Assembly (NCBI RefSeq): GCF_008807015.1
Contig: NZ_CP031700.1
Coordinates: 1,550,001-1,614,000 of the forward strand
Source: Neisseria zalophi
GTDB taxonomy: Bacteria > Pseudomonadota > Gammaproteobacteria > Burkholderiales > Neisseriaceae
Direction: 5' to 3'
DNA: 64,000 nt
In this document: positions 1 through 64,000 of the stretch, in pieces
How positions within the stretch are numbered: position 1 is the stretch's first letter
How the letters are laid out: each line of letters opens with the position of its first letter
Translations under genes and position numbers: made by a program
Notes under the pieces: generated by a model
Seen by the model: only the letters and a program-made list of their open reading frames with translations
What the model was told of the DNA's origin: nothing
The model's database searches: none

Positions 1-23
1 TTTTAAAATTTTCATTACACACT

Positions 24-1418
24 ATGTCAAACGTATCTTCAACTGCACATCAAATTCTTGAGCACTCGGGTATTTTAAGTTTATTTGCCCGACAAAAATT
101 TACTTCACAACTATTGGAACGTAGCTTTAGTAGTACAGAGGGCTGGATTGAACTCGCCATTGTTGCCGGAATTATGATTTTGACTTTTTGGCTATCTGGC
201 TATCTGGCAAAAAAATACCCGCTTTCCGAATCAGGCAAATGGGGCTTTTTACATCATGTTGTACTACGCATCCTTTGGCCATTCATGATGCTGGTAACTT
301 CAATTATTGTACTATCCGCATGGAGCCTTTCAGGAAAAAGTGCTCTATGGTTACAGTTGCTGGCAATGGCTTCCAGATGGATGATTTTGATTCGGGTTGC
401 TTTAGCCATATTTCATGCCGCACTACCCAATAATAAAATGACAGATTGGTTAGAAAGATTTTTATCCGGTGCGCTTTGGTTAGCTTTTGTACTTTGGGTA
501 TCCAGTATCGATAAAATTATTATTAACGGATTAAAATCAATTGAATTCCCTATTGGTTCGTCTACTTTGAACCTCTACACAATACTTACAGGGCTAATAT
601 GGGTTATTGTTATTCTAGTGCTTGCATTATGGGCAGCACGTTTTATTGATGCCAGATTAATGGCCAGTACCCGCCTTGACATTAACCTACGTATCGTATT
701 ATCCAAAATAATCAAAACTGCAATGGTTATCTTATCGGTTTTGATTGCTCTGCCGTTAGTTGGTATTGATTTAACCGTGTTATCCGTATTCGGTGGTGCC
801 GTCGGTGTCGGTATCGGTTTCGGTTTGCAAAAAGTAGCCAGTAATTATATTTCCGGTTTTATTATTTTAGGAGACCGCTCAATCCGCCCCGGAGACCGTT
901 TAACCGTTGATGGTTTTACTGGTTATGTCACCAAAATCACTTCCCGCTTTGTCGTACTTAAAAGCCTTACCGGATCAGAAGCATTGATTCCGAATGAAAC
1001 TTTCGTAACATCTACTGTTATTAACGAGTCTTACAGTAGCAATTCTTTATGGCAGAATTTAGATGTCCAAGTGGCTTATTCAACCGATCTTACTCAGGCA
1101 ATGCAGATTTTAGAAGAGTGTGCCGCGGCACAAGATCGTGTAGACACCTCACCCGTTCCTAGAGCACTGGTATTGGGGTTTGGCGACAACGGCATTGATT
1201 TACGCATTGGTTTTTGGGTCAAAGATCCTGAAAACGGATTCTCTTTACTGTTTTCCAATATCTTATTTTCTATTTGGCAGCGATTTAACGAAGAAGGTAT
1301 TGAGTTTCCGTTCCCACAAAGGGAAGTACGTATTCTTAATGAATATCAAGCATTGGATGGTTCGGTTAATACTCAAGCATCTCAACCAATACAATCTGCT
1401 AACCATCCAGATGCCTAA
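24..1418 (+). CDS. MscS-family mechanosensitive channel
   Basis: Inner-membrane channel of the small-conductance mechanosensitive family, which releases solutes when membrane tension rises on hypo-osmotic shock. The 464-residue protein has several hydrophobic segments (about 40-60, 78-100, 112-132, 150-165, 185-205, 230-250). The pore helix at about 251-280 is rich in Gly and Ala and reads GAVGVGIGFGLQK. It is followed by the beta domain with IRPGD and the LIPNE signature near 321-325, both typical of MscS. The N-terminal extension makes it longer than E. coli MscS (286 aa), like the mid-sized MscS relatives. It lies 29 bases upstream of a Nudix gene in the same direction. The family call is firm; the exact paralogue is not assigned. 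Confidence 0.9.
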   Translation: MSNVSSTAHQILEHSGILSLFARQKFTSQLLERSFSSTEGWIELAIVAGIMILTFWLSGYLAKKYPLSESGKWGFLHHVVLRILWPFMMLVTSIIVLSAWSLSGKSALWLQLLAMASRWMILIRVALAIFHAALPNNKMTDWLERFLSGALWLAFVLWVSSIDKIIINGLKSIEFPIGSSTLNLYTILTGLIWVIVILVLALWAARFIDARLMASTRLDINLRIVLSKIIKTAMVILSVLIALPLVGIDLTVLSVFGGAVGVGIGFGLQKVASNYISGFIILGDRSIRPGDRLTVDGFTGYVTKITSRFVVLKSLTGSEALIPNETFVTSTVINESYSSNSLWQNLDVQVAYSTDLTQAMQILEECAAAQDRVDTSPVPRALVLGFGDNGIDLRIGFWVKDPENGFSLLFSNILFSIWQRFNEEGIEFPFPQREVRILNEYQALDGSVNTQASQPIQSANHPDA

Positions 1419-1447
1419 CCCAACCTGAGAAATATTGGTTAAATATC

Positions 1448-1897
1448 ATGTCTCAAAAACCATTAAAACAACCTATCTCGGTATTGGTTGTTTTGCATGA
1501 CGGTAATGGCAATATACTACTTATTAAACGGGCGGATTACCAAAACTTTTGGCAATCCGTTACCGGTAGTATAGAACCTGATGAGCAGCTTATTGAAACG
1601 GCTATTCGAGAAGTCTATGAAGAAACAGGCATTCTATTGCCAGATACTCAAATAATAGACTGGAACGAAAGCAGCCAATATGAGATTTACCAGCATTGGC
1701 GGCACCGTTATCCTGAAGGGGTGACGCACAATACGGAACATGTGTTTTCTGCAAAAATAAGTCGTAATAGCCCGATTAAGCTTAACCCTAAAGAGCATAC
1801 AGCTTATGATTGGATGCCCGTCAAAGAAGCCGCAGATAAAGTATTTTCACCTTCTAATAAAATGGCTATTTTAAATTTGCATAAGCATTTGTTTTAA
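1448..1897 (+). CDS. nudB: Dihydroneopterin triphosphate diphosphatase (Nudix)
   Basis: Nudix hydrolase of 149 residues. The complete Nudix box runs from G40 to about I62 (GSIEPDE, then REVYEE at 54-59, then TGI). NudB removes pyrophosphate from 7,8-dihydroneopterin triphosphate in folate synthesis. The length, the N-terminal SVLVVLHDGNGNILLIKRA strand and the WRHRYPEG stretch fit NudB better than MutT or RppH. The gene follows the MscS gene closely, but no functional link is evident. The Nudix family is certain; the NudB substrate is inferred from overall resemblance. Confidence 0.85.
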   Translation: MSQKPLKQPISVLVVLHDGNGNILLIKRADYQNFWQSVTGSIEPDEQLIETAIREVYEETGILLPDTQIIDWNESSQYEIYQHWRHRYPEGVTHNTEHVFSAKISRNSPIKLNPKEHTAYDWMPVKEAADKVFSPSNKMAILNLHKHLF

Positions 1898-1965
1898 TAT
1901 TCGTTTTATAGGATAATTTTAAAAAATGTAAACCCCTACGGTATTTTGAACCATTTTTAAGAGCT

Positions 1966-2469
1966 ATGAGCCAATATTTTACTTTATTTCAACTTGAAGA
2001 GCGTTTCGATATTGACGTTTCAACGCTTGAACAAACCTATCACGCGCTTGCAGCCCGCTTCCATCCGGATAAATTTGCAGCGGCATCCACTTTCGATCAA
2101 AAACAAGCCATGATGATGGCATCAACAATTAATGAAGCCTACCGTATTTTAAGAAATCCAACTGACAGAGCCGCCTATTTGCTCCAACAAAAAGGGATAG
2201 ATGCTGATGCACCGGAACATACCTCTTATGCACCTGAATTCCTGATGCAACAGATGGAATGGCGGGAAACACTAGAAGAAGCACGGGCAGAAAAAAATCA
2301 AACCCGTCTAAATGACCTTCAAACAGAAATCGCAACAGCACAACAAAAGTTATATAACTTACTTAAAACTGCTTTTATTGAAGAGCAATATGACGATGCA
2401 GCCAAATATGTCAGACAAAGTCGATTTTTAGATAAATTGTATAATGAAATACAAATTGCCTTATCTTAA
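1966..2469 (+). CDS. hscB: Fe-S cluster assembly co-chaperone HscB
   Basis: J-domain co-chaperone (Hsc20) that brings the scaffold IscU to HscA for iron-sulfur cluster transfer in the cytoplasm. The 167-residue length is normal for HscB. The N-terminal J domain carries HPD at residues 33-35, needed to stimulate HscA ATPase. The C-terminal three-helix domain that binds IscU follows (about 90-167), with the ERRETLEEAR-like charged helix. No isc genes sit beside it here, so in this genome hscB stands apart from hscA and iscU, at least within the window. Confidence 0.93.
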   Translation: MSQYFTLFQLEERFDIDVSTLEQTYHALAARFHPDKFAAASTFDQKQAMMMASTINEAYRILRNPTDRAAYLLQQKGIDADAPEHTSYAPEFLMQQMEWRETLEEARAEKNQTRLNDLQTEIATAQQKLYNLLKTAFIEEQYDDAAKYVRQSRFLDKLYNEIQIALS

Positions 2470-2645
2470 TCAAACAAGTTGTAAAAAGTATTATAAATAT
2501 ATTATAAATCAGGTAAACTTATACTAACCATATTATTACAAATCCAATACTGGAATTTCACCAATTTTAAATTAATTATAAAATTCAATAATTTTGCAGT
2601 TATTTTGATTAACCTGATACATTTAATTTTAATACAGTGGAAAAA

Positions 2646-3302
2646 ATGAAACGGATTACTTTACTGATTACTGCCGCACTCGCTTTGTCGGCCTGCAATA
2701 TATATCAAGATGAAAGTCGGCAAAGCCGCATTCTTCGTTTTGCAGCAGCACACCCAATTGCAGCACAAGCCATTGGTTTGAAAAATGAAAAATCCTCTAA
2801 TATTACCAGCATTTCTACTCGTATCTCGACCCGAATCGGCTTAGACGATCAAGCAAACGGTGGAGGACGGGGTACACAGGTAAACGCCTTTCGCCATACA
2901 CTTTGGCAGGCAGCAATTTCTTCTCAATTCGGTCCAGAAATTGCAGAAGAAATTGGTAATGCCTATGAAACGGATCCTTCCGTACGAGAAGTTAAAGTCA
3001 AATACTTTAGCCGTTTCGCCGCGGATCAAGCCGTGGATTTACGGAATAATCGTATTGGCAGATTCATTGGAATATCTAATCCAGATGCTGATATAAAAAC
3101 ACTGTCGCAAATCATATTAAAAAGATTTTATGAAGACGGTTTATGGACAGCTAAGCTCATTAACGAAAATGGTCGGAGCTCTTGGCGTATTAGCTTAACA
3201 AAACTAAAACGAAATGAGTATGAAGCCGCTTTAAATAAATTAAAAAAATTGGATAATGATGGTTTTACAGAAGATGAGCAACAAAGCGGATTGATACAAT
3301 AA
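2646..3302 (+). CDS. Putative lipoprotein, function unknown
   Basis: A 218-residue predicted lipoprotein. The signal peptide ends in the lipobox LSAC with the lipidated cysteine at residue 17. I prefer the ATG at 2646 over an in-frame GTG nine bases upstream, because it gives a standard signal peptide. The mature part contains NAFRHTLWQAAIS followed by a conserved-looking FG...A..IGNAYE stretch. This recalls the DUF6973-type core, in which an Arg-His pair and an acidic residue recur, but the match is by eye. It is likely anchored in the envelope. It has its own spacer on both sides, and the function is unknown. Confidence 0.75.
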   Translation: MKRITLLITAALALSACNIYQDESRQSRILRFAAAHPIAAQAIGLKNEKSSNITSISTRISTRIGLDDQANGGGRGTQVNAFRHTLWQAAISSQFGPEIAEEIGNAYETDPSVREVKVKYFSRFAADQAVDLRNNRIGRFIGISNPDADIKTLSQIILKRFYEDGLWTAKLINENGRSSWRISLTKLKRNEYEAALNKLKKLDNDGFTEDEQQSGLIQ

Positions 3303-3360
3303 ACTTTGCCGATACCCGACATAAAATATTAATAGTGTTTTAAAACAGCAAGGAGTTATC

Positions 3361-4314
3361 ATGAGCACAAAGCCAAGGCTAATTATCGATACCGATCCCG
3401 GTCAAGATGATGCTGCTGCTATTCTTATGGCACACGGACTGGCAAAGCGTGGTCTGATAGACTTTATTGCACTAACAGTAGTGGCAGGGAATGTTGACTT
3501 ACACCATACGGCAACCAATGCCAGAATTATCTGTGATTGGGCGGGTGAAAAAAATTTTCCTGTTTATGCAGGTGCTATCAAACCGCTATTGCGTCCCTTA
3601 GTAACCGCCGAAGAAGTACACGGAAAAACGGGACTGGATGGTGTTGAATTACATGATCCCGAATGTCCGTTGCAACCCGTCCATGCTGTTCCTTTTCTCA
3701 TAGATACCTTACGCAAAGCAGATGATGCCAGTATTACTATCTGCCCTATCGGCCCGTTAACCAATATCGCTCAAGCCTTAACGCTTGCTCCCGATATCGT
3801 TCGTGCTGTTAAAAATATCGTTTTAATGGGTGGTAATTATTTTGAAGCCGGCAATATTACCCCCGCAGCCGAATTTAATTTTTATGTCGATCCCCATGCC
3901 GCCCAAATCGTATTACAAAGTGGCGTGCCTATTACTATTTTACCCTTAGATGTTACTCATAAAGCCTGTATTACGACAAAGCGTATGGATGTTTTACGCC
4001 AACAGGATAATATTAACGGTTCCCGTTTGGCCGACATATTGCAAAGTTATGAACGCTTTGATATACAAAAATTCGGCCTTGACGGCGGGCCTTTGCATGA
4101 CCCGTGTGCCATTACTTGTGCGGTCTTTCCTGAAATGTTTAGTGGTAAAAATTGTCATGTTGCTGTTGAAACACAAAGTGAGCTAACAATGGGAGCATGT
4201 GTTGTTGATTGGTGGAACAGCACCGGAAAATCTGCCAATGCCTATTGGGTAACACAAGTTGATGCAGATAAAATGTTTGCTGAATTAGCCGAATCTATTC
4301 GATATCTTCCCTAA
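3361..4314 (+). CDS. Inosine-uridine nucleoside hydrolase family protein
   Basis: Hydrolyses the N-glycosidic bond of ribonucleosides, releasing base and ribose. The family fingerprint DTDPGQDD lies at residues 10-17 and supplies the Ca2+ and ribose ligands. The distal LPLDVTHKA and LHDPCAI motifs complete the active site. The 317-residue length is normal. A clear AAGGAG ribosome site precedes the ATG. The sequence does not tell whether purine or pyrimidine nucleosides are preferred (IunH, RihA, RihB and RihC all share these motifs), so no symbol is given. Confidence 0.9.
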   Translation: MSTKPRLIIDTDPGQDDAAAILMAHGLAKRGLIDFIALTVVAGNVDLHHTATNARIICDWAGEKNFPVYAGAIKPLLRPLVTAEEVHGKTGLDGVELHDPECPLQPVHAVPFLIDTLRKADDASITICPIGPLTNIAQALTLAPDIVRAVKNIVLMGGNYFEAGNITPAAEFNFYVDPHAAQIVLQSGVPITILPLDVTHKACITTKRMDVLRQQDNINGSRLADILQSYERFDIQKFGLDGGPLHDPCAITCAVFPEMFSGKNCHVAVETQSELTMGACVVDWWNSTGKSANAYWVTQVDADKMFAELAESIRYLP

Positions 4315-4498
4315 TGGATAGTTTGCATACCGTAATTAAATGGCCTCTTTATTAAAATATCACCATTTTAAAATCTTGTTTTATGCCAAAAAACTGGTGA
4401 TAATATTACGCTTTAAAAATAATCGACTGAAGTTTAATTCTAGCTCTACTATATCAAACTGTTATAACTCAAAAATTTAAAAAAGAAAGCACGAAACA

Positions 4499-5716
4499 AT
4501 GGCGTTAATCGTACAAAAATACGGTGGTACTTCAGTAGGTTCTGCCGAACGAATTAAAAATGTAGCCAACCGTGTTGCCAAAGCCCATGCCGAAGGGCAT
4601 GACGTAGTTGTGGTGGTCTCAGCCATGAGTGGTGAAACCAACCGTCTGGTAGCATTGGCACATGAAATGCAAGATTTCCCCGATCCACGTGAATTAGACG
4701 TGGTTCTTTCTACTGGCGAACAAGTGACTATCGGCTTATTGGCCATGGCTTTAAAAAATATCGGCGTACCGGCCAAAAGCTATACAGGCTGGCAAGTTGC
4801 CGTTAAAACCGACAATGCCCACACGAAATCCCGTATTGAAGAAATCGATGACGAAGCAATGCGAAGTGATTTGAAAGAAGGTAAAGTAGTTATCGTTGCC
4901 GGTTTCCAAGGTGTAAATAGTCAAGGTGATATCACCACATTAGGACGAGGTGGTTCCGATACTTCGGCCGTAGCTCTAGCTGCCGCATTGAAAGCGGATG
5001 AATGCCAAATTTACACCGACGTTGACGGTGTTTATACCACCGACCCACGTGTTGTTCCCGAAGCCCGCCGCCTTGACACGGTTACTTTTGAAGAAATGTT
5101 GGAATTGGCGAGTTTGGGCTCAAAAGTTTTACAGATCCGTTCGGTAGAATTTGCCGGTAAATACAAAGTACGCCTGCGCGTTTTAAGCAGCCTTCAGGAA
5201 GGCGGCGAAGGTACACTAATCACCTTTGAAGAGGATAATAATATGGAAAGAGCTGCCATCTCCGGTATTGCATTTGATAAAAACCAAGCACGTGTTAACG
5301 TACGCGGAGTTCCCGACAAACCAGGCGTTGCTTATCAAATTTTAGGTGCGGTTGCAGAAGCGAATATTGAAGTGGACATGATTATTCAAAATGTTGGTGC
5401 GGAAGGAACGACCGACTTCTCGTTTACCGTACCAAGAGGTGAATATAAACCGGTATTAGACCTTCTTAATGGTCTAAGAGACAGCATTGGTGCCGCTGAA
5501 ATAGATGGTGACGATACCGTATGTAAAGTTTCCATTGTTGGCTTGGGTATGCGCTCTCATGTTGGTGTTGCATCCAAAATGTTCCGCACACTGGCTGAAG
5601 AAGGTATCAATATTCAAATGATTTCCACATCCGAAATCAAAGTTTCCGTATTGATTGATGAAAAATATATGGAATTGGCTACCCGTGTGCTGCATAAAGC
5701 ATTTGATTTAGCTTAA
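4499..5716 (+). CDS. lysC: Aspartate kinase
   Basis: Phosphorylates aspartate, the first step towards lysine, meso-diaminopimelate, threonine and methionine. The 405-residue protein starts with the aspartokinase signature KYGGTSVGS (7-15). The kinase core follows, including GRGGSDTSAVALAAAL, with the TDVDGVYTTDPR loop. Two C-terminal ACT domains (about 265-405) normally mediate feedback inhibition by lysine and/or threonine. It is monofunctional, without a homoserine dehydrogenase domain. It is the last core gene before the accessory patch; its stop is followed by a DUS and then IS debris. Confidence 0.95.
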   Translation: MALIVQKYGGTSVGSAERIKNVANRVAKAHAEGHDVVVVVSAMSGETNRLVALAHEMQDFPDPRELDVVLSTGEQVTIGLLAMALKNIGVPAKSYTGWQVAVKTDNAHTKSRIEEIDDEAMRSDLKEGKVVIVAGFQGVNSQGDITTLGRGGSDTSAVALAAALKADECQIYTDVDGVYTTDPRVVPEARRLDTVTFEEMLELASLGSKVLQIRSVEFAGKYKVRLRVLSSLQEGGEGTLITFEEDNNMERAAISGIAFDKNQARVNVRGVPDKPGVAYQILGAVAEANIEVDMIIQNVGAEGTTDFSFTVPRGEYKPVLDLLNGLRDSIGAAEIDGDDTVCKVSIVGLGMRSHVGVASKMFRTLAEEGINIQMISTSEIKVSVLIDEKYMELATRVLHKAFDLA

Positions 5717-5755
5717 AGCCAAGTTTAATATTAAAAAACAAGGCCGTCTGAAAAT

Positions 5756-5845
5756 TGAACTGCACCCCAAAAGTTGGACTTCTCCAACCCATTAAGGTGC
5801 AGTTTTCTTATGAGCAAATATACATTCAAATTTAGAAAGTTTTTA
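5756..5845 (+). mobile_element. Left-end remnant of an IS3-family element
   Basis: The terminal repeat beginning TGAACTGCACCCCAAAAG and the first codons of the upstream transposase frame (ATGAGCAAATATACATT, start at 5810) match, in reverse, the end found at 16820-16900. Homology fades after about 5826, so only the first 70-90 bases of the element survive. It lies directly against the DUS after lysC. Confidence 0.8.
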
Positions 5846-6009
5846 GTTAGTTGTACATCTCTCAACACATTTTTATGCGTCAAATTTCGTTAATAGTATA
5901 TTTTTGTAAAGGTCTCTTCCAGCGCAAAAAATTTCAGCAGTTTTTCTGAGTAGATTTTCTTAATTTGCAACGAGTTATCTTCATCTTTTGAGTCTAACTT
6001 GTTTACTAA

Positions 6010-6210
6010 TCTACGTTAGCCCAAAATTCTATTATTCAGCAACTTGCTAACGAATTGAATACCACGGTTAGAGCCCCTAATCAATATTTATGGTATTACA
6101 GCAATGGGAAATTGGTCCCAATAGGTATGAAAACAGATGGGAGTCAAGATACCAATCAACCTGGAATTATGAGAAGTTTTAACCCACAAAAAATAAATAG
6201 ATACAAGTAA
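6010..6210 (+). pseudogene. Displaced C-terminal fragment of a polymorphic toxin
   Basis: Open frame of 66 codons without its own start, ending at the TAA at 6208. It contains QQLANELNTTVRAPNQYLWY and then a Lys/Gly-rich tail. Such an LANEL...APN..LW...G block is seen near the end of C-terminal toxin domains of Rhs/CdiA-type proteins. It sits 12 bases before a small secreted-protein gene in the immunity position. I interpret it as an orphan toxin tip left by cassette exchange; the toxin activity is not identified. Confidence 0.5.
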
Positions 6211-6222
6211 AAGGATTGTAAA

Positions 6223-6678
6223 ATGAAATATTTACTATTTTTACTGCTGATAAATATTACTTTTAATAGCGTATCTGCTCAAAACGAACACCAATTCTCA
6301 AATGACAAGGATACTATTAAAATGTCTACCCCTATATCAACTGGAAGTATCTATTTTTTAGATAAAAAAACACAAGTAAAATTGAAAAAACTAGCAGAAA
6401 AAGGAGATATCAATGCTGCCTTCCAACTATCTCAATACTTCACTTTAATTAATAAAAATAATGATGAAGCACTTAAATATTTACTTATTGGCGCCAGAAA
6501 TGGAGATGTACGTGCACAATACAGAGTTTCTCAGAGTTTTTTTAATAAGAAGTTATATAAAGAAGCTTTATTTTGGGCCCAGGAAGCTAAAAAAAACGGC
6601 ATTTCAAATTTAGACGAATTTATTGATCCGGATGAATTTATTGATGAAATAAAGTCAGAAATGAACAATCAAATATAG
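6223..6678 (+). CDS. Small exported Sel1-like protein, candidate immunity protein
   Basis: A 151-residue protein with a cleavable-looking signal peptide (hydrophobic 3-18, ending SVSAQ). After it comes a helical region with Sel1/TPR-like repeats: LKKLAEKGDINAAFQLSQYF, then YLLIGARNGDVRAQYRVSQSFF, then the ALFWAQEAKKNGI helix. It has low GC like the rest of the patch and a good AAAGGA ribosome site. Its place directly after a toxin C-terminal fragment is the usual place of an immunity gene, so protection against that toxin is inferred from context only. Sel1-like proteins also have many other roles. Confidence 0.6.
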   Translation: MKYLLFLLLINITFNSVSAQNEHQFSNDKDTIKMSTPISTGSIYFLDKKTQVKLKKLAEKGDINAAFQLSQYFTLINKNNDEALKYLLIGARNGDVRAQYRVSQSFFNKKLYKEALFWAQEAKKNGISNLDEFIDPDEFIDEIKSEMNNQI

Positions 6679-6745
6679 TTGTAAGCATAAATAAAAGAGT
6701 TAAATCAATCATTATATGTAGAAAATTGCTGTGTAGTTTACACAT

Positions 6746-6811
6746 TGGGTTGATAAAATAAGCCTCTAATACTTCAAAAGGCGTCAGCCCTTTAAGTGTT
6801 ACATATCGATC
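6746..6811 (-). mobile_element. Possible C-terminal scrap of a DDE transposase
   Basis: Read on the minus strand, this stretch encodes RYVTLKGLTPFEVLEAYF, resembling the very end of integrase-core transposases (R-Y-x-x-L...TP.E.LEA.F). No other part of such an element is visible. Tentative. Confidence 0.3.
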
Positions 6812-7398
6812 GTTACCGCCTCGACTACGACTGCCACCGCCAACCCCACTCTGCAAAACAACAGCAAACTAAACAATGTGTACGACAAAATCGGCAGACG
6901 CTTAAGCAAAGAAAGAACCGACAAAGACGCGTTACAATCCACCCATCCGAAGCGCACTCATTTTGTTTGGGATAGCAGCTGCCTGTTACAGGAATACATC
7001 TATAAAGGCAACTATACCTACATTTACACCGACCAAAATTCCTACGAACCTTTAGCACAGTTATTCTTTAACAATCAAGATGAGCAGCAATACCTAGCCT
7101 ATTTCCATAACGACAAAATCGGTATTCCTAGAGAAATGACAGGTCAGTTCGGTAATCTGTTATGGTATGGCAATACACCGCCTGGGGTAAACTTAATAAA
7201 GACGAACGGGTTTATCCACTCGTACATCAACTGTTTAGGCTTCAGAACCAGTATTGGGAACTATTATTGCTCATCAACAAATATTTTTTGGTAATCATAC
7301 AGCCACATCAGACCTTTCAAAAACTGAAAATTATGGTTGGTTTGATATATGAAGTAAAAGATGATAATTTATTAAGAGAAATCATTAATGAAAATTAG
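6802..7398 (+). pseudogene. rhs core fragment, frameshifted
   Basis: Remnant of an Rhs/YD-repeat polymorphic toxin. One frame gives YRLDYDCHRQP (about 6802-6850). A second (about 6850-7180) gives YDKIGRRLSKE, then FVWDSSCLLQEY, YTYIYTDQNSYEPLAQ and YLAYFHNDKIGIPREMT, the typical last YD repeats before the hypervariable tip. A third (7162 onward) gives YTAWGKLNKDERVYP and FRLQNQYWE. So there are probably two frameshifts. The usual G-L-x-Y-N-x-x-R-Y-Y-D-P / DPIGL core end is missing. A short foreign tail follows the break point. It cannot make an intact protein and is a decayed cassette donor or former rhs gene end. Confidence 0.75.
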
Positions 7399-7483
7399 AA
7401 AAATGATAAATATAGTTTATTTATAAGTAATTGCCAACAATGAGTAAATAAAGTAATGGAAGCATACAAAGTGGAGAGAAGCA

Positions 7484-8098
7484 ATGCTTATACTTATATT
7501 TGTATTATTAATAACTATTCTATTAATAATATATTTACTTAATAAAATATATTTTTTAATTATTATATTTTTATTGGCTATTGTTTTTGGTATTTTTTAC
7601 ACATCAAATTATAGAGATATAAATGGATTAACTTGGCTATTAATAGATGGTACAACTTATAAACAAAAAGTATCTAGTAACTTTAAATTCAAAAATAAAA
7701 ATTTAATAGCCATTGAATTCAATCGAAATATTATATATCAATTAAAATTTGAACTTTATCCATATAAATCAAATAAGAAAGATATTATAGAATTTGAAAA
7801 TATGATGAAACATATAAAAAATACAAAAATATATATGTATACAAAAAATTCTAATCAAATATATAAAAGTTTTCATCTGTATCAAAGTCAAAATACCTCA
7901 TGGAGTGCCGGGACAGTTATTTATCAAGATGACTCCCGTCAGCCATTTGTTATTGGTTTTGAATCTGAAAGTTTTTTTATACCACCCTCATTAAAACAAC
8001 AAAAAATTTATTTTAAGTTTGATATCAACAATAAAGAGGTATTAAATTATTTAAATAACAACAAAATAAAATTATCTATTATTCAAAAATCTTTATAG
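7484..8098 (+). CDS. Hypothetical membrane-anchored protein, candidate immunity protein
   Basis: A 204-residue protein of very AT-rich sequence. Two adjoining hydrophobic helices at the N-terminus (about 1-19 and 25-42) anchor it in the inner membrane. The remaining ~160 residues are polar and rich in Lys, Asn, Ile and Tyr, with the tract SWSAGTVIYQDDSRQPFVIG near 140-160. A GGAGAG ribosome site lies before the ATG. It follows the rhs pseudogene, so an immunity role is plausible by position, but no family was recognised. Confidence 0.5.
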   Translation: MLILIFVLLITILLIIYLLNKIYFLIIIFLLAIVFGIFYTSNYRDINGLTWLLIDGTTYKQKVSSNFKFKNKNLIAIEFNRNIIYQLKFELYPYKSNKKDIIEFENMMKHIKNTKIYMYTKNSNQIYKSFHLYQSQNTSWSAGTVIYQDDSRQPFVIGFESESFFIPPSLKQQKIYFKFDINNKEVLNYLNNNKIKLSIIQKSL

Positions 8099-8149
8099 TA
8101 GTTAATAAAAAACCTAAGCATAAAATCCTAAGGTAGTATACAGAACCAC

Positions 8150-8207
8150 AAGCACGTACGAGTTATCTCTCTCAAGGCAGTCTGAAACAAACCAACCCTT
8201 TCAGACG
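8150..8207 (+). repeat. Cassette-end degenerate repeat, copy A
   Basis: Core AAGCACGTACGAGTTATC followed by CTCTCAAGGCAGTCTGAAAC, which includes a one-base variant of the DUS. It is related to the copies at 8862-8925 and 9328-9392. Each copy lies just after a putative immunity gene. Confidence 0.55.
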
Positions 8208-8306
8208 GCCTCCTTTACAGCATTTACAACAGTACCGGCAGACCGTTTCAGCTAAACCTTCCATTCATCTGCCTCAACAACAGAGAGTATTCAAGCCATG
8301 CTTTAA
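8208..8306. other. Gene-free stretch with one DUS
   Basis: Contains one DUS in reverse orientation (8205-8217) and otherwise no open frame, repeat or RNA signal that I can support. It may be older cassette debris. Confidence 0.4.
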
Positions 8307-8444
8307 TATAAAATGCAAGATAGAGGAGTTATCCCTTATTTTATAGAAAACACAATTAAAACAGCTACCAAAAACCCTATTAGAGATGATTCAACCATTC
8401 ATTATGATAAAATCAACAAAATTATGGTAGTTACCAATAAATAA
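8307..8444 (+). pseudogene. Displaced toxin C-terminal fragment
   Basis: A short open frame with an ATG at 8313 and a stop at 8442. It encodes QDRGVIPYFIENTIKTATKN and then IHYDKINKIMVVTNK. The pattern RGI....VENTIK.G....YYD..N...V is common at the end of small RNase-like (RelE/colicin-fold) toxin tips of Rhs and related proteins. It precedes a small gene by 15 bases. It is probably an orphan toxin tip. The RNase assignment is tentative. Confidence 0.5.
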
Positions 8445-8459
8445 AAGATAAGGTTATAA

Positions 8460-8792
8460 TTGTTATACATAAAAGTAAATAATATGGTATTTGTTATAGA
8501 TAAATTTTTAACTGAAGCAAATAAAGCTAGTGAAAATCTTTTTTTATTTGCATCTTTTGTAAATAATACAGAATTTTTAATGAATTATATTGAGCGTAAA
8601 TATTTAAAAAATATTGACACAGATAAATATAAAAATTGCTGGGATGAGTTAGAAATTTTAAACGCATTAGCTTTGTCAGATTGGGAGGATGATGGAAAGC
8701 CTACTGACTGGCATAAGAAGTGGAAAAAATATTATCAAAAAGATGCAAAAAGTTTAATTTGTAATTTATTGAATATACTACATATGAATTAA
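8460..8792 (+). CDS. Small hypothetical protein, candidate immunity protein
   Basis: A 110-residue cytoplasmic protein without a signal peptide or membrane helix. The frame opens with TTG at 8460, about ten bases after a TAAGG ribosome site. An ATG at 8484 would give 102 residues (MVFVIDKFLT...). The middle is acidic (KNCWDELEILNALALSDWED), ending in a Trp/Lys-rich helix. It directly follows the toxin fragment at 8307-8444, in the immunity position. No named immunity family was recognised. Confidence 0.5.
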   Translation: MLYIKVNNMVFVIDKFLTEANKASENLFLFASFVNNTEFLMNYIERKYLKNIDTDKYKNCWDELEILNALALSDWEDDGKPTDWHKKWKKYYQKDAKSLICNLLNILHMN

Positions 8793-8861
8793 TGAATAAT
8801 TTTTCTAAGCCTGACAATATAAGCAAAACTTAAGTAAGCCTTAATTTGTATATAACCCTAC

Positions 8862-8925
8862 AGGTAATCGGGCATTTCAAGTACGTATATGTTATTCGCT
8901 CTCAATTCTACCCTTTCAGATGATC
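8862..8925 (+). repeat. Cassette-end degenerate repeat, copy B
   Basis: Aligns with copy C over CTACAGGTAATCGGGCATTT and AAGTACGTATATGTTATTCG, ending in a decayed DUS (TTTCAGATGATCTC). It lies after the 8460-8792 gene. Confidence 0.5.
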
Positions 8926-8942
8926 TCATATTTTATATAGCC

Positions 8943-9011
8943 TATAAAAATAATAATAAAGAAACCACTGGGGAAACTGGAAAAACTGATTCATATATAG
9001 GAAAAGGTTAA
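8943..9011 (+). pseudogene. Very short displaced toxin tail
   Basis: About 22 codons in one open frame ending TDSYIGKG at the TAA at 9009, three bases before the next start. It lies in the same relation to the Imm40-like gene as the other toxin scraps to theirs, so it is read as the last residues of a former toxin. The length alone is weak evidence. Confidence 0.35.
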
Positions 9012-9013
9012 AA

Positions 9014-9322
9014 GTGAATAATTTATTAAATATATATGTAAATTATGGTATAAGTTTGTATGACAAAGGAGAAAGTGTAATTATTCTGCCAAAAAACATT
9101 GCACTTATCGCTATAAATTATTACCTTGAACTAGGAATAATAATATTAGGCGGAGATATATATGAAAAAGTAGATGATAAAAATTTTAATCATACTTATG
9201 ACAACTGGTATTATGAGGGCAATTCATCTGCTGAAAGTATTATAAAAGCAAGGGGTTACTTGCAGTCATTTAATAATAAAAATGTATATGTCTCATTTGT
9301 TGTGAGGCTATGCAAGCCGTAG
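9014..9322 (+). CDS. Imm40-like immunity protein
   Basis: A 102-residue cytoplasmic protein started by GTG, with GAAAAGG seven bases upstream. The body shows NYGISLYDKGESVIILPKNI, then LGIIILGGDIYEKV, then YDNWYYEGNSSAESIIKARG. The order of an early Gly-rich turn, ILGGD-Y in the middle, then NWY and a final Ser/Ala helix matches my recollection of immunity family Imm40, which protects against cognate Rhs/CdiA-type toxins. It follows a toxin tail remnant, so here it survives as an orphan immunity gene. It may still protect against kin that keep the toxin. Confidence 0.65.
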   Translation: MNNLLNIYVNYGISLYDKGESVIILPKNIALIAINYYLELGIIILGGDIYEKVDDKNFNHTYDNWYYEGNSSAESIIKARGYLQSFNNKNVYVSFVVRLCKP

Positions 9323-9327
9323 CCTGT

Positions 9328-9392
9328 ATGCTCCACAGGTAGCGTGTGTGCCTTCAGGCACGCACGTGTTATCACCCCCTCAAAGCCGTCTG
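9328..9392 (+). repeat. Cassette-end degenerate repeat, copy C, with hairpin
   Basis: The best preserved copy. It contains CACAGGTAGCGTGTGTGCC, then GGCACGCACGTGTTATC and CCTCAAAGCCGTCTGAAA. CGTGTGTGCC and GGCACGCACG form a 10-bp stem with a TTCA loop, which could end transcription from the Imm40-like gene. Only here does the copy end in an intact DUS core. Confidence 0.6.
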
Positions 9393-9488
9393 AAAAAATA
9401 AATCATACACCACCCTTTTAAACGAAAACCCCACAAAAGCTTTTAAACATGGTTTAATGCCATTTCAGCAAACAAGAAAACCGTTATC

Positions 9489-10715
9489 ATGAAACCTCAT
9501 GCTCCGATTATTCAATCACTGCTCGATACCGATTTATATAAATTCACCATGTTGCAGGTTGTCCTGCATAAATTTCCCCAAGCGCACGGCGTTTATGAAT
9601 TCCGCTGTCGCAACAACGATGAAACCGTTTATCCGCTGGCCGAAATCCGTGAAGATTTGGAACGCGAACTTGATGAATTGTGCCGTTTGCAATTAAGCCA
9701 AGACGAATTGGATTATTTGCGAAGCTTCCGCTTTATCAAAAGCGATTTTGTCGACTATATGGAGCTTTTCCAGCTCAAGCGCCGTTTTGTTAACGTCAGC
9801 ACCGATGAAGAAGGCCGACTACATATCAAAATCGAAGGGCCGATGATACAGGCGATGTTCTTCGAGATTTATATTCTTTCAATTGTGAACGAACTTTATT
9901 TCCGCCGTCTTGAAACGCCGGAAGTATTGGCTGAAGGCGAGCGTAGGCTTCAAGCGAAGGCCGAACGATTAAAAGAATTGGCAAAAATCCAAGATCCAAA
10001 CGATCCGCCATTTCTGATTTCTGATTTCGGTACCCGCCGCCGCTATACCCTGGACTGGCAGGAACATGTTATCAAAACACTTTATGCGGCAGCCCCTGAA
10101 ATCGTACGCGGCACCAGTAATGTTTATTTAGCCAAAAAACTCGGTCTCACCCCAATCGGCACCATGGCGCACGAGTTTTTACAAGCCTTTCAAGCCCTTG
10201 ATGTTCGCCTGCGCGACTTCCAAAAAGCCGCGCTTGAAGCATGGGTAAGCGAATACCGTGGCGACTTGGGTATTGCACTTACCGATGTAGTTGGTATGGA
10301 TGCGTTCCTGCGTGATTTCGACCTCTATTTTGCCAAACTGTTTGATGGTCTCCGTCACGACAGCGGTGATCCGTATGTTTGGGGTGATAAAGCCTACCGC
10401 CATTATCAAAAACTCAAAATTGACAGCCGCACCAAAATGCTGACTTTCTCAGACAGCCTTGATATTGAAAAATCATGGGCGTTACACCTCTATTTCAAAA
10501 ACCGTTTTAAAACCAGTTTTGGTATCGGCACCAACCTTACCAATGATTTAGGGCATACCACACTCAATATCGTATTGAAATTGGTAGAATGTAACGGCCA
10601 ATCTGTGGCTAAACTGTCTGACAGTCCCGGCAAAACTATGACGGATAACAATACCTTCCTTGCTTATTTACGGCAGGTATTTGAAATACCCGAACCAGAA
10701 GATAGTAAGCAATAA
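9489..10715 (+). CDS. pncB: Nicotinate phosphoribosyltransferase
   Basis: Converts nicotinate and PRPP to nicotinate mononucleotide in the Preiss-Handler NAD salvage route, with ATP-driven autophosphorylation of a histidine. At 408 residues the protein has the usual PncB length. GTMAHEF (224-230) carries the likely phospho-His H228. The PRPP-site motif HDSGDP lies at 290-295. The N-terminal [11 protein letters not shown] signature is intact. It has its own spacer upstream and a DUS hairpin downstream. This is a clean return to core sequence after the accessory patch. Confidence 0.95.
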
Positions 10716-10718
10716 AAG

Positions 10719-10754
10719 CAGGCCGTCTGAATAGATAAATATTCAGACGGCCTT
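10719..10754 (+). terminator. Inverted DUS pair after pncB
   Basis: AGGCCGTCTGAA and its reverse complement are separated by a short AT spacer and form a 12-bp stem just after the pncB stop. Inverted DUS pairs commonly serve as terminators in Neisseria. Confidence 0.7.
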
Positions 10755-10969
10755 AAACCGATAACGGCTTTTATAAACATGATATTCAAGCCGTCTGAAA
10801 ATACTTTTGATATCCATGGTTAACCATATCGTAGGCAGCAAATATTTGGATTGCCAATATTTTGGCAAAGCCGCCCATTTATGATATAAGGCCGTTTCCA
10901 AACAATTATCCGCTAGTTTCAACAGCCAAGGCCGTCTGAAACCCGATAAACAAAATAGAAGGAAATATA

Positions 10970-11716
10970 ATGAGTTCACAAGATTTAACCGGAAAAATCG
11001 CGCTGGTTACCGGCGCTTCACGCGGTATTGGTGCTGCTATTGCCGACACACTGGCTGCTGCCGGTGCCACAGTTATCGGTACGGCTACGTCTGAAAGCGG
11101 TGCAACCGCCATTGGCGAGCGTATGGCACAATGGAAAGGCGAAGGCCGTGTTTTGAACACTGCCGAAGAAAACAGTATTGAAGCATTGATTGCCGATATT
11201 GAAAAAACACACGGTCAATTAGATATTTTAGTGAATAACGCCGGTATCACCCGGGATAATCTGCTGATGCGTATGAAAGAAGAAGAATGGGATGACATTA
11301 TGCAGGTGAACCTGAAATCGGTTTATCGTACCAGTAAAGCCGTTTTACGCGGTATGATGAAACGGCGCTACGGTCGTATTATCAGCATTACTTCCGTGGT
11401 CGGCGCGATGGGCAATGCCGGTCAGGCCAACTATGCGGCAGCCAAAGCCGGCTTAATCGGTTTTTCCAAATCCATCGCACGTGAAGTCGGTAGCCGTGGG
11501 ATTACCGTGAATTGCGTTGCCCCCGGCTTTATCGATACCGACATGACCCGCGCCCTACCTGAAGAAACCCGTAAGGCTTTTGAAGCAGAAACTTCATTGG
11601 GCAAATTCGGCGAAGCGCAAGATATTGCCGATGCCGTATTATTCTTAGCCAGTGATCAGGCAAAATACATTACCGGCCAAACCCTACACGTCAACGGTGG
11701 TATGTTGATGCCCTAA
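10970..11716 (+). CDS. fabG: 3-oxoacyl-ACP reductase
   Basis: NADPH-dependent reduction of 3-oxoacyl-ACP in fatty acid elongation. It is a short-chain dehydrogenase of 248 residues. The cofactor loop is TGASRGIG (14-21), NNAG lies near 90, the catalytic Ser is in ITSVVG and the Tyr-Lys pair in NYAAAKAG. The C-terminal GQTLHVNGGMLM is typical of FabG. A GAAGGAAA ribosome site precedes the ATG. It stands alone, without fabD or acpP next to it, between two DUS-containing spacers. Confidence 0.94.
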   Translation: MSSQDLTGKIALVTGASRGIGAAIADTLAAAGATVIGTATSESGATAIGERMAQWKGEGRVLNTAEENSIEALIADIEKTHGQLDILVNNAGITRDNLLMRMKEEEWDDIMQVNLKSVYRTSKAVLRGMMKRRYGRIISITSVVGAMGNAGQANYAAAKAGLIGFSKSIAREVGSRGITVNCVAPGFIDTDMTRALPEETRKAFEAETSLGKFGEAQDIADAVLFLASDQAKYITGQTLHVNGGMLMP

Positions 11717-11738
11717 GTGAATAGACTACTCGAACTTC

Positions 11739-11774
11739 AAAGGCCGTCTGAATCTATTTTTCAGACGGCCTTTT
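11739..11774 (+). terminator. Inverted DUS pair after fabG
   Basis: The stem AAAGGCCGTCTGAA pairs with TTCAGACGGCCTTT and is followed by a T-rich run. It is a likely intrinsic terminator for fabG. Confidence 0.75.
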
Positions 11775-11974
11775 GTTTATCTACATCTATAAAACAAAGC
11801 AATGGCACAGATTTATTGTATAAATTTTTGTGACATAACAAGTGGTTTTATGCCACTTCAAGCCATGCAAAAAACATGTTTTTAAAGTCTTTTATCATGG
11901 GTAGTCCCGATTTGCTATATAATCCAAACCCTATTTCCGGCAAACATCATTATTTAATTCACGATATTCACACT

Positions 11975-13957
11975 ATGGAACACTTCTCTCTAGCACCTAT
12001 TGTTATTGTTTTATCTGTTGCGGTTATTTCCGTTATTTTTTGCCGGAAGTTCAATATTCCTTCCATGCTCGGTTATCTGCTTTCCGGTTTTCTTGCCGGC
12101 CCGAGTGTGTTGCACCTGATACCGAAAAGCGAAGCCACCGATTATCTGGGGGAAATCGGTATTGTGTTTTTGATGTTTAGTATCGGTTTGGAATTCTCCC
12201 TGCCCAAACTCAAAGCCATGCGGCGCTTGGTATTTGGTTTGGGTGGTATGCAGGTGGTCATTACCATTATTGCGATTGTCGGTATTTTGATGATTAGCAG
12301 CGCCCAATTTAACTGGGCGTTTGCCGTTGCCGGCGCCTTAACCATGTCGTCTACCGCCATTGTGAGCCGTATTCTTTCCGAAAAAACCGAATTGGGGCAA
12401 ACCCACGGCCAAATGACAATGGGCGTGTTACTGATGCAGGATATTGCGGTTGTGCCGTTAATGATTTTGCTACCGGCACTTGCCGGCGGTAGTAGTGGCA
12501 ACCTATGGATTGAATTGGGCTTGGCTGTTTTGAAAATGGTACTGACACTTGGTGTTCTATTTGTCATCGGCAGCCGTATTATGTCGCCATGGTTCCGGTT
12601 GGTGGCTAAACGCAAATCGTCCGAACTATTTATGATTAACGTTTTGCTGGTCACACTCGGTGTTGCTTATCTGACCGAACTAGAAGGCTTGTCACTTGCT
12701 TTGGGTGCGTTTGTGGCCGGCATGTTGCTCTCCGAAACCGAATACCGTTTTCAGGTAGAAGACGATATCCGCCCTTTCCGCGATATCCTGCTTGGTTTTT
12801 TCTTTATTACCGTCGGCATGAAATTGGATATTCAGGCATTAATCGACGACTGGCAATCGGTATTGATGCTGTTGGGCATTCTGATTTTATTAAAAGCCAC
12901 AGTGATTTTTATTATTGCCCACCGCATGAAACACAGTGCGGCCGACAGTTTGAAAACCGCGCTTTATTTGGCTCAGGGCGGTGAGTTTGGCTTTGTAATG
13001 TTGGCCGTTTCCAGCAAAATCAATATGGTTTCGCCCCAACTCGAACAGGCTGCGACTGCTGCAATTTTACTTTCTATGATTATCGCCCCGTTCCTACTCA
13101 ATAGCAGCGATAAATTGATTAACAAATTTGTGAAGTCAGATTGGGATATGAAGGCCGTCGATCTACAAAACATGCTCATTGCTACCATGAGCAAATCCGA
13201 CCATGTGCTGATTATCGGCTACGGTCGCGGCGGACAAACCATCGGCAGGATTCTGACTCAAGAAAATATTCCCTATTATGCTTTGGACTTAGATGTCGAA
13301 CGCGTTCAAGTAGCCCGCAGTGCCGGTGAACCGGTATCATTTGGTGATGCCAAGCGGCGTGAAGTTTTAGAAGCCGCCGGCTTAAACCGTGCCAAAATGG
13401 TGGTGATTACCCTTAGCAATATGCACGAAACCCAACACGTGTTGGATAATATTATGAGCATCCACCCCACTATGCCCGTACATGTGCGTGCCGTTAGCGA
13501 CGATTACCTGCAAACCTTTACCCAAATGGGTGCCGAAGAAGCAGTATCCGATACCAAAGAAACCAGCCTCGCTTTAGCTTCTTATGCCATGTTGGGAGCA
13601 GGATTGTCGTATCACCACGTTCATCAAACCATTATGGATATCCGCCGCAACCGCTACGATATTTTAAAAGACTTGTTTGTCGGTAGTGACGACGAATCCG
13701 CATTTTATGATGAAGAAAACAATGTCAGCCGTTATGCATTTGCATTGTCACAAGAAGCACATGCTATTGGTAAACACATAGACGAACTGCCACTCAAGCA
13801 TTTAAATATCAAGCTGCTGTTTGTCCGCCGCCATACCCATCGTATTCAAGAATTTGATAAAGACTTCCGACTGAATGACGGCGACATTCTGGTTGTTGCC
13901 GGAAACAAGGAAAAAATAATATCCTTTGAAAACTGGTCTCTACAAGGAAACGCTTAA
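11975..13957 (+). CDS. Kef-type cation:proton antiporter with RCK domain (CPA2)
   Basis: Membrane transporter of the monovalent cation:proton antiporter-2 family. A frame is open from 11876, but the ATG at 11975 gives MEHFSLAPIVIV, the standard short start before the first helix, and 660 residues. Residues 1-380 hold about 12 membrane segments, including GEIGIVFLMFSIGLEFSLPK and EGLSLALGAFVAGMLLSETE. An RCK/TrkA-N domain follows near 410 (IIGYGRGGQTIG). A TrkA-C-like domain ends the chain. It is similar to KefB, KefC and YbaL; glutathione gating cannot be judged from the sequence. Confidence 0.88.
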   Translation: MEHFSLAPIVIVLSVAVISVIFCRKFNIPSMLGYLLSGFLAGPSVLHLIPKSEATDYLGEIGIVFLMFSIGLEFSLPKLKAMRRLVFGLGGMQVVITIIAIVGILMISSAQFNWAFAVAGALTMSSTAIVSRILSEKTELGQTHGQMTMGVLLMQDIAVVPLMILLPALAGGSSGNLWIELGLAVLKMVLTLGVLFVIGSRIMSPWFRLVAKRKSSELFMINVLLVTLGVAYLTELEGLSLALGAFVAGMLLSETEYRFQVEDDIRPFRDILLGFFFITVGMKLDIQALIDDWQSVLMLLGILILLKATVIFIIAHRMKHSAADSLKTALYLAQGGEFGFVMLAVSSKINMVSPQLEQAATAAILLSMIIAPFLLNSSDKLINKFVKSDWDMKAVDLQNMLIATMSKSDHVLIIGYGRGGQTIGRILTQENIPYYALDLDVERVQVARSAGEPVSFGDAKRREVLEAAGLNRAKMVVITLSNMHETQHVLDNIMSIHPTMPVHVRAVSDDYLQTFTQMGAEEAVSDTKETSLALASYAMLGAGLSYHHVHQTIMDIRRNRYDILKDLFVGSDDESAFYDEENNVSRYAFALSQEAHAIGKHIDELPLKHLNIKLLFVRRHTHRIQEFDKDFRLNDGDILVVAGNKEKIISFENWSLQGNA

Positions 13958-14022
13958 AATGATGCAAAAAATACTTGCAGCGACAACCAAGTTTTGATTT
14001 AATCACGGCTTCACAGCGACAC

Positions 14023-14098
14023 GGGTGATTAGCTCAGTTGGTAGAGCGTCTGCCTTACAAGCAGAATGTCGGCGGTTCGACTCCGTCATCACCCACCA
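14023..14098 (+). tRNA. tRNA-Val (anticodon TAC)
   Basis: 76-nt cloverleaf: acceptor GGGTGAT/ATCACCC, D arm AGCTCAGTTGGTAGAGC, anticodon loop CTTACAA, T arm with GGTTCGACTCC, and an encoded CCA end. Confidence 0.97.
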
Positions 14099-14110
14099 AG
14101 TTTTTTGTGC

Positions 14111-14187
14111 GGAGTGGTAGTTCAGTTGGTCAGAATACCGGCCTGTCACGCCGGGGGTCGCGGGTTCGAGCCCCGTCCACTCCGCCA
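14111..14187 (+). tRNA. tRNA-Asp (anticodon GTC)
   Basis: 77-nt cloverleaf starting GGAGTGGTAGTTCAG, with anticodon loop CTGTCAC, T arm CGGGTTCGAGCCCCG, discriminator G and an encoded CCA. It is 12 bases after tRNA-Val and probably cotranscribed with it. Confidence 0.97.
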
Positions 14188-14195
14188 ACCTTATT

Positions 14196-14231
14196 AAAAA
14201 AGCATCAATTTTCGGATTGATGCTTTTTTAT
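14196..14231 (+). terminator. Intrinsic terminator of the tRNA pair
   Basis: AAGCATCAAT pairs with ATTGATGCTT around a TTCGG loop, followed by a T run. It lies nine bases after tRNA-Asp. Confidence 0.88.
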
Positions 14232-14246
14232 TTGCTTAATATTTAT

Positions 14247-14277
14247 CAGGCCGTCTGAAACATTTTCAGACGGCCTG
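14247..14277 (+). terminator. Inverted DUS pair upstream of gph
   Basis: CAGGCCGTCTGAAA and TTTCAGACGGCCTG form a tight 14-bp hairpin just after the tRNA terminator. It may act as a second terminator as well as an uptake signal. Confidence 0.65.
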
Positions 14278-14392
14278 ATGCGTTTCTTTCAATTCATCCG
14301 TTCAAATAAAACCTTGAATAATTCAAGCTGCCTGAATACCGCTCAATAAAATGCTACAATAACCAGCCTCAAACACTGATTGACTGCGATTT

Positions 14393-15100
14393 ATGAAAAC
14401 CATCGAACATGTTCAGGCCGTTGCCTTTGATTTGGACGGCACGCTTTGCGATTCCGTGCCCGATTTAGCTGCCGCAGCCAATGCCGCACGCGAACACTTA
14501 GGCTTGTCGGCACTTCCTATCGAAACCGTCAAAAGCTATGTGGGCGACGGCGTTGCTAAGCTGATACATCGAGTGCTAACCGAAACCTACGAAGAAGAAG
14601 CCGAGCCCGCTCAGTGGGAACAGGGATTCACATTTTTTATCCGCTATTATCATGATCACTTAAGCGTTTATACCCGCCCCTATCCCGAAACCGAAGCCGG
14701 ATTAAAACTGCTTAAATCTTTAGGTATTCCCTTAATTGTGATTACCAATAAAAATGAAGTTCTGGCAGTCGAGCTATTAAAACAACTCGGTTTGGCCGAC
14801 TATTTCAGCCTGATACTCGGCGGCGACAGTTTATCCGAGAAAAAACCGTCCCCCCTGCCTATTACGCATGCCGCAGAAGTATTGAATATCCAACCGGCCG
14901 ATATGATCATGGTCGGCGACTCTAAAAACGATATTCTGGCGGCCAAAGCAGCCGGCTGTTTGAGCGTCGGCGTTACGTTCGGTTATGGCGATATGACTAT
15001 GTTGTCACAAAACGAAGCCACCAAGCCGGATTGGTTAATCGGCTCTATTCCGGAAATTTATGAAAACCTGCAACCGCAGAAAGAAGTAGAAAACCGATAA
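14393..15100 (+). CDS. gph: Phosphoglycolate phosphatase (HAD family)
   Basis: HAD-superfamily hydrolase of 235 residues that dephosphorylates 2-phosphoglycolate, for example from DNA repair of oxidative strand breaks. Motif I is DLDGTLCDS (13-21), with nucleophile D13 and acid D15. Motif II is VITNKNE, motif III the KKPSP lysine, and motif IV is VGDSKNDILAAKAAG. The cap region SYVGDGVAKLIHRVL is typical of Gph. An inverted DUS pair follows the stop. Confidence 0.92.
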   Translation: MKTIEHVQAVAFDLDGTLCDSVPDLAAAANAAREHLGLSALPIETVKSYVGDGVAKLIHRVLTETYEEEAEPAQWEQGFTFFIRYYHDHLSVYTRPYPETEAGLKLLKSLGIPLIVITNKNEVLAVELLKQLGLADYFSLILGGDSLSEKKPSPLPITHAAEVLNIQPADMIMVGDSKNDILAAKAAGCLSVGVTFGYGDMTMLSQNEATKPDWLIGSIPEIYENLQPQKEVENR

Positions 15101-15114
15101 AAGCCATCCATAAT

Positions 15115-15149
15115 ATAGGCCGTCTGAAACTCTTTCAGACGGCCTATTA
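15115..15149 (+). terminator. Inverted DUS pair after gph
   Basis: ATAGGCCGTCTGAAA and TTTCAGACGGCCTAT form a 15-bp stem with a short loop between gph and recX. Likely terminator of gph. Confidence 0.75.
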
Positions 15150-15172
15150 TCCAAAAGATACCTTATTCCGAT

Positions 15173-15622
15173 ATGAAGCAACCCCTATCCCTCCGTGCCC
15201 GTGCCTTAAATATACTCGCCCGCCAAGAAATCAGCCGCGCCGACCTTAAACGCAAACTGGCACCTTATGCCGACAATGAAAACGAACTAGATCAACTTTT
15301 AGACGAACTGGCCGAACGAAACTGGCAATCAGACGAACGCTTTGCCGAAGCCTATATACACAGCAAAAGCAAACGACACGGCACGCTACGCCTGAAACAA
15401 ACTTTACAGCAAAAAGGCATCGATAATGAAACAGCCGCATCCTTTTTACCCAGCCGTGAGCAAGAATTGCAAACAGCCATTGAAGTGCTGCATAAAAAAT
15501 TCAAACAACCCGCCCAAGATATGAAAGAGATGCAAAAACAAATGCGTTTTCTCGCTTATCGGGGTTTTGATACCGACACTATCCGTGCTGCTATGAAAAA
15601 CGACTGGTTTGAAGAAGAATAA
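15173..15622 (+). CDS. recX: Regulatory protein RecX
   Basis: Small three-helix-repeat protein of 149 residues that modulates RecA filament growth. The typical RecX opening is seen in LRARALNILARQEISRADLK, followed by DERFAEAYIHSKS and the GTLRLKQTLQQKGI block. The C-terminal repeat is RFLAYRGFDTDTIRAAM. recA is not in this window; in many bacteria recX is next to it, while neisserial recX is commonly separate. The length is normal and no defect is seen. Confidence 0.92.
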   Translation: MKQPLSLRARALNILARQEISRADLKRKLAPYADNENELDQLLDELAERNWQSDERFAEAYIHSKSKRHGTLRLKQTLQQKGIDNETAASFLPSREQELQTAIEVLHKKFKQPAQDMKEMQKQMRFLAYRGFDTDTIRAAMKNDWFEEE

Positions 15623-15811
15623 AACTGTACCGATTGGCTATCGACTATCGCGACCCCATAATAAAAGGTAAATAATATATAAATCACCTTGAAAGCTGTA
15701 TAGCCATACCCATGTAGCCAAAAGCCGTCTGAAACCTTAATATTCAGACAAACGGCCATATCCGGCACAATATTTTTTAACGTTGCACTATTTAACCCAA
15801 GAAAGGCCATT

Positions 15812-16471
15812 ATGAAAACTTTAAAAGAAGCACTCGACTGGCGTTACACCACCAAAGTATATGATGCCGGCAAAAAAATATCGGCGGAAGACTTTGCCCA
15901 AATCGAGCACATCCTCCAATTCAGCCCGAGCAGCACCAATTTACAACCCTCTCATTTCATTATTGCCGACGATGATGCCGGTAAAGCACGCATTGCCAAA
16001 GCAGCAGAAGGCCCTTATGCCTACAATGCTCCAAAAATCAAAAATGCTTCCCACATTATTGTATTCTGCAGCAAAGTTTTCGCTGATGACGAACATTTAG
16101 AAGCCGTTCTCGAACAGGAAGACAAAGACGGCCGCTTCGCCGAAGAGGCTAACAAAACCCAAATGCACAATACCCGCCGGATGTTTTTAAATATCCACCG
16201 TTACAACTACAAAGATGAGCCTCACTGGCATGCCAGACAAACTTATCTGACTTTTGGCGCCGTATTGCTCGGTGCTGCCCAATTAGGCTTGGACGCCACC
16301 CCGATTGAAGGTGTGGATATGGCGAAAGTAGATGAAGAATTCGGACTTCATCAAAAAGGCTATTCTGCTCTGGCTGTAATCGCGTTGGGCTACCGCGACG
16401 AAGCAGAAGACTTTAATGCCCGCTTGCCAAAATCACGTTTACCGAAAGAAAAATTGTTTACCAAAGCTTAA
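15812..16471 (+). CDS. nfsB: NAD(P)H nitroreductase, NfsB-like
   Basis: FMN-dependent oxygen-insensitive nitroreductase of 219 residues. It reduces nitro compounds and quinones with NAD(P)H. The FMN-phosphate region RYTTKVYDAGKKI and the substrate-side motif QFSPSSTNLQPSHF near residues 32-45 match NfsB. The C-terminal half holds the conserved VLLGAAQLGLDATPIEG segment and ends near LPKSRLPKEKLF. An AAAGG ribosome site lies before the ATG. A DUS and an IS remnant follow the gene. Confidence 0.88.
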   Translation: MKTLKEALDWRYTTKVYDAGKKISAEDFAQIEHILQFSPSSTNLQPSHFIIADDDAGKARIAKAAEGPYAYNAPKIKNASHIIVFCSKVFADDEHLEAVLEQEDKDGRFAEEANKTQMHNTRRMFLNIHRYNYKDEPHWHARQTYLTFGAVLLGAAQLGLDATPIEGVDMAKVDEEFGLHQKGYSALAVIALGYRDEAEDFNARLPKSRLPKEKLFTKA

Positions 16472-16508
16472 ATATATTGATTCGGTATATCAGGCCGTCT
16501 GAAAAAAG

Positions 16509-16900
16509 TGAACTGTCCCCCAAATCTTGGACAAACATAAAAGCCTTTTCAGGCGGCCTTTTCGAGCTGGGTTCTGTATGCCACAGGACTCAGCTTTTTC
16601 AATTTCAAACTACATCTGTCATGATTGTCGTACCGTATATAGTGTATCCATTGTCTGCATCAGCTCTGTTGTCGAAAGTTTGCCTTCCTGATAAAAGCAT
16701 TCCGTCTTCAGTATTGCAAAGAAGCTTTCCATCGGTGCATTGTCCCAGCAATTGCCTTTACGCGACATACTTTTCACTATACCGTGTTCCGCCAACGTGC
16801 GGCTGTACGGCTTGGTATTTAAAGTCTAATGTATATTTGCTCATGAGAAAACTGCACCTTAATGGGTTGGAGGAGTGTCCAACTTTTGGGGTGCAGTTCA
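16509..16900 (-). mobile_element. Internally deleted IS3-family element
   Basis: Both ends of the same IS are present (GTCCCCCAAATCTTGGAC at the low end, GTTGGACTTTTGGGG-type repeat at the high end), but only about 390 bases lie between them. On the minus strand the first transposase codons (ATGAGCAAATATACATT) are joined almost directly to codons from the end of orfB ([16 protein letters not shown]). No functional transposase remains. The orfB part matches the copy at 63280-64000 closely, so a full copy could mobilise this one in trans. Confidence 0.85.
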
Positions 16901-16954
16901 ATGTTCAAACGGCCTGCTTAAATATTGATATATTAAACAAACATATTCAAACTT

Positions 16955-17797
16955 TTAAAGCTGTTTTAAGCGGGCGATACGGTTGTCTAATGTGGGATGT
17001 GTACTGAGCAATGAATCCTTTGCTTCACTGGCAATACCCATAGCGGCCATTTCTTTAGGTAGATCACTGGCATTGCCTTTCAAACGTTGTAAAGCGGCAA
17101 TCATTTTCGGCGCCCCTACCAAACAGGCCGCACCTGCATCGGCGCGATATTCACGTTGGCGGCTGAACCACATCACAATAAAACTGGCTAAAAAGCCGAA
17201 TACTACTTGCAATACCATACTGACCATAAAATAAGTACCTTGTGAGGTACCGCCGCCCTCTGTACGTGCTACCATGCCTGAAACCACACGCGCCAAGAAC
17301 ACCACAAAAGTATTGACGACGCCTTGAATCAAGGTCAATGTCACCATATCACCATTGCCGACGTGTGCCATTTCATGTGCCAATACCGCTTCAACTTCAT
17401 CCCTTGTCATATGGTCGAGTAATCCGGTGCTGACGGCAACCAATGAATTATTTTTGCTGGCACCGGTCGCAAAGGCATTTGGTTCGGGTGAATGATAAAT
17501 AGCCACTTCGGGTGTTTTCAAATTCCATTGGCGGGCTTGGTTTTCAACTGTTTTTAATAACCACGCTTCGGTTTCATTGTGCGGTTGAGTAATCACTTCC
17601 GCACCAACCGAGCGTTTTGCCATGGTTTTGGACATCAATAAAGAAATAATGGAACCGGTAAAGCCGATTACTGCCGAATAAATCAGCAGGCTGACCATAT
17701 CATTGGGGTTTGCACTCACCCCGAGTATGCTCAGTACAATACCGATAACAACCAAAACCGCAATATTGGTCATTAAAAATAAAAAAATACGTTTCAC
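16955..17797 (-). CDS. htpX: Membrane protease HtpX
   Basis: Zinc metalloprotease of the M48 family in the inner membrane, which helps degrade misfolded membrane proteins under envelope stress. The 280-residue protein has two N-terminal membrane helices (about 4-26 and 33-54). The zinc motif HEMAH lies at 141-145, with a third ligand expected in the [10 protein letters not shown] stretch. Two more hydrophobic segments follow (about 155-175 and 190-215). The length and layout are those of HtpX. It diverges from glnD across a 330-base gap. No CpxR-type site could be recognised by eye. Confidence 0.94.
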
Positions 17798-18083
17798 AGA
17801 GTTTTCCTTTGGAAGTGGTAGTTTATATATGTTGTATTTTTAATAGAACGCACAGATTGTCGCAAAAAACACGCTTCCCGCAAAGATATTATATAGAAAA
17901 GGTATGCAAAATTTATGAATAAATTTATACCGCCTGTCTGTTTATCTTTACCGTCTGTGTATTTATTACCCTATTTATCAGATAAATATGGCAGATAATC
18001 GGCATATTCGATTGTAAGTACAATAAATCAATTAGATAATAAAGACCTTATTACCCTAGTTTTAACTTATTGATAAATAATCT
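17798..18083. other. AT-rich divergent intergenic region htpX-glnD
   Basis: About 290 bases without an open frame. It must hold the htpX promoter and probably the glnD promoter. Several TATA-like boxes are visible, but none stands out enough to assign. Confidence 0.4.
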
Positions 18084-18113
18084 AAAGGCCGTCTGAAATA
18101 ATTCAGACGGCCA
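18084..18113. repeat. Inverted DUS pair upstream of glnD
   Basis: AAGGCCGTCTGAA and TTCAGACGGCC face each other 12 bases before glnD. As htpX and glnD diverge, this pair does not follow a gene end and would sit inside the glnD leader. Confidence 0.75.
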
Positions 18114-18124
18114 TAACGGAAACC

Positions 18125-20698
18125 ATGATGCAAGCCATTATTCAAACCGCGCTAGACAACCTGATCACCCAAAAGCAGCAGGCGATTAACGACTATCATG
18201 CCAAACAACGCCCTGCAGTTTTTTTTGCCCGATACGGGCGGGCACTGAGGCAGACATTAAGCCTATTGTGGCAGCATCAGTTTGCCGACAGCTCTTTGTG
18301 TTTGCTGGCAACAGGCGGTTTTGGGCGTGGTGAAATATACCCCTATTCCGACTTGGATTTAGCCATTGTTTCCGAACAAACCCTTACCGAAGACGAACAA
18401 GATGCTATCAGCCATTTTATACAGACCCTGTGGGATATACACCTTGTTCCCGCGCTCAAAGCCGGCAGTATTGATGAATTGTGTGAAAGCGCAGCCGAAG
18501 ACATTACCGGCGACACTGCTTTTTTAGAAGCCCGTTTTTTGGCAGGTAATGAGGCTCTGGCAGAACGCTTCCTACACAAAATAAACCTGCAACGCGATAC
18601 CGCTTCTTTTATCGAAGCCAAGTGGGTGGAAATGGAACAGCGTCATGCCAAATCGCAAGGTTCGGCTGCTGTATTAGAACCGAATATCAAAACCAGCCCG
18701 GGCGGCTTGCGTGATATTCATACTATGTTTTGGATTGCCAAAGCACAAGGTTTGGATACATTCTTAAGCCTGTCTTCTTCCGACGACATCCTCACCCATA
18801 CCGAAGTCACTATGCTGCTAGACAGCTATAAACAACTTGCCGCCATACGCATCAATCTGCATCTAGCCGCAGGCCGTCAGGAAGACCGCCTGATTTTCGA
18901 TTTACAATCCCAAGTAGCCGAAAACATGGGATGGCAGGAAGGCGAACAGCGGATTAAAAGCGAAAAACTAATGCGGGTATTTTACCGCGCCAGCAAAACC
19001 GTTACGCAACTGAACGGTATTCTGTTACCGATGCTGCGTGGTCGCGTTTATTCGCTTTTGCGCCAATTTGTCGGCTTGATTGACGACCATTATTATCAAA
19101 TCGACAATCAAATCGCGGTATACGACAAACAACTTTTTACACGGGAACCCGAACATTTATTTAAAATTCTCGAAGTCATCCAAACCCATAACGATATCGA
19201 CACCATCGCCCCACAAACCCTAAGGGCATGGTGGGCGGCGACCTTCAAAATTGATCAAGATTTTTACAACAACCCCACCAACCGCCAACGTTTTATCGGC
19301 TTTTTCAAACATGGCGAAGGGCTAACCCACCTTATGCGCTTTTTAAACCTTTATGGCGTATTAGAGCGTTATTTGCCCGCATGGAAAAACATTGTCGGCC
19401 TGCTGCAACACGATTTATTCCATATCTATCCGGTGGACGACCATATCCTGACCGTATTGCGCAATGCCCGCCGCTTGGCGATGGATGCCCACAGCCACGA
19501 GCTGCCTTTTGCTTCCGCATTGATGCATGGTTTCGAACGACAATACATTATCTATCTGGCTACCGTGTTTCACGATATTGCCAAAGGACGGGGCGGCAAT
19601 CATGCCATCGAAGGCATTGGCGACGCCCGCCGTTTTGCCGCCGACCATTTTCTTGATAAAGAAGAAAGTGAAATGCTGTGCTGGTTGGTGGAAGACCATT
19701 TATTGATGTCTTCCGTTGCTCAAAAAGAAGACATACAAAACCCTGATGTCATCAGCCATTTTTGTGAACGTGTGAAAACGCAAGAGCGACTAACCGCTCT
19801 TTATCTGCTGACCGTAGCCGATATCCGCGGCACCAACCCCAAATTATGGAACAGCTGGAAAGCCGGCCTATTTGAAACCCTGTTTCATGCCGCCAGCCAC
19901 CGTTTGGCAGGCGGGAAAGACAACCGCCACGCAATGATCAGCCGCCGCCAACAAGCTGCAACCGATCAACTCAATCATGCCGGCACACCGGAAAAACAGC
20001 AAAAACAGCTTTGGCGTATGCTTGGTTCCGCCTATATAGTTCGCCACGAATTGCGCGACATTCTTTGGCATACGGCTAACCTGATTCATCATACGGATCA
20101 GCCGCAAGTACGCTGCCGTTTACTAGACTCGGATGGGGATGCTTTGCAAGTGATGGTTTTTATGCCGAACGCACCACGCCTGTTTGCCCGACTATGCCGT
20201 ATTTTCAATCATCACAATATGGATATTTTGGCCGCCCGCGCGTTTGTGACCGATCACGACTATATTCTCGACACTTTCACGGTACAAATGCCGCCACAAC
20301 ACACTCCGGGTGATTATCTTGACATACAGAGCGCACTTGAAGCCGAAATCAATAATTTTGTTCACGGCTACGACACCACCGAAAATCACGCCACCTTACG
20401 TCCCGTACCAAACAGCCGCCGCAGCCGTCATTTACCGATAGCACCGGTTATCCGACTAACTTCCGATCAGGACAACCCCGACTGGTACACATTGGAAATT
20501 GTCGCCGTCGACCGCCCTTACCTACTGGCCGATATTGCCGAAATCTTTTCCGCACAAGATATCAGCCTGCGTTATGCCAAAATTTCCACTTTGGGCGAAC
20601 GGGCAGAAGACGGGTTTGTGATTTTCAGCACCGCCTTAGCCAACCCTAAAAAACAGCTTGCCTTAAAACAAGCCTTATTTGAACAATTAACAGTTTAA
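18125..20698 (+). CDS. glnD: PII uridylyltransferase / uridylyl-removing enzyme
   Basis: Bifunctional nitrogen sensor that uridylylates PII when glutamine is low and removes UMP when it is high. At 857 residues it has the usual length. The nucleotidyltransferase core has GGFGRGE (64-70) and the acidic pair D76/D78. The HD phosphohydrolase domain near 480 reads [11 protein letters not shown]. Two C-terminal ACT domains bind glutamine (about 690-760 and 790-857, with [16 protein letters not shown]). Two ATGs are adjacent at the start. No partner glnB lies in the window. Confidence 0.95.
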
Positions 20699-20966
20699 TC
20701 AACCCATCTTTATCCGGAGCATTTTGAAACGGGTAAAATCCATTTTTACCATTATTAGAAAGCAGATGATTTTAAAACGCCAATCTATTATTAACGAATT
20801 AACAACCTTTAAAAACAGTATAGTCAATTTTAACTAGAATAAGTAAAATACCGCTAAATTCTATTTATTTCTGACAACCAAGCATAACAAGGCTTTTTTA
20901 AGAAGGGTTCGGCTGGGTAGTCAACAATAATATTAAAATCAAATACTACCAAAGGAGTGATTGGCG

Positions 20967-21968
20967 ATGCGTTTTTTGGCTATATTGAGTCATCAGTTAA
21001 CTCGTTTTACTGCCATAGTCATTTTATTGGCTGCCGGTGTTACTTTTATTGAGCCGGCAACTTTCAGCTGGGTGAAAGGCGATGCCCAAGTTGTGGTTTT
21101 GGGCATTATCATGCTTGCCATGGGTATGACGCTGGGTAAGCAGGACTATCAAATATTGCTTCGGCGTCCTTTTGATATCTGTATCGGCACATTGGCACAA
21201 TTCACCATTATGCCGTTGTTGGCGATTTTGGTTGCTAAATCATTGAATCTGTCGGTAGGGTTAACGCTGGGGCTTGTGCTGGTCGGCAGTTGCCCGGGCG
21301 GTGTTTCATCCAATATTATGAGTTACCTAGCCAAAGGCGATGTAGCATTTTCTGTCGGCATGACAACCTTATCCACCATTATTGCGCCCGTGGTTACACC
21401 TTTATGGCTGACCTACTTGGTCGGGCAAACGGTTGAAATGGATGGTTGGGGCATGTTCCGCTTTATGGTGTTGGTTACCTTAATGCCAATTGCAATCGGA
21501 TCAATCTGTAATATTTTATTTCATCATCAAAAATGGTTTGAAACCATTCGTGCCATTATGCCGGGTGTAGCGGTGTTGGCTTTCGCTTGTATTATCGGCG
21601 GGGTTGCGGCTGTGTTTGGCAACCAATTATTCGAATCGGCATTAATTGCCATTGTTGCCATCGCTATTCATAATTTTTGCGGTTATGTTTTAGGGTATTT
21701 TTCCGGCAATTTAATCGGGGCAAATACGGCTAAAAAACGTACGCTTGCTATTGAAGTCGGGGTGCAAAATGCCGGCCTTGCGACAGGATTGAGCACTAAA
21801 TTTTTCCCGACTAATGCCGAATCGGCCATTGTGGCAGCCGTTTCTACTATTTGGCATTCGGTTTCCGGTTCGGTTTTGGCAAATTTATTCGCTTGGTGGG
21901 ATAGATATCAAATGGCTAAACAAAAAACTGATGTTAAAAATCCGGAATCAATAAGTATTGGTGAATAG
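20967..21968 (+). CDS. Bile acid:sodium symporter (BASS) family transporter
   Basis: Inner-membrane transporter of 333 residues with about ten hydrophobic segments. Typical BASS features are MLAMGMTLGKQDY after the second helix, GLVLVGSCPGGVSSNIM in the ion-binding helix region and EVGVQNAGLAT for the second crossing. The start is the ATG at 20967 with AAAGGAG nine bases before it; an upstream TTG is less likely. Neisserial homologues are known structurally as sodium-dependent transporters (ASBT-NM type), and the natural substrate is likely a small organic anion such as pantoate. The substrate is not shown by the sequence. Confidence 0.9.
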   Translation: MRFLAILSHQLTRFTAIVILLAAGVTFIEPATFSWVKGDAQVVVLGIIMLAMGMTLGKQDYQILLRRPFDICIGTLAQFTIMPLLAILVAKSLNLSVGLTLGLVLVGSCPGGVSSNIMSYLAKGDVAFSVGMTTLSTIIAPVVTPLWLTYLVGQTVEMDGWGMFRFMVLVTLMPIAIGSICNILFHHQKWFETIRAIMPGVAVLAFACIIGGVAAVFGNQLFESALIAIVAIAIHNFCGYVLGYFSGNLIGANTAKKRTLAIEVGVQNAGLATGLSTKFFPTNAESAIVAAVSTIWHSVSGSVLANLFAWWDRYQMAKQKTDVKNPESISIGE

Positions 21969-22090
21969 AATCGGTATCACCCAAGCGGCAATCGGTATCC
22001 ACGATTGCCGCTTTTGTATGATTGCGCCCTACTCAATGATTCAGCCAGCTTACGATAAGGTATAATGTGCCGTTTTCTTAAATATTTACC

Positions 22091-22189
22091 CGGCCGTCTG
22101 AAACTTTTGCAGAAGAATTTACCTATAGATTTTTCTGCAAAAGTTTCACTTAAGCATTTCAGACGGCTCGTAGTATAAAGACGAGTCCT
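22091..22189 (+). promoter_or_regulatory. Structured leader upstream of pcnB
   Basis: A perfect 15-bp stem (GAAACTTTTGCAGAA at 22100-22114 with its complement at 22133-22147) is nested between two DUS cores in opposite orientation (about 22091 and 22160). A second hairpin, GGCTCGT with ACGAGTCC, ends two bases before the pcnB ATG. Either one could end upstream transcription or control pcnB translation. Confidence 0.6.
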
Positions 22190-22190
22190 T

Positions 22191-23537
22191 ATGTTAAAAA
22201 AATGGTTACACAAAGTTTTGCCCGGCAAATCGGCCAAACCGCGTCGTGCACAAAAACAAGTTATCCCGTTCAGCGAACACCGCATCGGCGCCGATATGTT
22301 GAGTTTTGCCGCAGAAAAAGTGGTTCGTAGGCTGCACAATCAAGGCTTTGAAGCCTATGTGGTCGGCGGTGCCGTGCGCGATTTATTACTAGGCATCGAA
22401 CCGAAAGATTTCGATATAGCCACCAATGCCACCCCCGAACAGGTGCGTAAAATATTCCGCCGCAGCCGTATTATCGGCCGCCGTTTTCAAATCGTGCATG
22501 TGATGGTCGGGCCGGAAACCATTGAAGTAACCACATTCCGCGGCGGTGGTAAGGTTCAGCAAAACGAACACGGCCGCATTATGAAAGACAATGTATACGG
22601 CTCAATGGCAGAAGATGCCATGCGCCGCGATTTCACCTGCAACGCACTGTATTACGACCCCATTACCCAACACATTATTGATTTTCATCATGGTTTGGCC
22701 GATATTCAAGCCCGCCAACTGGTGATGATCGGCAACACTGCCGAACGCTATCAGGAAGACCCGGTACGCATTTTGCGCGCCGTACGTTTATCGGGCAAAC
22801 TCGGCTTTGAAGTGGAATATGAAACCGCCGCACCGATTACCGCATATGCAGGCCGTCTGAAACTCGAACCGGTTGCGCGGCTATTCGATGAAATCATGAA
22901 ACTGCTGTTTTCCGGTCATGCCGTACAGTGTTTGGCACAGCTCGATAAATTAGGTATTCCCGATAATATCCACCCGATTCTAACCGCCCTGCAACACGCC
23001 GTTGCCGATAGCGATAATATCGTTTCCCTAGCCCTACGCAATACCGACGAGCGTCTGCGCGCCGATAAATCGGTATCGGTCGGCTTTGTTTTGGCCGCAG
23101 CCATGTGGCCGCGCTTAAATGAAATTTGGCAGCATAACACTGCGCAAGGCATAAGACCCGTTCCGGCCTTGACCCAGGCGATTAACGAATTACTCGATGC
23201 GGAAAAAGGCTGGGGCGTACCGCAACGTTTTTCCGCCACCATGCGCGAAATTTGGCAGTTGCAACCGCAATTTGAAAACATCAAAGGCGCCCGTCCGCAC
23301 CGCCTTATCGCCCAACAACGCTTTCGTGCAGCCTATGATTTCATGTTGTTGCGTGCCGAAACGGGCAATGCCGATAAAGTATTGGCCAGATGGTGGACCA
23401 CTTTCCAAAGTGCTGATGATGAAACCCGCCTACAAATGACCGCCGCAGCACAAAACAACCACAACAACGGCGAAGCTAAACGCAAGCGCCGCCGCAAACC
23501 CCGTAAAAAGAAAGAAAACCCGCAAGATGCCGTCTGA
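22191..23537 (+). CDS. pcnB: Poly(A) polymerase I
   Basis: Adds 3' poly(A) tails to RNA, marking it for decay. The 448-residue protein shows the class II nucleotidyltransferase head VVGGAVRDLLLG (57-68) with the catalytic pair D73/D75 in KDFDIATNATP. DPVRILRAVRLSGKLGFEVE follows. The end is very basic (KRKRRRKPRKKKE), as is common for PcnB. An internal DUS encodes GRLKLE, and the last codons DAV-stop are themselves a DUS. The gene overlaps the next by 11 bases, implying coupled translation. Confidence 0.94.
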   Translation: MLKKWLHKVLPGKSAKPRRAQKQVIPFSEHRIGADMLSFAAEKVVRRLHNQGFEAYVVGGAVRDLLLGIEPKDFDIATNATPEQVRKIFRRSRIIGRRFQIVHVMVGPETIEVTTFRGGGKVQQNEHGRIMKDNVYGSMAEDAMRRDFTCNALYYDPITQHIIDFHHGLADIQARQLVMIGNTAERYQEDPVRILRAVRLSGKLGFEVEYETAAPITAYAGRLKLEPVARLFDEIMKLLFSGHAVQCLAQLDKLGIPDNIHPILTALQHAVADSDNIVSLALRNTDERLRADKSVSVGFVLAAAMWPRLNEIWQHNTAQGIRPVPALTQAINELLDAEKGWGVPQRFSATMREIWQLQPQFENIKGARPHRLIAQQRFRAAYDFMLLRAETGNADKVLARWWTTFQSADDETRLQMTAAAQNNHNNGEAKRKRRRKPRKKKENPQDAV

Positions 23538-23790
23538 AAAGCAAGCGCCCAAGCTGACGTTAATGTTTCGCGAATATTGCAGCCTATGCCACAAAATGCG
23601 CGATGCCCTGCAACCGTATCAGGCCGAATATGGTTTTGATCTCGATATTATCGATGTGGACGACGACCCCGTATTGGAAGAAAAATACAACGAACTTGTG
23701 CCGGTATTATTGGCAGGCGATACGGAAATCTGCCATTGGTTTTTAGATGAAAACAAGCTAAAGGCTTTTTTAGACCAAGAGGCCGTCTGA
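23527..23790 (+). CDS. Glutaredoxin-family thiol protein
   Basis: An 87-residue thioredoxin-fold protein with CSLC at residues 18-21, in the position of the redox CxxC. It also shows the cis-Pro context VPVLLAGDTEICHWFLDE, as in the glutaredoxin-like DUF836 (YruB-type) proteins. It is likely a cytoplasmic thiol-disulfide partner. The start codon lies inside a DUS (ATGCCGTCTGAA encodes MPSE), overlapping the pcnB end. Its own stop is inside a second DUS (GAGGCCGTCTGA encodes EAV-stop), so the gene is framed by uptake signals. The partner protein is unknown. Confidence 0.85.
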   Translation: MPSEKQAPKLTLMFREYCSLCHKMRDALQPYQAEYGFDLDIIDVDDDPVLEEKYNELVPVLLAGDTEICHWFLDENKLKAFLDQEAV

Positions 23791-23827
23791 AAAGCGGTAG
23801 GGCTAACCATTACCAAACCGCCAAACT

Positions 23828-24742
23828 TTAACGGCCTGCCCGATGGTTCACCATCATCACCCCCGCAATAGAAAGCGCCCCACCGACCACCATCGACAGT
23901 AGAACCGATTCGCCAAGCAATAAAGCCGACAGCAACACCCCGAACAAAGGCACCAAATTGGTAAAAATCACCGTTTTAGAAGGCCCCGCCGCCCTGATGC
24001 CTTGGTAATACCAAACAAAAGCCACCACCGTACCGAACGCCCCCATATAAAAAAGTGCCGCCCATACCGGCCAGCCCAACGCCGTCCAGTCGACCGAAGC
24101 AATATGGCCTGCCGCACTCAGCCCGAGAAACAAACACCCCCACAAAGCCGAATAAGTTGTTGCCGCAATCGGGCTTAAAGAGACCAACGCCCTGCGCGAT
24201 AGCAAGGTATAAGCCACCCAAGCCAAAACCGCACACAACATCGATAGCTCGCCCCTGCCAAACGAACGGCCGATATCCTGAACGGTTCCAGCCAAATCAC
24301 CCCGCGTAATAATCACCGCCGCCCCCACCAGCGCCAACACAATGCCCAACCAACGCAAACGCCCCAAGCGTTCGCCAAAGAAAACAGCGGAACACACCGC
24401 AACAGTAACCGGGCTGAGGGTTACAAACAAAGCCGTACGGCCGGCCGGAATATGCGCCAGTGCACCGAAGAAAAACAGGTTATAGAGAAACACGCCGGTC
24501 AGCCCCAAAAGCGCTGTTGAGAAAACCTGCTGCCGATTCAGGCGCGGCAATCCGCCTTCCATTCTAAAGGCCACCCAAACCAAGAGTAACGAAGCAATCA
24601 GATAGCGGCCGAATGCCGCCACAGTCAACGGCATCGCCTGAGCCAGCACCCTGCCGCCGATAAAAGTACCGCCCCAAAAAAGGGCAACCAAAACTTGTTT
24701 GAACGCGAGCGAGGCAGGCATGTGGTTTGTTGGTGTTTTCAT
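23828..24742 (-). CDS. EamA/DMT-family transporter
   Basis: A 304-residue inner-membrane protein with ten predicted helices in two EamA repeats (about 15-145 and 165-295), as in drug/metabolite exporters of the RhaT/YdcZ kind. The motifs FWGGTFIGGR in helix 1 and FTNLVPLFGVLLSALLLGE in the second repeat are characteristic. It converges on the glutaredoxin gene across a 37-base gap. It is GC-richer than most of the window. The exported substrate cannot be told from sequence. Confidence 0.88.
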   Translation of the reverse strand: MKTPTNHMPASLAFKQVLVALFWGGTFIGGRVLAQAMPLTVAAFGRYLIASLLLVWVAFRMEGGLPRLNRQQVFSTALLGLTGVFLYNLFFFGALAHIPAGRTALFVTLSPVTVAVCSAVFFGERLGRLRWLGIVLALVGAAVIITRGDLAGTVQDIGRSFGRGELSMLCAVLAWVAYTLLSRRALVSLSPIAATTYSALWGCLFLGLSAAGHIASVDWTALGWPVWAALFYMGAFGTVVAFVWYYQGIRAAGPSKTVIFTNLVPLFGVLLSALLLGESVLLSMVVGGALSIAGVMMVNHRAGR

Positions 24743-24839
24743 ATTGTTTTCTAAATCAATAAGCGCAATTTTTTGATAAACAAAATATAAAAGCAGCTAT
24801 ATCCGCCCTGTCTTTTAATCAGGCCGTCTGAAAAATACC

Positions 24840-25616
24840 TTACCGATAGCTTAATACTTCAACTTCATCATCCACCCGAACACGCCCCTGATTCAGTGCC
24901 ACCAGATTTACCCCAAATACGGCATTTCTCACCACCGCCAATGTACTGAGCGGCTCTTGAAAACGGTCTTTCTGCCCGCTCTGCAGATCCACCGTCGTCA
25001 TCACACAGCGGGTACACGGTTTGAAATTTTCAAATTCCACCTCACCGATGCGGATACGGTGCCATTGTTCTTCTTCATAAGCCTGCTTGCCCGAAAACAC
25101 CAAATTAGCACGAAAACGCGCCATTTCCACCGGTTTGTCTAACATATGATTCAAGTCGGCCAAAGAAGCGGTATTGGTGAGTAAAAACGGTGCCCCGTCG
25201 GCAAAAGAAAGCGGTGTTTGCGAATATGACAGCATACGGTGGCTTTGTTCACCCAACCAATACAAACGCACCGCCATACCGAGTTGCTCAGAGAGCCATT
25301 TATCTATTTCAATACTGCCGCAACGGGCGGCAAAAGAATCTTTCCACACGGTAACATCGGCGCTATCGGTCATTTCAGACACCGAAACCTCACGACGGCT
25401 GCCGTCAGGTGCCGTTAATACCAATCCGTCCAATCGAGCATCGGCTTGCCAAAGCAACATCTTCGGAAACTTGCGCGCGGTCACAAAGCCACCCTGCGGC
25501 GTGGCCACCAGCCATTCGCGGTCATGCGGCAAGCCGGTCGGCAAAATATCGGCTTCTGCAAGGGTATTACCGCCCATAGACTTAACAGGATAACGGATCA
25601 GTTCGGTTAGCTTCAC
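24840..25616 (-). CDS. MOSC domain protein, YcbX-like
   Basis: Predicted molybdenum-cofactor-binding oxidoreductase component. The MOSC N-terminal beta-barrel begins TELIRYPVKSMGG. The MOSC core has FRANLVFSG and the conserved cysteine region FKPCTRCVMTTVD. I choose the GTG at 25616 (258 residues), because the family normally starts just before KLTELIRYPVKS. The frame is open to 25745 with an ATG at 25655, which would add a poorly conserved lead. YcbX relatives detoxify N-hydroxylated bases, which is a possible role here. It diverges from serB. Confidence 0.85.
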   Translation of the reverse strand: MKLTELIRYPVKSMGGNTLAEADILPTGLPHDREWLVATPQGGFVTARKFPKMLLWQADARLDGLVLTAPDGSRREVSVSEMTDSADVTVWKDSFAARCGSIEIDKWLSEQLGMAVRLYWLGEQSHRMLSYSQTPLSFADGAPFLLTNTASLADLNHMLDKPVEMARFRANLVFSGKQAYEEEQWHRIRIGEVEFENFKPCTRCVMTTVDLQSGQKDRFQEPLSTLAVVRNAVFGVNLVALNQGRVRVDDEVEVLSYR

Positions 25617-25805
25617 AGTGTTTATTCCATAGTTATCAACGTTTTTGAAAATCATAGCAAAATAACCATACGCCGTCTGTATCGGGCTTGAATAAAACAG
25701 CGGCCAAAATATACCGCCGCCTAGCCATTTCAATAAATTCGTCATTCAGTTTATGAATGATGTTGGCTATAATACCCGCTTTATTCTTTATTCCAAGCCA
25801 ATACA

Positions 25806-26642
25806 ATGCCATACACCCTGATTCTGCAACACCCCGCCCTTGCCCAATGCGATCTCAGTGTTTTGAACACCTTAGACCTGCCCGAAGGCAAAACACACCG
25901 CCATACGCTGCGGATTCCCGTTTCCGAAACCTTCGCCCTGCCCGATTCGGCCGCCGAAAAATTAAGCAGCCAATCCATAGACTTTGCCGTTTTGCCCGAT
26001 ATGGCATTTTCCGATTTGGGTTTAATCGTGAGCGATATGGATTCAACCCTGATTACCATCGAATGTATTGATGAAATCGCCGCCGGTGCCGGTTTGAAAG
26101 CGCAAGTGGCCGAGATTACCGAGCAGGCCATGCGCGGCGAATTGGATTTCGAGCAGTCGCTACGCCGCCGTACCGCCCTGCTGAAAGGCTTGGACGAACA
26201 TTTTTTGCAAGATGTATACGATAATGTTTTACAACTGTCGCTCGGCGCGGAAGCATTGCTCGAAGAATGCCGTCAAAACGGCGTAACGTTTATGTTGGTT
26301 TCCGGCGGGTTTACATTCTTCACCGAAAAACTGCAAAAACGGTTTGGGTTCGACTATCAATACGCCAATATTTTGGAGATAGAAAACGGCAAGCTCACCG
26401 GTCAAGTATCCGGCAGAGTGATTGATGCAAAAGCCAAAGCCGATTTATTGGTCGAACACCGCCAAAAACTCGGCCTGGCCAAGCATCAGGTTGTCGCCGT
26501 CGGCGACGGTGCCAACGATATTCCTATGATTACCGAAGCCGGTATCGGCATTGCCTATCATGCCAAACCGAAAACACAGGCACAGGCCGACGCCTGTATC
26601 CGTTTCGGCGATTTGCAAGCCGTTCGCGGTTGGTTCCGCTAA
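25806..26642 (+). CDS. serB: Phosphoserine phosphatase
   Basis: Last step of serine synthesis: phosphoserine to serine. It is a 278-residue HAD hydrolase with motif I SDMDSTLI (D77 nucleophile, D79 acid) and CIDEIA after it. Motif II is MLVSGGFTFF, and motif IV is GDGANDIPMI. The ~70-residue N-terminal domain is the regulatory part seen in proteobacterial SerB. It shares a short divergent region with the MOSC gene. A bidirectional terminator follows it. Confidence 0.94.
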   Translation: MPYTLILQHPALAQCDLSVLNTLDLPEGKTHRHTLRIPVSETFALPDSAAEKLSSQSIDFAVLPDMAFSDLGLIVSDMDSTLITIECIDEIAAGAGLKAQVAEITEQAMRGELDFEQSLRRRTALLKGLDEHFLQDVYDNVLQLSLGAEALLEECRQNGVTFMLVSGGFTFFTEKLQKRFGFDYQYANILEIENGKLTGQVSGRVIDAKAKADLLVEHRQKLGLAKHQVVAVGDGANDIPMITEAGIGIAYHAKPKTQAQADACIRFGDLQAVRGWFR

Positions 26643-26704
26643 TACAATGAAAAGCTTTTCAGACGGCCTGATAAAAACAACCCTATCATTCAAAAATAAA
26701 AAAC

Positions 26705-26737
26705 AAAAAATCCGCTTGAATAATCAAGCGGATTTTT
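26705..26737. terminator. Bidirectional terminator between serB and tRNA-Glu
   Basis: AAAAATCCGCTTGA and TCAAGCGGATTTTT form a perfect 14-bp stem with a four-base loop. The A run on one side and T run on the other let it serve convergent transcripts from serB and tRNA-Glu. Confidence 0.88.
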
Positions 26738-26743
26738 ATAATC

Positions 26744-26819
26744 TGGCACGCCCACGGGGATTCGAACCCCGGTTGCCGCCGTGAAAGGGCAGTGTCCTAG
26801 GCCTCTAGACGATGGGCGC
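26744..26819 (-). tRNA. tRNA-Glu (anticodon TTC)
   Basis: On the minus strand: GCGCCCATCGTCTAGAGG, anticodon loop CTTTCAC, T arm CGGGGTTCGAATCCCCG, discriminator G, encoded CCA; 76 nt. It carries the usual GTCTAGAGGCCTAGGAC D-arm of bacterial tRNA-Glu. Confidence 0.96.
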
Positions 26820-27009
26820 ATATATCCGGAACGCGCACTATAACGATATATAAGCCCCCTGTCAATAAAACGACGGCATACCGCTTTTCAGACGGCCTAA
26901 TCTTTATATTCCGATAGAATATAATCATAATATAGATTTTACATCACACCGCCCTATAATCAGGCACTTTATTTGCTATAATGCGGCGGTTTAATCCGAA
27001 AGAAATATC

Positions 27010-27918
27010 ATGTGGTTCAAACAAGTCAGTTTTTATCCCCTGAATAAAAACAAACTGCCCGAATTGGAAACCTTAGCCGCCAAATTCACCGAAGCCGAAT
27101 TCACCCCCTGCATGGGTTTGGATTGGTTTAGCGAAGGCTTTTCCGCTCCGGTTTCATTTTCACCCGAAACCGTGTTTCCCGCCGACTATACTTGGCGCAT
27201 CGCCCTCAAAAAAGAAGAAAAAGTGCTGCCCGCCGGCGTGATTCGCGATATTCTCGACGAAAAAGTGGCCGAAATTCAAAATGCCGAAGCCCGCAATGTC
27301 GGCCGTAAAGAAAAACAAGAATTAAAAGAACAGATTACCGACGATTTATTACCGCGCGCCTTTACCCGCAGCAGCCGCACCCAAGCCATTTTCGATATCA
27401 AACACGGCTATCTTTTTGTAAACAATGCTTCGGCTACCAAAGCAGAAGCCATGCTGACCAAAGTGCGCGAAGCATTAGGCGGCCTTGAGGCCCGCTTGCC
27501 GAACACCAAACAATCGCCCTCTTCCAAAATGACCGACTGGCTTTTACAGGGCGCAGCCGAAGGCGGCTTCGAACTCGATAGCGATTGCGAATTAAAAGGC
27601 ACCGGCGACGTTGCCCCCGTAATCAAAATATCGAAACAGGATTTAACCGCAAACGAAGTGGTTCAGCATGTGAAAAACGGCAAAACCGTTACCCAGCTCG
27701 GCTTGGTATGGCGCGAACAGATTGCATTCGTTTTAACGCAGGATTTCACCCTAAAACGTATCCAATATTTAGACGTTTTGCAGGAAGAAGCCGAAAACCA
27801 CGGCGACGATGCCGCCGCTTTAACATTTGCCTCCCAGATTTTAATGGTCGAAGCATTAAGCACCATGCTGGAAGAATTGGCCGGCTATTTAGGCGGCTGG
27901 CAGGAAAGCGCAGAATAA
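27010..27918 (+). CDS. rdgC: Recombination-associated protein RdgC
   Basis: Ring-shaped double-strand DNA-binding protein that limits RecA activity; in Neisseria it has been linked to pilin antigenic variation. The 302-residue length matches the family. The start MWFKQVSFYPLN is the typical opening. The later segments LPRAFTRSSRTQAIFDIKHG and WREQIAFVLTQDFTLKRI also fit. A single gene in its own unit, with a DUS downstream. Confidence 0.93.
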   Translation: MWFKQVSFYPLNKNKLPELETLAAKFTEAEFTPCMGLDWFSEGFSAPVSFSPETVFPADYTWRIALKKEEKVLPAGVIRDILDEKVAEIQNAEARNVGRKEKQELKEQITDDLLPRAFTRSSRTQAIFDIKHGYLFVNNASATKAEAMLTKVREALGGLEARLPNTKQSPSSKMTDWLLQGAAEGGFELDSDCELKGTGDVAPVIKISKQDLTANEVVQHVKNGKTVTQLGLVWREQIAFVLTQDFTLKRIQYLDVLQEEAENHGDDAAALTFASQILMVEALSTMLEELAGYLGGWQESAE

Positions 27919-28022
27919 TCCGCCTACCGATAAACCAAACACCCACGGGCAAAACACCATACGGGTTTCAGACGGCCTGAAACATTCACGGCAACCCCGT
28001 GCCCCAACTTAAAGGAAAAACC

Positions 28023-28589
28023 ATGAGCATTAAATCAGACAAATGGATCCGCCGTATGAGTGAAGAGCACGGCATGATCGAACCGTTCGAACCCAATCAG
28101 GTTAAAGAAGTCAACGGCCAAAAAATCATTTCATACGGCACTTCCAGCTACGGCTACGATATCCGCTGCGCCAACGAATTCAAAATTTTTACCAATATCA
28201 ACAGCACCATTGTCGACCCGAAAAATTTCGACCCGAAAAACTTTGTTACCGTAGAAGACGACTGCTGCATTATCCCCCCCAACTCATTCGCCCTTGCCCG
28301 CACGGTCGAATATTTCCGCATTCCCCGCAACGTATTAACCGTATGCTTGGGCAAATCCACCTATGCACGTTGCGGCATTATTGTGAACGTGACCCCGTTC
28401 GAGCCCGAATGGGAAGGCTATGTAACCCTAGAGTTTTCCAATACCACCCCGCTGCCCGCCAAAATCTATGCCGGCGAAGGCGTGGCACAAGTGCTGTTTT
28501 TTGAAAGCGACGAAGTATGCGAAGTTTCCTATAAAGACCGCAGCGGAAAATACATGGGGCAAACCGGCGTTACCCTGCCCAAAACCTAA
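28023..28589 (+). CDS. dcd: dCTP deaminase
   Basis: Deaminates dCTP to dUTP for thymidylate synthesis. The ATG at 28023 follows AAAGGAAA and gives 188 residues, the usual Dcd length; a longer frame from 27999 is unlikely. Conserved blocks are [14 protein letters not shown], the active-site segment [23 protein letters not shown] with its catalytic Glu, and the C-terminal [17 protein letters not shown] that closes over the nucleotide. Confidence 0.95.
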
Positions 28590-28727
28590 TCGAAACCCAT
28601 AAGCCGAAATCAAACCCAGCTGATTTCGGCTACTATTATCCGTTTCAGACGGCTTCATCCGTTTCAAACCGATATTCACCGTTATATTAAAACCATCCTT
28701 TAATCAACGGCCTGCAAGGTAGGGAAT

Positions 28728-29498
28728 ATGTCGCAACGCATACGCACCCATTATGACAACCTCAAAGTCGCACAAGACGCACCGATTGAAGTCATCCGCG
28801 CGGCTTACCGTTCCCTTTGCAAAAAATACCACCCCGATCAAAACCCGAACAATCCCGATGCCGAACGCATTATGAGCCTGATTAACCGCTCCTATGCCGT
28901 TCTATCCGACCCCGAACAACGCCGTGCCCACGATGATTGGATTGCCGCCCAATCCCACCATCACCCCTCTACCCCCTCAAACACCCTCAAACATCAGCCG
29001 AGCGAAACATTCAGGCCGTCTGAAAACCGTCCCCAAGCCCAAGCAACCTTTACCCGCTTCTGGCTCGGTCTAGTATTTTTTGCCATTATCCTCAGCCTCC
29101 TATTCTGGTTTGCCAAACAACAGCGCGAAGCCGTCCCCGCCTACCCAACCACCCGCCTCGACAACCATACCCCCGCCACCTATCCCGAATTCGCTCAATA
29201 CATGCCCGGCTACCCCGTTTTAGCAGAACAAGGGCACAATATGGTTAAAATCGACAATCAAAACAAACACTCCGCCGTATTGGCACAAATTTTCCCAAAC
29301 AATAGCAAAACCGCCATCCGCACCATTTACATACCGCCCCAAGCCGACTTTACCGCCTTTAAATTAGCCGCCGGACAATATCGGCTGCATTACAGGCAAT
29401 TGGCCGATGATACGCAGGAGGAAGTTTTATTTGAGTTGAATGAACAGCAGGCCGACGCACGGGTGATTGTTTTGGAAGATAAGGGGTTGGGGATTTGA
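28728..29498 (+). CDS. Membrane-anchored J-domain protein
   Basis: The J domain occupies residues 8-70 with HPD at 35-37, the DnaK-activating motif. A polar linker (70-103) follows, then a single membrane helix near 106-123 (FWLGLVFFAIILSLLFWF) and a ~130-residue domain ending in the predicted periplasm or cytoplasm. The linker is partly encoded by a DUS (RPSENRP). It probably recruits DnaK to the membrane; the client is unknown. It is the last core gene before the 10-kb AT-rich island. Confidence 0.82.
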   Translation: MSQRIRTHYDNLKVAQDAPIEVIRAAYRSLCKKYHPDQNPNNPDAERIMSLINRSYAVLSDPEQRRAHDDWIAAQSHHHPSTPSNTLKHQPSETFRPSENRPQAQATFTRFWLGLVFFAIILSLLFWFAKQQREAVPAYPTTRLDNHTPATYPEFAQYMPGYPVLAEQGHNMVKIDNQNKHSAVLAQIFPNNSKTAIRTIYIPPQADFTAFKLAAGQYRLHYRQLADDTQEEVLFELNEQQADARVIVLEDKGLGI

Positions 29499-29535
29499 GG
29501 GGTTGGGAAAGATAAAATTAAATGTACTTAAAAAT

Positions 29536-29575
29536 AGGCTAAAAATTCTATCGATTAAGTATTTTTAGATAGCCT
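29536..29575 (+). terminator. Imperfect hairpin at the left edge of the island
   Basis: AGGCTAAAAAT pairs with ATTTTTAG...CCT apart from a four-base bulge. The right arm read in reverse, AGGCTATCTAAAAAT, differs at two positions from AGGCTGTCTCAAAAT at the right edge (39821). Both resemble a decayed DUS. Confidence 0.5.
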
Positions 29576-29607
29576 TTCATAATATAAATATATTAGCATA
29601 ATATAAT

Positions 29608-29635
29608 TTAACAAAAAAAATTCATAGTGTATAAT
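29608..29635 (+). promoter_or_regulatory. Likely promoter of the helicase/PIN operon
   Basis: TTAACA (one mismatch to TTGACA) and TATAAT are separated by 16 bases, 31 bases before the helicase ATG. No other good promoter is seen inside the operon. Confidence 0.55.
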
Positions 29636-29666
29636 TTATCCAAATAAAAATATCATTGGAAAAATT

Positions 29667-32600
29667 ATGTCAATTGAAAATATAATAGTAGATTCTCATA
29701 CTCCCTACTCTAACAATCCTGATTCTCAAAATATATATTCTCAAGATAATAGAATTTATTGGAAATTACCTAGAGCTGAAAGTAATTTCTATAATTTGGA
29801 ACGTTTAGGTAAAAATATTTCGAGCGTACTCAAGAAATACAAACAACAATTTCCCGAGTTTGATCATAAAGATTATGAAGAAATTGCTACAGAATTTTGT
29901 GAACAATTCTTTCTTAATGACTTTGATGTCAATGTCTTTGCATATTTTTCAAATCTGTCTTTAAAAGATCAATCTGAAAAAAAGATAACTTTGGCGATTC
30001 GTATTCCTAATCATCCGATTTTTAATGAAAACCTATCTAAGAATATTGCTATTACAGTATTAGGACTCTGTCTTACTGATAAACCCAATCCAATTTTTAC
30101 GCCTCAAAGCATTGCTTTAACCTATGGAAAGCAAGGTCCTACTAATTATGAAAAAGAAAGTGAAGTACTTTTTCAAAAGCTTGATGAAGGAAAATTCCCT
30201 CCACGTAAAGCTAATAATGCTTTATCTTCTACTTTCTTAAAATCCTTACCAAAATTTGCAATAAGTGCGAAAGAACGCTTAGAAGCATGGAAAGAGTTTC
30301 TTATTTTTAAAGAAAATCTTATCAAACATAAAACACAAGGTGTTCGTTATTTAAAATGGAAGTTTCTTGAAAATTCTGAGCAATTAAAATTTGATGTAAT
30401 ATTTGAAAATCAGCAAGCCTTAAATTCTATAAAAAAAGCTTTTAGTCGACAAAATCTACATACTTTTGAGTTAAAAACATCTAGCGATCCTTATCGATTT
30501 ATTTTACCTAAAAATAATTCTAATAAATTAGATAATAGTTTTGGCAACTTTGGCCAGCTTGCCAATAATGGAATAAAAATTATTAAAAATAATAAACATC
30601 AATCCCATCACAAAGAAGAAGTAAGTTTTGATTTGGATACAGCAGTTTGGGCGGAACTTCTTGTTGATATATCAGAAGAGTTGAGCTACAAGCTCAGTCA
30701 AATTAATGAAGAGTTTATTGATGACAAAGAAAATGATAAGAAACTTGAAAAAATCAACAATCTTTTTAAAGCACTACCTGAAACAGGGTTTTTATCTATT
30801 TCCCTCATTGGTGATTTAGCTCTAATTGAACGTCATCGAAAAGCAGTAGAAAATTTAATACAAAATGAAAACTGCTATGCTCCTTATTTATCAAATTATC
30901 TATTTGATATTAAAAATGCCAATCAACCTGATCATATTCCTGAAATTACTGAATGGGAAAATAACACTCTAAACGATAAGCAGAAATCCGCCGTGCAAAA
31001 AATACTTGCCGCCCCTGATATTTGCTTAATCCAAGGGCCGCCCGGAACGGGAAAAACCACCGTAATTGCTGAGGCTTGTTTACAATTTGCCAAGCGAGGT
31101 GAAAAAGTATTATTAGCCAGCCAAGCACATGATGCTTTAGATAATGCCTTATCTCGTTTAAAAAATCATCCAAATCTAAAAGCTATCCGTTTATCTAAAA
31201 ATAACAATCGGATTTCAGATGAAGGTAAGGAGTTTACAGGTGAAAATGTATTAGCAAAACAATATACGGCTTTAAAAAACTATGTATCTGAAAAGTATCT
31301 ACTTCCCCAACAACAACTCCAAGAAAAAATCCACAAGCTTAAAGAGTGGTTGGAGCCTGCTCACTTTATAGTTGATGATAGAGAGAAACTACATATTCGA
31401 GATAAAGAACAGCAGAGGCAATTAGCTCAAACAGAAAAACAATTAGCCGAACTTAAAGAAGAATTTGAGCAAAAAAATAAAATTTTCAATCGCCAACAAC
31501 AAAATAATAGTAATTTAGAAAAATTAATTAATTTTTTGAAAAATGGTAATGATAGTATTGCTCAGTTAACTTTAGAAGTACCACAAGAAATTTTTTCTTT
31601 AGTAAAAAAACTATGTAACTTAGAAACAATAAAAATTGAACAGCAATATATCACTTTCAATATTTTTATGGATAGCCATGAAAATCAAATGGCTATTTTA
31701 CAAAATCTATATAAACGCTGGCTGTCAATCGACAACGCCATACCCCAAATGCAAGCAGATTTAGATCGAATTAGTCTTGGACAGGGCAAAACAGATATAA
31801 AAACAGTATTAAAACTTGAAGAATTAAAACAAGAAATTGATGAACTTGCAAAGAAAATAGATGATGATGACGATGATGGTAATCTTATAACATTATGGAA
31901 AAGTAAACGTAAAGAGTGTAGAGAATTAGAAAAAAGTATAAACTCAAACAATAAAATTAATAATCTAATTGGTGATTATTATAATTTATTTAGTGATAAA
32001 GATAACTTCTTAAATGGCAATAGTGATAATATAAAAATTTTATTGCAACAACGATTAGATAACATTATAAAAATAAAACAGGATATTGATTCTATTATAA
32101 ATAATACTATTGTTCAATTAAATCAACTTATAAAAATAGAAAATATAGAAAAGCCTAATGATGAAGAAATAAAACGACAAGAAACCATCGTAAAAAATAT
32201 AAAAAATGAACTAGAGAAAATTAAACAACAAATTAATAAAAAAAATAGTGAAGCCTCAGAATGGACTATAAAAGCAGAATTTGACAGCTCTATTGAATTT
32301 ACAAGTTTAGTTGAAGAGCAAAATCTTAATTTAAATAACTTACAAAATGAACTAAACAATATTCAACGGCAAAATAAAGATTTCCTACCTTTATTTAAAC
32401 AGTGGCAGGATATTCTAACAGATCCATTACAACGAGCAAAAGATGATTGGATTGAATTAGAACAAACTTATTTTGAAAGTTGTAATGTAGTGGCTATTTC
32501 TTGTAATGAAGATGAACGAACATTAACAAATAATAATTTTGATAGCTTTGATGTGGTTATTATTGATGAGGTCTCCAAAGCAACGCCTCTAGAATTACTA

Positions 32601-33656
32601 TTACCATTAATGCGCGCTCCAAAAGCAATTTTAGTAGGCGATCATCGTCAATTACCACCTATTTTCAACGAAGCTGACGGCTTGACTTTTGAAGATGAAG
32701 TTGAGAGGAATCAAGCGGATAAAGAAGAAGAAATAACAAATGTTAATACAGATGTCACCAAAGAGAATTTACGTAAATTTGAAAAGATGGTTACCGCTAG
32801 TTTGTTTAAAGAACTATTTGAGCAAGCACCTGAAAGCCTACGAGAACGATTAGATATTCAATTTCGCATGCATCCGGATATTATGAGGATGATTAATTAC
32901 TTTTATGAAAATAAATTAACTTGTGGAAATCCTGATTTACCGCGCCCACATAATTTAACTTTCATTACTGAAAATAATGATCGCCTTCTCAAAAAAGAAG
33001 ATCATCTTTTATGGGTTGATACTACAAATGATGAACATGGTAAAAAATATAAAATTGAGGATGGAGTTAATATTAATCGCCTTGAGGCCCGTCTAATAGC
33101 CAAGACTTTAATAGAAATTGATCGTCAAATACAAATAGAGGGTAAATATAATAAAGATAATAGGCTCAAAATAGGTGTGGTATCTTTTTATCAACCGCAA
33201 TGCCGTTTAATTCGTGACGAAATACGAAAAAATGTGCCAAATAAAAAAACATGGTTTACTGCTATTGATGTAGAAATTAATACAGTTATCCGTTATCAAG
33301 GTAAAGAAAAGCCAATTATTTTACTTAGCTTAGTTAAAAATAATGGCCGTGATCTCCATCAAAAATTTACGCGTGGTAGAGCTAATATCGCCCGTTTTGA
33401 ATTTATTAATGTAGCAATGAGTAGAGCTCAAAATCTATTAATAATATTTGGAGCAAGAAATATGCTAGAAAACAGAGAAGTAAAACTACCTAAAATGGAT
33501 GAACATAAGATTGAGAAAACAATGATCTATAAAAAAATGTTTAACTATTTAGAATATCAGGCAGATACTGGAAACTTAACTGAAACTCAACCTTTCTTTA
33601 ATGCTTTACAAAATACAATGAAAAAATTAAATGCTACAAAAGGGAATAACTCATGA
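29667..33656 (+). CDS. Large SF1 (DNA2/UPF1-like) helicase with coiled-coil insert
   Basis: A 1329-residue protein in the style of bacterial defence helicases. Residues 1-430 are an unrecognised N-terminal domain. A Q-motif-like LNDKQKSAVQKIL is followed by Walker A GPPGTGKT near 457-464. Residues about 530-910 are a long charged coiled coil inserted before motif II. Motif II is DEVSK (967-971), motif III GDHRQLPP (from 992), then QFRMHPDI (from 1065) and VAMSRAQN (1249-1256). It should use ATP to translocate on nucleic acid. It is first in the operon and overlaps the next gene by ATGA. No known defence family was matched with certainty. Confidence 0.85.
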   Translation: MSIENIIVDSHTPYSNNPDSQNIYSQDNRIYWKLPRAESNFYNLERLGKNISSVLKKYKQQFPEFDHKDYEEIATEFCEQFFLNDFDVNVFAYFSNLSLKDQSEKKITLAIRIPNHPIFNENLSKNIAITVLGLCLTDKPNPIFTPQSIALTYGKQGPTNYEKESEVLFQKLDEGKFPPRKANNALSSTFLKSLPKFAISAKERLEAWKEFLIFKENLIKHKTQGVRYLKWKFLENSEQLKFDVIFENQQALNSIKKAFSRQNLHTFELKTSSDPYRFILPKNNSNKLDNSFGNFGQLANNGIKIIKNNKHQSHHKEEVSFDLDTAVWAELLVDISEELSYKLSQINEEFIDDKENDKKLEKINNLFKALPETGFLSISLIGDLALIERHRKAVENLIQNENCYAPYLSNYLFDIKNANQPDHIPEITEWENNTLNDKQKSAVQKILAAPDICLIQGPPGTGKTTVIAEACLQFAKRGEKVLLASQAHDALDNALSRLKNHPNLKAIRLSKNNNRISDEGKEFTGENVLAKQYTALKNYVSEKYLLPQQQLQEKIHKLKEWLEPAHFIVDDREKLHIRDKEQQRQLAQTEKQLAELKEEFEQKNKIFNRQQQNNSNLEKLINFLKNGNDSIAQLTLEVPQEIFSLVKKLCNLETIKIEQQYITFNIFMDSHENQMAILQNLYKRWLSIDNAIPQMQADLDRISLGQGKTDIKTVLKLEELKQEIDELAKKIDDDDDDGNLITLWKSKRKECRELEKSINSNNKINNLIGDYYNLFSDKDNFLNGNSDNIKILLQQRLDNIIKIKQDIDSIINNTIVQLNQLIKIENIEKPNDEEIKRQETIVKNIKNELEKIKQQINKKNSEASEWTIKAEFDSSIEFTSLVEEQNLNLNNLQNELNNIQRQNKDFLPLFKQWQDILTDPLQRAKDDWIELEQTYFESCNVVAISCNEDERTLTNNNFDSFDVVIIDEVSKATPLELLLPLMRAPKAILVGDHRQLPPIFNEADGLTFEDEVERNQADKEEEITNVNTDVTKENLRKFEKMVTASLFKELFEQAPESLRERLDIQFRMHPDIMRMINYFYENKLTCGNPDLPRPHNLTFITENNDRLLKKEDHLLWVDTTNDEHGKKYKIEDGVNINRLEARLIAKTLIEIDRQIQIEGKYNKDNRLKIGVVSFYQPQCRLIRDEIRKNVPNKKTWFTAIDVEINTVIRYQGKEKPIILLSLVKNNGRDLHQKFTRGRANIARFEFINVAMSRAQNLLIIFGARNMLENREVKLPKMDEHKIEKTMIYKKMFNYLEYQADTGNLTETQPFFNALQNTMKKLNATKGNNS

Positions 33657-35671
33657 ATGAATACACACTAAGTCAACATTTTGTTGCATATCCAGTTTTT
33701 AATATCCGAGTAACTTATCGTTATCGTAAAGTTAGAAAACCTACTGTATTTGATAAGCTTATAATGAGTTTAGTTATGGACTTTCCACAGTTAAAGCAAA
33801 AATCATTAGGGGAAATTATTCAATCAATGCAGTTAGATGAGGTGTTTATTCGCAAGACTCTGGAAGATATGTTAGAAGCCGGATTGATTGAAGATATCGA
33901 TTTAGATAATGATCTAAACAATATTCAAATTGAAGAATTAATATTAACTAATCATGGTGAAAAATTTTTTAAAGAAAAAAAAATGATTAGCAGGAGAAAA
34001 TCAGCAAATGAAAATTTCTTTTTTAATCCTCTTATAAATGCTTATGAACAATTTCATAATATAAAAGATAATCAGATTGATATTAAATTAGATCATGAGC
34101 TTTTTACTCCGAATCAAGAGACTCTTACAAAACTTAGTATAAATAAAATGGCTGAGTTAAGTTGGGTTAAATCTGATATTGATCTCGAATCTAATGGCAT
34201 TGACAATAACATAGACATAGAACAAATTAAATGGAAAACAGCTAAAGTTAGTTTGGTATTAGATAATAACTATAATGTCACATTAAGATGTGATGATAAA
34301 TTATTTAAAAGCTGGTTAGATAATCGCTCATTGGATGTAATACATAATAAAATAATCAAACCAATTTTAGATAAAGCCGATAATATTATCGAACCTATTT
34401 TAAATAAAATAAAAATAGATAATTTAAATAACCTACTTTCTTTAGTGCTAGCGGATCAAAATACTGATTTAAAGCAATTAAAACAAACTGTACCAATTAA
34501 TTTTTCTAATGCACAAGAATTTAATAATCAAGCCCCTTATATCATACTCAATAATAATCATGATGAAGCAAAATTAAAGGATCAAATACTTAGTATTTCT
34601 TGTAATCAAGAATATGAAGAAACTATTACAAAAATATTCTGGGATCCATGTAGTTTCAATCTATTTTATGAGGAAATTGGTTATATTCCTGCATATTTTC
34701 ATCATCAAGAAATAAAATTGCCTGTACGTATTTTATCAAAAAATGAAAATAATCAGATAGCTGAGCTATCTGCATTAAATAATCCCAATTTCGATACTTT
34801 GGCTTTTATGGCCAATTATTTACCTTATAAGGAAATTATAGAAAAATTTCCTAAAATGGATATTTTAGAAGCTATATCATTTAAAGAACAATTTGAAAAA
34901 AATTGGAACAATAAAAAGTTTATTACAGGCTCTCCAGATATTTGGGCTGAAAAAATCAACTTACTAAATAATAATGACGAAATTGAAAAATTTACAAAAT
35001 TGTTTCCGAATATACCTTTAAGTTTATCAAAAATAAATGATAATTTACACAGCACACTAATAGATGAAGCATTTAAAAATCCAAAATCACAAATAGCTAA
35101 GACAGCTGAATTAAGCCATCTATTTAAACTAACCAATGAGTTATCTAAGTTTAATGATATAACTAGGATACAATTAAATTTAATTAACCAAGATACAATG
35201 AAAAAATTTATAGAATGGGAAAGTATAAAATTAGAGTTTAAACGTAAATATCCTAAAATTAATTCTATTGAATTAGATAAAAGAACACAAAATATAACTA
35301 ATTTTTATACAAAAATTAATGAGTTGTTTGAACCAATATCTCCCAATAAGAAATTTGCTGTATTAGATACAGACTTTATTCGAAAATATCCAGAAAAATT
35401 ATTTAATATTCAAAAGGATAGAATAGTTATTCTATCAAAAACAACGCTAGATGAATTAGATTATCAAAAAGAAAAAAGTCAAAAAGATATCTATGAAGCT
35501 AATAAAATTCTTAATAGCATTCAAACTGATAGTTTAGATCAAGAAATAAAGGATACTATAGAGGATATTGAAAATATTAATAATAAGATTAAAGAGTTTG
35601 AATCACAGATTCAAAACAAGCGATCAATTTTAGCATCATTAAAAAATCATAGCGAGAAAGAAAATGTCTAA
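33653..35671 (+). CDS. Unknown protein ending in the first half of a PIN nuclease domain
   Basis: A 672-residue protein. Residues 1-110 look like a winged-helix segment (DKLIMSLVMDFPQLKQ...LEDMLEAGLIEDI). The middle (110-560) is unrecognised. At 568-615 comes AVLDTDFIRKYPEKLF...ILSKTTLDELDYQK, the first half of a PhoH/Smg6-type PIN domain with acidic D572 and D574 and E601. A coiled coil then runs to the end. The second half of the PIN domain, with the other two acids, is in the next gene, which overlaps by eight bases. The pair likely forms one RNase in trans or by frameshift. Confidence 0.75.
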   Translation: MNEYTLSQHFVAYPVFNIRVTYRYRKVRKPTVFDKLIMSLVMDFPQLKQKSLGEIIQSMQLDEVFIRKTLEDMLEAGLIEDIDLDNDLNNIQIEELILTNHGEKFFKEKKMISRRKSANENFFFNPLINAYEQFHNIKDNQIDIKLDHELFTPNQETLTKLSINKMAELSWVKSDIDLESNGIDNNIDIEQIKWKTAKVSLVLDNNYNVTLRCDDKLFKSWLDNRSLDVIHNKIIKPILDKADNIIEPILNKIKIDNLNNLLSLVLADQNTDLKQLKQTVPINFSNAQEFNNQAPYIILNNNHDEAKLKDQILSISCNQEYEETITKIFWDPCSFNLFYEEIGYIPAYFHHQEIKLPVRILSKNENNQIAELSALNNPNFDTLAFMANYLPYKEIIEKFPKMDILEAISFKEQFEKNWNNKKFITGSPDIWAEKINLLNNNDEIEKFTKLFPNIPLSLSKINDNLHSTLIDEAFKNPKSQIAKTAELSHLFKLTNELSKFNDITRIQLNLINQDTMKKFIEWESIKLEFKRKYPKINSIELDKRTQNITNFYTKINELFEPISPNKKFAVLDTDFIRKYPEKLFNIQKDRIVILSKTTLDELDYQKEKSQKDIYEANKILNSIQTDSLDQEIKDTIEDIENINNKIKEFESQIQNKRSILASLKNHSEKENV

Positions 35672-36188
35672 GAAAAAAAGAAATAGAAATAAATTAAATC
35701 AAAATAACTCAACTCCATTAAACGTAAATGAAAATATAGCTATAAAACACAAGATACCAGAAATGGAAATGGAAATTTCAAAGTTAGAGCATGAAATTTC
35801 TAGTTTGCAAAATAAAATAGCTATGCTGAAAATTGAAAAAAACAATTTCAATAAAAAAAAGCAAGATGCAGAAAACAAACAAAAAAAACTACTCAAAGAC
35901 AAGAATCAACAACAACAACATATTGATTCCTTAAATAAGAAAGCTGCTGAAATCAGAGAGGCCATTCGAAAAATTGATGAATTAAAGTTGGCAACACACA
36001 CAGAAAACTCAAATTCTGAGTTACTAACAATACTACAACAATCAAATACTATGAAAACTCCAAATGGTGAAAACGATGACAAAACCTTAGCTGTAGCAGT
36101 ACGTTATAAATTAAACGATCTGATTTTTTATACAAATGATAAAAATTTAAAAAATAAGGCAACTAGTGTTGGTGTTAAAACTAGTTAA
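35664..36188 (+). CDS. Coiled-coil protein ending in the second half of a PIN domain
   Basis: A 174-residue protein. A basic N-terminus (KKKRNRNK) is followed by a long heptad-type coiled coil (about 30-115). The end carries NDDKTLAVAVRYKLNDLIFY then TNDKNLKNKATSVGVK. This is the C-terminal half of a PIN domain, with ND(D) at 137-139 and TND at 157-159 supplying the missing metal ligands. Alone it lacks the DTD and E positions, so it cannot be a full PIN nuclease. The start overlaps the upstream stop (ATGTCTAA), giving a +1 frame relation to that gene. Confidence 0.75.
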   Translation: MSKKKRNRNKLNQNNSTPLNVNENIAIKHKIPEMEMEISKLEHEISSLQNKIAMLKIEKNNFNKKKQDAENKQKKLLKDKNQQQQHIDSLNKKAAEIREAIRKIDELKLATHTENSNSELLTILQQSNTMKTPNGENDDKTLAVAVRYKLNDLIFYTNDKNLKNKATSVGVKTS

Positions 36189-36211
36189 TAAATAACCAAT
36201 AGGAATAAAAA

Positions 36212-37342
36212 ATGAGCGCAATTCATGAGAGACAATGGGCATTAGTTCGTGAACGTGAAATTCGAGAGGAAGCACATAAACAAAGATTAAAAGAAATTAA
36301 GAATCAAACTGAATTTTTTTTAAAAAAATATGAAAGCATATTAAATGAATTAGCAGAGGATGGACTAGAACAATATATTCCAAAAGAATGTGATCATGTA
36401 CGTAATGAAATTAATCGAATACGTAATAATATGGATGCTTTAGAAGGGCGGGAAGTCAGTCGTATTTTAGGCAATTTTGTTAGAACTCTACCACATCAAG
36501 CAAGAGAACAACATCGTATCGCTGAGGAATATCAACGATTAATACAAGAGGAAGCAAAATTAGAAGCTGAGCGGCAAGTAAAAAAAATACAAAAAGAACG
36601 TGAAATAATCTGGCAACAAGTTACATCCAATTGGCAAAACAAATTGGCTCGAAATTTGGCGTTTAAAAAACTTTATGAGCTAAAACAACAAGCCTTTTCT
36701 GAAAATTGGGATGGACAACAAATAACGGAAGCAGTTGATAAAATAAAACAAGAATCTGAACAACAAGCCATTGAAAATGAAAAAAATTTCATAAATGCAG
36801 TAAGAGGAGAAAATGAACAAAAACAAAAAGGTGAATTACTAAAAATAATTAAAACAACAAATTTACCAAAAGCGCAATCTACTCAATTGCAGCAGAAAAT
36901 CGAGCAAGCATCTGGTGAAAATTTAACTAAAATTGCCCAAGAAATTGATTTGGTACATGATGAAATTATAGAGAATGAAGACATCAGAAAAGAAATGGTA
37001 AAAGCTGTTTACCAAGCATTAAAACAAGCAGGATTTAATGTCCTCAACCCCATAAAACAAAAAAATGAAAATGGTGAGGAAATTGTTTTAGTTCAAGCTG
37101 CACGCCCTACCGGAAATCAAGCAAAATTTAGAATTAATTTAAATGGTTCAGTACGATATGAGTTTGATAACTATAAAGGTCAGCATTGTAAGGAAGATAT
37201 GCAAAAAGTTTTACCTAAGTTATCTGAAATTTATGGTGTAAATTTATCCAAAGAGCGAGTTATTTGGGAAAACCCAGATGATACAAAGATGGATGCAAAA
37301 CCAATTAACCCAATACAGACTAACAAAAATATAAAAAACTAA
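36212..37342 (+). CDS. Coiled-coil protein of the island, function unknown
   Basis: A 376-residue cytoplasmic protein, mostly charged helix (about 10-60, 100-190, 190-260). The small C-terminal domain (about 275-350) reads IVLVQAARPTGNQAKFRINL, then SVRYEFDNYKGQHCKEDMQK. The plan of beta strand, G-x-V-x-x-E, KG...C and a helix recalls the small DUF2997-like proteins that can occur beside AAA and 4Fe-4S genes, but this is a weak resemblance. An AGGAATA ribosome site lies before the ATG. It likely forms a scaffold with the neighbours. Confidence 0.65.
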   Translation: MSAIHERQWALVREREIREEAHKQRLKEIKNQTEFFLKKYESILNELAEDGLEQYIPKECDHVRNEINRIRNNMDALEGREVSRILGNFVRTLPHQAREQHRIAEEYQRLIQEEAKLEAERQVKKIQKEREIIWQQVTSNWQNKLARNLAFKKLYELKQQAFSENWDGQQITEAVDKIKQESEQQAIENEKNFINAVRGENEQKQKGELLKIIKTTNLPKAQSTQLQQKIEQASGENLTKIAQEIDLVHDEIIENEDIRKEMVKAVYQALKQAGFNVLNPIKQKNENGEEIVLVQAARPTGNQAKFRINLNGSVRYEFDNYKGQHCKEDMQKVLPKLSEIYGVNLSKERVIWENPDDTKMDAKPINPIQTNKNIKN

Positions 37343-37358
37343 TAATTAGAGACAAAAG

Positions 37359-39182
37359 ATGAATGAATATATTAGTAGTTGGCTAGAAAACTTTGAACGT
37401 CAAGTAATGATACGTCGTGCATTGATTATTAGTGGTAATATCATCGATTTTTCATTTAATCGTTATAACCGTTTGGTTCCTATTAATCAAGCAATAACAG
37501 ATAGTTTAAAAGCACAAGGATTTTCACATGTGGTCTTTTATTCTCGTTTATCTGGCGTATCAGGAGTTTCCACTGATGAGTGGAATAATCTTACACAAGC
37601 CATAATACAAGCTGAAGAAGGGGAAGACTATGATATAGAAAATATAGACAGCCCTACTTTATCTAATAATGCCCCAATAAGTACAGAAGATTTTTTTGCT
37701 ACTGTACAACAAGTGATGACTAATGATTCAAAGAAAGTTGCTTTTGTTGTTGATTGGTCTAATTATTTATTTGGGCAAGTAAATGCATTAAGTGACGCAG
37801 AAAGAGCTTGGTTACAACAAATCTCTACAAGTTTACGCGATGCAGAGCAACCTAATTCTCCAGAAGCAATGGATAACCCACAAAGTATATTAATATTTCT
37901 TTGCTCAGGAAATATATCTTTACCTCCATCTATTTATTTAAATAATCCATTATTTGCTGAAATTAGTATCCCTCTGCCAACTATGCAAGAACGTGAGGAA
38001 GCAATTTTAGCTAAACAATATCATTTTAATTTACAAGAAACGTTAGATCGTGGAAGTAAAGCGCTAGCGGATTTTGTAACCTTAACGGATACACTTACAT
38101 TACGAGATATTGATAATCTTGTTCGTTTATCTCGTCAACAACGGTCTCCTTTGATTTTACAAAACCTGATTTCTCTTTATCGTTATGGTAAACGTCAATC
38201 TCCTTGGGAAAAGCTTAATTATAAACGCTTGAAAGAAGCAAAAAATATACTGGAGCACCGTGTAAAAGGACAAGAACACGCAATTGACGCAGTAAATAAA
38301 ATATTAATTCGTGCATATACTGGTTTATCAGGTTTACAACACTCTACCAAAGCCCGTACACCCAAAGGCACATTATTTTTTGTTGGCCCAACCGGCGTTG
38401 GTAAAACAGAATTGGCAAAATCATTAGCACAATTTTTATTCGGAGACGAAGATGCTTGTATCCGTTTTGATATGTCAGAATTTAATCATGAACATGCAGA
38501 TCAAAGATTAATTGGTGCTCCTCCTGGGTATGTTGGATTTGAAGAAGGAGGACAATTAACTAATGCGGTTAAAGCCCGCCCCTTTTCTTTATTATTATTT
38601 GATGAAATTGAAAAAGCACACCCGCGTATTCTCGATAAATTTTTACAAATTTTAGAAGATGGTCGGCTAACTGATGGTAAAGGAGAAACTATTTCTTTTG
38701 CCGATACTTTCATTGTATTTACTTCTAATATTGGTGCATCAGAAGTTCAACCAGGAGAGCCTCAAAGTGTTGCAGAACAATTTAAACAATTGGTACAAGA
38801 ACACTTTAGAAATAAACTTAACCGCCCCGAACTACTAGGTAGAATTGGAGAAGCAAATATTATTCCATTTAATTTCATACAAGATACTAATGTACTTAAA
38901 TCTATTGCCAGAGCCAAACTACAACCATTAAATGAGCGCTTAAAAGAAAAATGGAATATTGATAGCCTTGAATTTGAAGATGAAGACCGGGCATTAGAAT
39001 CTTTGGTAAGTCAGGTGAACCAACAACATGGTGGACGAGGAGTATTAAATGTATTAACTAAGTCATTATTTGATCCACTAGCAGAGTTTCTATTTGAGGA
39101 AAGTGAAAATCCTCAACCATTATATGGAAAAACACTCTATGTAGTACAAGCAGGGAAAACTTTTGATTTTGAAATTAAATAA
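37359..39182 (+). CDS. ClpB-like AAA+ ATPase with degenerate first module
   Basis: A 607-residue protein. The C-terminal AAA+ domain is of the Clp/Hsp100 D2 type: Walker A GPTGVGKT (343-350), FDMSEFNHEHADQRLIGAPP, pore-loop-like GYVGFEEGG, Walker B LLFDEIEKAHP (D415, E416), sensor FIVFTSNIGA, and a C-terminal lid. Residues 1-290 look like a second AAA module that has lost Walker A: ALIISGNIIDF at the P-loop place, VAFVVDWSN at the B place, and a lid-like helix bundle with IPLPTMQEREEAIL. It likely remodels protein or nucleoprotein complexes together with the operon partners. Not a normal ClpB, since the Clp-N domain is absent. Confidence 0.8.
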   Translation: MNEYISSWLENFERQVMIRRALIISGNIIDFSFNRYNRLVPINQAITDSLKAQGFSHVVFYSRLSGVSGVSTDEWNNLTQAIIQAEEGEDYDIENIDSPTLSNNAPISTEDFFATVQQVMTNDSKKVAFVVDWSNYLFGQVNALSDAERAWLQQISTSLRDAEQPNSPEAMDNPQSILIFLCSGNISLPPSIYLNNPLFAEISIPLPTMQEREEAILAKQYHFNLQETLDRGSKALADFVTLTDTLTLRDIDNLVRLSRQQRSPLILQNLISLYRYGKRQSPWEKLNYKRLKEAKNILEHRVKGQEHAIDAVNKILIRAYTGLSGLQHSTKARTPKGTLFFVGPTGVGKTELAKSLAQFLFGDEDACIRFDMSEFNHEHADQRLIGAPPGYVGFEEGGQLTNAVKARPFSLLLFDEIEKAHPRILDKFLQILEDGRLTDGKGETISFADTFIVFTSNIGASEVQPGEPQSVAEQFKQLVQEHFRNKLNRPELLGRIGEANIIPFNFIQDTNVLKSIARAKLQPLNERLKEKWNIDSLEFEDEDRALESLVSQVNQQHGGRGVLNVLTKSLFDPLAEFLFEESENPQPLYGKTLYVVQAGKTFDFEIK

Positions 39183-39191
39183 GGTAAACAA

Positions 39192-39776
39192 ATGCACTGG
39201 TTAAACATTGCTAAAATATTAGCAGCAACCGAAGCAGAAGGGCCAGGATTACGATTTGTAATTTGGGTGCAAGGGTGTTTAAAACGCTGTATCGGTTGTT
39301 GTAATGGAGATTTGTTAAAAATAAAACCTGTACATATATGTCGTTCAAATGAAATTATAATGAAATTAATAGAATCTAAAAAACAATATCCTTTAGAAGG
39401 ATTAACTTTCTTAGGTGGAGAGCCAATGCTACAAGCTGATGGTTTGGCAGATATAGCTGAAGCAGCTCAGAATCTAGGATTATCAGTTATTTGTTTTTCA
39501 GGCTATCAAAAATATGAGTTAATTGAAGAACAATTCATAGGTTCTCAAAGATTATTAGCTGCTACTGATTTGTTAATTACAGGAGAGTTCGACCAAACAA
39601 AAACTGAAACCATTAGAAATTGGGTAGGTTCTACTAATCAACAATTCCATTATTTGACAGATCGTTATAATGTTGAAATTGAGACAAGACCATTAACTGT
39701 AACCAATGAATGGCGAATTAATTTAGATAATAAAATTGTTGGAAATGGATTACCATTTGAAATAACTATGAAATAA
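39192..39776 (+). CDS. Radical-SAM activase-like protein (4Fe-4S single cluster)
   Basis: A 194-residue protein with GLRFVIWVQGCLKRCIGCCN: the CxxxCxxC cluster ligands are C29, C33 and C36, set in the W-x-Q-G-C context of NrdG-type activating enzymes. GGEP (about 76-79) is the SAM-binding motif. It should cleave S-adenosylmethionine to make a 5'-deoxyadenosyl radical. Yet no glycyl-radical enzyme is encoded in the operon, so the target is unknown. It follows the AAA+ gene by nine bases and is the last gene of the island. Confidence 0.85.
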   Translation: MHWLNIAKILAATEAEGPGLRFVIWVQGCLKRCIGCCNGDLLKIKPVHICRSNEIIMKLIESKKQYPLEGLTFLGGEPMLQADGLADIAEAAQNLGLSVICFSGYQKYELIEEQFIGSQRLLAATDLLITGEFDQTKTETIRNWVGSTNQQFHYLTDRYNVEIETRPLTVTNEWRINLDNKIVGNGLPFEITMK

Positions 39777-39814
39777 ATTCTATATACTTTCAACATCAAT
39801 TTTAATTCCCAATA

Positions 39815-39852
39815 AAAATAAGGCTGTCTCAAAATTCAGATAGCCTTATTTT
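39815..39852. terminator. Terminator at the right edge of the island
   Basis: AAAATAAGGCT and AGCCTTATTTT pair, extended by TCT/AGA. A and T runs flank it, so it can serve both the island and the minus-strand ssb. The arms resemble a decayed inverted DUS pair. Confidence 0.8.
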
Positions 39853-39884
39853 AAAATTTAAATATTTCTTATTTTTAATAAAAC

Positions 39885-40394
39885 TCAAAACGGAATATCA
39901 TCATCAATATCATCCACCGGCGCGGCAGGAGCTGCTGGTGCTTGGCGGCGGGGTGCAGCCGGTGGCGGGGTTTGCGGTGCGGGTGCGCTTTGATAGTTTT
40001 GCTGCGCAGGCGCCTGATAGCCGCCCTGCCCGCCGTCGTATTCGGCGGAACTGCCGCCGCTGCGTGAGCCGAGCATTTTCATTTCATTGCCGATAATTTC
40101 GTATGCGGTGCGCTCTACGCCGTCTTTGCCGGTATATTTACGGCTTTGGATACGGCCTTCGATATAAACGGAACTGCCTTTTTTCAGATACTGTCCGGCA
40201 ACTTCTGCCAAGCGGCGGTATAAGGTGATATTGTGCCACTCGGTGCGCTCTTGGCGTTGGCCGCTGTTGCGGTCGGTCCAGACTTCGCTGGTGGCAATGC
40301 TGAAATTACATACCGGATCGCCGTTGGGCATATAGCGGACTTCCGGGTCGCGGCCAAGGTTGCCGATTAAAAGAACTTTATTTAATGATGACAT
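39885..40394 (-). CDS. ssb: Single-stranded DNA-binding protein
   Basis: Binds ssDNA in replication, repair and uptake-linked recombination. The 169-residue protein has an OB fold in residues 1-110 (LNKVLLIGNLGRDPEVRYMP, then WHNITLYRRLAEVAGQYLKK). A Gly/Gln/Pro/Ala-rich linker follows. The acidic tip DDDIPF is the docking site for partner proteins. It overlaps the end of the MFS gene upstream by 17 bases, so the two are cotranscribed. The linker is unusually Pro/Ala-rich, but that varies widely among SSBs. Confidence 0.96.
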   Translation of the reverse strand: MSSLNKVLLIGNLGRDPEVRYMPNGDPVCNFSIATSEVWTDRNSGQRQERTEWHNITLYRRLAEVAGQYLKKGSSVYIEGRIQSRKYTGKDGVERTAYEIIGNEMKMLGSRSGGSSAEYDGGQGGYQAPAQQNYQSAPAPQTPPPAAPRRQAPAAPAAPVDDIDDDIPF

Positions 40395-41778
40395 GGTTTA
40401 CTCCTGAGATAATTTGTTCGGCCGCTGCGGCATCAAAGCCTTTTTGCAATGCTTTAATAAAAACGGTTTGTTTGTCTATGCTGAACGACACGGATTCTAC
40501 GCCGCTCAAAGCAGACAATTCGTTGCGCAAAGCCTCGGTATGGTTTCGTTGGCTTTCGGGAATGGTAAAAGCAATATTTTTAACCGGTTTCGGTGCCGGC
40601 ATATAAAATGCAATGATTATCCATAATAGCATTAATACCGTGCAGAAAGTAAAGACACCGTTAAAGCCGTATTGTTGGAACAATAAGCCGCCGACGGCGC
40701 CGCCGGTAAACAAGCCGACCGATTGCAAGGTATTGTATACACCCATGGCGGTGCCTTTTAAATCGGGTGGTGAAATTTTCGACACCATTGAGGGCAAGCT
40801 GGCTTCCAATACGTTGAAACCGATAAAATAAACCACCAATAAAAGGGTAATCAGCCATACGGAATGCAGGCTGAAAAACAGGCCGATGGGGGCAACGGCA
40901 ATACAGGCAATCCCGCCGATAAATATTTGTTTCAGTTTATTGCGTGTTTCACCAATAATAATCAGCGGCACCATTACCACAAGGCCGATAATAGTGGTGG
41001 GTAGATAGATTTTCCAATGCTGCTCTTTGAATAAACCCAACTCTACCAAGGCGAAAGGCAGGGTGGTAAACAAAGCCATTTGGGCGGCATGTAAAGCAAA
41101 AATACCAAAATCTAAACTCAATAATTGTTTGTTTTTTAAAACTTCGCTGATTCTGGAAGGTTGCGCTTCCGCATCTTCATGCAGTTTTGAGGTTTCGGGA
41201 TTCGGTGTCATCCATGCCACTACCCCGATACTGATAAGGGTGAGAATACCGGTTAACACAAACAAACCCGGCACACCGATTAAGCCGGCCAATACCGGTG
41301 CCAATACCAAGCTCACGGAAAAGGTTAAGCCGATACTCAAGCCAATCATGGCCATGGCACGGGTACGCACTTCATCGCGCGTTAAGTCGGCCAATAATGC
41401 GGTAACTGCAGCACTGATCGCGCCTGCTCCCTGTATGGCACGGCCTACTACCAACATCTCAAGCGAATCGGCGGCAGCTGCGATAAAGCTACCGGCAGCA
41501 AAAACAATCAGCCCGACATAAATCACTTTTTTGCGCCCGAACCTATCGGAAGCCATGCCCAAGGGTAATTGCAAACAGGCTTGTGTTAAACCATACATAC
41601 CCATAGCCAAACCAACTAAAGCTTTATTATTGTCGGCGCCGGGTAATGTGGCGGCATACAGCGCCAAAACAGGCAGTACCAGAAACATGCCCAGCATACG
41701 CAAGGCATAAACGCCCGCTAGCGAACTGCTGGCACGCCATTCGAGCGGAAACATTTGTGTACGGTTTTCTCTTGCCAT
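40378..41778 (-). CDS. MFS transporter, YajR-like
   Basis: A 466-residue major facilitator protein with 12 membrane helices. The cytoplasmic signature after helix 2 is GMASDRFGRKKVIYVGL, matching motif A. The C-terminal ~60 residues are soluble (RNELSALSGVESVSFSID, then FDAAAAEQIISGV) and look like the ferredoxin-fold YAM domain of E. coli YajR. The likely role is efflux, with unknown substrate. The gene lies upstream of ssb and overlaps it, an arrangement seen in other Neisseria genomes as I recall. Confidence 0.85.
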   Translation of the reverse strand: MARENRTQMFPLEWRASSSLAGVYALRMLGMFLVLPVLALYAATLPGADNNKALVGLAMGMYGLTQACLQLPLGMASDRFGRKKVIYVGLIVFAAGSFIAAAADSLEMLVVGRAIQGAGAISAAVTALLADLTRDEVRTRAMAMIGLSIGLTFSVSLVLAPVLAGLIGVPGLFVLTGILTLISIGVVAWMTPNPETSKLHEDAEAQPSRISEVLKNKQLLSLDFGIFALHAAQMALFTTLPFALVELGLFKEQHWKIYLPTTIIGLVVMVPLIIIGETRNKLKQIFIGGIACIAVAPIGLFFSLHSVWLITLLLVVYFIGFNVLEASLPSMVSKISPPDLKGTAMGVYNTLQSVGLFTGGAVGGLLFQQYGFNGVFTFCTVLMLLWIIIAFYMPAPKPVKNIAFTIPESQRNHTEALRNELSALSGVESVSFSIDKQTVFIKALQKGFDAAAAEQIISGVNHVIIK

Positions 41779-41796
41779 AATTCGCCTGTCGTGTCT

Positions 41797-41842
41797 TTTC
41801 AGACGGCCTTTATAATATAAACAGCTTAAGGCCGTCTGAAAC
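41797..41842. repeat. Inverted DUS pair between the MFS and transglycosylase genes
   Basis: TTTTCAGACGGCCTT and AAGGCCGTCTGAAA flank an AT spacer, giving a 13-bp stem. It could end transcription from the minus-strand transglycosylase gene, whose stop is 60 bases away. Confidence 0.65.
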
Positions 41843-41902
41843 GGTTGGATTAAAAGAAAGCAGATTATAAAATATCTGTTTTAAAACAAATATTTGATTA
41901 AA

Positions 41903-42532
41903 CTAGCCCCACCGCCAATGGTTGCGCCATGCACCGAGCACGGCATTCGGATATTTATTGCTGCCCAAGCTGCCGTTGAAACGTGCCAAAGCGCGTACTA
42001 AATTACCGTTTTCGACATTATTGTAATGTCTCAGAATAGTGCAACCGTAACGCAGGTTGGTGCGGATATCAAATAAATTATGGTCTGATTTTCCAATATA
42101 ATTTTTCCAAAACGGCATCACCTGCATCAAACCGCGCGCACCGACTTTACTAATGGCATATTGGCGGAATGCGCTTTCCACTTCTATCAGCCCCAATATC
42201 ACTTGAGCATTCAATCCGGCGCGGCTGGCTTCATATTGGATATTGATTAACAGCCGCTCTCGTTGCCCTGCATCCGGCACATAACGCGCCAACCGTGCCG
42301 ACATATCGCGCAGCCAACGTTCGCCTTCAGCGGGGTTATCAAAAACCAAACGCGGTGGGTTAACACTATTCACAGCACCGCGCATAACAGAAGCCACATC
42401 ATCGGATAAAGTTTCTTCTCGCTGGGCGCCTGCATAAAGTAACTTCGGGCTGAGCAATGCCGCACTTCCGGCCAATAATAAACGGCGGCGAAAAAAAGAT
42501 GCCGGTAGATTTTTCGGTGTCTGACGTTCCAT
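41903..42532 (-). CDS. Lytic transglycosylase (SLT domain)
   Basis: Cleaves the glycan strand of peptidoglycan to an anhydro-muramyl end. The 209-residue protein has a possible Tat-type signal (RRRLLLAGSAALL, 15-27). The SLT domain follows, with the catalytic Glu in LIEVESAFRQYAIS (E119) and GARGLMQVMP (131-140). YGCTILRHYN and ALARFNGSLG complete the fold. It belongs to the small single-domain transglycosylases; E. coli MltE and Slt share the core, and no closer symbol is justified. The twin-Arg is suggestive given the tat genes nearby, but not proof. Confidence 0.87.
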   Translation of the reverse strand: MERQTPKNLPASFFRRRLLLAGSAALLSPKLLYAGAQREETLSDDVASVMRGAVNSVNPPRLVFDNPAEGERWLRDMSARLARYVPDAGQRERLLINIQYEASRAGLNAQVILGLIEVESAFRQYAISKVGARGLMQVMPFWKNYIGKSDHNLFDIRTNLRYGCTILRHYNNVENGNLVRALARFNGSLGSNKYPNAVLGAWRNHWRWG

Positions 42533-42568
42533 AATGTATAAAAATTGTTTTTATATTGAATTAGTTAT

Positions 42569-42613
42569 TTTTTCAGACGGCCTATACCCATATAGATTAT
42601 GGCCGTCTGAAAA
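42569..42613 (-). terminator. Inverted DUS pair after ftsK
   Basis: TTTTCAGACGGCC and GGCCGTCTGAAAA enclose an ATATAG-rich spacer, about 45 bases beyond the ftsK stop on the minus strand. Likely terminator. Confidence 0.65.
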
Positions 42614-42658
42614 CGGTATCGGTTTTATTATTTTATATTATCACTTCTTTTAACGGTA

Positions 42659-45600
42659 TTAATCTAAATGTTCACTACTTTGTGCTAATACGGTTCGGTT
42701 GCCGTTGGCTTCGGGTGCGGAAACAATGCCGTCTGCTTCCATTTGATCAATCAAACGGGCGGCACGGTTATAGCCGACACGCAGATAACGCTGTACGGAA
42801 GAAATGGTTGCTTTACGGTTTTTAATCACACAAGCAACCGCATCATCATACATCGGGTCTTGCTCTTCATCGCCGTTGCGTTGGCCGTTGGCATTGCTGA
42901 ATAAATCATCACCGCTCACGCCCGCAGTCAAAATATCGTCAATATAATTCGGCTCGCCAAACTGTTTGAGGTATTCGACTACATAGTGCACTTCGTCGTC
43001 TGCCACAAAAGCACCGTGAACGCGTTTCGGATAGCCGGTACCCGGCGGCAGGAACAGCATATCACCCTGTCCAAGCAGGTTTTCCGCCCCCATCTGATCT
43101 AAAATCGTGCGGCTATCGACCTTGCTCGACACTTGGAAAGCAATACGGGTCGGAATATTGGCTTTAATCAATCCGGTAATCACATCCACACTCGGACGCT
43201 GGGTAGCCAAAATCAAATGAATACCGGCAGCACGGGCTTTTTGCGCCAATCTTGCGATAAGCTCTTCGATTTTCTTACCGGCCGTCATCATCAAATCGGC
43301 AAACTCATCCACCACCACCACAATAAAGGGCAGTTTTTCCAAAGGTTCGGGTTCTTCGGGGTTAAGGCTGAACGGGTTGGTTAATTTTTTACCTTGCGCG
43401 GCGGCTTCGGCTATTTTTTGATTGAATCCGGCTAGATTACGCACACCCAAATGGCTCATGAGACGGTAGCGTTTTTCCATTTCGTTCACACACCAAGTCA
43501 GCGCATTGGCGGCCAGTTTCATATCGGTAACCACGGGCGCAAGCAAGTGTGGAATGCCTTCGTAAATAGACAATTCCAACATCTTCGGATCAATCATAAT
43601 CATGCGCACTTCTTCGGGCGTTGCTTTAAACAGCATCGATAAAATCATCGCATTCACGCCCACCGACTTACCCGATCCGGTGGTACCCGCCACCAATAAA
43701 TGCGGTGCTTTTCCTAAATCGGTAACCACCGGTTCGCCGCTGATATCCTGCCCGAGTGCAAGCGTGAGTTTGGATTTCGATTCTTGAAACGCCGGCGAAT
43801 TAAAAATTTCACTCAGGCGTATCATCTGCCGTTTCGGATTGGGCAACTCCAAGCCCATATAGGTTTTACCCGGAATGGTTTCGACCACGCGGATAGAAGC
43901 CACACCTAAAGAACGCGCCAAATCTTTTTCGAGATTGATTACGGCATTACCGCGCACGCCCACATCCGGCTCGATTTCATAACGGGTAATCACAGGGCCG
44001 GCATAAGCATCCATTACTTTGACCTTAACTTTAAACTCGGCCAGTTTTTCTTCAATGGTAATGCTGTTTTCAAGCAGTGCTTCTTCCGTTTGAGTGGCAG
44101 TAGGGTCGAACTGTGGCGGCTGAAGTAAAGCCACCGTTGGCAAGGTGTTTTCACCCGACGGCTTAGTAATATTATGATGCGTTGGCACTGTTGCTATTTC
44201 AGACGGCATCGGTGCTGCCTGCATAGCTGTTTGAACAACAGAATGATTAGGATGTTCGAATACGGCGGCGGTTACTTCATCGGTATGGTTTGAGGCCGTC
44301 TGAAAATGCTCGCCCTCCTGTTCAGAATCCGACTCTTGCAACAAGCGGTCGGTAATGCTCCAACGCGGTTGCGAACTGATGTGGGCATTGGCCTGCTGTT
44401 CTGTACGGCGGTTTAACACCCGTGAGGGTCTGATGGCGCCCGTTTGTACATCGTGAAAAGAAGGCGGCGGCGGTATATCGATAACTTGCCGTTCTACTTC
44501 CGGCACGGGCGGCGGTTCGCTGATAATAGGCGCAGCTTCGGGAACTGCCGAATAAGGCGTAAATCTTGAATAAATAGGCGCGGCTGCCGTTGCAGCGGCT
44601 GCGGCAACGGGTTTTACCGGCTGAAGTTGGGCGGAATGGCTTTGCCCCACTCTCGCCGCTTCGGGAATCACACTTTCGCGCATGGCCGTATTAATCCGGC
44701 GGATACGCTGGCGGTTTACAGGCGAATCGGTTTTGGCCAGATTGGCAAAAACTTCACCCTCCGGAATAATCTTCGGCTGCACGCTTTGAACCGGCTCTTG
44801 TGCCGATACTTGGCGGCGACGCGCCAAACGTTGGCGTAACAAATTGGAACGGATATCCTCTTCACCGATGATTTCGGGATTATCCAACGCCTGCTCGACC
44901 GATTCGACCATTTCGGTGCGGGGCGAACCATAGGTAAGCTGACGCACCTCCGACAATACCCGCTCACGGGTACGAATCACTGCAGGGTCGTCCAATTCAA
45001 TGGTTTTCAATTGTCGCACCGGGGCGGGCGGTTCAACCTCCTGCAAGGCGGGTTTGAATTGCCAATTCAACTCGACCACTTCCATATCCGGCGAAGGATG
45101 GGAAAAAGCGCGTACTGCCTGAGGATTGGTTTCTTTCTCTTGCCATTCCGATAACTGGGTTTCGTGCAAGGTGCGCGTTGCCTCTTCTAAAGTAATCACC
45201 GGCAAAGAAGCATCAACGGGCTTGGCTGTGCGGTATTCTTCTTCATCAAACGCCACATAAGGCGCAGGGGCAATAGCCTTGCCAGTAACCGTACGCTTGG
45301 AAACAGGCTCTGCCGTATGCGCTTCTGCTTCTGATTCTGCCGTTAAAACGGCACCGAATAGCGGCACTTCGCCTTTTTCTTCGGCAAAAGAAGTATCCGC
45401 TTCCTGCTCCTGATGATTATCGCTGGCGACAGATTCCGCATCTGGTTGTGTGGTTTCCGGAACCGGCAACACGGGCCGGGGGCTGTTGTCCGTATCGGTG
45501 GCAACGTTTTCGGTAGTCTCTTCGTTTATCCCGACTTCGGAAAAGGTTTGATCCGCCGCCTCTTCAAGCGCTGCGGCTTCTTCTTTAGGTGCGGCTGCAA

Positions 45601-45961
45601 AAATAGGCAGCTCGTTAAAATCGTCTTCTTGCTGTTCTTTACGTTTGCCGCCCAATGTTGCTTCCAGTTTACGGCTGTGTTTGGGCGACAGGGCGCGGAA
45701 TTTTTCCACGGTTTTATCATAAACCGCTTTGGCCTCTTCGGCCGCACGATAATGTTGGCGGGTGTTTTTCAGGTTCGGATCCACGCCGCGCAGCATTTTC
45801 GGCTGTGCGGCATCATGGGGCGGTTGCGCCTCCTCTTCGTCGGCTTCGTGACGGCTCAGGTAAGTCAGTTCGCGCAGCCATTCCTTCTCCTGACGGTGAC
45901 GCATCCATAAGACACCGACAATCGCACATAGCAATACAATCAGTAAAAATATCCAAAACAT
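42659..45961 (-). CDS. ftsK: DNA translocase FtsK
   Basis: Septal DNA pump that coordinates chromosome segregation with division. The 1100-residue protein has only one N-terminal membrane helix (2-21). A long acidic and Pro-rich linker (about 30-590) and the motor domain follow. The motor has Walker [11 protein letters not shown] near 758-767, Walker [15 protein letters not shown] and the [19 protein letters not shown] segment. The C-terminal winged-helix gamma domain that reads KOPS follows ([20 protein letters not shown]). Two DUS lie inside the linker coding region (44200, 44293). Other FtsK proteins have four helices; the single helix appears usual for Neisseria. Confidence 0.93.
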
Positions 45962-46268
45962 GAATAAAAGCAGCCCGAGTTGATTTTTGCAAAGTGTCTA
46001 TTTTAGCCTGTTTCGCCGTTTTAAAGAACAGTTTTCAGGGCAATCGGCAGCTTTTTCGGAATAACGGACGGTAAATTGCAGATAAACGAATTTATTTCTC
46101 TAGCCAACCGCTTCATTAATAGCAATAATCCAACAAACCGTCTTAACAATTTCAGACGGCCTGTATTCATTTAAACGACTTCTGATAATTTTGATAAAAA
46201 TGGTTTCCGTACACGCTAAATTTTACTAAAATTCTCATTTCATATCTTACTTTATTCATTTATTAACC
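45962..46268. other. Divergent intergenic region ftsK-cupin
   Basis: About 300 bases holding one DUS in reverse orientation (46147-46160). No further open frame or RNA gene is visible. It should contain the promoters of both flanking genes; AT-rich boxes before 46269 are not distinctive. Confidence 0.4.
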
Positions 46269-47147
46269 ATGGGCTTCAAACTCACCCCTATCGACATCGT
46301 CGACGACATTAGCCGTGAAGACTTTCACCGCTATTATCTCAAGCCGCGCAAGCCCGTGGTGATTCGCAACATGGCTAAAAAATGGCCGGCTTATGAAAAA
46401 TGGTCGTTAGACTATATGAAAGAAGCCGTCGGCGATATTGTCGTGCCCTTATACGACAGCAACAAAGCCGACCCTGCCGCCCCGATTAATGCGGCCAGTG
46501 CCGAAATGAGGTTTGGCGACTATATCGATTTAATCCAAAGAGAACCGACCGACCTACGCATCTTCCTTTTCGACCCGATCAAACACGCGCCATCGTTGTT
46601 GCAAGATTATATTTTCCCGCAAGATTTAATGGGCGGCTTTTTAGACAAATATCCGACCATGTTTTTCGGCGGTATCGGCTCTGAAACCTTTTTGCACTAC
46701 GATATCGATATGGCGCATATTTTCCATACCCATTTCGGACAAAAACACATTATTTTGTTTGATTATAAATGGAAAGAACGCCTCTACCGTATTCCCTATG
46801 CCACCTACGCACTTGAAGATTACAGTGTCGAAAACCCCGACACACAACGCTTCCCCGCTTTAGACGGCGTCGAAGGCATCGAATGTTTTTTAGAATACGG
46901 CGATACCTTATTTATGCCGACCGGCTGGTGGCATTGGATGAAATACCTCGACGGCTCTTTTTCCCTTTCATTACGCGCATGGGACGAAAGCTGGGCGGTA
47001 AAAGCGCAAAGCGTCTGGAACCTTACCGTACAACGCCAATTCGATAATCTAATGAAAGCACGTTACCGGCAACGTTATATGGCATGGAAAGAACGCCTTG
47101 CCGTGAAACGGGCAGACAAAGCTTTGCTAAAAGGGTTACCGAGATAA
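46269..47147 (+). CDS. Cupin-like (JmjC/Cupin_8) protein
   Basis: A 292-residue predicted Fe(II)/2-oxoglutarate dioxygenase. The first strand motif is FLHYDIDMAH, with metal ligands H143 and D145. The distal ligand is H222 in PTGWWHWMKYL. The N-terminal block KPVVIRNMAKKWPAYEKWSL is typical of Cupin_8/FIH-like proteins. Substrates of such enzymes are protein or tRNA side chains, and the target here is unknown. It is a single gene between ftsK and tatC. Confidence 0.82.
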   Translation: MGFKLTPIDIVDDISREDFHRYYLKPRKPVVIRNMAKKWPAYEKWSLDYMKEAVGDIVVPLYDSNKADPAAPINAASAEMRFGDYIDLIQREPTDLRIFLFDPIKHAPSLLQDYIFPQDLMGGFLDKYPTMFFGGIGSETFLHYDIDMAHIFHTHFGQKHIILFDYKWKERLYRIPYATYALEDYSVENPDTQRFPALDGVEGIECFLEYGDTLFMPTGWWHWMKYLDGSFSLSLRAWDESWAVKAQSVWNLTVQRQFDNLMKARYRQRYMAWKERLAVKRADKALLKGLPR

Positions 47148-47170
47148 ATATACAAAAAAGGCCATCTGAA

Positions 47171-47211
47171 AGGCTTTTATGTTTGTCCAAGATTTTTTTG
47201 GGGGCAGGTCA
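47171..47211 (+). mobile_element. Solo end of the IS3-family element
   Basis: GGCTTTTATGTTTGTCCAAG followed by ATTTTTTTGGGGGCAGGTC matches, in reverse, the right end seen at 63280-63310 and 16509-16545, except for extra T residues. Only about 40 bases remain, with decayed and intact DUS copies on either side. Confidence 0.7.
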
Positions 47212-47255
47212 AACTTCAGACGGCTTTTTATTTGTGTTTTAGTTAAAAAAACCGC

Positions 47256-48002
47256 TTAATCTTCATCATCTCTATCAGCAGGTTTCATAAACCGACAAAG
47301 CAATAATCCGGCTTCATAAAGTAAAATCAACGGTACCGCCAGCATAATTTGCGAAATGATATCCGGAGGCGTAATCACCGCAGCAATCACAAAAGCACCG
47401 ACAATCACGTAAGGCCGCGCCACTTTTAATTGCGCCGGAGAAACGATGCCCATACGGTTGAGCAATACCACCACTACCGGCACCTCGAAAGTGGTCCCGA
47501 ATGCGACAAACATCCCTAAAACAAACGACAGGTACTTATCAATATCGGTTGCCATATTCACGCCGACAGGTGTTACACCGGCTAGAAATTTAAAGATAAT
47601 CGGGAATACCAAAAAATAAGCAAAAGCCATACCGGTAAAAAACAAAATCACGCTGGAAAGCACCAAAGGCGTAATCAGGCGTTTTTCATTTTGATACAGT
47701 GCCGGCGCCACAAATGCCCATACCTGATACAGCGTATGCGGCAGTGATAATAAGAAAGCCACCATCAAGGTTACTTTCACCGGCACAAAAAACGGCGCCA
47801 CCACATCGGTGGCAATCATACTGGTATTGGCCGGTAAAGTGGCCATCAGCGGATTGGCGACAAAGCTATAAAGCTGTTGGGAAAACGGCATCAGCCCTAG
47901 AAAACAGATTAAAACACCGAGAATCAACCACATCAGACGGCGGCGTAATTCGATTAAGTGCTCCACTAAAGGCTGGGAATATTGTTGTTCGGATTCAGAC
48001 AC
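47256..48002 (-). CDS. tatC: Sec-independent translocase subunit TatC
   Basis: Core receptor of the twin-arginine export system, which moves folded proteins across the inner membrane. The 248-residue protein has six membrane helices. The conserved N-terminal LVEHLIELRRRLMW precedes helix 1. The periplasmic-loop region and VFALG-like FVLGMFVAFGTTFEVPVV are intact, and the tail is DRDDED. It is the last gene of tatABC, six bases after tatB. A Tat-type signal may occur on the nearby transglycosylase. Confidence 0.95.
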   Translation of the reverse strand: MSESEQQYSQPLVEHLIELRRRLMWLILGVLICFLGLMPFSQQLYSFVANPLMATLPANTSMIATDVVAPFFVPVKVTLMVAFLLSLPHTLYQVWAFVAPALYQNEKRLITPLVLSSVILFFTGMAFAYFLVFPIIFKFLAGVTPVGVNMATDIDKYLSFVLGMFVAFGTTFEVPVVVVLLNRMGIVSPAQLKVARPYVIVGAFVIAAVITPPDIISQIMLAVPLILLYEAGLLLCRFMKPADRDDED

Positions 48003-48008
48003 GGTTGC

Positions 48009-48563
48009 TCATTTCTTGCGCACGCGCAGCTGAGGTTGGGGACGTTGGCGCGGCCGCGCACTGCGCTTGCGCCTGATGGCTTGTTTGCGTATTGAAGCGG
48101 TATGGAAGCTGTTTCCATAAGAATAGTTGCCGCCCACACTGTTTGCTGTTTCAGACGGCATCTCATAGTCATCCCATTGCGTTTCTTCTGCAGCATCTTG
48201 CAAAGGCATACCGTTTTCATCCAAGCCGAAATCGGCCGGCGTACGTTGCTCGGGCACACGTTCCCATGCGGGAACACTTAAGCCGTCTGAAATCTCATGA
48301 AGGTCTTGGCGCGCCGTTGAGCCGATACTGGTAATTTCGCCCCGTATCTGCTCGGCGGTCGATTCAAATTCGCTTTTGGCTTTACGCCATTCTTCCATAT
48401 CGGCATGTGCGCTTAGCTCTTCTTTAACGCTGCTGATCATACGTTGTACACGCCCAAGCAGATTACCGGCCGCCCGCGCGGCTTTAGGCAGCCGTTCCGG
48501 GCCGAGCACTACTAAGGCAATCACACCGATAAGCAGTAGTTCGCTAAAACCAAAATCAAACAT
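48009..48563 (-). CDS. tatB: Sec-independent translocase subunit TatB
   Basis: Forms the signal-peptide receptor with TatC. The 184-residue protein has an N-terminal membrane helix (about 3-21) with the FGFSELLLIGVIALVVLGPERLP signature region and an amphipathic helix after it. A long charged tail follows, ending in Arg/Lys repeats (RPRQRPQPQLRVRKK). Two DUS lie in the tail coding sequence (about 48152 and 48282), where they encode linker residues. It lies between tatA and tatC with four- to six-base gaps. Confidence 0.94.
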   Translation of the reverse strand: MFDFGFSELLLIGVIALVVLGPERLPKAARAAGNLLGRVQRMISSVKEELSAHADMEEWRKAKSEFESTAEQIRGEITSIGSTARQDLHEISDGLSVPAWERVPEQRTPADFGLDENGMPLQDAAEETQWDDYEMPSETANSVGGNYSYGNSFHTASIRKQAIRRKRSARPRQRPQPQLRVRKK

Positions 48564-48567
48564 TGTT

Positions 48568-48765
48568 TTAAGCCGATTTATCGTTGTCTTTTTGATGCTC
48601 TACGATATCTTCTTTCTTGCCTTCTTCGCCTTCATTCAAACCTTTTTTGAAATCATGCACGGCACCGCCTAAGTCTTTACCGACATTACGCAATTTTTTG
48701 GTACCGAATACCAATACGACAATCACTAAAACGATCACCCAGTGCCAAATAGAAAAGCTACCCAT
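48568..48765 (-). CDS. tatA: Sec-independent translocase subunit TatA
   Basis: Pore-forming component of the Tat system. The 65-residue protein has a short N-terminal membrane helix ([20 protein letters not shown]), followed by the FGxKKL hinge and an amphipathic helix ([17 protein letters not shown]). The tail is charged. It is the first gene of tatABC on the minus strand. Confidence 0.95.
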
Positions 48766-48821
48766 AACGTAAAATCCTTTTGATTTGATTATTTAAAATA
48801 TTTAAAAAATTAAAAGCCGCC

Positions 48822-49145
48822 TTAAACCGGCCGACCCATAATATGAATATGTAGGTGAAACACTTCCTGCCCGCCGCCTTTGCCGGTATTGATATGGGTT
48901 TTGAATCCGTATCCCAAACCGTTGGCTTCGGCGATTTCAGGTACTTTAACCATCATTTTGCCCAACAGGGCTTCATGCTCCGGCCCGACTTCTGCCAAAG
49001 AAACCAAATGCTGCTTCGGAATCAAGAGCAAATGAACAGGTGCGGCCGGGTTAATATCTTTGAAGCACAACATATCGTTGTCTTCATAAACAATATCGGC
49101 GGGAATTTGCTTATCTGCAATTTTACAGAAAATACAATCGGTCAT
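48822..49145 (-). CDS. hinT: HIT-family purine nucleoside phosphoramidase
   Basis: Hydrolyses adenosine-5'-phosphoramidates and aminoacyl-AMP. I choose the ATG at 49145 (107 residues, MTDCIFCKIADKQIPADIV), because the upstream residues of the open frame are not conserved-looking. The C-terminal HIT triad is GGQEVFHLHIHIMG. A Zn-ligand-type pair CIFC lies at residues 4-7. It sits between hisE and tatA in one transcriptional direction. Confidence 0.93.
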   Translation of the reverse strand: MTDCIFCKIADKQIPADIVYEDNDMLCFKDINPAAPVHLLLIPKQHLVSLAEVGPEHEALLGKMMVKVPEIAEANGLGYGFKTHINTGKGGGQEVFHLHIHIMGRPV

Positions 49146-49207
49146 CAGAAGCTCCAAAATAGCGGTTTGTGTATCGGCAGATGGCTTAATATACTTATAT
49201 TTCAACA

Positions 49208-49239
49208 GAGGCCGTCTGAAAATAAGTTTTCAGACGGCT
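49208..49239 (-). terminator. Inverted DUS pair between hisE and hinT
   Basis: AGGCCGTCTGAAAA and TTTTCAGACGGCTT are separated by four bases, giving a strong hairpin downstream of hisE. It may separate his from tat transcription. Confidence 0.7.
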
Positions 49240-49275
49240 TCCGACATCTGTTATCCGACCGATTTTAATACAATT

Positions 49276-49599
49276 TCAACTTTCCTGCCGAGAAGCTTTT
49301 TCCACCAGCCCCGACAAACCTTGTCTGCGTGCCAATTCGCTAATCACATCTTCGACCCGCAGTCCGTGGTGTGCCAGCAACACTTGGGTGTGAAACCATA
49401 AATCGGCTACCTCATAAACCAAATGCTCGCCACCGCCATCTTTTGATGCCATCAATACTTCGCCGGCTTCTTCAATCACTTTTTTCAGAATTTTGTCTTC
49501 GCCTTTATGCAAAAGCCCTGCAACATAAGACGTTTCAGGGCTGCTGTTTTTGCGCCCGTCGATAACATTCTGAATTTCGGTTAAAACCTGTTCGTTCAT
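49276..49599 (-). CDS. hisE: Phosphoribosyl-ATP pyrophosphatase
   Basis: Second step of histidine synthesis, hydrolysing PR-ATP to PR-AMP. The 107-residue MazG-like helical protein shows SYVAGLLHKGEDKILKKVIE and EAGEVLMASKDGG with the Mg-binding Glu residues, then LVYEVADLWFH. It stands alone from hisI here, whereas many enterobacteria have a HisIE fusion. Downstream of hisI in the same direction. Confidence 0.94.
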   Translation of the reverse strand: MNEQVLTEIQNVIDGRKNSSPETSYVAGLLHKGEDKILKKVIEEAGEVLMASKDGGGEHLVYEVADLWFHTQVLLAHHGLRVEDVISELARRQGLSGLVEKASRQES

Positions 49600-49696
49600 A
49601 TTTTTACCTCAATGGCTAATCATGCAAACGCTTGTTTCACCATACGGCAAATACAGACCATCATTTTTTCAGACGGCCTTGTTATTGTAACCATGT

Positions 49697-50101
49697 TTAG
49701 CCGTGTGTATGCGTATGTCCGTAAATTTCTTTTTCGTCTTTCAATACTGCATCGACAATCTGCCATTCGCCGCCACGCCAAACGCGGTAGAAACAGCTTT
49801 CCCGACCGGTATGGCAGGCAATGCCGCCGGCTTGTTCAATCAACATAATAACCGCGTCACCGTCGCAATCCAAACGCAGCTCGAAAACTTTTTGGGTATG
49901 CCCCGATTCTTCACCCTTCATCCACTGTTTGCGGCGTGAACGACTGTAATAATGGGCATAGCCGGTTTCAGCAGTTTTTTGCAGGGCTTCGGCATTCATC
50001 CATGCCACCATCAGCACCCGTAAAGTTGCCGCATCTTGGGCAATGGCACAAACCAAGCCCTTTTCATCAAATTTAACCGCATCCAATAACGCTTCGGACA
50101 T
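49697..50101 (-). CDS. hisI: Phosphoribosyl-AMP cyclohydrolase
   Basis: Third step of histidine synthesis. The frame is open from 50131, but the ATG at 50101 has GGAGGAG at the right distance and gives 134 residues beginning [17 protein letters not shown]. Zinc and Mg ligands are in the [12 protein letters not shown] and [11 protein letters not shown] stretches. The substrate loop [16 protein letters not shown] is intact. The end encodes HTHTHG. Confidence 0.94.
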
Positions 50102-50256
50102 CTCAAATACTCCTCCAAACCGATTGATCATGTGCTAGGCTGATTAAACAGGGGTTTATTATTTTTTATCACGGTAACAACACCCTTATCCCTGACGGTG
50201 CGGCATCATAACAAAAAAGCGGCACCGAAGCACTTTTCATACGTTCGCCGTTTTAT

Positions 50257-51015
50257 TTATTTCAAGAATGCCGCAATCACTGCTACCACAGTCATCACCA
50301 TTAAAATCAATCTTAATTTTTCCGGCGGCAGTTTCAAGGCAATTTTCACACCAATCAGCGAACCAATGGTATTGCCTGCCGCCAGAATCAGACCGACATC
50401 CCACCAAATCTTTCCCTGTGTGATAAATACCACCAAAGAGACGACGGTAAATGCCAAAGTACACACCAATTTCAAAGAATTGGCACGCAACAGGCTGTAA
50501 TTCAAAACACCTGCCAATACAGGCAGCAATAAAAAGGCCACACTCGCCTGTACAAAACCGCCATATATCCCCACACCAAACAAAAGCAGCGATGCGGCAC
50601 GCGTTTCAGAAACTTTCCGCTCGCTCGTGTTTTCAGACGGCATTAAAAGCTGAGGTTTCACAAAAGTGAGTATGGCCACACCGAGAATGCACAATAATAA
50701 TGCCGGCTTTAAAATGGTATTGGGCAAGACCGATGCCAGCCAAGATCCGACAAAACCACCTGCCGCTACCGGCAACAAAATGCCGCGTAAATCATAAGTA
50801 GGCAAAACGCCTGCTTTATAAAAACCACGAATACCGGTTAACGATTGGAAAAAAATCCCAACGCGGTTGCTTGCATTAGCCACATCGGGCGGCACGCCGA
50901 ACAACATCAACAGCGGCAAAATAAAATTAGAGCCGCCGCCGGCCAATATATTGATAATACTGGCACAAATGCCCAAAGCCGCAATAGCCAGATAATGCCA
51001 ATAAGTCAAATCCAT
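50257..51015 (-). CDS. TauE/SafE-family membrane protein
   Basis: A 252-residue inner-membrane protein with about eight helices and the TauE/SafE family repeats (LNILAGGGSNFILPLLMLFG near the start, then GIYGGFVQASVAFLL in the second half). Family members are proposed exporters of sulfite, sulfonates or related anions; the substrate here is unknown. It lies between creA and hisI and is likely carried along in the his cluster without a pathway link. An internal DUS lies near 50632. Confidence 0.87.
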   Translation of the reverse strand: MDLTYWHYLAIAALGICASIINILAGGGSNFILPLLMLFGVPPDVANASNRVGIFFQSLTGIRGFYKAGVLPTYDLRGILLPVAAGGFVGSWLASVLPNTILKPALLLCILGVAILTFVKPQLLMPSENTSERKVSETRAASLLLFGVGIYGGFVQASVAFLLLPVLAGVLNYSLLRANSLKLVCTLAFTVVSLVVFITQGKIWWDVGLILAAGNTIGSLIGVKIALKLPPEKLRLILMVMTVVAVIAAFLK

Positions 51016-51048
51016 ATGCGTTGCCTCTGCTGTTTTCAGACGGCCGGA

Positions 51049-51594
51049 TTATTTTTGTGCCGTCGTCACCAAACACGAACCATAAACCTGCGTACCCGTC
51101 GATGTATTCGATTGTGCCTGATTAAGCGGTGCCCCGGTATAGCATGAAAAAGCATCCATTGCATTTTTCGGCGAACCTTCAATCACCCTATCACTATAAA
51201 TCATATAGGAAAACACTTTTCGGGTCGGGTCGTAGTAGCGCATCACCTGTAAGGTTTTAAAAATCAAACTCGAGCCTTTTTTGAAGACTTGCTGCGGCTT
51301 GAGCACTTCCGCTTCGTTATAGCTGACTTGTGCTGCCGTCTGAACACACGATACCGAAGCATCGGAAGCATCTTCTTCTAAATTCACCGTCTCTTTCAAA
51401 CCGCCTTTTTTCGCATAAGAAATATAACAAGTTACGCCTCGAACTTGCGGATCATCAAAAGCATGGATTTCAATACGGTCATTTTTACCGAGCAGATTAA
51501 AAACGGTATCGGCCTCACCGATTTTATCGGTCGAACCACCGCCACAAGCAGCCAACACAGACGACATCAACAATATAAACAACGGTTTTTTCAT
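51049..51594 (-). CDS. creA: CreA-family lipoprotein
   Basis: A 181-residue envelope protein. The signal peptide ends at the lipobox LAAC with Cys17, so it is a predicted lipoprotein here. The body matches CreA: IGEADTVFNLLGKNDRIEI, then DDPQVRGVTCYISYAKKGG, then FKTLQVMRYYDPTRKV and the YSDRVIEGSPKNA end block. The function of CreA is not established. It sits between hisF and the TauE gene with small spacers. Confidence 0.85.
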   Translation of the reverse strand: MKKPLFILLMSSVLAACGGGSTDKIGEADTVFNLLGKNDRIEIHAFDDPQVRGVTCYISYAKKGGLKETVNLEEDASDASVSCVQTAAQVSYNEAEVLKPQQVFKKGSSLIFKTLQVMRYYDPTRKVFSYMIYSDRVIEGSPKNAMDAFSCYTGAPLNQAQSNTSTGTQVYGSCLVTTAQK

Positions 51595-51643
51595 TTATTG
51601 CTTTCTTTATTCCGCCTTTTCAGACGGCCTGATTCAGACAAGT

Positions 51644-52411
51644 TTATAAGCGCACTTCGATTCCCGCTGCGCGCATAGCCTCTTTAGCCTCATGAATACC
51701 CACTTCGCCGAAGTGGAAAATACTGGCCGCCAAGACCGCATCGGCCTTGCCCTCTTTCACGCCCTCTATCAAGTGTGCAATATTGCCGACGCCGCCCGAA
51801 GCGATCACCGGAATATCCACCGCTTCGCAAACCGCGCGGGTGAGCGGCAGATTAAAGCCCGCCTTGGTGCCGTCTCTATCCATACTGGTGAGCAGAATCT
51901 CACCGGCACCGCGCTTCTGCATATTTACCGCCCATTCCACCGCATCAATGCCGGTAGGCGTACGGCCGCCGTGTGTAAACACTTCCCAACGGGTATTTTC
52001 CGCATTCACCGCTTTCGCATCAATCGCCACAACAATCGCTTGCGAACCGAAAAAACCGCTGGCTTCATTCACTAAATCAGGACGGGTAACCGCCGCCGTA
52101 TTAATACTGGCCTTATCGGCGCCCGCATTCAGCAAACGGCGCACATCGGCCACCGAACGCACCCCGCCGCCGACCGTGAGCGGAATAAACACTTGCGAAG
52201 CCACTTCTTCAATCACATGCAAAATGGTATCGCGATTATCGGAAGACGCGGTAATATCGAGAAAAGTTAATTCGTCGGCGCCTTCATCGTTATAACGTTT
52301 GGCCACGTCGACAGGATTGCCCGCATCACGCAGGCCGACAAAATTCACGCCTTTCACCACGCGGCCGTTATCCACATCCAAACAAGGGATAATACGCTTA
52401 GCCAATGCCAT
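51644..52411 (-). CDS. hisF: Imidazole glycerol phosphate synthase, cyclase subunit
   Basis: Takes ammonia from HisH and PRFAR to make imidazole glycerol phosphate and AICAR. The 255-residue TIM barrel has [17 protein letters not shown] with the catalytic Asp near residue 11. [12 protein letters not shown] and VVAIDAKAV carry the second Asp near 130. [12 protein letters not shown] binds phosphate. HisH is encoded about 1.4 kb upstream; hisA and a small membrane gene lie between. Confidence 0.96.
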
Positions 52412-52521
52412 ATTCTTGTTTCCTTTTTTTATTTTTCAAACAACTATTTCACCCATTAGGCGATACCAACCCTATGATCGAGAGTGTGGGGAAAAATCAA
52501 GGCTGCCGAAGCAGCCCGTGT

Positions 52522-52839
52522 TTAAGCCATCCAATCCGCCACCCATTCAGGCAGATGCATATAGAAATAATAATAACCCAGCGCACCGATTGATGCCATC
52601 ACCAACGAACCCATAAAATTTTGCGCATAACGGTTTACAACACCCAGCAATAAAGACACATAAGCCCACAGCAGGCAGTTCACCGCAACCCATTGCCCGT
52701 CGATAAAGGGTATTTCAAATGCCATACCCATGCCGATTAAAACAGCCAGAATGGTAAAAGCCAATCCTTCGCTAACGGCATGAATATCACGATCAGATGA
52801 CCACACCGCCCAAAAACCCAATACAAATGCTTGAAACAT
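52522..52839 (-). CDS. Small membrane protein, unknown
   Basis: A 105-residue protein with three or four hydrophobic segments (about 3-13, 25-45, 50-65, 75-95) and short loops. No motif was recognised. It lies between hisA and hisF. Its own start has a usable ribosome site and a leader. Homologous small genes appear in the same place in other Neisseria as far as I recall, but no function can be given. Confidence 0.65.
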   Translation of the reverse strand: MFQAFVLGFWAVWSSDRDIHAVSEGLAFTILAVLIGMGMAFEIPFIDGQWVAVNCLLWAYVSLLLGVVNRYAQNFMGSLVMASIGALGYYYFYMHLPEWVADWMA

Positions 52840-52912
52840 GGATTACCCCTTAAAATAAATACTTAAAAAATAACAAAAGATTTTATTATATGCCGTTTCA
52901 TTATTTTTATTA

Positions 52913-52955
52913 ATAGGCCGTCTGAAAACCGGCATACCTGATTTCAGACGGCCTG
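52913..52955 (-). terminator. Inverted DUS pair directly after hisA
   Basis: AGGCCGTCTGAAAA and ATTTCAGACGGCCT enclose a 12-base loop, four bases beyond the hisA stop on the minus strand. Confidence 0.7.
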
Positions 52956-52958
52956 ATA

Positions 52959-53708
52959 TTAAATATTTTGAGCAGTTAACGAATCAGCCAATTGTTGGGC
53001 TTCGGCAAAATCAATACTGCCCTCATAAATCGCCCTGCCCGTAATCGCGCCGGCCACACCGCTTTTTTCTACGGCGCACAAAGCGCGGATATCGTCCAGA
53101 TTGGTTAAACCGCCCGAAGCGATAACGGGAATACGCACGGCTTCGGCCAGTTTTACCGTAGCCTCGATATTCACACCGCTCATCATACCGTCGCGGCCGA
53201 TATCGGTATAAATAATGCTGTTCACGCCGTCGTCTTCAAAACGCTTGGCCAACTCGGCAACATGATAATCGGTTACCGTTGCCCAGCCATCAATGGCCAC
53301 CATGCCGTCTTTCGCATCCAAGCCCACAATAATCCGACCCGCAAATGCTTTGCACGCTTCGCGCACAAATTCGGGATTTTTCACGGCAGCCGTGCCGATA
53401 ATCACATCGTTCAGCCCCAAATCTAAATATTTTTCAATGATTGCCAAATCGCGGATACCGCCGCCCAATTGCACCGGAATATCTTTCGCCACTTCTTGCA
53501 AAATATTGCTGACCGCTTCAAGGTTTTTCGGCTTGCCGGCAAAAGCGCCGTCCAAGTCGACCAAATGAAGGCGGCGCGCGCCCTGTTTCAGCCAGTGCAG
53601 CGCGGTTTCTGCCGGATTGTCGGAAAATACCGTTGCCTGATCCATCAAGCCTTGTTTCAGGCGCACACAACGCCCTTCTTTTAAATCTATCGCGGGAATC
53701 AATAACAT
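52959..53708 (-). CDS. hisA: ProFAR isomerase
   Basis: Fourth step of histidine synthesis. The 249-residue TIM barrel shows [19 protein letters not shown] with the catalytic Asp8. [12 protein letters not shown] follows, then [19 protein letters not shown] with the second catalytic Asp and [12 protein letters not shown] for phosphate binding. A DUS spacer precedes it from hisH. It shares ancestry with HisF, as the sequence shows. Confidence 0.96.
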
Positions 53709-53730
53709 AATCTGTCCGTTATCTGCATCA

Positions 53731-53776
53731 TTATTCAGACGGCCTCTTATTTCATCGCAAACAAGGCCGTCTGAAA
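53731..53776 (-). terminator. Inverted DUS pair between hisH and hisA
   Basis: TTCAGACGGCCT and AGGCCGTCTGAA lie about 20 bases apart just beyond the hisH stop. Weak terminator or uptake signal only. Confidence 0.55.
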
Positions 53777-53810
53777 CGGTTGGAAAAACCTGCTTATTTT
53801 ACTACACAAC

Positions 53811-54455
53811 TCAACCATTCCAGCGTAAAAAATTACGCATCAGCAATAAACCGGCGTCATGGCTTTTTTCAGTATGAAACTGCGTGGCAAAAACATTGTC
53901 TTTGCCGACAATACAGGCAAACTGTTCCGGATATTCGCTGGTGCCCAACACAATATCCGACTGCTCGGGCGCAAAGTAATAACTATGCACAAAATAAAAG
54001 CGCGTATCTTGGGCAATATCGGCAAACAGCGGATGCACCTGCGTTTGGTGAACCGTGTTCCAGCCCATATGCGGCACTTTCAACCGGTCGCCGTTCGCAT
54101 CATGCAAATCGTTGCGAAAACGCTTCACATCGCCGCCAAACCAACCCAAGCCCGCCGTGTCGCCCTCTTCGCTATGGTCGAACAACAATTGCGCGCCCAC
54201 GCAAATGCCGAAAAAAGGTTTATTCTTCAGGCCGTCTGAAACTGCTTCGCCTAAGCCGCTTTTTTGCAAAGCCGCCATACAATCCGGCATCGCGCCCTGC
54301 CCCGGAAAAATAACTTTATCGGCGGCAAACACTTCTTCAGGGCGGTCGGTCAATATAATTTCCGACGGAATATCCGCCAACTTTTGCGCCGCCTGCGCCG
54401 ATTTTAAAACCGAATGCAGATTGCCCATACCGTAATCTACAATAGCCACTTTCAT
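53811..54455 (-). CDS. hisH: Imidazole glycerol phosphate synthase, glutaminase subunit
   Basis: Provides ammonia from glutamine to HisF. The 214-residue class I amidotransferase opens AIVDYGMGNLHSV. The nucleophile Cys is in FFGICVGAQLLF, and the His-Glu pair in ATQFHTEKSHDAG. The usual HisH length is about 200. An internal DUS lies near 54228 within DGLKNKP-coding sequence. It is the first gene of the his-tat group and diverges from dapC. Confidence 0.96.
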   Translation of the reverse strand: MKVAIVDYGMGNLHSVLKSAQAAQKLADIPSEIILTDRPEEVFAADKVIFPGQGAMPDCMAALQKSGLGEAVSDGLKNKPFFGICVGAQLLFDHSEEGDTAGLGWFGGDVKRFRNDLHDANGDRLKVPHMGWNTVHQTQVHPLFADIAQDTRFYFVHSYYFAPEQSDIVLGTSEYPEQFACIVGKDNVFATQFHTEKSHDAGLLLMRNFLRWNG

Positions 54456-54562
54456 CTTCTCTTTATCCTTTCAGACGGCCTTTTTCCTAACCGCCGAATA
54501 ATAGCAGAAAAACAAACCTGCCCGATAACCCGTTTTGAGTTATACACCTTTTCCCCTCATGA

Positions 54563-54598
54563 AACAGGCCGTCTGAAAAATCATTTCAGACGGCCTGC
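54563..54598. repeat. Inverted DUS pair upstream of dapC
   Basis: CAGGCCGTCTGAAA and TTTCAGACGGCCTG, loop of seven bases, in the divergent region between hisH and dapC; not placed after a gene end. Confidence 0.75.
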
Positions 54599-54658
54599 CC
54601 ATTCAGGTTTTTAATGCTAAGATATGACTTATTTAATTAATCATCAATCCATAACATT

Positions 54659-55852
54659 ATGAATCCATTACTCGACACACTCAAACCCTATCCCTTCGCC
54701 CGTTTGCGTGCCGCCCTGAAAGATATTCCCGCCCCCGCCGGCATAACCCCCGTTCCCCTGCATATCGGCGAACCCAAACACTCCGCGCCCAAAATCATCA
54801 CCGACGCACTAACCGCCGCATTATCCGGTTTGGAAAAATATTCCATGACCAACGGCCTGCCCGAACTGCGCCAAGCCTGCGCCAATTGGGCCAAACGCCG
54901 CTATGACGGTTTGCAGCTCGACCCCGAAACCGAAATCCTGCCCGTACTCGGCTCGCGCGAAGCACTGTTTTCATTTACCCAAGTGGTGCTGGACCCCACT
55001 TCAGACGGCCCCAAGCCCATCGTTATCAGTCCTAATCCTTTTTATCAGGTTTACGAAGGCGCCACCCTGCTCGGCGGCGGCGAAATCTATTTCACCAACA
55101 ACCACCCGCCCCGCTTTACCCCCGATTGGAAAAACATACCCGAAGACATCTGGCAGCGTACCAAAATGGTTTTTATCTGCTCGCCCGATAATCCCAGCGG
55201 CAGCGTGATGCAGCTCGACGAATGGGTCGAACTCTTCGCGATGCAAGACCGCTACGGCTTCGTTATCGCCTCCGACGAATGCTATTCCGAAATCTATTTT
55301 CAAGGCCGAAAACCCATCGGCTGCCTGCAAGCCGCCGCACAACTCGGCCGCAGCAATAAAGGCATTGTGATGTTTACCAGCCTTTCCAAACGCTCCAACG
55401 TACCCGGCCTGCGCTCCGGCTTTGTTGCCGGCGATGCCGCCTTGCTTCGAGCCTTTTCGCTATACCGCACCTACCACGGCAGCGCTATGGGGCTGCCCAT
55501 CCAATATGCCAGCATTGCCGCATGGAACGACGAAGAACACGTTATCGAAAACCGCCGCCTTTATCAGGAAAAATTCGATAAAGTGCTGCCGATATTGCAG
55601 CAAGCCTTCGATGTGCACCTACCCGAAGCCTCTTTCTATATCTGGCTGCCCGTACCCGACGGCGACGACTTGGCATTCGCCCGCAACCTCTGGCAAAAAG
55701 CCGCCATCCAAGTTTTACCCGGCCGCTTCTTCGCCCGCGACACCCCGCAAGGCAACCCCGGCAAAGGCTATGTACGCATTGCATTGGTTGCCGATATTGA
55801 AACGTGTGTGAAAGCGGCTGAAACGATTGTTTTGCTTTATCGGAGAAGTTGA
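54659..55852 (+). CDS. dapC: Succinyldiaminopimelate transaminase
   Basis: PLP-dependent aminotransferase that makes N-succinyl-L,L-diaminopimelate for lysine and peptidoglycan. The 397-residue class I/II fold opens MNPLLDTLKPYPFARLRAAL, typical of DapC. The PLP Lys is in FTSLSKRSNVPGLRSGF, and the conserved Asn and Asp are in SPDNPSGSV and ASDECYSEI. It is GC-rich with a DUS inside (55002). The stop is followed at once by the AT-rich HEPN locus, a sharp compositional change. Confidence 0.92.
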   Translation: MNPLLDTLKPYPFARLRAALKDIPAPAGITPVPLHIGEPKHSAPKIITDALTAALSGLEKYSMTNGLPELRQACANWAKRRYDGLQLDPETEILPVLGSREALFSFTQVVLDPTSDGPKPIVISPNPFYQVYEGATLLGGGEIYFTNNHPPRFTPDWKNIPEDIWQRTKMVFICSPDNPSGSVMQLDEWVELFAMQDRYGFVIASDECYSEIYFQGRKPIGCLQAAAQLGRSNKGIVMFTSLSKRSNVPGLRSGFVAGDAALLRAFSLYRTYHGSAMGLPIQYASIAAWNDEEHVIENRRLYQEKFDKVLPILQQAFDVHLPEASFYIWLPVPDGDDLAFARNLWQKAAIQVLPGRFFARDTPQGNPGKGYVRIALVADIETCVKAAETIVLLYRRS

Positions 55853-55899
55853 CTAGACACTTAAACTTTAAAAGAATTATGGACACAACATATTAAATA

Positions 55900-55925
55900 A
55901 TATTAATATACATGGATATTAATAT
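55900..55925. promoter_or_regulatory. Tandem palindromes, operator candidate
   Basis: ATATTAATAT, itself a perfect palindrome, occurs twice (55900-55909 and 55916-55925) separated by six bases. This is a typical layout for a dimeric repressor or autoregulator upstream of a toxin locus. Confidence 0.45.
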
Positions 55926-55933
55926 ATTACTTT

Positions 55934-55963
55934 ACAAACAATATAGCATGTAATATTGTTTGT
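55934..55963 (+). promoter_or_regulatory. Perfect 11-bp inverted repeat before the tRNA-like element
   Basis: ACAAACAATAT and ATATTGTTTGT with an eight-base loop, ending three bases before the tRNA-like sequence. It could be an operator, a processing signal or a structure that protects the 5' end. Confidence 0.5.
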
Positions 55964-55966
55964 AGT

Positions 55967-56041
55967 AGCGAGTATGGTGTAAATGGGTAAAACACGCTTT
56001 GGAAACAAAGAATATTAGCAGGTTCGAATCCTGCACTCGAA
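55967..56041 (+). ncRNA. tRNA-like sequence without a functional anticodon loop
   Basis: Folds by eye as a cloverleaf: acceptor CGAGT/ACTCG (two outer pairs mismatched), a D arm GTGT/ACAC with a GG-containing loop, an anticodon-type stem CTTTG/CAAAG closed by only GAAA (a GNRA tetraloop), and a canonical T arm GCAGG-TTCGAAT-CCTGC. No CCA is encoded. It cannot read a codon in this form. It is either a decayed tRNA or a tRNA mimic that belongs to the HEPN gene 57 bases downstream. Confidence 0.6.
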
Positions 56042-56081
56042 AGTAATTAAATTAGTTTGATTATTTTCGAGTATAGGATTC
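56026..56081 (+). promoter_or_regulatory. 22-bp hairpin competing with the tRNA-like fold
   Basis: Bases 56026-56047 pair with 56060-56081 (19 Watson-Crick pairs, two G-U, one mismatch, 12-base loop). The left arm includes half of the T arm and the 3' acceptor strand of the tRNA-like element. The right arm ends 16 bases before the HEPN start. The two folds exclude each other. Confidence 0.6.
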
Positions 56082-56097
56082 ACGCAAAAGATTTATT

Positions 56098-56880
56098 ATG
56101 ACTCTAAATAAAGAAAATTTATATCAGATATATCAAAATAATCTTCTTGGCGCAGAAAATCAGTTATCTATTATTGAAGAGATTTGCAAACAAAAGAGAG
56201 CGCAATATTATATCTCTAAATGTGAAAAACATGCTGCTAATGATTATATTTCTAGTACAAGACTATATGCTTTATTACTAGCCAATTGGTTTGAAGTTAA
56301 ATTATTTAAAATAATTAATGAAAACTCTAGTGCTGCTTTTAAGCCAAATGAGGTAGAACAAATACAAGAATGTAGATCTATTTCAGAAAAGTGGCAAGCT
56401 ACATATAAAATTTCAATAGAAAAAATTATGCAGAAAGGGTTAAATAATTTTGATAATATAAATATTCAGGATCTCTCTAATATATTTCAGTCAGATTATT
56501 TTATTGAAATAGAAAATTTAATTCAAATTAGAAATAAACTAGCACATGGGCAATGGAACATTCAACTAAATCATAAACAAACAAATATTAATAATTCACT
56601 TAAATTTCTTGATAAATATCAATCCTATTCACATCTTAAATTATTAAGAAGTAAACTAGAAAAAATATCAAAGATAATTGAAACTATAGTTATATATAAA
56701 GATAAAGAAAATAAAAATTTTAGTAAAATCTTAAATAAACTTAAAAATGAAATTGATAATATTGATTCAAGACTAAACAACATTAATGATGAAAAAAACT
56801 CTCAAACCAAAATCAATCAATTATTAAAAATAAAGAGTATTACTAAAAATTATTATAATCAAAAAAGAGCAACTAAATAG
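56098..56880 (+). CDS. HEPN-type protein, candidate RNase toxin
   Basis: A 260-residue, AT-rich, helical protein. Residues 140-153 (NLIQIRNKLAHGQW) hold the HEPN signature R-x4-H (R145, H150), which forms the RNA-cleaving site in HEPN dimers. The first half has the long helices expected of a HEPN fold (LYALLLANWFEVKLFKII). The C-terminal 100 residues are a Lys/Asn-rich coiled coil. There is no strong ribosome site, so translation may be limited by the leader hairpin. It is isolated between dapC and guaA, with the tRNA-like element before it. A toxin or phage-defence RNase is inferred, not shown. Confidence 0.65.
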   Translation: MTLNKENLYQIYQNNLLGAENQLSIIEEICKQKRAQYYISKCEKHAANDYISSTRLYALLLANWFEVKLFKIINENSSAAFKPNEVEQIQECRSISEKWQATYKISIEKIMQKGLNNFDNINIQDLSNIFQSDYFIEIENLIQIRNKLAHGQWNIQLNHKQTNINNSLKFLDKYQSYSHLKLLRSKLEKISKIIETIVIYKDKENKNFSKILNKLKNEIDNIDSRLNNINDEKNSQTKINQLLKIKSITKNYYNQKRATK

Positions 56881-56893
56881 TTGCTCTTTTTTG
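56864..56893. terminator. Bidirectional terminator overlapping the HEPN stop
   Basis: AAAGAGCAACTA and TAGTTGCTCTTT pair around AAA; A and T runs flank both sides. The stem includes the HEPN stop codon. It ends guaA on the minus strand as well. Confidence 0.85.
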
Positions 56894-56899
56894 ATTACT

Positions 56900-58465
56900 C
56901 TACTCCCACTCAATCGTAGCAGGCGGCTTACCGCTCACGTCATACACAACACGGTTAATGCCGCGTACTTCGTTAATAATGCGGTTAGACACTTTGCCCA
57001 GCAGCGAATAAGGCAGTTCCGCCCAGTGTGCGGTCATAAAATCGCTGGTTACAACGGCGCGTAAGGCGACAACGTATTCATAGGTGCGGCCGTCCCCCAT
57101 TACGCCGACGGATTTCACCGGCAGGAATACGGCAAAGGCTTGGCTGGTGAGGTCATACCAAGAAGTGCCGTTTTCATCGGTATGGTTGCGCAATTCCTGA
57201 ATAAAAATATCATCGGCACGGCGCAGTAAGTCGGCATAGTTTTTCTTCACTTCGCCTAAAATACGCACGCCCAAGCCGGGGCCGGGGAACGGATGGCGGT
57301 ACACCATTTCGCGCGGCAGACCGAGTGCAACGCCCAATTCGCGCACTTCGTCTTTAAACAAATCGCGCAAGGGTTCGAGCAATTGCAGGTTTAATGTTTC
57401 GGGCAGGCCGCCGACATTGTGATGGCTTTTAATAGCGTGGGCTTTTTTAGTTTTGGCGCCGGCGCTTTCAATCACATCGGGATAAATCGTGCCTTGTGCC
57501 AGCCATTTGGCATTTTGGCGTTTGCCGGCTTCTTTTTGGAAAACTTCGACAAACTCGGCGCCGATAATTTTGCGTTTTTTCTCGGGGTCGGTTTCGCCGG
57601 CCAATTTGCCCATAAAGTCATCGGTTGCATCTACATGAATCACGTTCACGCCAAGGTTGCGGGCAAACATATCCATCACCATTTCGCCTTCATTCAGGCG
57701 CAATAAACCGTGATCGACAAATACGCAGGTTAGCTGGTCGCCGATGGCGCGGTGAATTAATGCGGCGGCCACCGAAGAATCCACGCCGCCGGAAAGGCCG
57801 AGAATCACTTCATCGGTGCCGACCTGTTCGCGGATTTTGGCAACGGCTTCGTCGATATAGTTGGGCATGGTCCAACTCGGTTGCGCTTGGCAGATATCCA
57901 ATACAAAACGGTTCAACAGCGCACGGCCTTGTTTGGTATGGGTAACTTCGGGGTGAAATTGAATGCCGTAGAATTGTTTTTCGGCATGCTCCATCATGGC
58001 AATCGGGCAGCTCGGGGTATCGCCTACCACCACAAAGCCTTCCGGCAGTTTGGATACTTTATCGCCATGGCTCATCCACACATCCAAGATATTCGGCTGA
58101 TGGTCGAAAATATCGCGCGTTAATTCGCAATCAATGGTTTTCACTTGGGCATAGCCGAATTCGCGCTGGTCGCCCGGGGAAACTTCGCCGCCGAGATGGT
58201 AGGCCATAAACTGCATGCCGTAGCAGATGCCGAGCACGGGAATACCCAAGTCAAAAATACCGGTATCGGCCTGATAATCGGAGTTATAAACGGAATTGGG
58301 GCCGCCTGAAAGAATAATCCCTTTGGGGTTAAAGGCTTTAATGTCTTCCAAAGGCATATCGAATGAATGCAGCTCGCAATAAACATGCGCTTCGCGTACA
58401 CGGCGGGCAATCAGTTGGGTTACTTGCGAACCAAAATCGAGAATGAGTATTTTGTCTTGGGTCAT
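56900..58465 (-). CDS. guaA: GMP synthase (glutamine-hydrolysing)
   Basis: Converts XMP to GMP using glutamine and ATP. The 521-residue protein has an N-terminal class I amidotransferase domain ([19 protein letters not shown], nucleophile Cys in LGICYGMQ, His in [10 protein letters not shown]). The ATP-pyrophosphatase domain has the P-loop [10 protein letters not shown] near 230. The C-terminal dimerisation domain ends PPATIEWE. The length is normal. No guaB is near it. The HEPN locus lies against its 3' end without interrupting it. Confidence 0.96.
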
Positions 58466-58532
58466 AGCGGTTTCTTTGGGATGAGAACAGGTTGTATCGA
58501 AAGATTTATATGGGTACAGACGGGTTAATCAA

Positions 58533-58580
58533 TAAGGCCGTCTGAAAAGGCAGCATTGTACCATTTTTCAGACGGCCTGA
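58533..58580 (-). terminator. Inverted DUS pair upstream of guaA
   Basis: AAGGCCGTCTGAAAA and TTTTTCAGACGGCCT enclose a 20-base loop, just after the stop of the minus-strand membrane-protein gene at 58604. Confidence 0.65.
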
Positions 58581-58603
58581 ATCAGTTTGCCATTAACGGC
58601 TGA

Positions 58604-58942
58604 TTATTCTTTAAGCTGTTTTTGATGTTTGTAGGGCACGATGCTACTGCGCGACAACAACAGCAATGCGCCGAGAATAATCATACCCAATGCAATCAGT
58701 GGCGAATAGCCGAAAATGTATTCGTTTCTTAAATAAACCGCCGCGCCGATATAAACCAAAAACGGGCCGGATACGATGGATTGTTTATTGATGCCGTCTA
58801 CCAACAATACCACAATGCCGACGACAGCCAAGCCGATGGCAATCAGCGTAGCCGTTGCCGGAAGCACACCCGTACTTTTTAAAAACCAAACCGCTCCGGC
58901 GGCAATTAAAAACAGCGGCAATGCAAGTGAAGATTGTGGCAT
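58604..58942 (-). CDS. Small membrane protein, unknown
   Basis: A 112-residue protein with four hydrophobic helices (about 6-24, 30-50, 55-70, 78-98) and a polar Lys-rich C-terminus (YKHQKQLKE). The ATG at 58942 (MPQSSLALPLF) is preferred; an upstream ATG at 58975 would place polar residues before the first helix. No family motif was recognised. It lies between guaA and smpB on the same strand. Confidence 0.65.
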   Translation of the reverse strand: MPQSSLALPLFLIAAGAVWFLKSTGVLPATATLIAIGLAVVGIVVLLVDGINKQSIVSGPFLVYIGAAVYLRNEYIFGYSPLIALGMIILGALLLLSRSSIVPYKHQKQLKE

Positions 58943-58976
58943 GGTATAAAACTCCGACAGCTTAAATATAGTCATA

Positions 58977-59021
58977 TTCAGACGGCCTATAAGGCTATTT
59001 TATATAGAGGCCGTCTGAAAA
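58977..59021 (-). terminator. Inverted DUS pair after smpB
   Basis: TTCAGACGGCCT and AGGCCGTCTGAA flank a spacer that includes TTTTATATAG; about 40 bases beyond the smpB stop. Confidence 0.6.
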
Positions 59022-59059
59022 TATAGCATCTCAAGAAATGGGCATAAAACCGAATTGGA

Positions 59060-59506
59060 TTAACCCGCGTTTTTCATCAAGCGTTGTTTCTCACGTTTCC
59101 AATCGGCTTCTTTCAGGCTTTGGCGTTTATCGTGTTGTTTTTTACCTTTCGCCAGCCCGATATCCATTTTCACATAGCCACGGTGATAATGCAGATTTAA
59201 GGGCACGATGGTGTAGCCCGAGCGCTCTGTTTTGCCGATTAGTTTATTAATCTCAGACTGCTTCAATAATAATTTACGCGGGCGTACGGGATCGGTCTTC
59301 ACGTGGGTGGAAGCATCGGCCAATGCAGTAATATGGCAGCCCACCAGATAAAACGCGTCTTTTTTCCAGTGGATATAGCTTTCTTTAAGCTGCACCCTAC
59401 CGGCACGGATGGCTTTTACTTCCCAGCCGCTTAAAACCAAACCGGCTTCGATTTGGTCTTCGATAAAATAGTCGTGAAATGCTTTGCGGTTATTGGCTAT
59501 ACTCAT
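59060..59506 (-). CDS. smpB: SsrA-binding protein SmpB
   Basis: Brings tmRNA to stalled ribosomes in trans-translation. The 148-residue OB-fold protein shows [20 protein letters not shown], then [18 protein letters not shown] and the [15 protein letters not shown] helix. The C-terminal basic tail [20 protein letters not shown] extends along the mRNA channel. tmRNA itself is not found in this window. Confidence 0.96.
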
Positions 59507-59526
59507 AATCGTTCAATCGTATTAAT

Positions 59527-59565
59527 CTTTTCAGACGGCCTATTTTATCAGAAGGCCGTCTGAAA
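59527..59565 (-). terminator. Inverted DUS pair after the DUF1653 gene
   Basis: TTTCAGACGGCC and GGCCGTCTGAAA with a 13-base loop, between the stop of the DUF1653 gene and the smpB start. Confidence 0.65.
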
Positions 59566-59571
59566 CCCTAT

Positions 59572-59790
59572 TTAAAATGCTTTCAAGCACAAAAAGCGGG
59601 GTACGCTTTTATCATGATAAACCACACTTTCCACAAACATGGATAAGGGGCGCACCCACAAATCATATTCGCCATATAAGGCACGATATACCACCATTTC
59701 TTCTTCGGTTTCCGAATGGTGCGCCGTACCGATAACTTCGTATAACTGGCCTTTATAATGGCGGTAAACACCGGGTTTTACAATATTCAT
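59572..59790 (-). CDS. DUF1653 protein
   Basis: A 72-residue protein with the DUF1653 core: PGVYRHYKGQLYEVIGTAHH, then EEEMVVYRALYGEYDLWVRP, then MFVESV and RFL near the end. This small beta domain is widespread in proteobacteria, and its function is unknown. It precedes smpB on the same strand. Confidence 0.88.
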   Translation of the reverse strand: MNIVKPGVYRHYKGQLYEVIGTAHHSETEEEMVVYRALYGEYDLWVRPLSMFVESVVYHDKSVPRFLCLKAF

Positions 59791-59824
59791 ATCAAAGTTT
59801 ATTTTATTAAATAGTTACTTACGT

Positions 59825-60034
59825 TTAATTTTCTAGAAAACGGCGGTAGTATTCGTCAATAGCGGCAATGGCCTGCTTATGATGCGGTTTTAAATCAGTT
59901 TGCCAATCGGCAAGCCTTGTTAGAATCAGATCTTCTTCATCTGCCAACGTGCATGACTGGGATTGGTTTTGGCGAAGATAATGAATTAATTCTTCTATTT
60001 GCCGGCACGCATTCTGATAATCGAGATCGGGCAT
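59825..60034 (-). CDS. Small hypothetical protein
   Basis: A 69-residue acidic helical protein (ACRQIEELIHYLRQNQSQSC, then EEDLILTRLADWQTDLKP). There is no signal peptide, cysteine motif or membrane segment. It is 34 bases upstream of the DUF1653 gene and probably cotranscribed. No family was recognised. Coding is supported by its normal-looking composition and the compact spacing. Confidence 0.55.
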   Translation of the reverse strand: MPDLDYQNACRQIEELIHYLRQNQSQSCTLADEEDLILTRLADWQTDLKPHHKQAIAAIDEYYRRFLEN

Positions 60035-60107
60035 GATTGGATTGATATTTAAAAAATTGTGAGATTTTATTTACAAACTGTCATCTTGAAAATAAAGAAT
60101 CTGCATA

Positions 60108-60141
60108 AAAATAAATGGCAGGTTTAAAAAAACCTGCCATA
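60108..60141 (-). terminator. Intrinsic terminator of the cold-shock gene
   Basis: ATGGCAGGTTT and AAACCTGCCAT form a stem with a short A/T loop; on the minus strand a T-rich run follows. It lies about 40 bases beyond the cspA stop. Confidence 0.75.
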
Positions 60142-60181
60142 CACTAATCATTGAAACCGGCAAAACCGGCACAACTTTAAA

Positions 60182-60385
60182 TTAAGCAGCCTGAATATTG
60201 GCAGCTTGTTTGCCTTTCGGGCCGGTGGTTACATCAAAAGAAACGCGTTGACCTTCTTTTAATGTTTTGAAACCATCCATATTGATTGCAGAGAAATGAG
60301 CGAACAAATCTTCGCCGCCTTCATCGGGGGTAATGAAACCAAAACCTTTAGCGTCGTTAAACCATTTAACAATACCGGTTGCCAT
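60182..60385 (-). CDS. cspA: Cold-shock protein
   Basis: Nucleic-acid chaperone of 67 residues. RNP1 is [11 protein letters not shown] and RNP2 is DLFAHFSAI, both with the exposed aromatic residues. The start is the ATG at 60385 ([14 protein letters not shown]); residues upstream in the open frame are hydrophobic and unlike the family. The transcript probably has a long 5' leader (to about 60500), as is usual for cold-shock genes, and leads away from clpS. The paralogue letter is conventional. Confidence 0.92.
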
Positions 60386-60509
60386 TGAACTTCCTATACT
60401 AAAAAAAATTAACAAAAAACAGCAAATATAAGGCAACTCAAAAAACCAAAAGTTCCGATTTCTCCTAAACTAAGATTTATATTGTGGATGCCAAGCTCTG
60501 CTAACTCAC

Positions 60510-60538
60510 TTTTTACCTATGTTAAGGTGTATAGTCAA
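60510..60538 (-). promoter_or_regulatory. Possible cspA promoter
   Basis: On the minus strand TTGACT and TAAAAA are 17 bases apart, giving a leader of over 100 bases before the cspA ATG. The -10 box is poor. Confidence 0.35.
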
Positions 60539-60626
60539 GTAGTGTTTGGGGAAAAAAAACGAAATTTATTAAAATAATGCAAAAAACAACATTAAGCCAT
60601 ATCCGAAATTTCACTGAAGACTTAAT

Positions 60627-60941
60627 ATGACCAAAAATAACACCCAATATGATACTGATACCGATACTTTAAACCGGAACAAAACAGCCCCACCTAAAAA
60701 ATATGGCGTCTTTCTTTTGAACGACGATTACACAACCATGGATTTTGTTGTTAAGGTATTAACGGAAATCTTCATGCTGCCCGAAGAGCGGGCAATCGCC
60801 GTGATGCTGCTGGTGCATCACGAAGGTAAAGGGCTTTGCGGTGTTTACAGCCGCGATATAGCCGAAACAAAACAGCAACAGGTTATGCGGCTCGCCCGAC
60901 AGGAAGAACAACCGCTACAATGTGTTGTTGAGGAGGTATAA
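60627..60941 (+). CDS. clpS: ClpAP adaptor ClpS
   Basis: N-degron adaptor for ClpAP proteolysis. The 104-residue protein has the ClpS core KKYGVFLLNDDYTTMDFVVK with the N-end-binding Asn-Asp pair. MLLVHHEGKGLCGVYSRDIA carries the His pocket. A disordered N-terminus of ~25 residues precedes it. Its stop codon is directly followed by the clpA ATG with no spacer, so the two are translated in a coupled way. Confidence 0.95.
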   Translation: MTKNNTQYDTDTDTLNRNKTAPPKKYGVFLLNDDYTTMDFVVKVLTEIFMLPEERAIAVMLLVHHEGKGLCGVYSRDIAETKQQQVMRLARQEEQPLQCVVEEV

Positions 60942-63236
60942 ATGATTTCAGAAGAGCTTGAGCAAATTTTACAAATTCTCTACGCCGATGCACGCAAGCA
61001 ACGGCATGAGTTAATCAGCTTGGAGCACTTATTGCTGGTGTTAATCGAACAAAGTGACGATGTACGGGAAACCTTGCAAGAATGCAATGTAGACTGCAAA
61101 GTGCTTTCCGAACAGCTTATCAGCAGTATTGTTGATAATACCCCGATTCTACCCGCACATTTACTCGATAAAACCGAAACACAACCTACTTTGGGCTTTC
61201 AACGCGTATTGCAGCGTGCCATGGTGCATGCCCAATCTGCCGACAAGCGCGAAGTGAAGCCGATTGATGTTCTGGTGGCGCTAATGAGCGAAACCGATAG
61301 CCCTGCCGTTTATTTTCTGCAACTGCAATCGGTAACGCGTTATGACATTCTCCGCACGCTGGCGCACGGCAAAGGCGCTTCCGATGACTCATCTGAAGAC
61401 TCTGACGGACAAGAGCAGGAAGAGGAAAAAGAAGAAAAAGGGCCCAATAAAAAAGATGCGCTCTCGTCTTACACCATCAATCTGAATGCCGAAGCGGCAG
61501 CAGGCCGTATCGATCCGCTAATCGGCCGTAAGCATGAAATGGAACGCTTGGTTCAGGTTTTATGCCGCCGCCGTAAAAACAACCCGATACTGGTCGGCGA
61601 GGCCGGTGTCGGAAAAACCGCGTTAGCTGAAGGTTTGGCGCACTCTATCGTAAAAGGTAATGTGCCCGACCACTTAAAAAATGCCGTTGTTTTTTCACTG
61701 GATATGGGCGCGCTATTGGCCGGAACCAAATACCGTGGCGATTTTGAAGCACGTGTTAAAGCCGTGCTCAAACAATTGGCCAAAATTCCCCATGCCATTT
61801 TGTTTGTGGACGAAATCCATACCATTATCGGCGCGGGCAGCACTTCCGGCGGCACGATGGATGCATCCAACCTGCTCAAGCCCGCATTGGCAAAAGGCCA
61901 ACTGCGCTGCATCGGTGCGACCACTTACGACGAATACCGTACGATTTTCGATAAAGACCACGCATTAAGCCGTCGCTTTCAAAAAATCGATATCGTCGAA
62001 CCCAGCATCAGCGAAACCGTACAGATTTTGCGCGGCCTAAAACCGATGTTTGAAAGCTTTCATAACGTGCGCTATACCGCCGGCGCTTTAGAGGCTGCGG
62101 TCGAGCTTTCCGCACGCTATATTAACGAGCGTTTCCTGCCCGATAAAGCCATTGACGTGATGGACGAAGCCGGTGCGGCACAACGCATTTTGCCAAAATC
62201 AAAACAGAAAAAAGTTATCGGTAAAGCCCAAATTGAAGCCGTGATTGCCAAAGTGGCGCGCATTCCCGAAAAAACCGTTTCCCACGACGACAAACAAGTG
62301 CTGCAATATTTAGGGCGCGATTTGAAAAATATGGTATTCGGTCAGGATGATGCCATTGATGCTTTGGTGGCCGCAGTTAAAATGGCACGTTCCGGTTTGG
62401 GGCAACCCAATAAACCTATCGGCAGCTTCCTGTTTTCCGGCCCGACCGGCGTAGGGAAAACCGAAGTAGCCAAACAATTAGCATTTTCATTAGGCATTCC
62501 GCTGCAACGTTTTGATATGTCGGAATATATGGAACGCCATGCCGTATCGCGGCTGATTGGTGCGCCGCCGGGTTATGTCGGTTTCGAGCAGGGCGGCTTG
62601 TTAACCGAAGCGGTAAACAAACAGCCTTTCTGCGTTTTATTACTCGACGAAATCGAAAAAGCCCATCCCGATATTTTCAATGTATTGCTGCAAGTGATGG
62701 ACTACGGCAAATTAACCGACAACAACGGCAAAAGCGCCGATTTCCGCAATGTGATTATTATTATGACCACCAATGCCGGTGCGGAAAGCTTAAGCAAGCC
62801 GACCATCGGCTTTGCCGGCAAACGCGAGCGCGGTGATGAAATGGAAGCCATCAACAAACAATTCTCACCCGAATTCCGCAACCGTTTGGATGCCGTGATT
62901 GCCTTCTCACCGCTCAGCGAAGCCGTGATTGCCAAAGTGGTGGATAAATTCCTATTGCAATTGGAACAACAACTGCTTGAGAAAAAAGTGGAAGTCGAAT
63001 TCTCACCGGCTTTACGGAAATATCTGGCGAAAAAAGGCTTCGACCCGCAAATGGGCGCCCGCCCGATGTCGCGCCTGATTCAAGACAAAATCCGCAAGGC
63101 ATTGGCAGATGAGCTGCTCTTCGGCAAACTGGCCGACGGCGGTTTTGTGCGGATAGATTGGGATGAAGCCAACGACAAAGCTGTTTTGAAGTTTAAGAAA
63201 AATACTTCCGGCAAAGCATTAGATACGGTTGTATAG
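60942..63236 (+). CDS. clpA: ATP-dependent Clp protease ATP-binding subunit ClpA
   Basis: Hsp100 unfoldase that feeds substrates to ClpP. The 764-residue protein has a Clp-N domain (about 1-145) and a charged linker (EEEKEEKG). The D1 AAA+ has GEAGVGKT near 219. The D2 AAA+ has GPTGVGKT near 501, with pore loop GYVGFEQGG and Walker B LLLDEIEKAHPD. ClpP is not encoded in this window. A DUS and an IS element follow the stop. Confidence 0.96.
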   Translation: MISEELEQILQILYADARKQRHELISLEHLLLVLIEQSDDVRETLQECNVDCKVLSEQLISSIVDNTPILPAHLLDKTETQPTLGFQRVLQRAMVHAQSADKREVKPIDVLVALMSETDSPAVYFLQLQSVTRYDILRTLAHGKGASDDSSEDSDGQEQEEEKEEKGPNKKDALSSYTINLNAEAAAGRIDPLIGRKHEMERLVQVLCRRRKNNPILVGEAGVGKTALAEGLAHSIVKGNVPDHLKNAVVFSLDMGALLAGTKYRGDFEARVKAVLKQLAKIPHAILFVDEIHTIIGAGSTSGGTMDASNLLKPALAKGQLRCIGATTYDEYRTIFDKDHALSRRFQKIDIVEPSISETVQILRGLKPMFESFHNVRYTAGALEAAVELSARYINERFLPDKAIDVMDEAGAAQRILPKSKQKKVIGKAQIEAVIAKVARIPEKTVSHDDKQVLQYLGRDLKNMVFGQDDAIDALVAAVKMARSGLGQPNKPIGSFLFSGPTGVGKTEVAKQLAFSLGIPLQRFDMSEYMERHAVSRLIGAPPGYVGFEQGGLLTEAVNKQPFCVLLLDEIEKAHPDIFNVLLQVMDYGKLTDNNGKSADFRNVIIIMTTNAGAESLSKPTIGFAGKRERGDEMEAINKQFSPEFRNRLDAVIAFSPLSEAVIAKVVDKFLLQLEQQLLEKKVEVEFSPALRKYLAKKGFDPQMGARPMSRLIQDKIRKALADELLFGKLADGGFVRIDWDEANDKAVLKFKKNTSGKALDTVV

Positions 63237-63279
63237 TTCTATCATTCAGTAACAAAAGGCCGTCTGAAATATTATGATC

Positions 63280-64000
63280 TGACCCCCAAATCTTGGACAA
63301 ACATAAAAGCCTTTTCAGGCTGCCTTTTCGAGCTGGGTTCTGTATGCCACAGGACTCAGCTTTTTCAATTTCAAACTACATCTGTCATGATTGTAGTATC
63401 GTATATAGTCATCTATTGTCTGCATCAGCTCTGTTGTCGAAACTTTGCCTTCCTGATAAAAGCATTCCGTCTTCAGTATCGCAAAGAAGCTTTCCATCGG
63501 TGCATTGTCCCAACAATTGCCTTTACGCGACATACTTTTCACTATGCCGTGTTCTGCCAACGTGCGGCGGTAGGCTTCCGTACGGTACAGCACACCTTGA
63601 TCGGAATGCAGCAGCACTTTATCTGCCTTTGTCAGTTTGCAGACCGCATCATTCAGCATTCTTTCCACCATCTCGCTGTTCGGGCGGCGGCTCATCGCAT
63701 AAGCGACGATTTCGCGGTTAAATACATCCAATATCGGTGACAGATACAGTTTGCCATTGCTGCACTTGAATTCGGTGGCATCCGTCAGCCATTTCTCATT
63801 GGGCTTTTGCGCCTCAAAGCGGCGGTTCAGAATATTATCCGACGGTTCGCCCATTGCCGGATGGCGGTAGGCTTTTTTCGGACGCACTTTGGCTTTCAAT
63901 TGCAACAGTTTCATCAAACGGATAACCTTTTTCTTATTCCATGACAAAGTGGCGGCAATCCGCCTGTATCCGTAACGCCCTTGATGGCGGGCATAAACTT
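63280..64000 (-). mobile_element. IS3-family element, cut by the window end
   Basis: The right end starts TGACCCCCAAATCTTGGAC at 63280, about 13 bases after a DUS. It contains the transposase frame below and runs out of the window. Sequence from 63300 to 63570 is nearly the same as 16530-16800 in the deleted copy. Confidence 0.9.
63315..64000 (-). CDS. IS3-family transposase OrfB, partial
   Basis: The reading frame is open up to the window edge; upstream of the TTG at 63947 it continues in frame as YARHQGRYGYRRIAATL, the normal lead of OrfB, so the true start lies outside. The DDE triad is visible: first Asp in KWLTDATEFKC, second in LLHSDQGVLY, Glu in [16 protein letters not shown]. The end RCSLKLKKLSPVAYRTQL is typical of the IS150-like group. 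It appears intact here and could mobilise the deleted copy at 16509-16900. Confidence 0.92.
   Translation of the reverse strand, partial: VYARHQGRYGYRRIAATLSWNKKKVIRLMKLLQLKAKVRPKKAYRHPAMGEPSDNILNRRFEAQKPNEKWLTDATEFKCSNGKLYLSPILDVFNREIVAYAMSRRPNSEMVERMLNDAVCKLTKADKVLLHSDQGVLYRTEAYRRTLAEHGIVKSMSRKGNCWDNAPMESFFAILKTECFYQEGKVSTTELMQTIDDYIRYYNHDRCSLKLKKLSPVAYRTQLEKAA

Follow-up and report, generated by a model that had tools for sequence, protein, structure and literature searches.

A mobile five-gene set of helicase, PIN, coiled-coil, AAA and radical-SAM proteins, with a split PIN gene in Neisseria zalophi and a possible role in defence

Introduction

In a 64,000-nucleotide stretch of Neisseria zalophi contig NZ_CP031700.1 (hereafter, the window), a compact run of genes brings together a helicase, PIN-domain proteins, an AAA protein and a radical-SAM protein. 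Do these genes constitute one system, does this system exist elsewhere, and what might it do? UPF1 helicase and EST1A/SMG6 PIN nuclease act in eukaryotic RNA decay. The radical-SAM enzymes known from immunity are chiefly viperins, which make modified nucleotides. The constant pairing of a NrdG/PflA-activase-type enzyme with a helicase and an RNase and with a ClpB-type ATPase would suggest protein modification as one way of controlling bacterial immunity.

Results and Discussion

Organization of the locus

The features of the locus are collected in Table 1. The six island ORFs are all on the plus strand, within 10.2 kb, and the junctions between successive ORFs are -4, -8, +23, +16 and +9 bases. 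These data agree with the operon proposed in the initial annotation, but its six genes represent five components, the PIN gene being split. The proposed single promoter coincides with the top consensus match of the region, but promoter scans of the region gave no excess over shuffled sequence. The terminator-like repeat was absent from the output of the consensus scan, and no Rfam families were found within the island region.

Table 1. Coordinates of the features of the locus in the window
Feature	Position	Strand	Description
Promoter-like site TTAACA-16-TATAAT upstream of gene 1	29608..29635	+	consensus match only, 11/12
Gene 1	29667..33656	+	SF1/UPF1-like helicase, 1329 aa; MkoA-like
Gene 2	33653..35671	+	MkoB-like N-terminus, middle region, N-terminal half of PIN domain ending in coiled coil
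Gene 3	35664..36188	+	coiled coil, then C-terminal half of the PIN domain begun in gene 2
Gene 4	36212..37342	+	helical/coiled-coil protein, conserved C-terminal domain, DUF2997-like
Gene 5	37359..39182	+	AAA protein: degenerate first AAA-like region (inferred) and ClpB-type D2
Gene 6	39192..39776	+	NrdG/PflA-like radical-SAM protein
Terminator-like inverted repeat 3' of the operon, AGGCTGTCT...AGATAGCCTTATTTT	39820..39852	+	read from sequence

The island is AT-rich and free of DUS, as had been annotated: its GC content is 0.298, against 0.449 in the remainder of the window, and the DUS core GCCGTCTGAA, present 61 times in the window, is absent from the island, where ~11.6 copies are expected (Poisson ~1e-5). 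Insertion between core genes had also been suggested; a DnaJ-domain gene upstream and ssb downstream are indeed the neighbours here, but in congeners carrying both on one contig the two genes are far apart, and no empty site was identified. The direct repeats at the edges are short and AT-rich, hence no target-site duplication is claimed. Gene 4 had no match in 148 related genomes, nor among 398 genomes of the phylum, which marks the island as foreign DNA in this lineage.

A five-gene set conserved in other genomes

The genes co-occur elsewhere in a fixed order, a point on which the initial annotation had made its proposal depend. The order UPF1-like helicase, PIN protein, coiled-coil gene 4, ClpB-D2-type AAA protein and NrdG-like radical-SAM protein is intact in 25 loci besides the window, on plasmids, chromosomes and one viral contig (five plasmids, 18 species-genome loci, one contig of a viral collection and one genome from the taxonomic order of the window strain). 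A tblastn search of plasmids with gene 4 retrieved ten records, and the five plasmids examined (from Acinetobacter, Photobacterium, Moellerella, Polaromonas and Leisingera) all have this order. The scan of ~85,000 species genomes yielded 24 loci. In 18 of them all five genes are intact and in order; contig ends truncate two more, three are degraded, and in the remaining one, the Thermoguttaceae locus L031, genes 4-6 occur in a different setting. Both scans relied on short conserved patterns or samples and the locus count is a lower bound. The hosts are Gammaproteobacteria, Betaproteobacteria, Alphaproteobacteria, Bacillota and one Lentisphaerae MAG. The unsplit PIN protein is encoded by one gene, with about 620-820 residues, and, as judged by comparison of the sequences, the system is a set of five genes of which the six ORFs of the window are a version with a split PIN gene.

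The degraded loci belong to two Helicobacter species and to one Pseudoalteromonas MAG, in which the helicase is broken. The former are H. suis (L012) and H. cynogastricus (L023); in H. cynogastricus most of the AAA gene has been lost and its end is joined to gene 4.

A description of the five-gene set was found neither among named systems nor in the mostly open-access literature searched; the papers found there that deal with PLuB, TerY, DUF2997 or radical-SAM proteins together with PIN, AAA or helicase proteins do not describe it. A radical-SAM protein mentioned in PMC7159879 belongs to a vWA-MoxR system, not to this set. The set is real, coherent and mobile, and apparently undescribed as a set. 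The combination was unrecognised in the initial annotation, and in this sense it remains so, but two of its parts have named relatives: MkoA for the helicase and MkoB for the N-terminal part of the PIN protein (see below).

Shared history and genomic neighbourhood

Across 25 loci, the pairwise-identity matrices of the helicase, gene 4, AAA and radical-SAM proteins correlate at 0.96-0.99, and in a permutation test of the distance correlations 0 of 999 permutations were as high. The genes of the set share one history. Their flanks contain mobility genes (integrases, transposases, resolvases and TnsA-like genes, with a recombinase gene adjoining locus L007), a DarT-family gene and defence genes (BrxL, type I restriction genes, DrmD, JukA and candidate defence families), the latter listed as present and not as an enrichment. 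The Lentisphaerae MAG locus is 86-94% identical to Rhodoferax and may be mis-binned; we therefore do not count it by itself as evidence of transfer.

Further radical-SAM genes are located beside 13 loci (L002, L003, L011, L013, L014, L015, L017, L018, L019, L022, L026, L028 and L029), mostly 0.1-3.2 kb from the operon and in some cases with JmjC_2 cupin and LRR genes. They are a possible accessory module, which the window does not have.

The helicase and the kinship to Mokosh

The annotated SF1 helicase, ClpB-like ATPase and radical-SAM protein were all recovered by domain searches. In the helicase, Pfam AAA_11 (2.8e-38) and AAA_12 (1.1e-33) are matched, as are DNA2/SMUBP2/UPF1 in the PDB; it has a Walker A (QGPPGTGKT), a LVGDHRQLPP motif and a long coiled-coil insert, and the helicase motifs are kept in 29 loci. 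It also matches PADLOC MkoA (9.8e-98), although partially, over the helicase core and part of the flanks. Residues 11-280 of gene 2 match positions 8-276 of the 610 of PADLOC MkoB (1.3e-9). This match of the PIN-protein N-terminus was found in five loci, the window and four others, and several relatives' PIN proteins gave no MkoB match.

As in Mokosh type I, the protein encoded after the UPF1-type helicase has an MkoB-like N-terminus, and both systems have a nuclease theme. In contrast to Mokosh type I, for which NERD/PLD domains are listed (PMC10952713), the five-gene set has a PIN, or a HEPN-like, end and adds three constant genes, including those for the AAA and radical-SAM proteins; Pfam gave no NERD or PLD-like match in any of the six window proteins. 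Since the set has neither a full-length MkoB match nor NERD/PLD, the features tested place it outside Mokosh; by sequence similarity, some of its parts derive from Mokosh or have an ancestor in common with it. The matches to PLuB, PDC-S37, GajB and JetC reflect generic helicase, AAA or coiled-coil similarity, and so does that to PDC-M37, whose protein B was matched over the AAA domain only (residues 285-462).

A PIN domain divided between two genes

Two proteins were proposed to share one PIN domain and this is what we observed. The PIN_4 scores are 20.1 bits for gene 2, just under the cut-off of 21.9, and 22.1 bits for gene 3. Alignment to unsplit relatives places the first half of the domain at the end of gene 2 and the second half in gene 3; the four PIN catalytic acids are all kept, D and E in gene 2 and D and D in gene 3, and the PIN fold with the four acids is obtained only from the two chains together. 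The start of gene 3 overlaps the stop of gene 2 by 8 bases. Between the acid pairs there are ~150 extra residues, forming coiled coil on either side of the break, which are present in no relative. A split PIN was found in one otherwise intact locus only, that of the window.

A chain of the joined halves was built with a one-base shift at the overlap, for modelling only. AlphaFold predicted a PIN fold from which a long coiled-coil arm extends (mean pLDDT 85.8); the arm is composed of helices 99-150 and 161-247, with low confidence in the loop between them. The chain break, at residue 142 of the joined model, falls in the last turns before the tip of the arm, a position at which a cut should still allow the halves to come together, and from the model we infer that they may form one active site. 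With this model, Foldseek retrieved PIN nucleases (Nob1, VapC and EST1A) as well as coiled-coil hairpins, none of them with a strong E-value; the rmsd to Nob1 is 2.4 A over 83 columns. The split PIN protein, if working, would be a natural example of a two-part nuclease.

At the position of the PIN protein, locus L007 has a protein without PIN, ending in RNSLIH, which corresponds to the HEPN-type RX4H pattern; Pfam gave no scored HEPN match in this protein. If the reading of this motif as that of a HEPN-like RNase is right, the RNase would be exchangeable, and the constant part would be composed of the helicase, the gene 2 N-terminus, gene 4, the AAA protein and the radical-SAM protein.

Gene 4 and its putative radical-SAM partner

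In the model of gene 4, the first 270 residues are helical and the C-terminal domain is beta-rich; a Foldseek search with this model returned nothing below E 0.001. The C-terminal domain has invariant G-x10-G-x2-C and W-x-NPD motifs (alignment of 28 sequences). Three of the four gene 4 members tested gave matches to DUF2997 (PF11211), at 13.2-15.1 bits against a gathering score of 24.1 (E 0.02-0.08), and all these weak matches fall in the C-terminal domain region. Profile comparison by hhalign gave E 0.0094 and a probability of 4%, and the G, G and C of gene 4 recur at identical spacing in three DUF2997 proteins.

Gene 6 matches Fer4_12 (7.5e-29; 101 bits, cut-off 22), and its CxxxCxxC (GCLKRCIGC) and GGEP motifs are conserved in 31 loci. 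Although it has the CxxxCxxC radical-SAM core of the Fer4_12 family in common with the NrdG/PflA activases, it scores 83.7 bits against curated NrdG, under the cut-off of 126.1, and its constant partner is gene 4 instead of ribonucleotide reductase. Genes for an AAA protein, DUF2997 and a similar radical-SAM protein are found together on Paenibacillus and Paenarthrobacter plasmids. These DUF1257-DUF2997-AAA-radical-SAM operons (e.g., Paenibacillus polymyxa and Paenarthrobacter plasmids) have the same G-x10-G-x2-C spacing and a related radical-SAM protein, but another AAA family and no helicase or PIN protein annotated adjoining. Based on the DUF2997 matches, the shared G/G/C spacing and these operons, we propose that the radical-SAM protein may modify the C-terminal domain of gene 4.

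The AAA protein and related modules

Gene 5 matches AAA_2 (5.8e-51), and its residues 290-582 correspond to ClpB D2 (ClpB residues 555-834 only). The GPTGVGKT, DEIEKAH and RPELLGRIG motifs are intact, and the Walker A, Walker B and arginine-finger region are kept in 30 loci. It shares the D2 ATPase domain with the ClpB/ClpA disaggregases but lacks a match to the ClpB N-domain, its first half is not a recognised D1, and it scores 269.9 bits against full-length curated ClpB, for which the cut-off is 1232.1. A tblastn search of plasmids with this first half retrieved the same ten records as gene 4: this half is specific to the five-gene system.

Locus L031 has genes 4, 5 and 6 in the same order and an MkoA-like helicase nearby, but phosphosignalling genes in place of a PIN protein: genes 4-6 are followed by a vWA gene, a further gene, PP2C, a kinase and the MkoA-like helicase (L031:9158-19915). 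More distant AAA genes (36-39% identity) lie beside a radical-SAM gene in other settings (L096:6560-10388 and L100:7810-10579), and constitute a wider AAA/radical-SAM pairing.

Proposed function and alternatives

Defence is, in our view, the most likely role of the five-gene set and a fairly probable one, because of its mobility, its defence-gene neighbours, its RNase effectors and its kinship to Mokosh. With moderate confidence, we favour an immune system of five components that moves horizontally, is related to Mokosh and acts by destroying RNA. The detailed mechanism is much less certain. The UPF1-like helicase would both sense foreign transcripts or replication intermediates and act as the motor on them, and the MkoB-like PIN protein, docked on it, would be the RNase effector (with a HEPN-like end in one relative). 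Gene 4 would act as a scaffold, whose DUF2997-like end would be the radical-SAM substrate, with the invariant G-x2-C as candidate site, and the ClpB-type AAA ring may remodel this scaffold or the effector complex as an on/off switch. In the window strain, the PIN active site would be put together from two chains, with the gene split near the tip of the coiled-coil arm. A more specific version, in which the radical-SAM-modified scaffold licenses the helicase-guided RNase and the window nuclease is a split enzyme joined by an antiparallel coiled coil, is speculative and taken as a whole unlikely.

The same components could instead form an RNA-surveillance or stress-response island, in which helicase and PIN protein clear stalled or damaged RNA under redox- or stress-dependent control by the AAA and radical-SAM proteins. 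The resemblance of a UPF1/SMUBP2/DNA2-like helicase and a PIN nuclease to eukaryotic RNA decay, with the EST1A PIN among the Foldseek matches, speaks for it, and the AAA/radical-SAM module also adjoins vWA, PP2C and kinase genes, which suggests general signalling and counts against an immune role. Nevertheless, the set is rare and patchy (0 of 148 relatives; 24 loci in the species genomes scanned) and plasmid-borne, with defence and mobile genes adjoining, and we regard this alternative as somewhat unlikely. That the locus is simply Mokosh type I with accessory genes is quite improbable: the MkoA match and the MkoB match, the latter also in four other loci, point to it, but the MkoB match ends at about 280 of 610 positions, NERD/PLD is in none of the six proteins and the three additional genes are constant across the set.

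The main alternative to a working split PIN enzyme is a recent frameshift, which would have broken the PIN gene and left genes 2 and 3 as fragments, with the system dead or phase-off in this N. zalophi strain. The PIN protein is a single gene in every intact relative, the frames of genes 2 and 3 are jointly open only over 35643-35671, where one indel would restore a single PIN frame, and broken loci are present in the two Helicobacter genomes. We take this explanation seriously but lean against it for several reasons. All four acids are kept, one pair per half, and GC by codon position looks like that of coding DNA both before and after the break. Gene 3 possesses a start of its own with a weak GAG-type SD, overlapping ATGTCTAA. 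The modelled hairpin is interrupted near its tip, where a cut would be tolerated, and the other operon genes are open. For the favoured immune reading, the loci listed here include plasmid-borne, intact operons ready for testing.

Other AT-rich regions of the window

Beside guaA, a lone AT-rich gene (56098-56880; 26% GC) has a weak HepT-like match and a RNKLAH motif, and possibly encodes an orphan HEPN RNase. Another AT-rich stretch (6223-9322) contains small ORFs, one of which resembles an RHS-repeat fragment.

What the first reader, a model, noticed from the sequence alone, without database searches (positions are those of the whole stretch)
35363..36188. A PIN nuclease domain split between two overlapping genes
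The end of the 672-residue protein carries AVLDTDFIRKYPE (D572, D574) and LDELDYQK (E601), the first half of a PhoH/Smg6-type PIN domain. The next gene, overlapping by eight bases, ends with NDDKTLAVAV (D138/D139) and TNDKNLKNKA (D159), the second half. The four acidic positions are thus divided 2 + 2. Each half is joined to a coiled coil on the cut side, so the halves could assemble in trans. The alternatives are a +1 programmed frameshift at GTC-TAA-G or a mutation that broke one gene. A PIN fold with a coiled-coil hairpin inserted between its halves is unusual in either case.
Basis: partly seen in the sequence, partly recalled or inferred. Interest (0 to 1): 0.88.

Follow-up and report, generated by a model that had tools for sequence, protein, structure and literature searches.

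The report
Nuclease split across two overlapping genes
In a defence-like gene cluster of a Neisseriaceae genome, the RNA-cutting (PIN) enzyme that 26 related clusters make as one protein is written as two overlapping genes, cut near the tip of a coiled-coil stalk found only here; it could be a two-part enzyme that reassembles, or a gene that broke recently.

Summary
Gene 2 (672 aa) ends with the first half of an SMG6/EST1A-type PIN domain and gene 3 (174 aa, overlapping by 8 nt) ends with the second half. A family model scores gene 3 at 57 bits and gene 2 at 29; the best of 2000 shuffles reaches 12. The four conserved acids divide 2+2: D572 and E601 in gene 2, D138 and D159 in gene 3. The operon is an AT-rich island: UPF1/DNA2-type helicase, PIN protein, unknown protein, ClpB-like AAA, NrdG-like radical SAM. 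I found it in about 30 other genomes or plasmids. In the 26 where this domain is intact, the PIN is one uninterrupted ORF without any coiled coil, so both the ~150-residue insert and the split are peculiar to this genome. A read-through AlphaFold model gives one PIN fold with an antiparallel coiled-coil hairpin; the split lies near its tip. Codon usage switches frame at the junction, gene 3 has a Shine-Dalgarno-like site like its neighbours', and 176 of 176 comparable core genes are unbroken. I judge two coupled chains that reassemble (0.5) somewhat likelier than a recent frameshift (0.3), an assembly error (0.1) or recoding (0.07). One genome cannot settle it.

The parts
29667..33656 (+). g1: UPF1/DNA2/IGHMBP2-type SF1 helicase, 1329 aa, with a coiled-coil insert; first gene of the operon
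   Evidence: AAA_11 3e-38, AAA_12 1e-33; MkoA-like 1e-97 over its C-terminal helicase part; PDB DNA2 1e-21, SMUBP-2 9e-21, UPF1 3e-14
33653..35671 (+). g2: 672 aa; winged-helix-like N-terminal part, then the first half of an SMG6-type PIN (D572, E601) and the first coiled-coil arm
   Evidence: weak MarR-like fold of the N-terminal part
35477..35668 (+). g2 coiled-coil arm, first part of the lineage-specific insert
   Evidence: codon model +21.6 in the g2 frame, -21.6 and -15.5 in the others; 0 of the off-frame null segments reach it; helix 99-151 of the model
35664..35671 (+). ATGTCTAA overlap: start of g3 and stop of g2
   Evidence: Shine-Dalgarno-like energy -3.5, in the range of g1, g4, g5 and g6
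35664..36188 (+). g3: 174 aa; Lys/Asn-rich N-terminus, second coiled-coil arm, second half of the PIN (D138, D159)
35643..35668 (+). stretch open in both the g2 and g3 frames, where the two frames must have been joined if the gene was ever continuous; short A runs lie in or at the edge of it
   Evidence: stop positions in three frames; codon usage favours a switch at its 3' end by about 4 log units over its 5' end
36212..37342 (+). g4: 376 aa conserved coiled-coil-rich protein of unknown function
   Evidence: present in each complete relative operon; no family or PDB match
37359..39182 (+). g5: ClpB-type AAA ATPase with its own N-terminal domain
   Evidence: AAA_2 6e-51; ClpB C-terminal part 5e-80
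39192..39776 (+). g6: NrdG/activase-like 4Fe-4S radical SAM protein
   Evidence: Fer4_12 7.5e-29; NrdG 1e-23

Best explanation
This is a horizontally acquired defence-like operon whose SMG6-type PIN ribonuclease subunit is made here as two chains. A ~150-residue antiparallel coiled-coil hairpin was inserted into the loop between the conserved 'DELD..K' helix and the next helix of the PIN fold (shown by comparison). The gene then became divided near the tip of that hairpin (shown; the order of events is inferred). Gene 3 is probably translated by coupled re-initiation at the ATGTCTAA overlap (inferred). The two arms pair, bring D572/E601 together with D138/D159, and rebuild one two-metal PIN active site (inferred). 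By its neighbours the nuclease probably cuts RNA handed over by the UPF1/DNA2-type helicase, under control of the ClpB-like ATPase and the radical SAM protein (inferred from family knowledge).
For: Both halves match one PIN model far above chance. The read-through region folds as a single PIN with a coiled-coil hairpin (mean pLDDT 88, pTM 0.65): helices 99-151 and 162-251, low-confidence tip 152-161, split at residue 143. Foldseek finds Nob1 and EST1A PIN domains and stalk-type coiled coils. Codon usage marks both arms as genuine coding sequence, each in its own frame, with the best switch at 35676-35697, next to the actual junction. Gene 3's start site is as good as those of the other operon genes. 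A random one-base shift in the operon's intact genes leaves an ATG within 12 nt of the new stop with such a site in 1.9% of positions, and one overlapping the stop in 0 of 8494. The other operon genes are open over full length.
Against: All 26 intact relatives, including the nearest (Anaerobiospirillum, Acinetobacter), have one uninterrupted gene. The split is known from one genome, with no second strain. The model was made of a single chain with both halves in each alignment row, so assembly was built in. The re-initiation argument was made after seeing the site.
Confidence: 0.5

Rival explanations
1. A recent frameshift broke one continuous PIN gene that carried the coiled-coil insert. The system is inactive here, or works only because the break happens to fall in the hairpin.
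For: One continuous gene is the rule in the family. A-rich DNA with many short A runs is prone to slips. Only one split case is known. A fresh break would leave all codon-usage signals intact, so one search does not exclude it. A degenerate relative exists: Helicobacter suis L030, whose PIN has decayed and whose helicase is not one ORF.
Against: The break falls at the hairpin tip and not in the rest of the protein, creates an overlapping start with a fair ribosome site, and no other gene of the operon is broken.
Confidence: 0.3
2. The split is a sequencing or assembly error at a short A run, and the real gene is continuous with a coiled-coil insert.
For: The operon is 25-34% G+C with about 50 runs of six or more equal bases, and one wrong run would suffice.
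Against: 176 of 176 core genes that could be compared with a relative are in one frame, none split. All other runs in the operon agree with open frames. Codon usage places the switch at the 3' end of the possible stretch, about 4 log units better than at the longest run.
Confidence: 0.1
3. Recoding: a +1 ribosomal frameshift or transcriptional slippage makes a fused protein, in part or in full.
For: The frames differ by +1 and overlap in 35643-35668 with short A runs.
Against: No stable RNA structure, no recognisable slippery codon at GTC-TAA-G, and no sign of recoding in any relative.
Confidence: 0.07

Closest known systems
SMG6/EST1A PIN domain (PF13638 PIN_4)
   Same: Same fold and the same four acids in order: D1251, E1282, D1353, D1392 in SMG6 (PMC12923823); D572, E601 | D138, D159 here.
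   Different: SMG6's PIN is one chain without a long coiled-coil insert; here it is divided between two genes within such an insert.
SMG5-SMG6 composite PIN (cPIN)
   Same: One PIN active site completed in trans by a second polypeptide, next to a UPF1-type helicase (PMC12923823).
   Different: There two complete paralogous PIN folds sit side by side and SMG5 adds one Asp; here each gene would supply half of one fold.
XPG/FEN1-type PIN-like nucleases (from general knowledge, not tested)
   Same: N and I halves of the nuclease core are separated by an inserted helical segment, which is long in XPG.
   Different: One chain, other subfamily, mainly DNA substrates.
Mokosh defence system (MkoA/MkoB)
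   Same: g1's helicase part matches MkoA (E 1e-97) and g2's N-terminal part weakly matches MkoB (E 1e-9).
   Different: No kinase domain was found in g1; the relatives' g2 proteins give no MkoB match; PIN, ClpB-like AAA and radical SAM proteins are present.
The same operon in Acinetobacter, Photobacterium, Moellerella, Polaromonas, Vibrio, Comamonadaceae and others
   Same: Same gene order (helicase, PIN, unknown, AAA, radical SAM).
   Different: PIN gene continuous and without insert.

Membership tests
SMG6-type PIN (PF13638) | Profile match to the family over the whole domain | tested here: met
   Gene 2 and gene 3 together cover positions 2-128 of PIN_4; the read-through region scores 36.7 bits in two pieces against a cut-off of 21.9
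SMG6-type PIN (PF13638) | Four conserved acidic residues | tested here: met
   D572, E601, D138 and D159 align with the invariant columns of the family
SMG6-type PIN (PF13638) | Domain in one polypeptide | tested here: not met
   Stop at 35669-35671 between the halves; other frame after it
SMG6-type PIN (PF13638) | Metal-dependent ribonuclease activity | not testable with these tools
   Needs purified protein
Five-gene helicase-PIN-unknown-AAA-radical SAM operon | Same gene order and families | tested here: met
   nested in the tree of g5 next to Anaerobiospirillum (96/88) within a starred clade with Acinetobacter
Mokosh type I | MkoA helicase fused to a kinase | tested here: not met
   Helicase part matches MkoA, no kinase domain in g1
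Mokosh type I | MkoB partner | tested here: inconclusive
   E 1e-9 for the g2 N-terminal part only; no match for g2 of three relatives
SMG5-SMG6-like composite PIN | Active site completed by a second chain | tested here: inconclusive
   Acids divided 2+2 between two ORFs; assembly in trans not modelled or measured
Programmed +1 frameshift gene | Slippery site with stimulator | tested here: not met
   No stable structure (z +1.28); no prfB-like Shine-Dalgarno element seen at the GTC-TAA stop

The most novel reading that the evidence does not exclude
A natural two-chain PIN nuclease: one SMG6-type fold cut near the tip of an inserted coiled-coil stalk, each gene carrying two of the four metal ligands, so that activity depends on assembly of the two chains and can be controlled by it.
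Probability: 0.45. Interest if true: 0.75.

Novelty: new variant of a known kind. Interest (0 to 1): 0.5.

Why it matters
PIN domains are among the commonest ribonuclease folds, and I found no report of one divided between two genes in the papers held here. If the split works, it is a ready-made split nuclease whose activity needs assembly, a useful model for how such enzymes are kept off until needed. It also draws attention to a widespread and apparently undescribed operon that pairs a UPF1-type helicase with an SMG6-type PIN, the same pair that drives nonsense-mediated decay in animals. If the split is a recent break instead, it is an ordinary case of a defence island decaying.

Tried and rejected
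A single-protein scan of genome contigs with gene 2 found nothing, and a first alignment of the AAA protein was too diverse for that scan; a closer alignment worked. Viral contigs and phages hold no relative, nor do E. coli genomes at DNA level. No relative occurs in 82 other genomes of the family, so no close copy exists for selection tests. Idea that A-rich DNA merely mimics a coiled coil in any frame: rejected, because the codon model strongly prefers one frame on each side. Programmed frameshift: no features. A viral fold search gave only coiled-coil matches. Eight further loci with related AAA proteins added one more continuous PIN gene (L143) and otherwise other gene arrangements.

Full report
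What is there. The two ORFs are as described: gene 2 at 33653-35671 (672 aa) and gene 3 at 35664-36188 (174 aa), overlapping in ATGTCTAA, frames differing by +1. Pfam PIN_4 matches the end of gene 2 at profile positions 2-103 and the end of gene 3 at 45-128. Against a PIN profile built from the same operon in other bacteria, gene 3 scores 57.2 bits and gene 2 28.6 bits; 2000 shuffled controls reach at most 12 bits and no other window ORF is near. tblastn of gene 3 alone finds only the C-terminal PIN half of the homologous gene on Moellerella plasmids. The PIN is of the SMG6/EST1A type (2dok, E 8e-13). The conserved acids are D572 and E601 in gene 2 and D138 and D159 in gene 3. These correspond in order to D1251, E1282, D1353 and D1392 of human SMG6 (numbers from PMC12923823).

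The surroundings. The genes lie in an operon at 29667-39776 with 25-34% G+C between neighbours of about 51%, i.e. an acquired island. Its order is: UPF1/DNA2/IGHMBP2-type helicase, PIN protein in two ORFs, a conserved unknown protein, a ClpB-type AAA ATPase, and an NrdG-like 4Fe-4S radical SAM protein. None of the 82 other genomes of the family has it. It occurs on plasmids of Acinetobacter, Photobacterium, Moellerella, Polaromonas and Leisingera and in 24 further loci from genome sequences. In a tree of the AAA protein the window's copy is sister to Anaerobiospirillum (96/88) within a starred clade with Acinetobacter; Helicobacter suis joins them with less support (94/90).

The comparison. 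In every relative where the PIN is intact (26 loci, one of them found after the profile was built) it lies in one ORF, aligned without interruption. Between the 'DELD..K' motif and the 'AR.AI' helix the relatives have roughly 15-20 residues; the window has about 165. So the insert and the split are both derived in this lineage. Helicobacter suis (L030) has a degenerate PIN and no full-length helicase ORF, so loss does occur in this family.

The shape. The region was read through both frames in one step and modelled with 20 relatives as alignment: mean pLDDT 88, pTM 0.65. It has the PIN core strands and helices on both sides, a helix 99-151, a low-confidence tip 152-161 and a helix 162-251. The division (residue 143) is within about ten residues of the tip. 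Foldseek against the PDB returns the Nob1 and EST1A PIN domains and stalk-like coiled coils such as dynein and SMC. The model is of one chain and cannot prove assembly of two.

Is the split real and kept? Assembly quality: of 280 relative ORFs with a match in 1.2 Mb of the genome plus the window, 176 matched well and over at least 90% in one frame, and none was split. Coding signal: with stop codons ignored, codon usage learned from the rest of the operon prefers the gene 2 frame for the gene 2 arm (+21.6 against -21.6 and -15.5) and the gene 3 frame afterwards, with the best switch at 35676-35697. Within the stretch where both frames are open, a switch at the 3' end is favoured by about 4 log units over the longest A run. 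Start site: gene 3's ribosome-site energy (-3.5) lies among those of the other operon genes (-2.9 to -4.6), and 13.5% of other ATGs are as good. Simulated one-base shifts through the intact genes give an ATG within 12 nt of the new stop in 8.4% of positions, with a comparable ribosome site in 1.9%, and overlapping the stop in 0 of 8494. These points favour a functioning two-gene arrangement, but they were tested after the site was seen, and a very recent break would also leave the codon signal.

Mechanism. Shown: the halves, the acids, the insert, the overlap. Inferred: coupled translation, pairing of the arms, one rebuilt two-metal site. By analogy with UPF1-SMG6 the helicase and nuclease probably act on RNA; the ClpB-like ATPase and radical SAM protein may remodel or modify a partner. 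No direct evidence on function or defence was obtained.

Known and new. Composite PIN sites exist: SMG5 completes the SMG6 site with one aspartate (PMC12923823), but there two whole PIN folds cooperate. I found no report of one PIN fold divided between two genes, though the library holds only part of the literature. The operon resembles Mokosh in its helicase only and lacks the defining kinase fusion. Verdict: a real and unusual architecture seen in a single genome. Functional split 0.5, recent frameshift 0.3, assembly error 0.1, recoding 0.07.

Noticed in passing
29667-39776 and L004-L033: A widespread, apparently undescribed operon: UPF1/DNA2-type helicase, SMG6-type PIN protein, unknown coiled-coil protein, ClpB-like AAA, NrdG-like radical SAM. 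It pairs the two core activities of nonsense-mediated decay and sits on plasmids and islands.
   Followed up: partly
L018 (Lentisphaerae MAG), L006, L015-L026: Near-identical copies of the operon's AAA gene in distant bacteria (end branches 0.01-0.04), pointing to very recent horizontal spread or MAG contamination.
   Followed up: no
L030 (Helicobacter suis), 3062-8655: The same operon with a degenerate PIN active site and a helicase that is not one full-length ORF, apparently decaying.
   Followed up: partly
39815-39852: Inverted repeat with an A/T-rich flank just after the last gene, likely the operon's terminator.
   Followed up: no
33653-35236 (g2 N-terminal part): Weakly MarR-like winged-helix prediction and a weak MkoB match not shared by the relatives tested, so the role of this 530-residue part is open.
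   Followed up: partly
16477-17007 and 63293-63947: Two stretches with similar translations, one overlapping a transposase ORF; probably copies or remnants of one insertion sequence.
   Followed up: no
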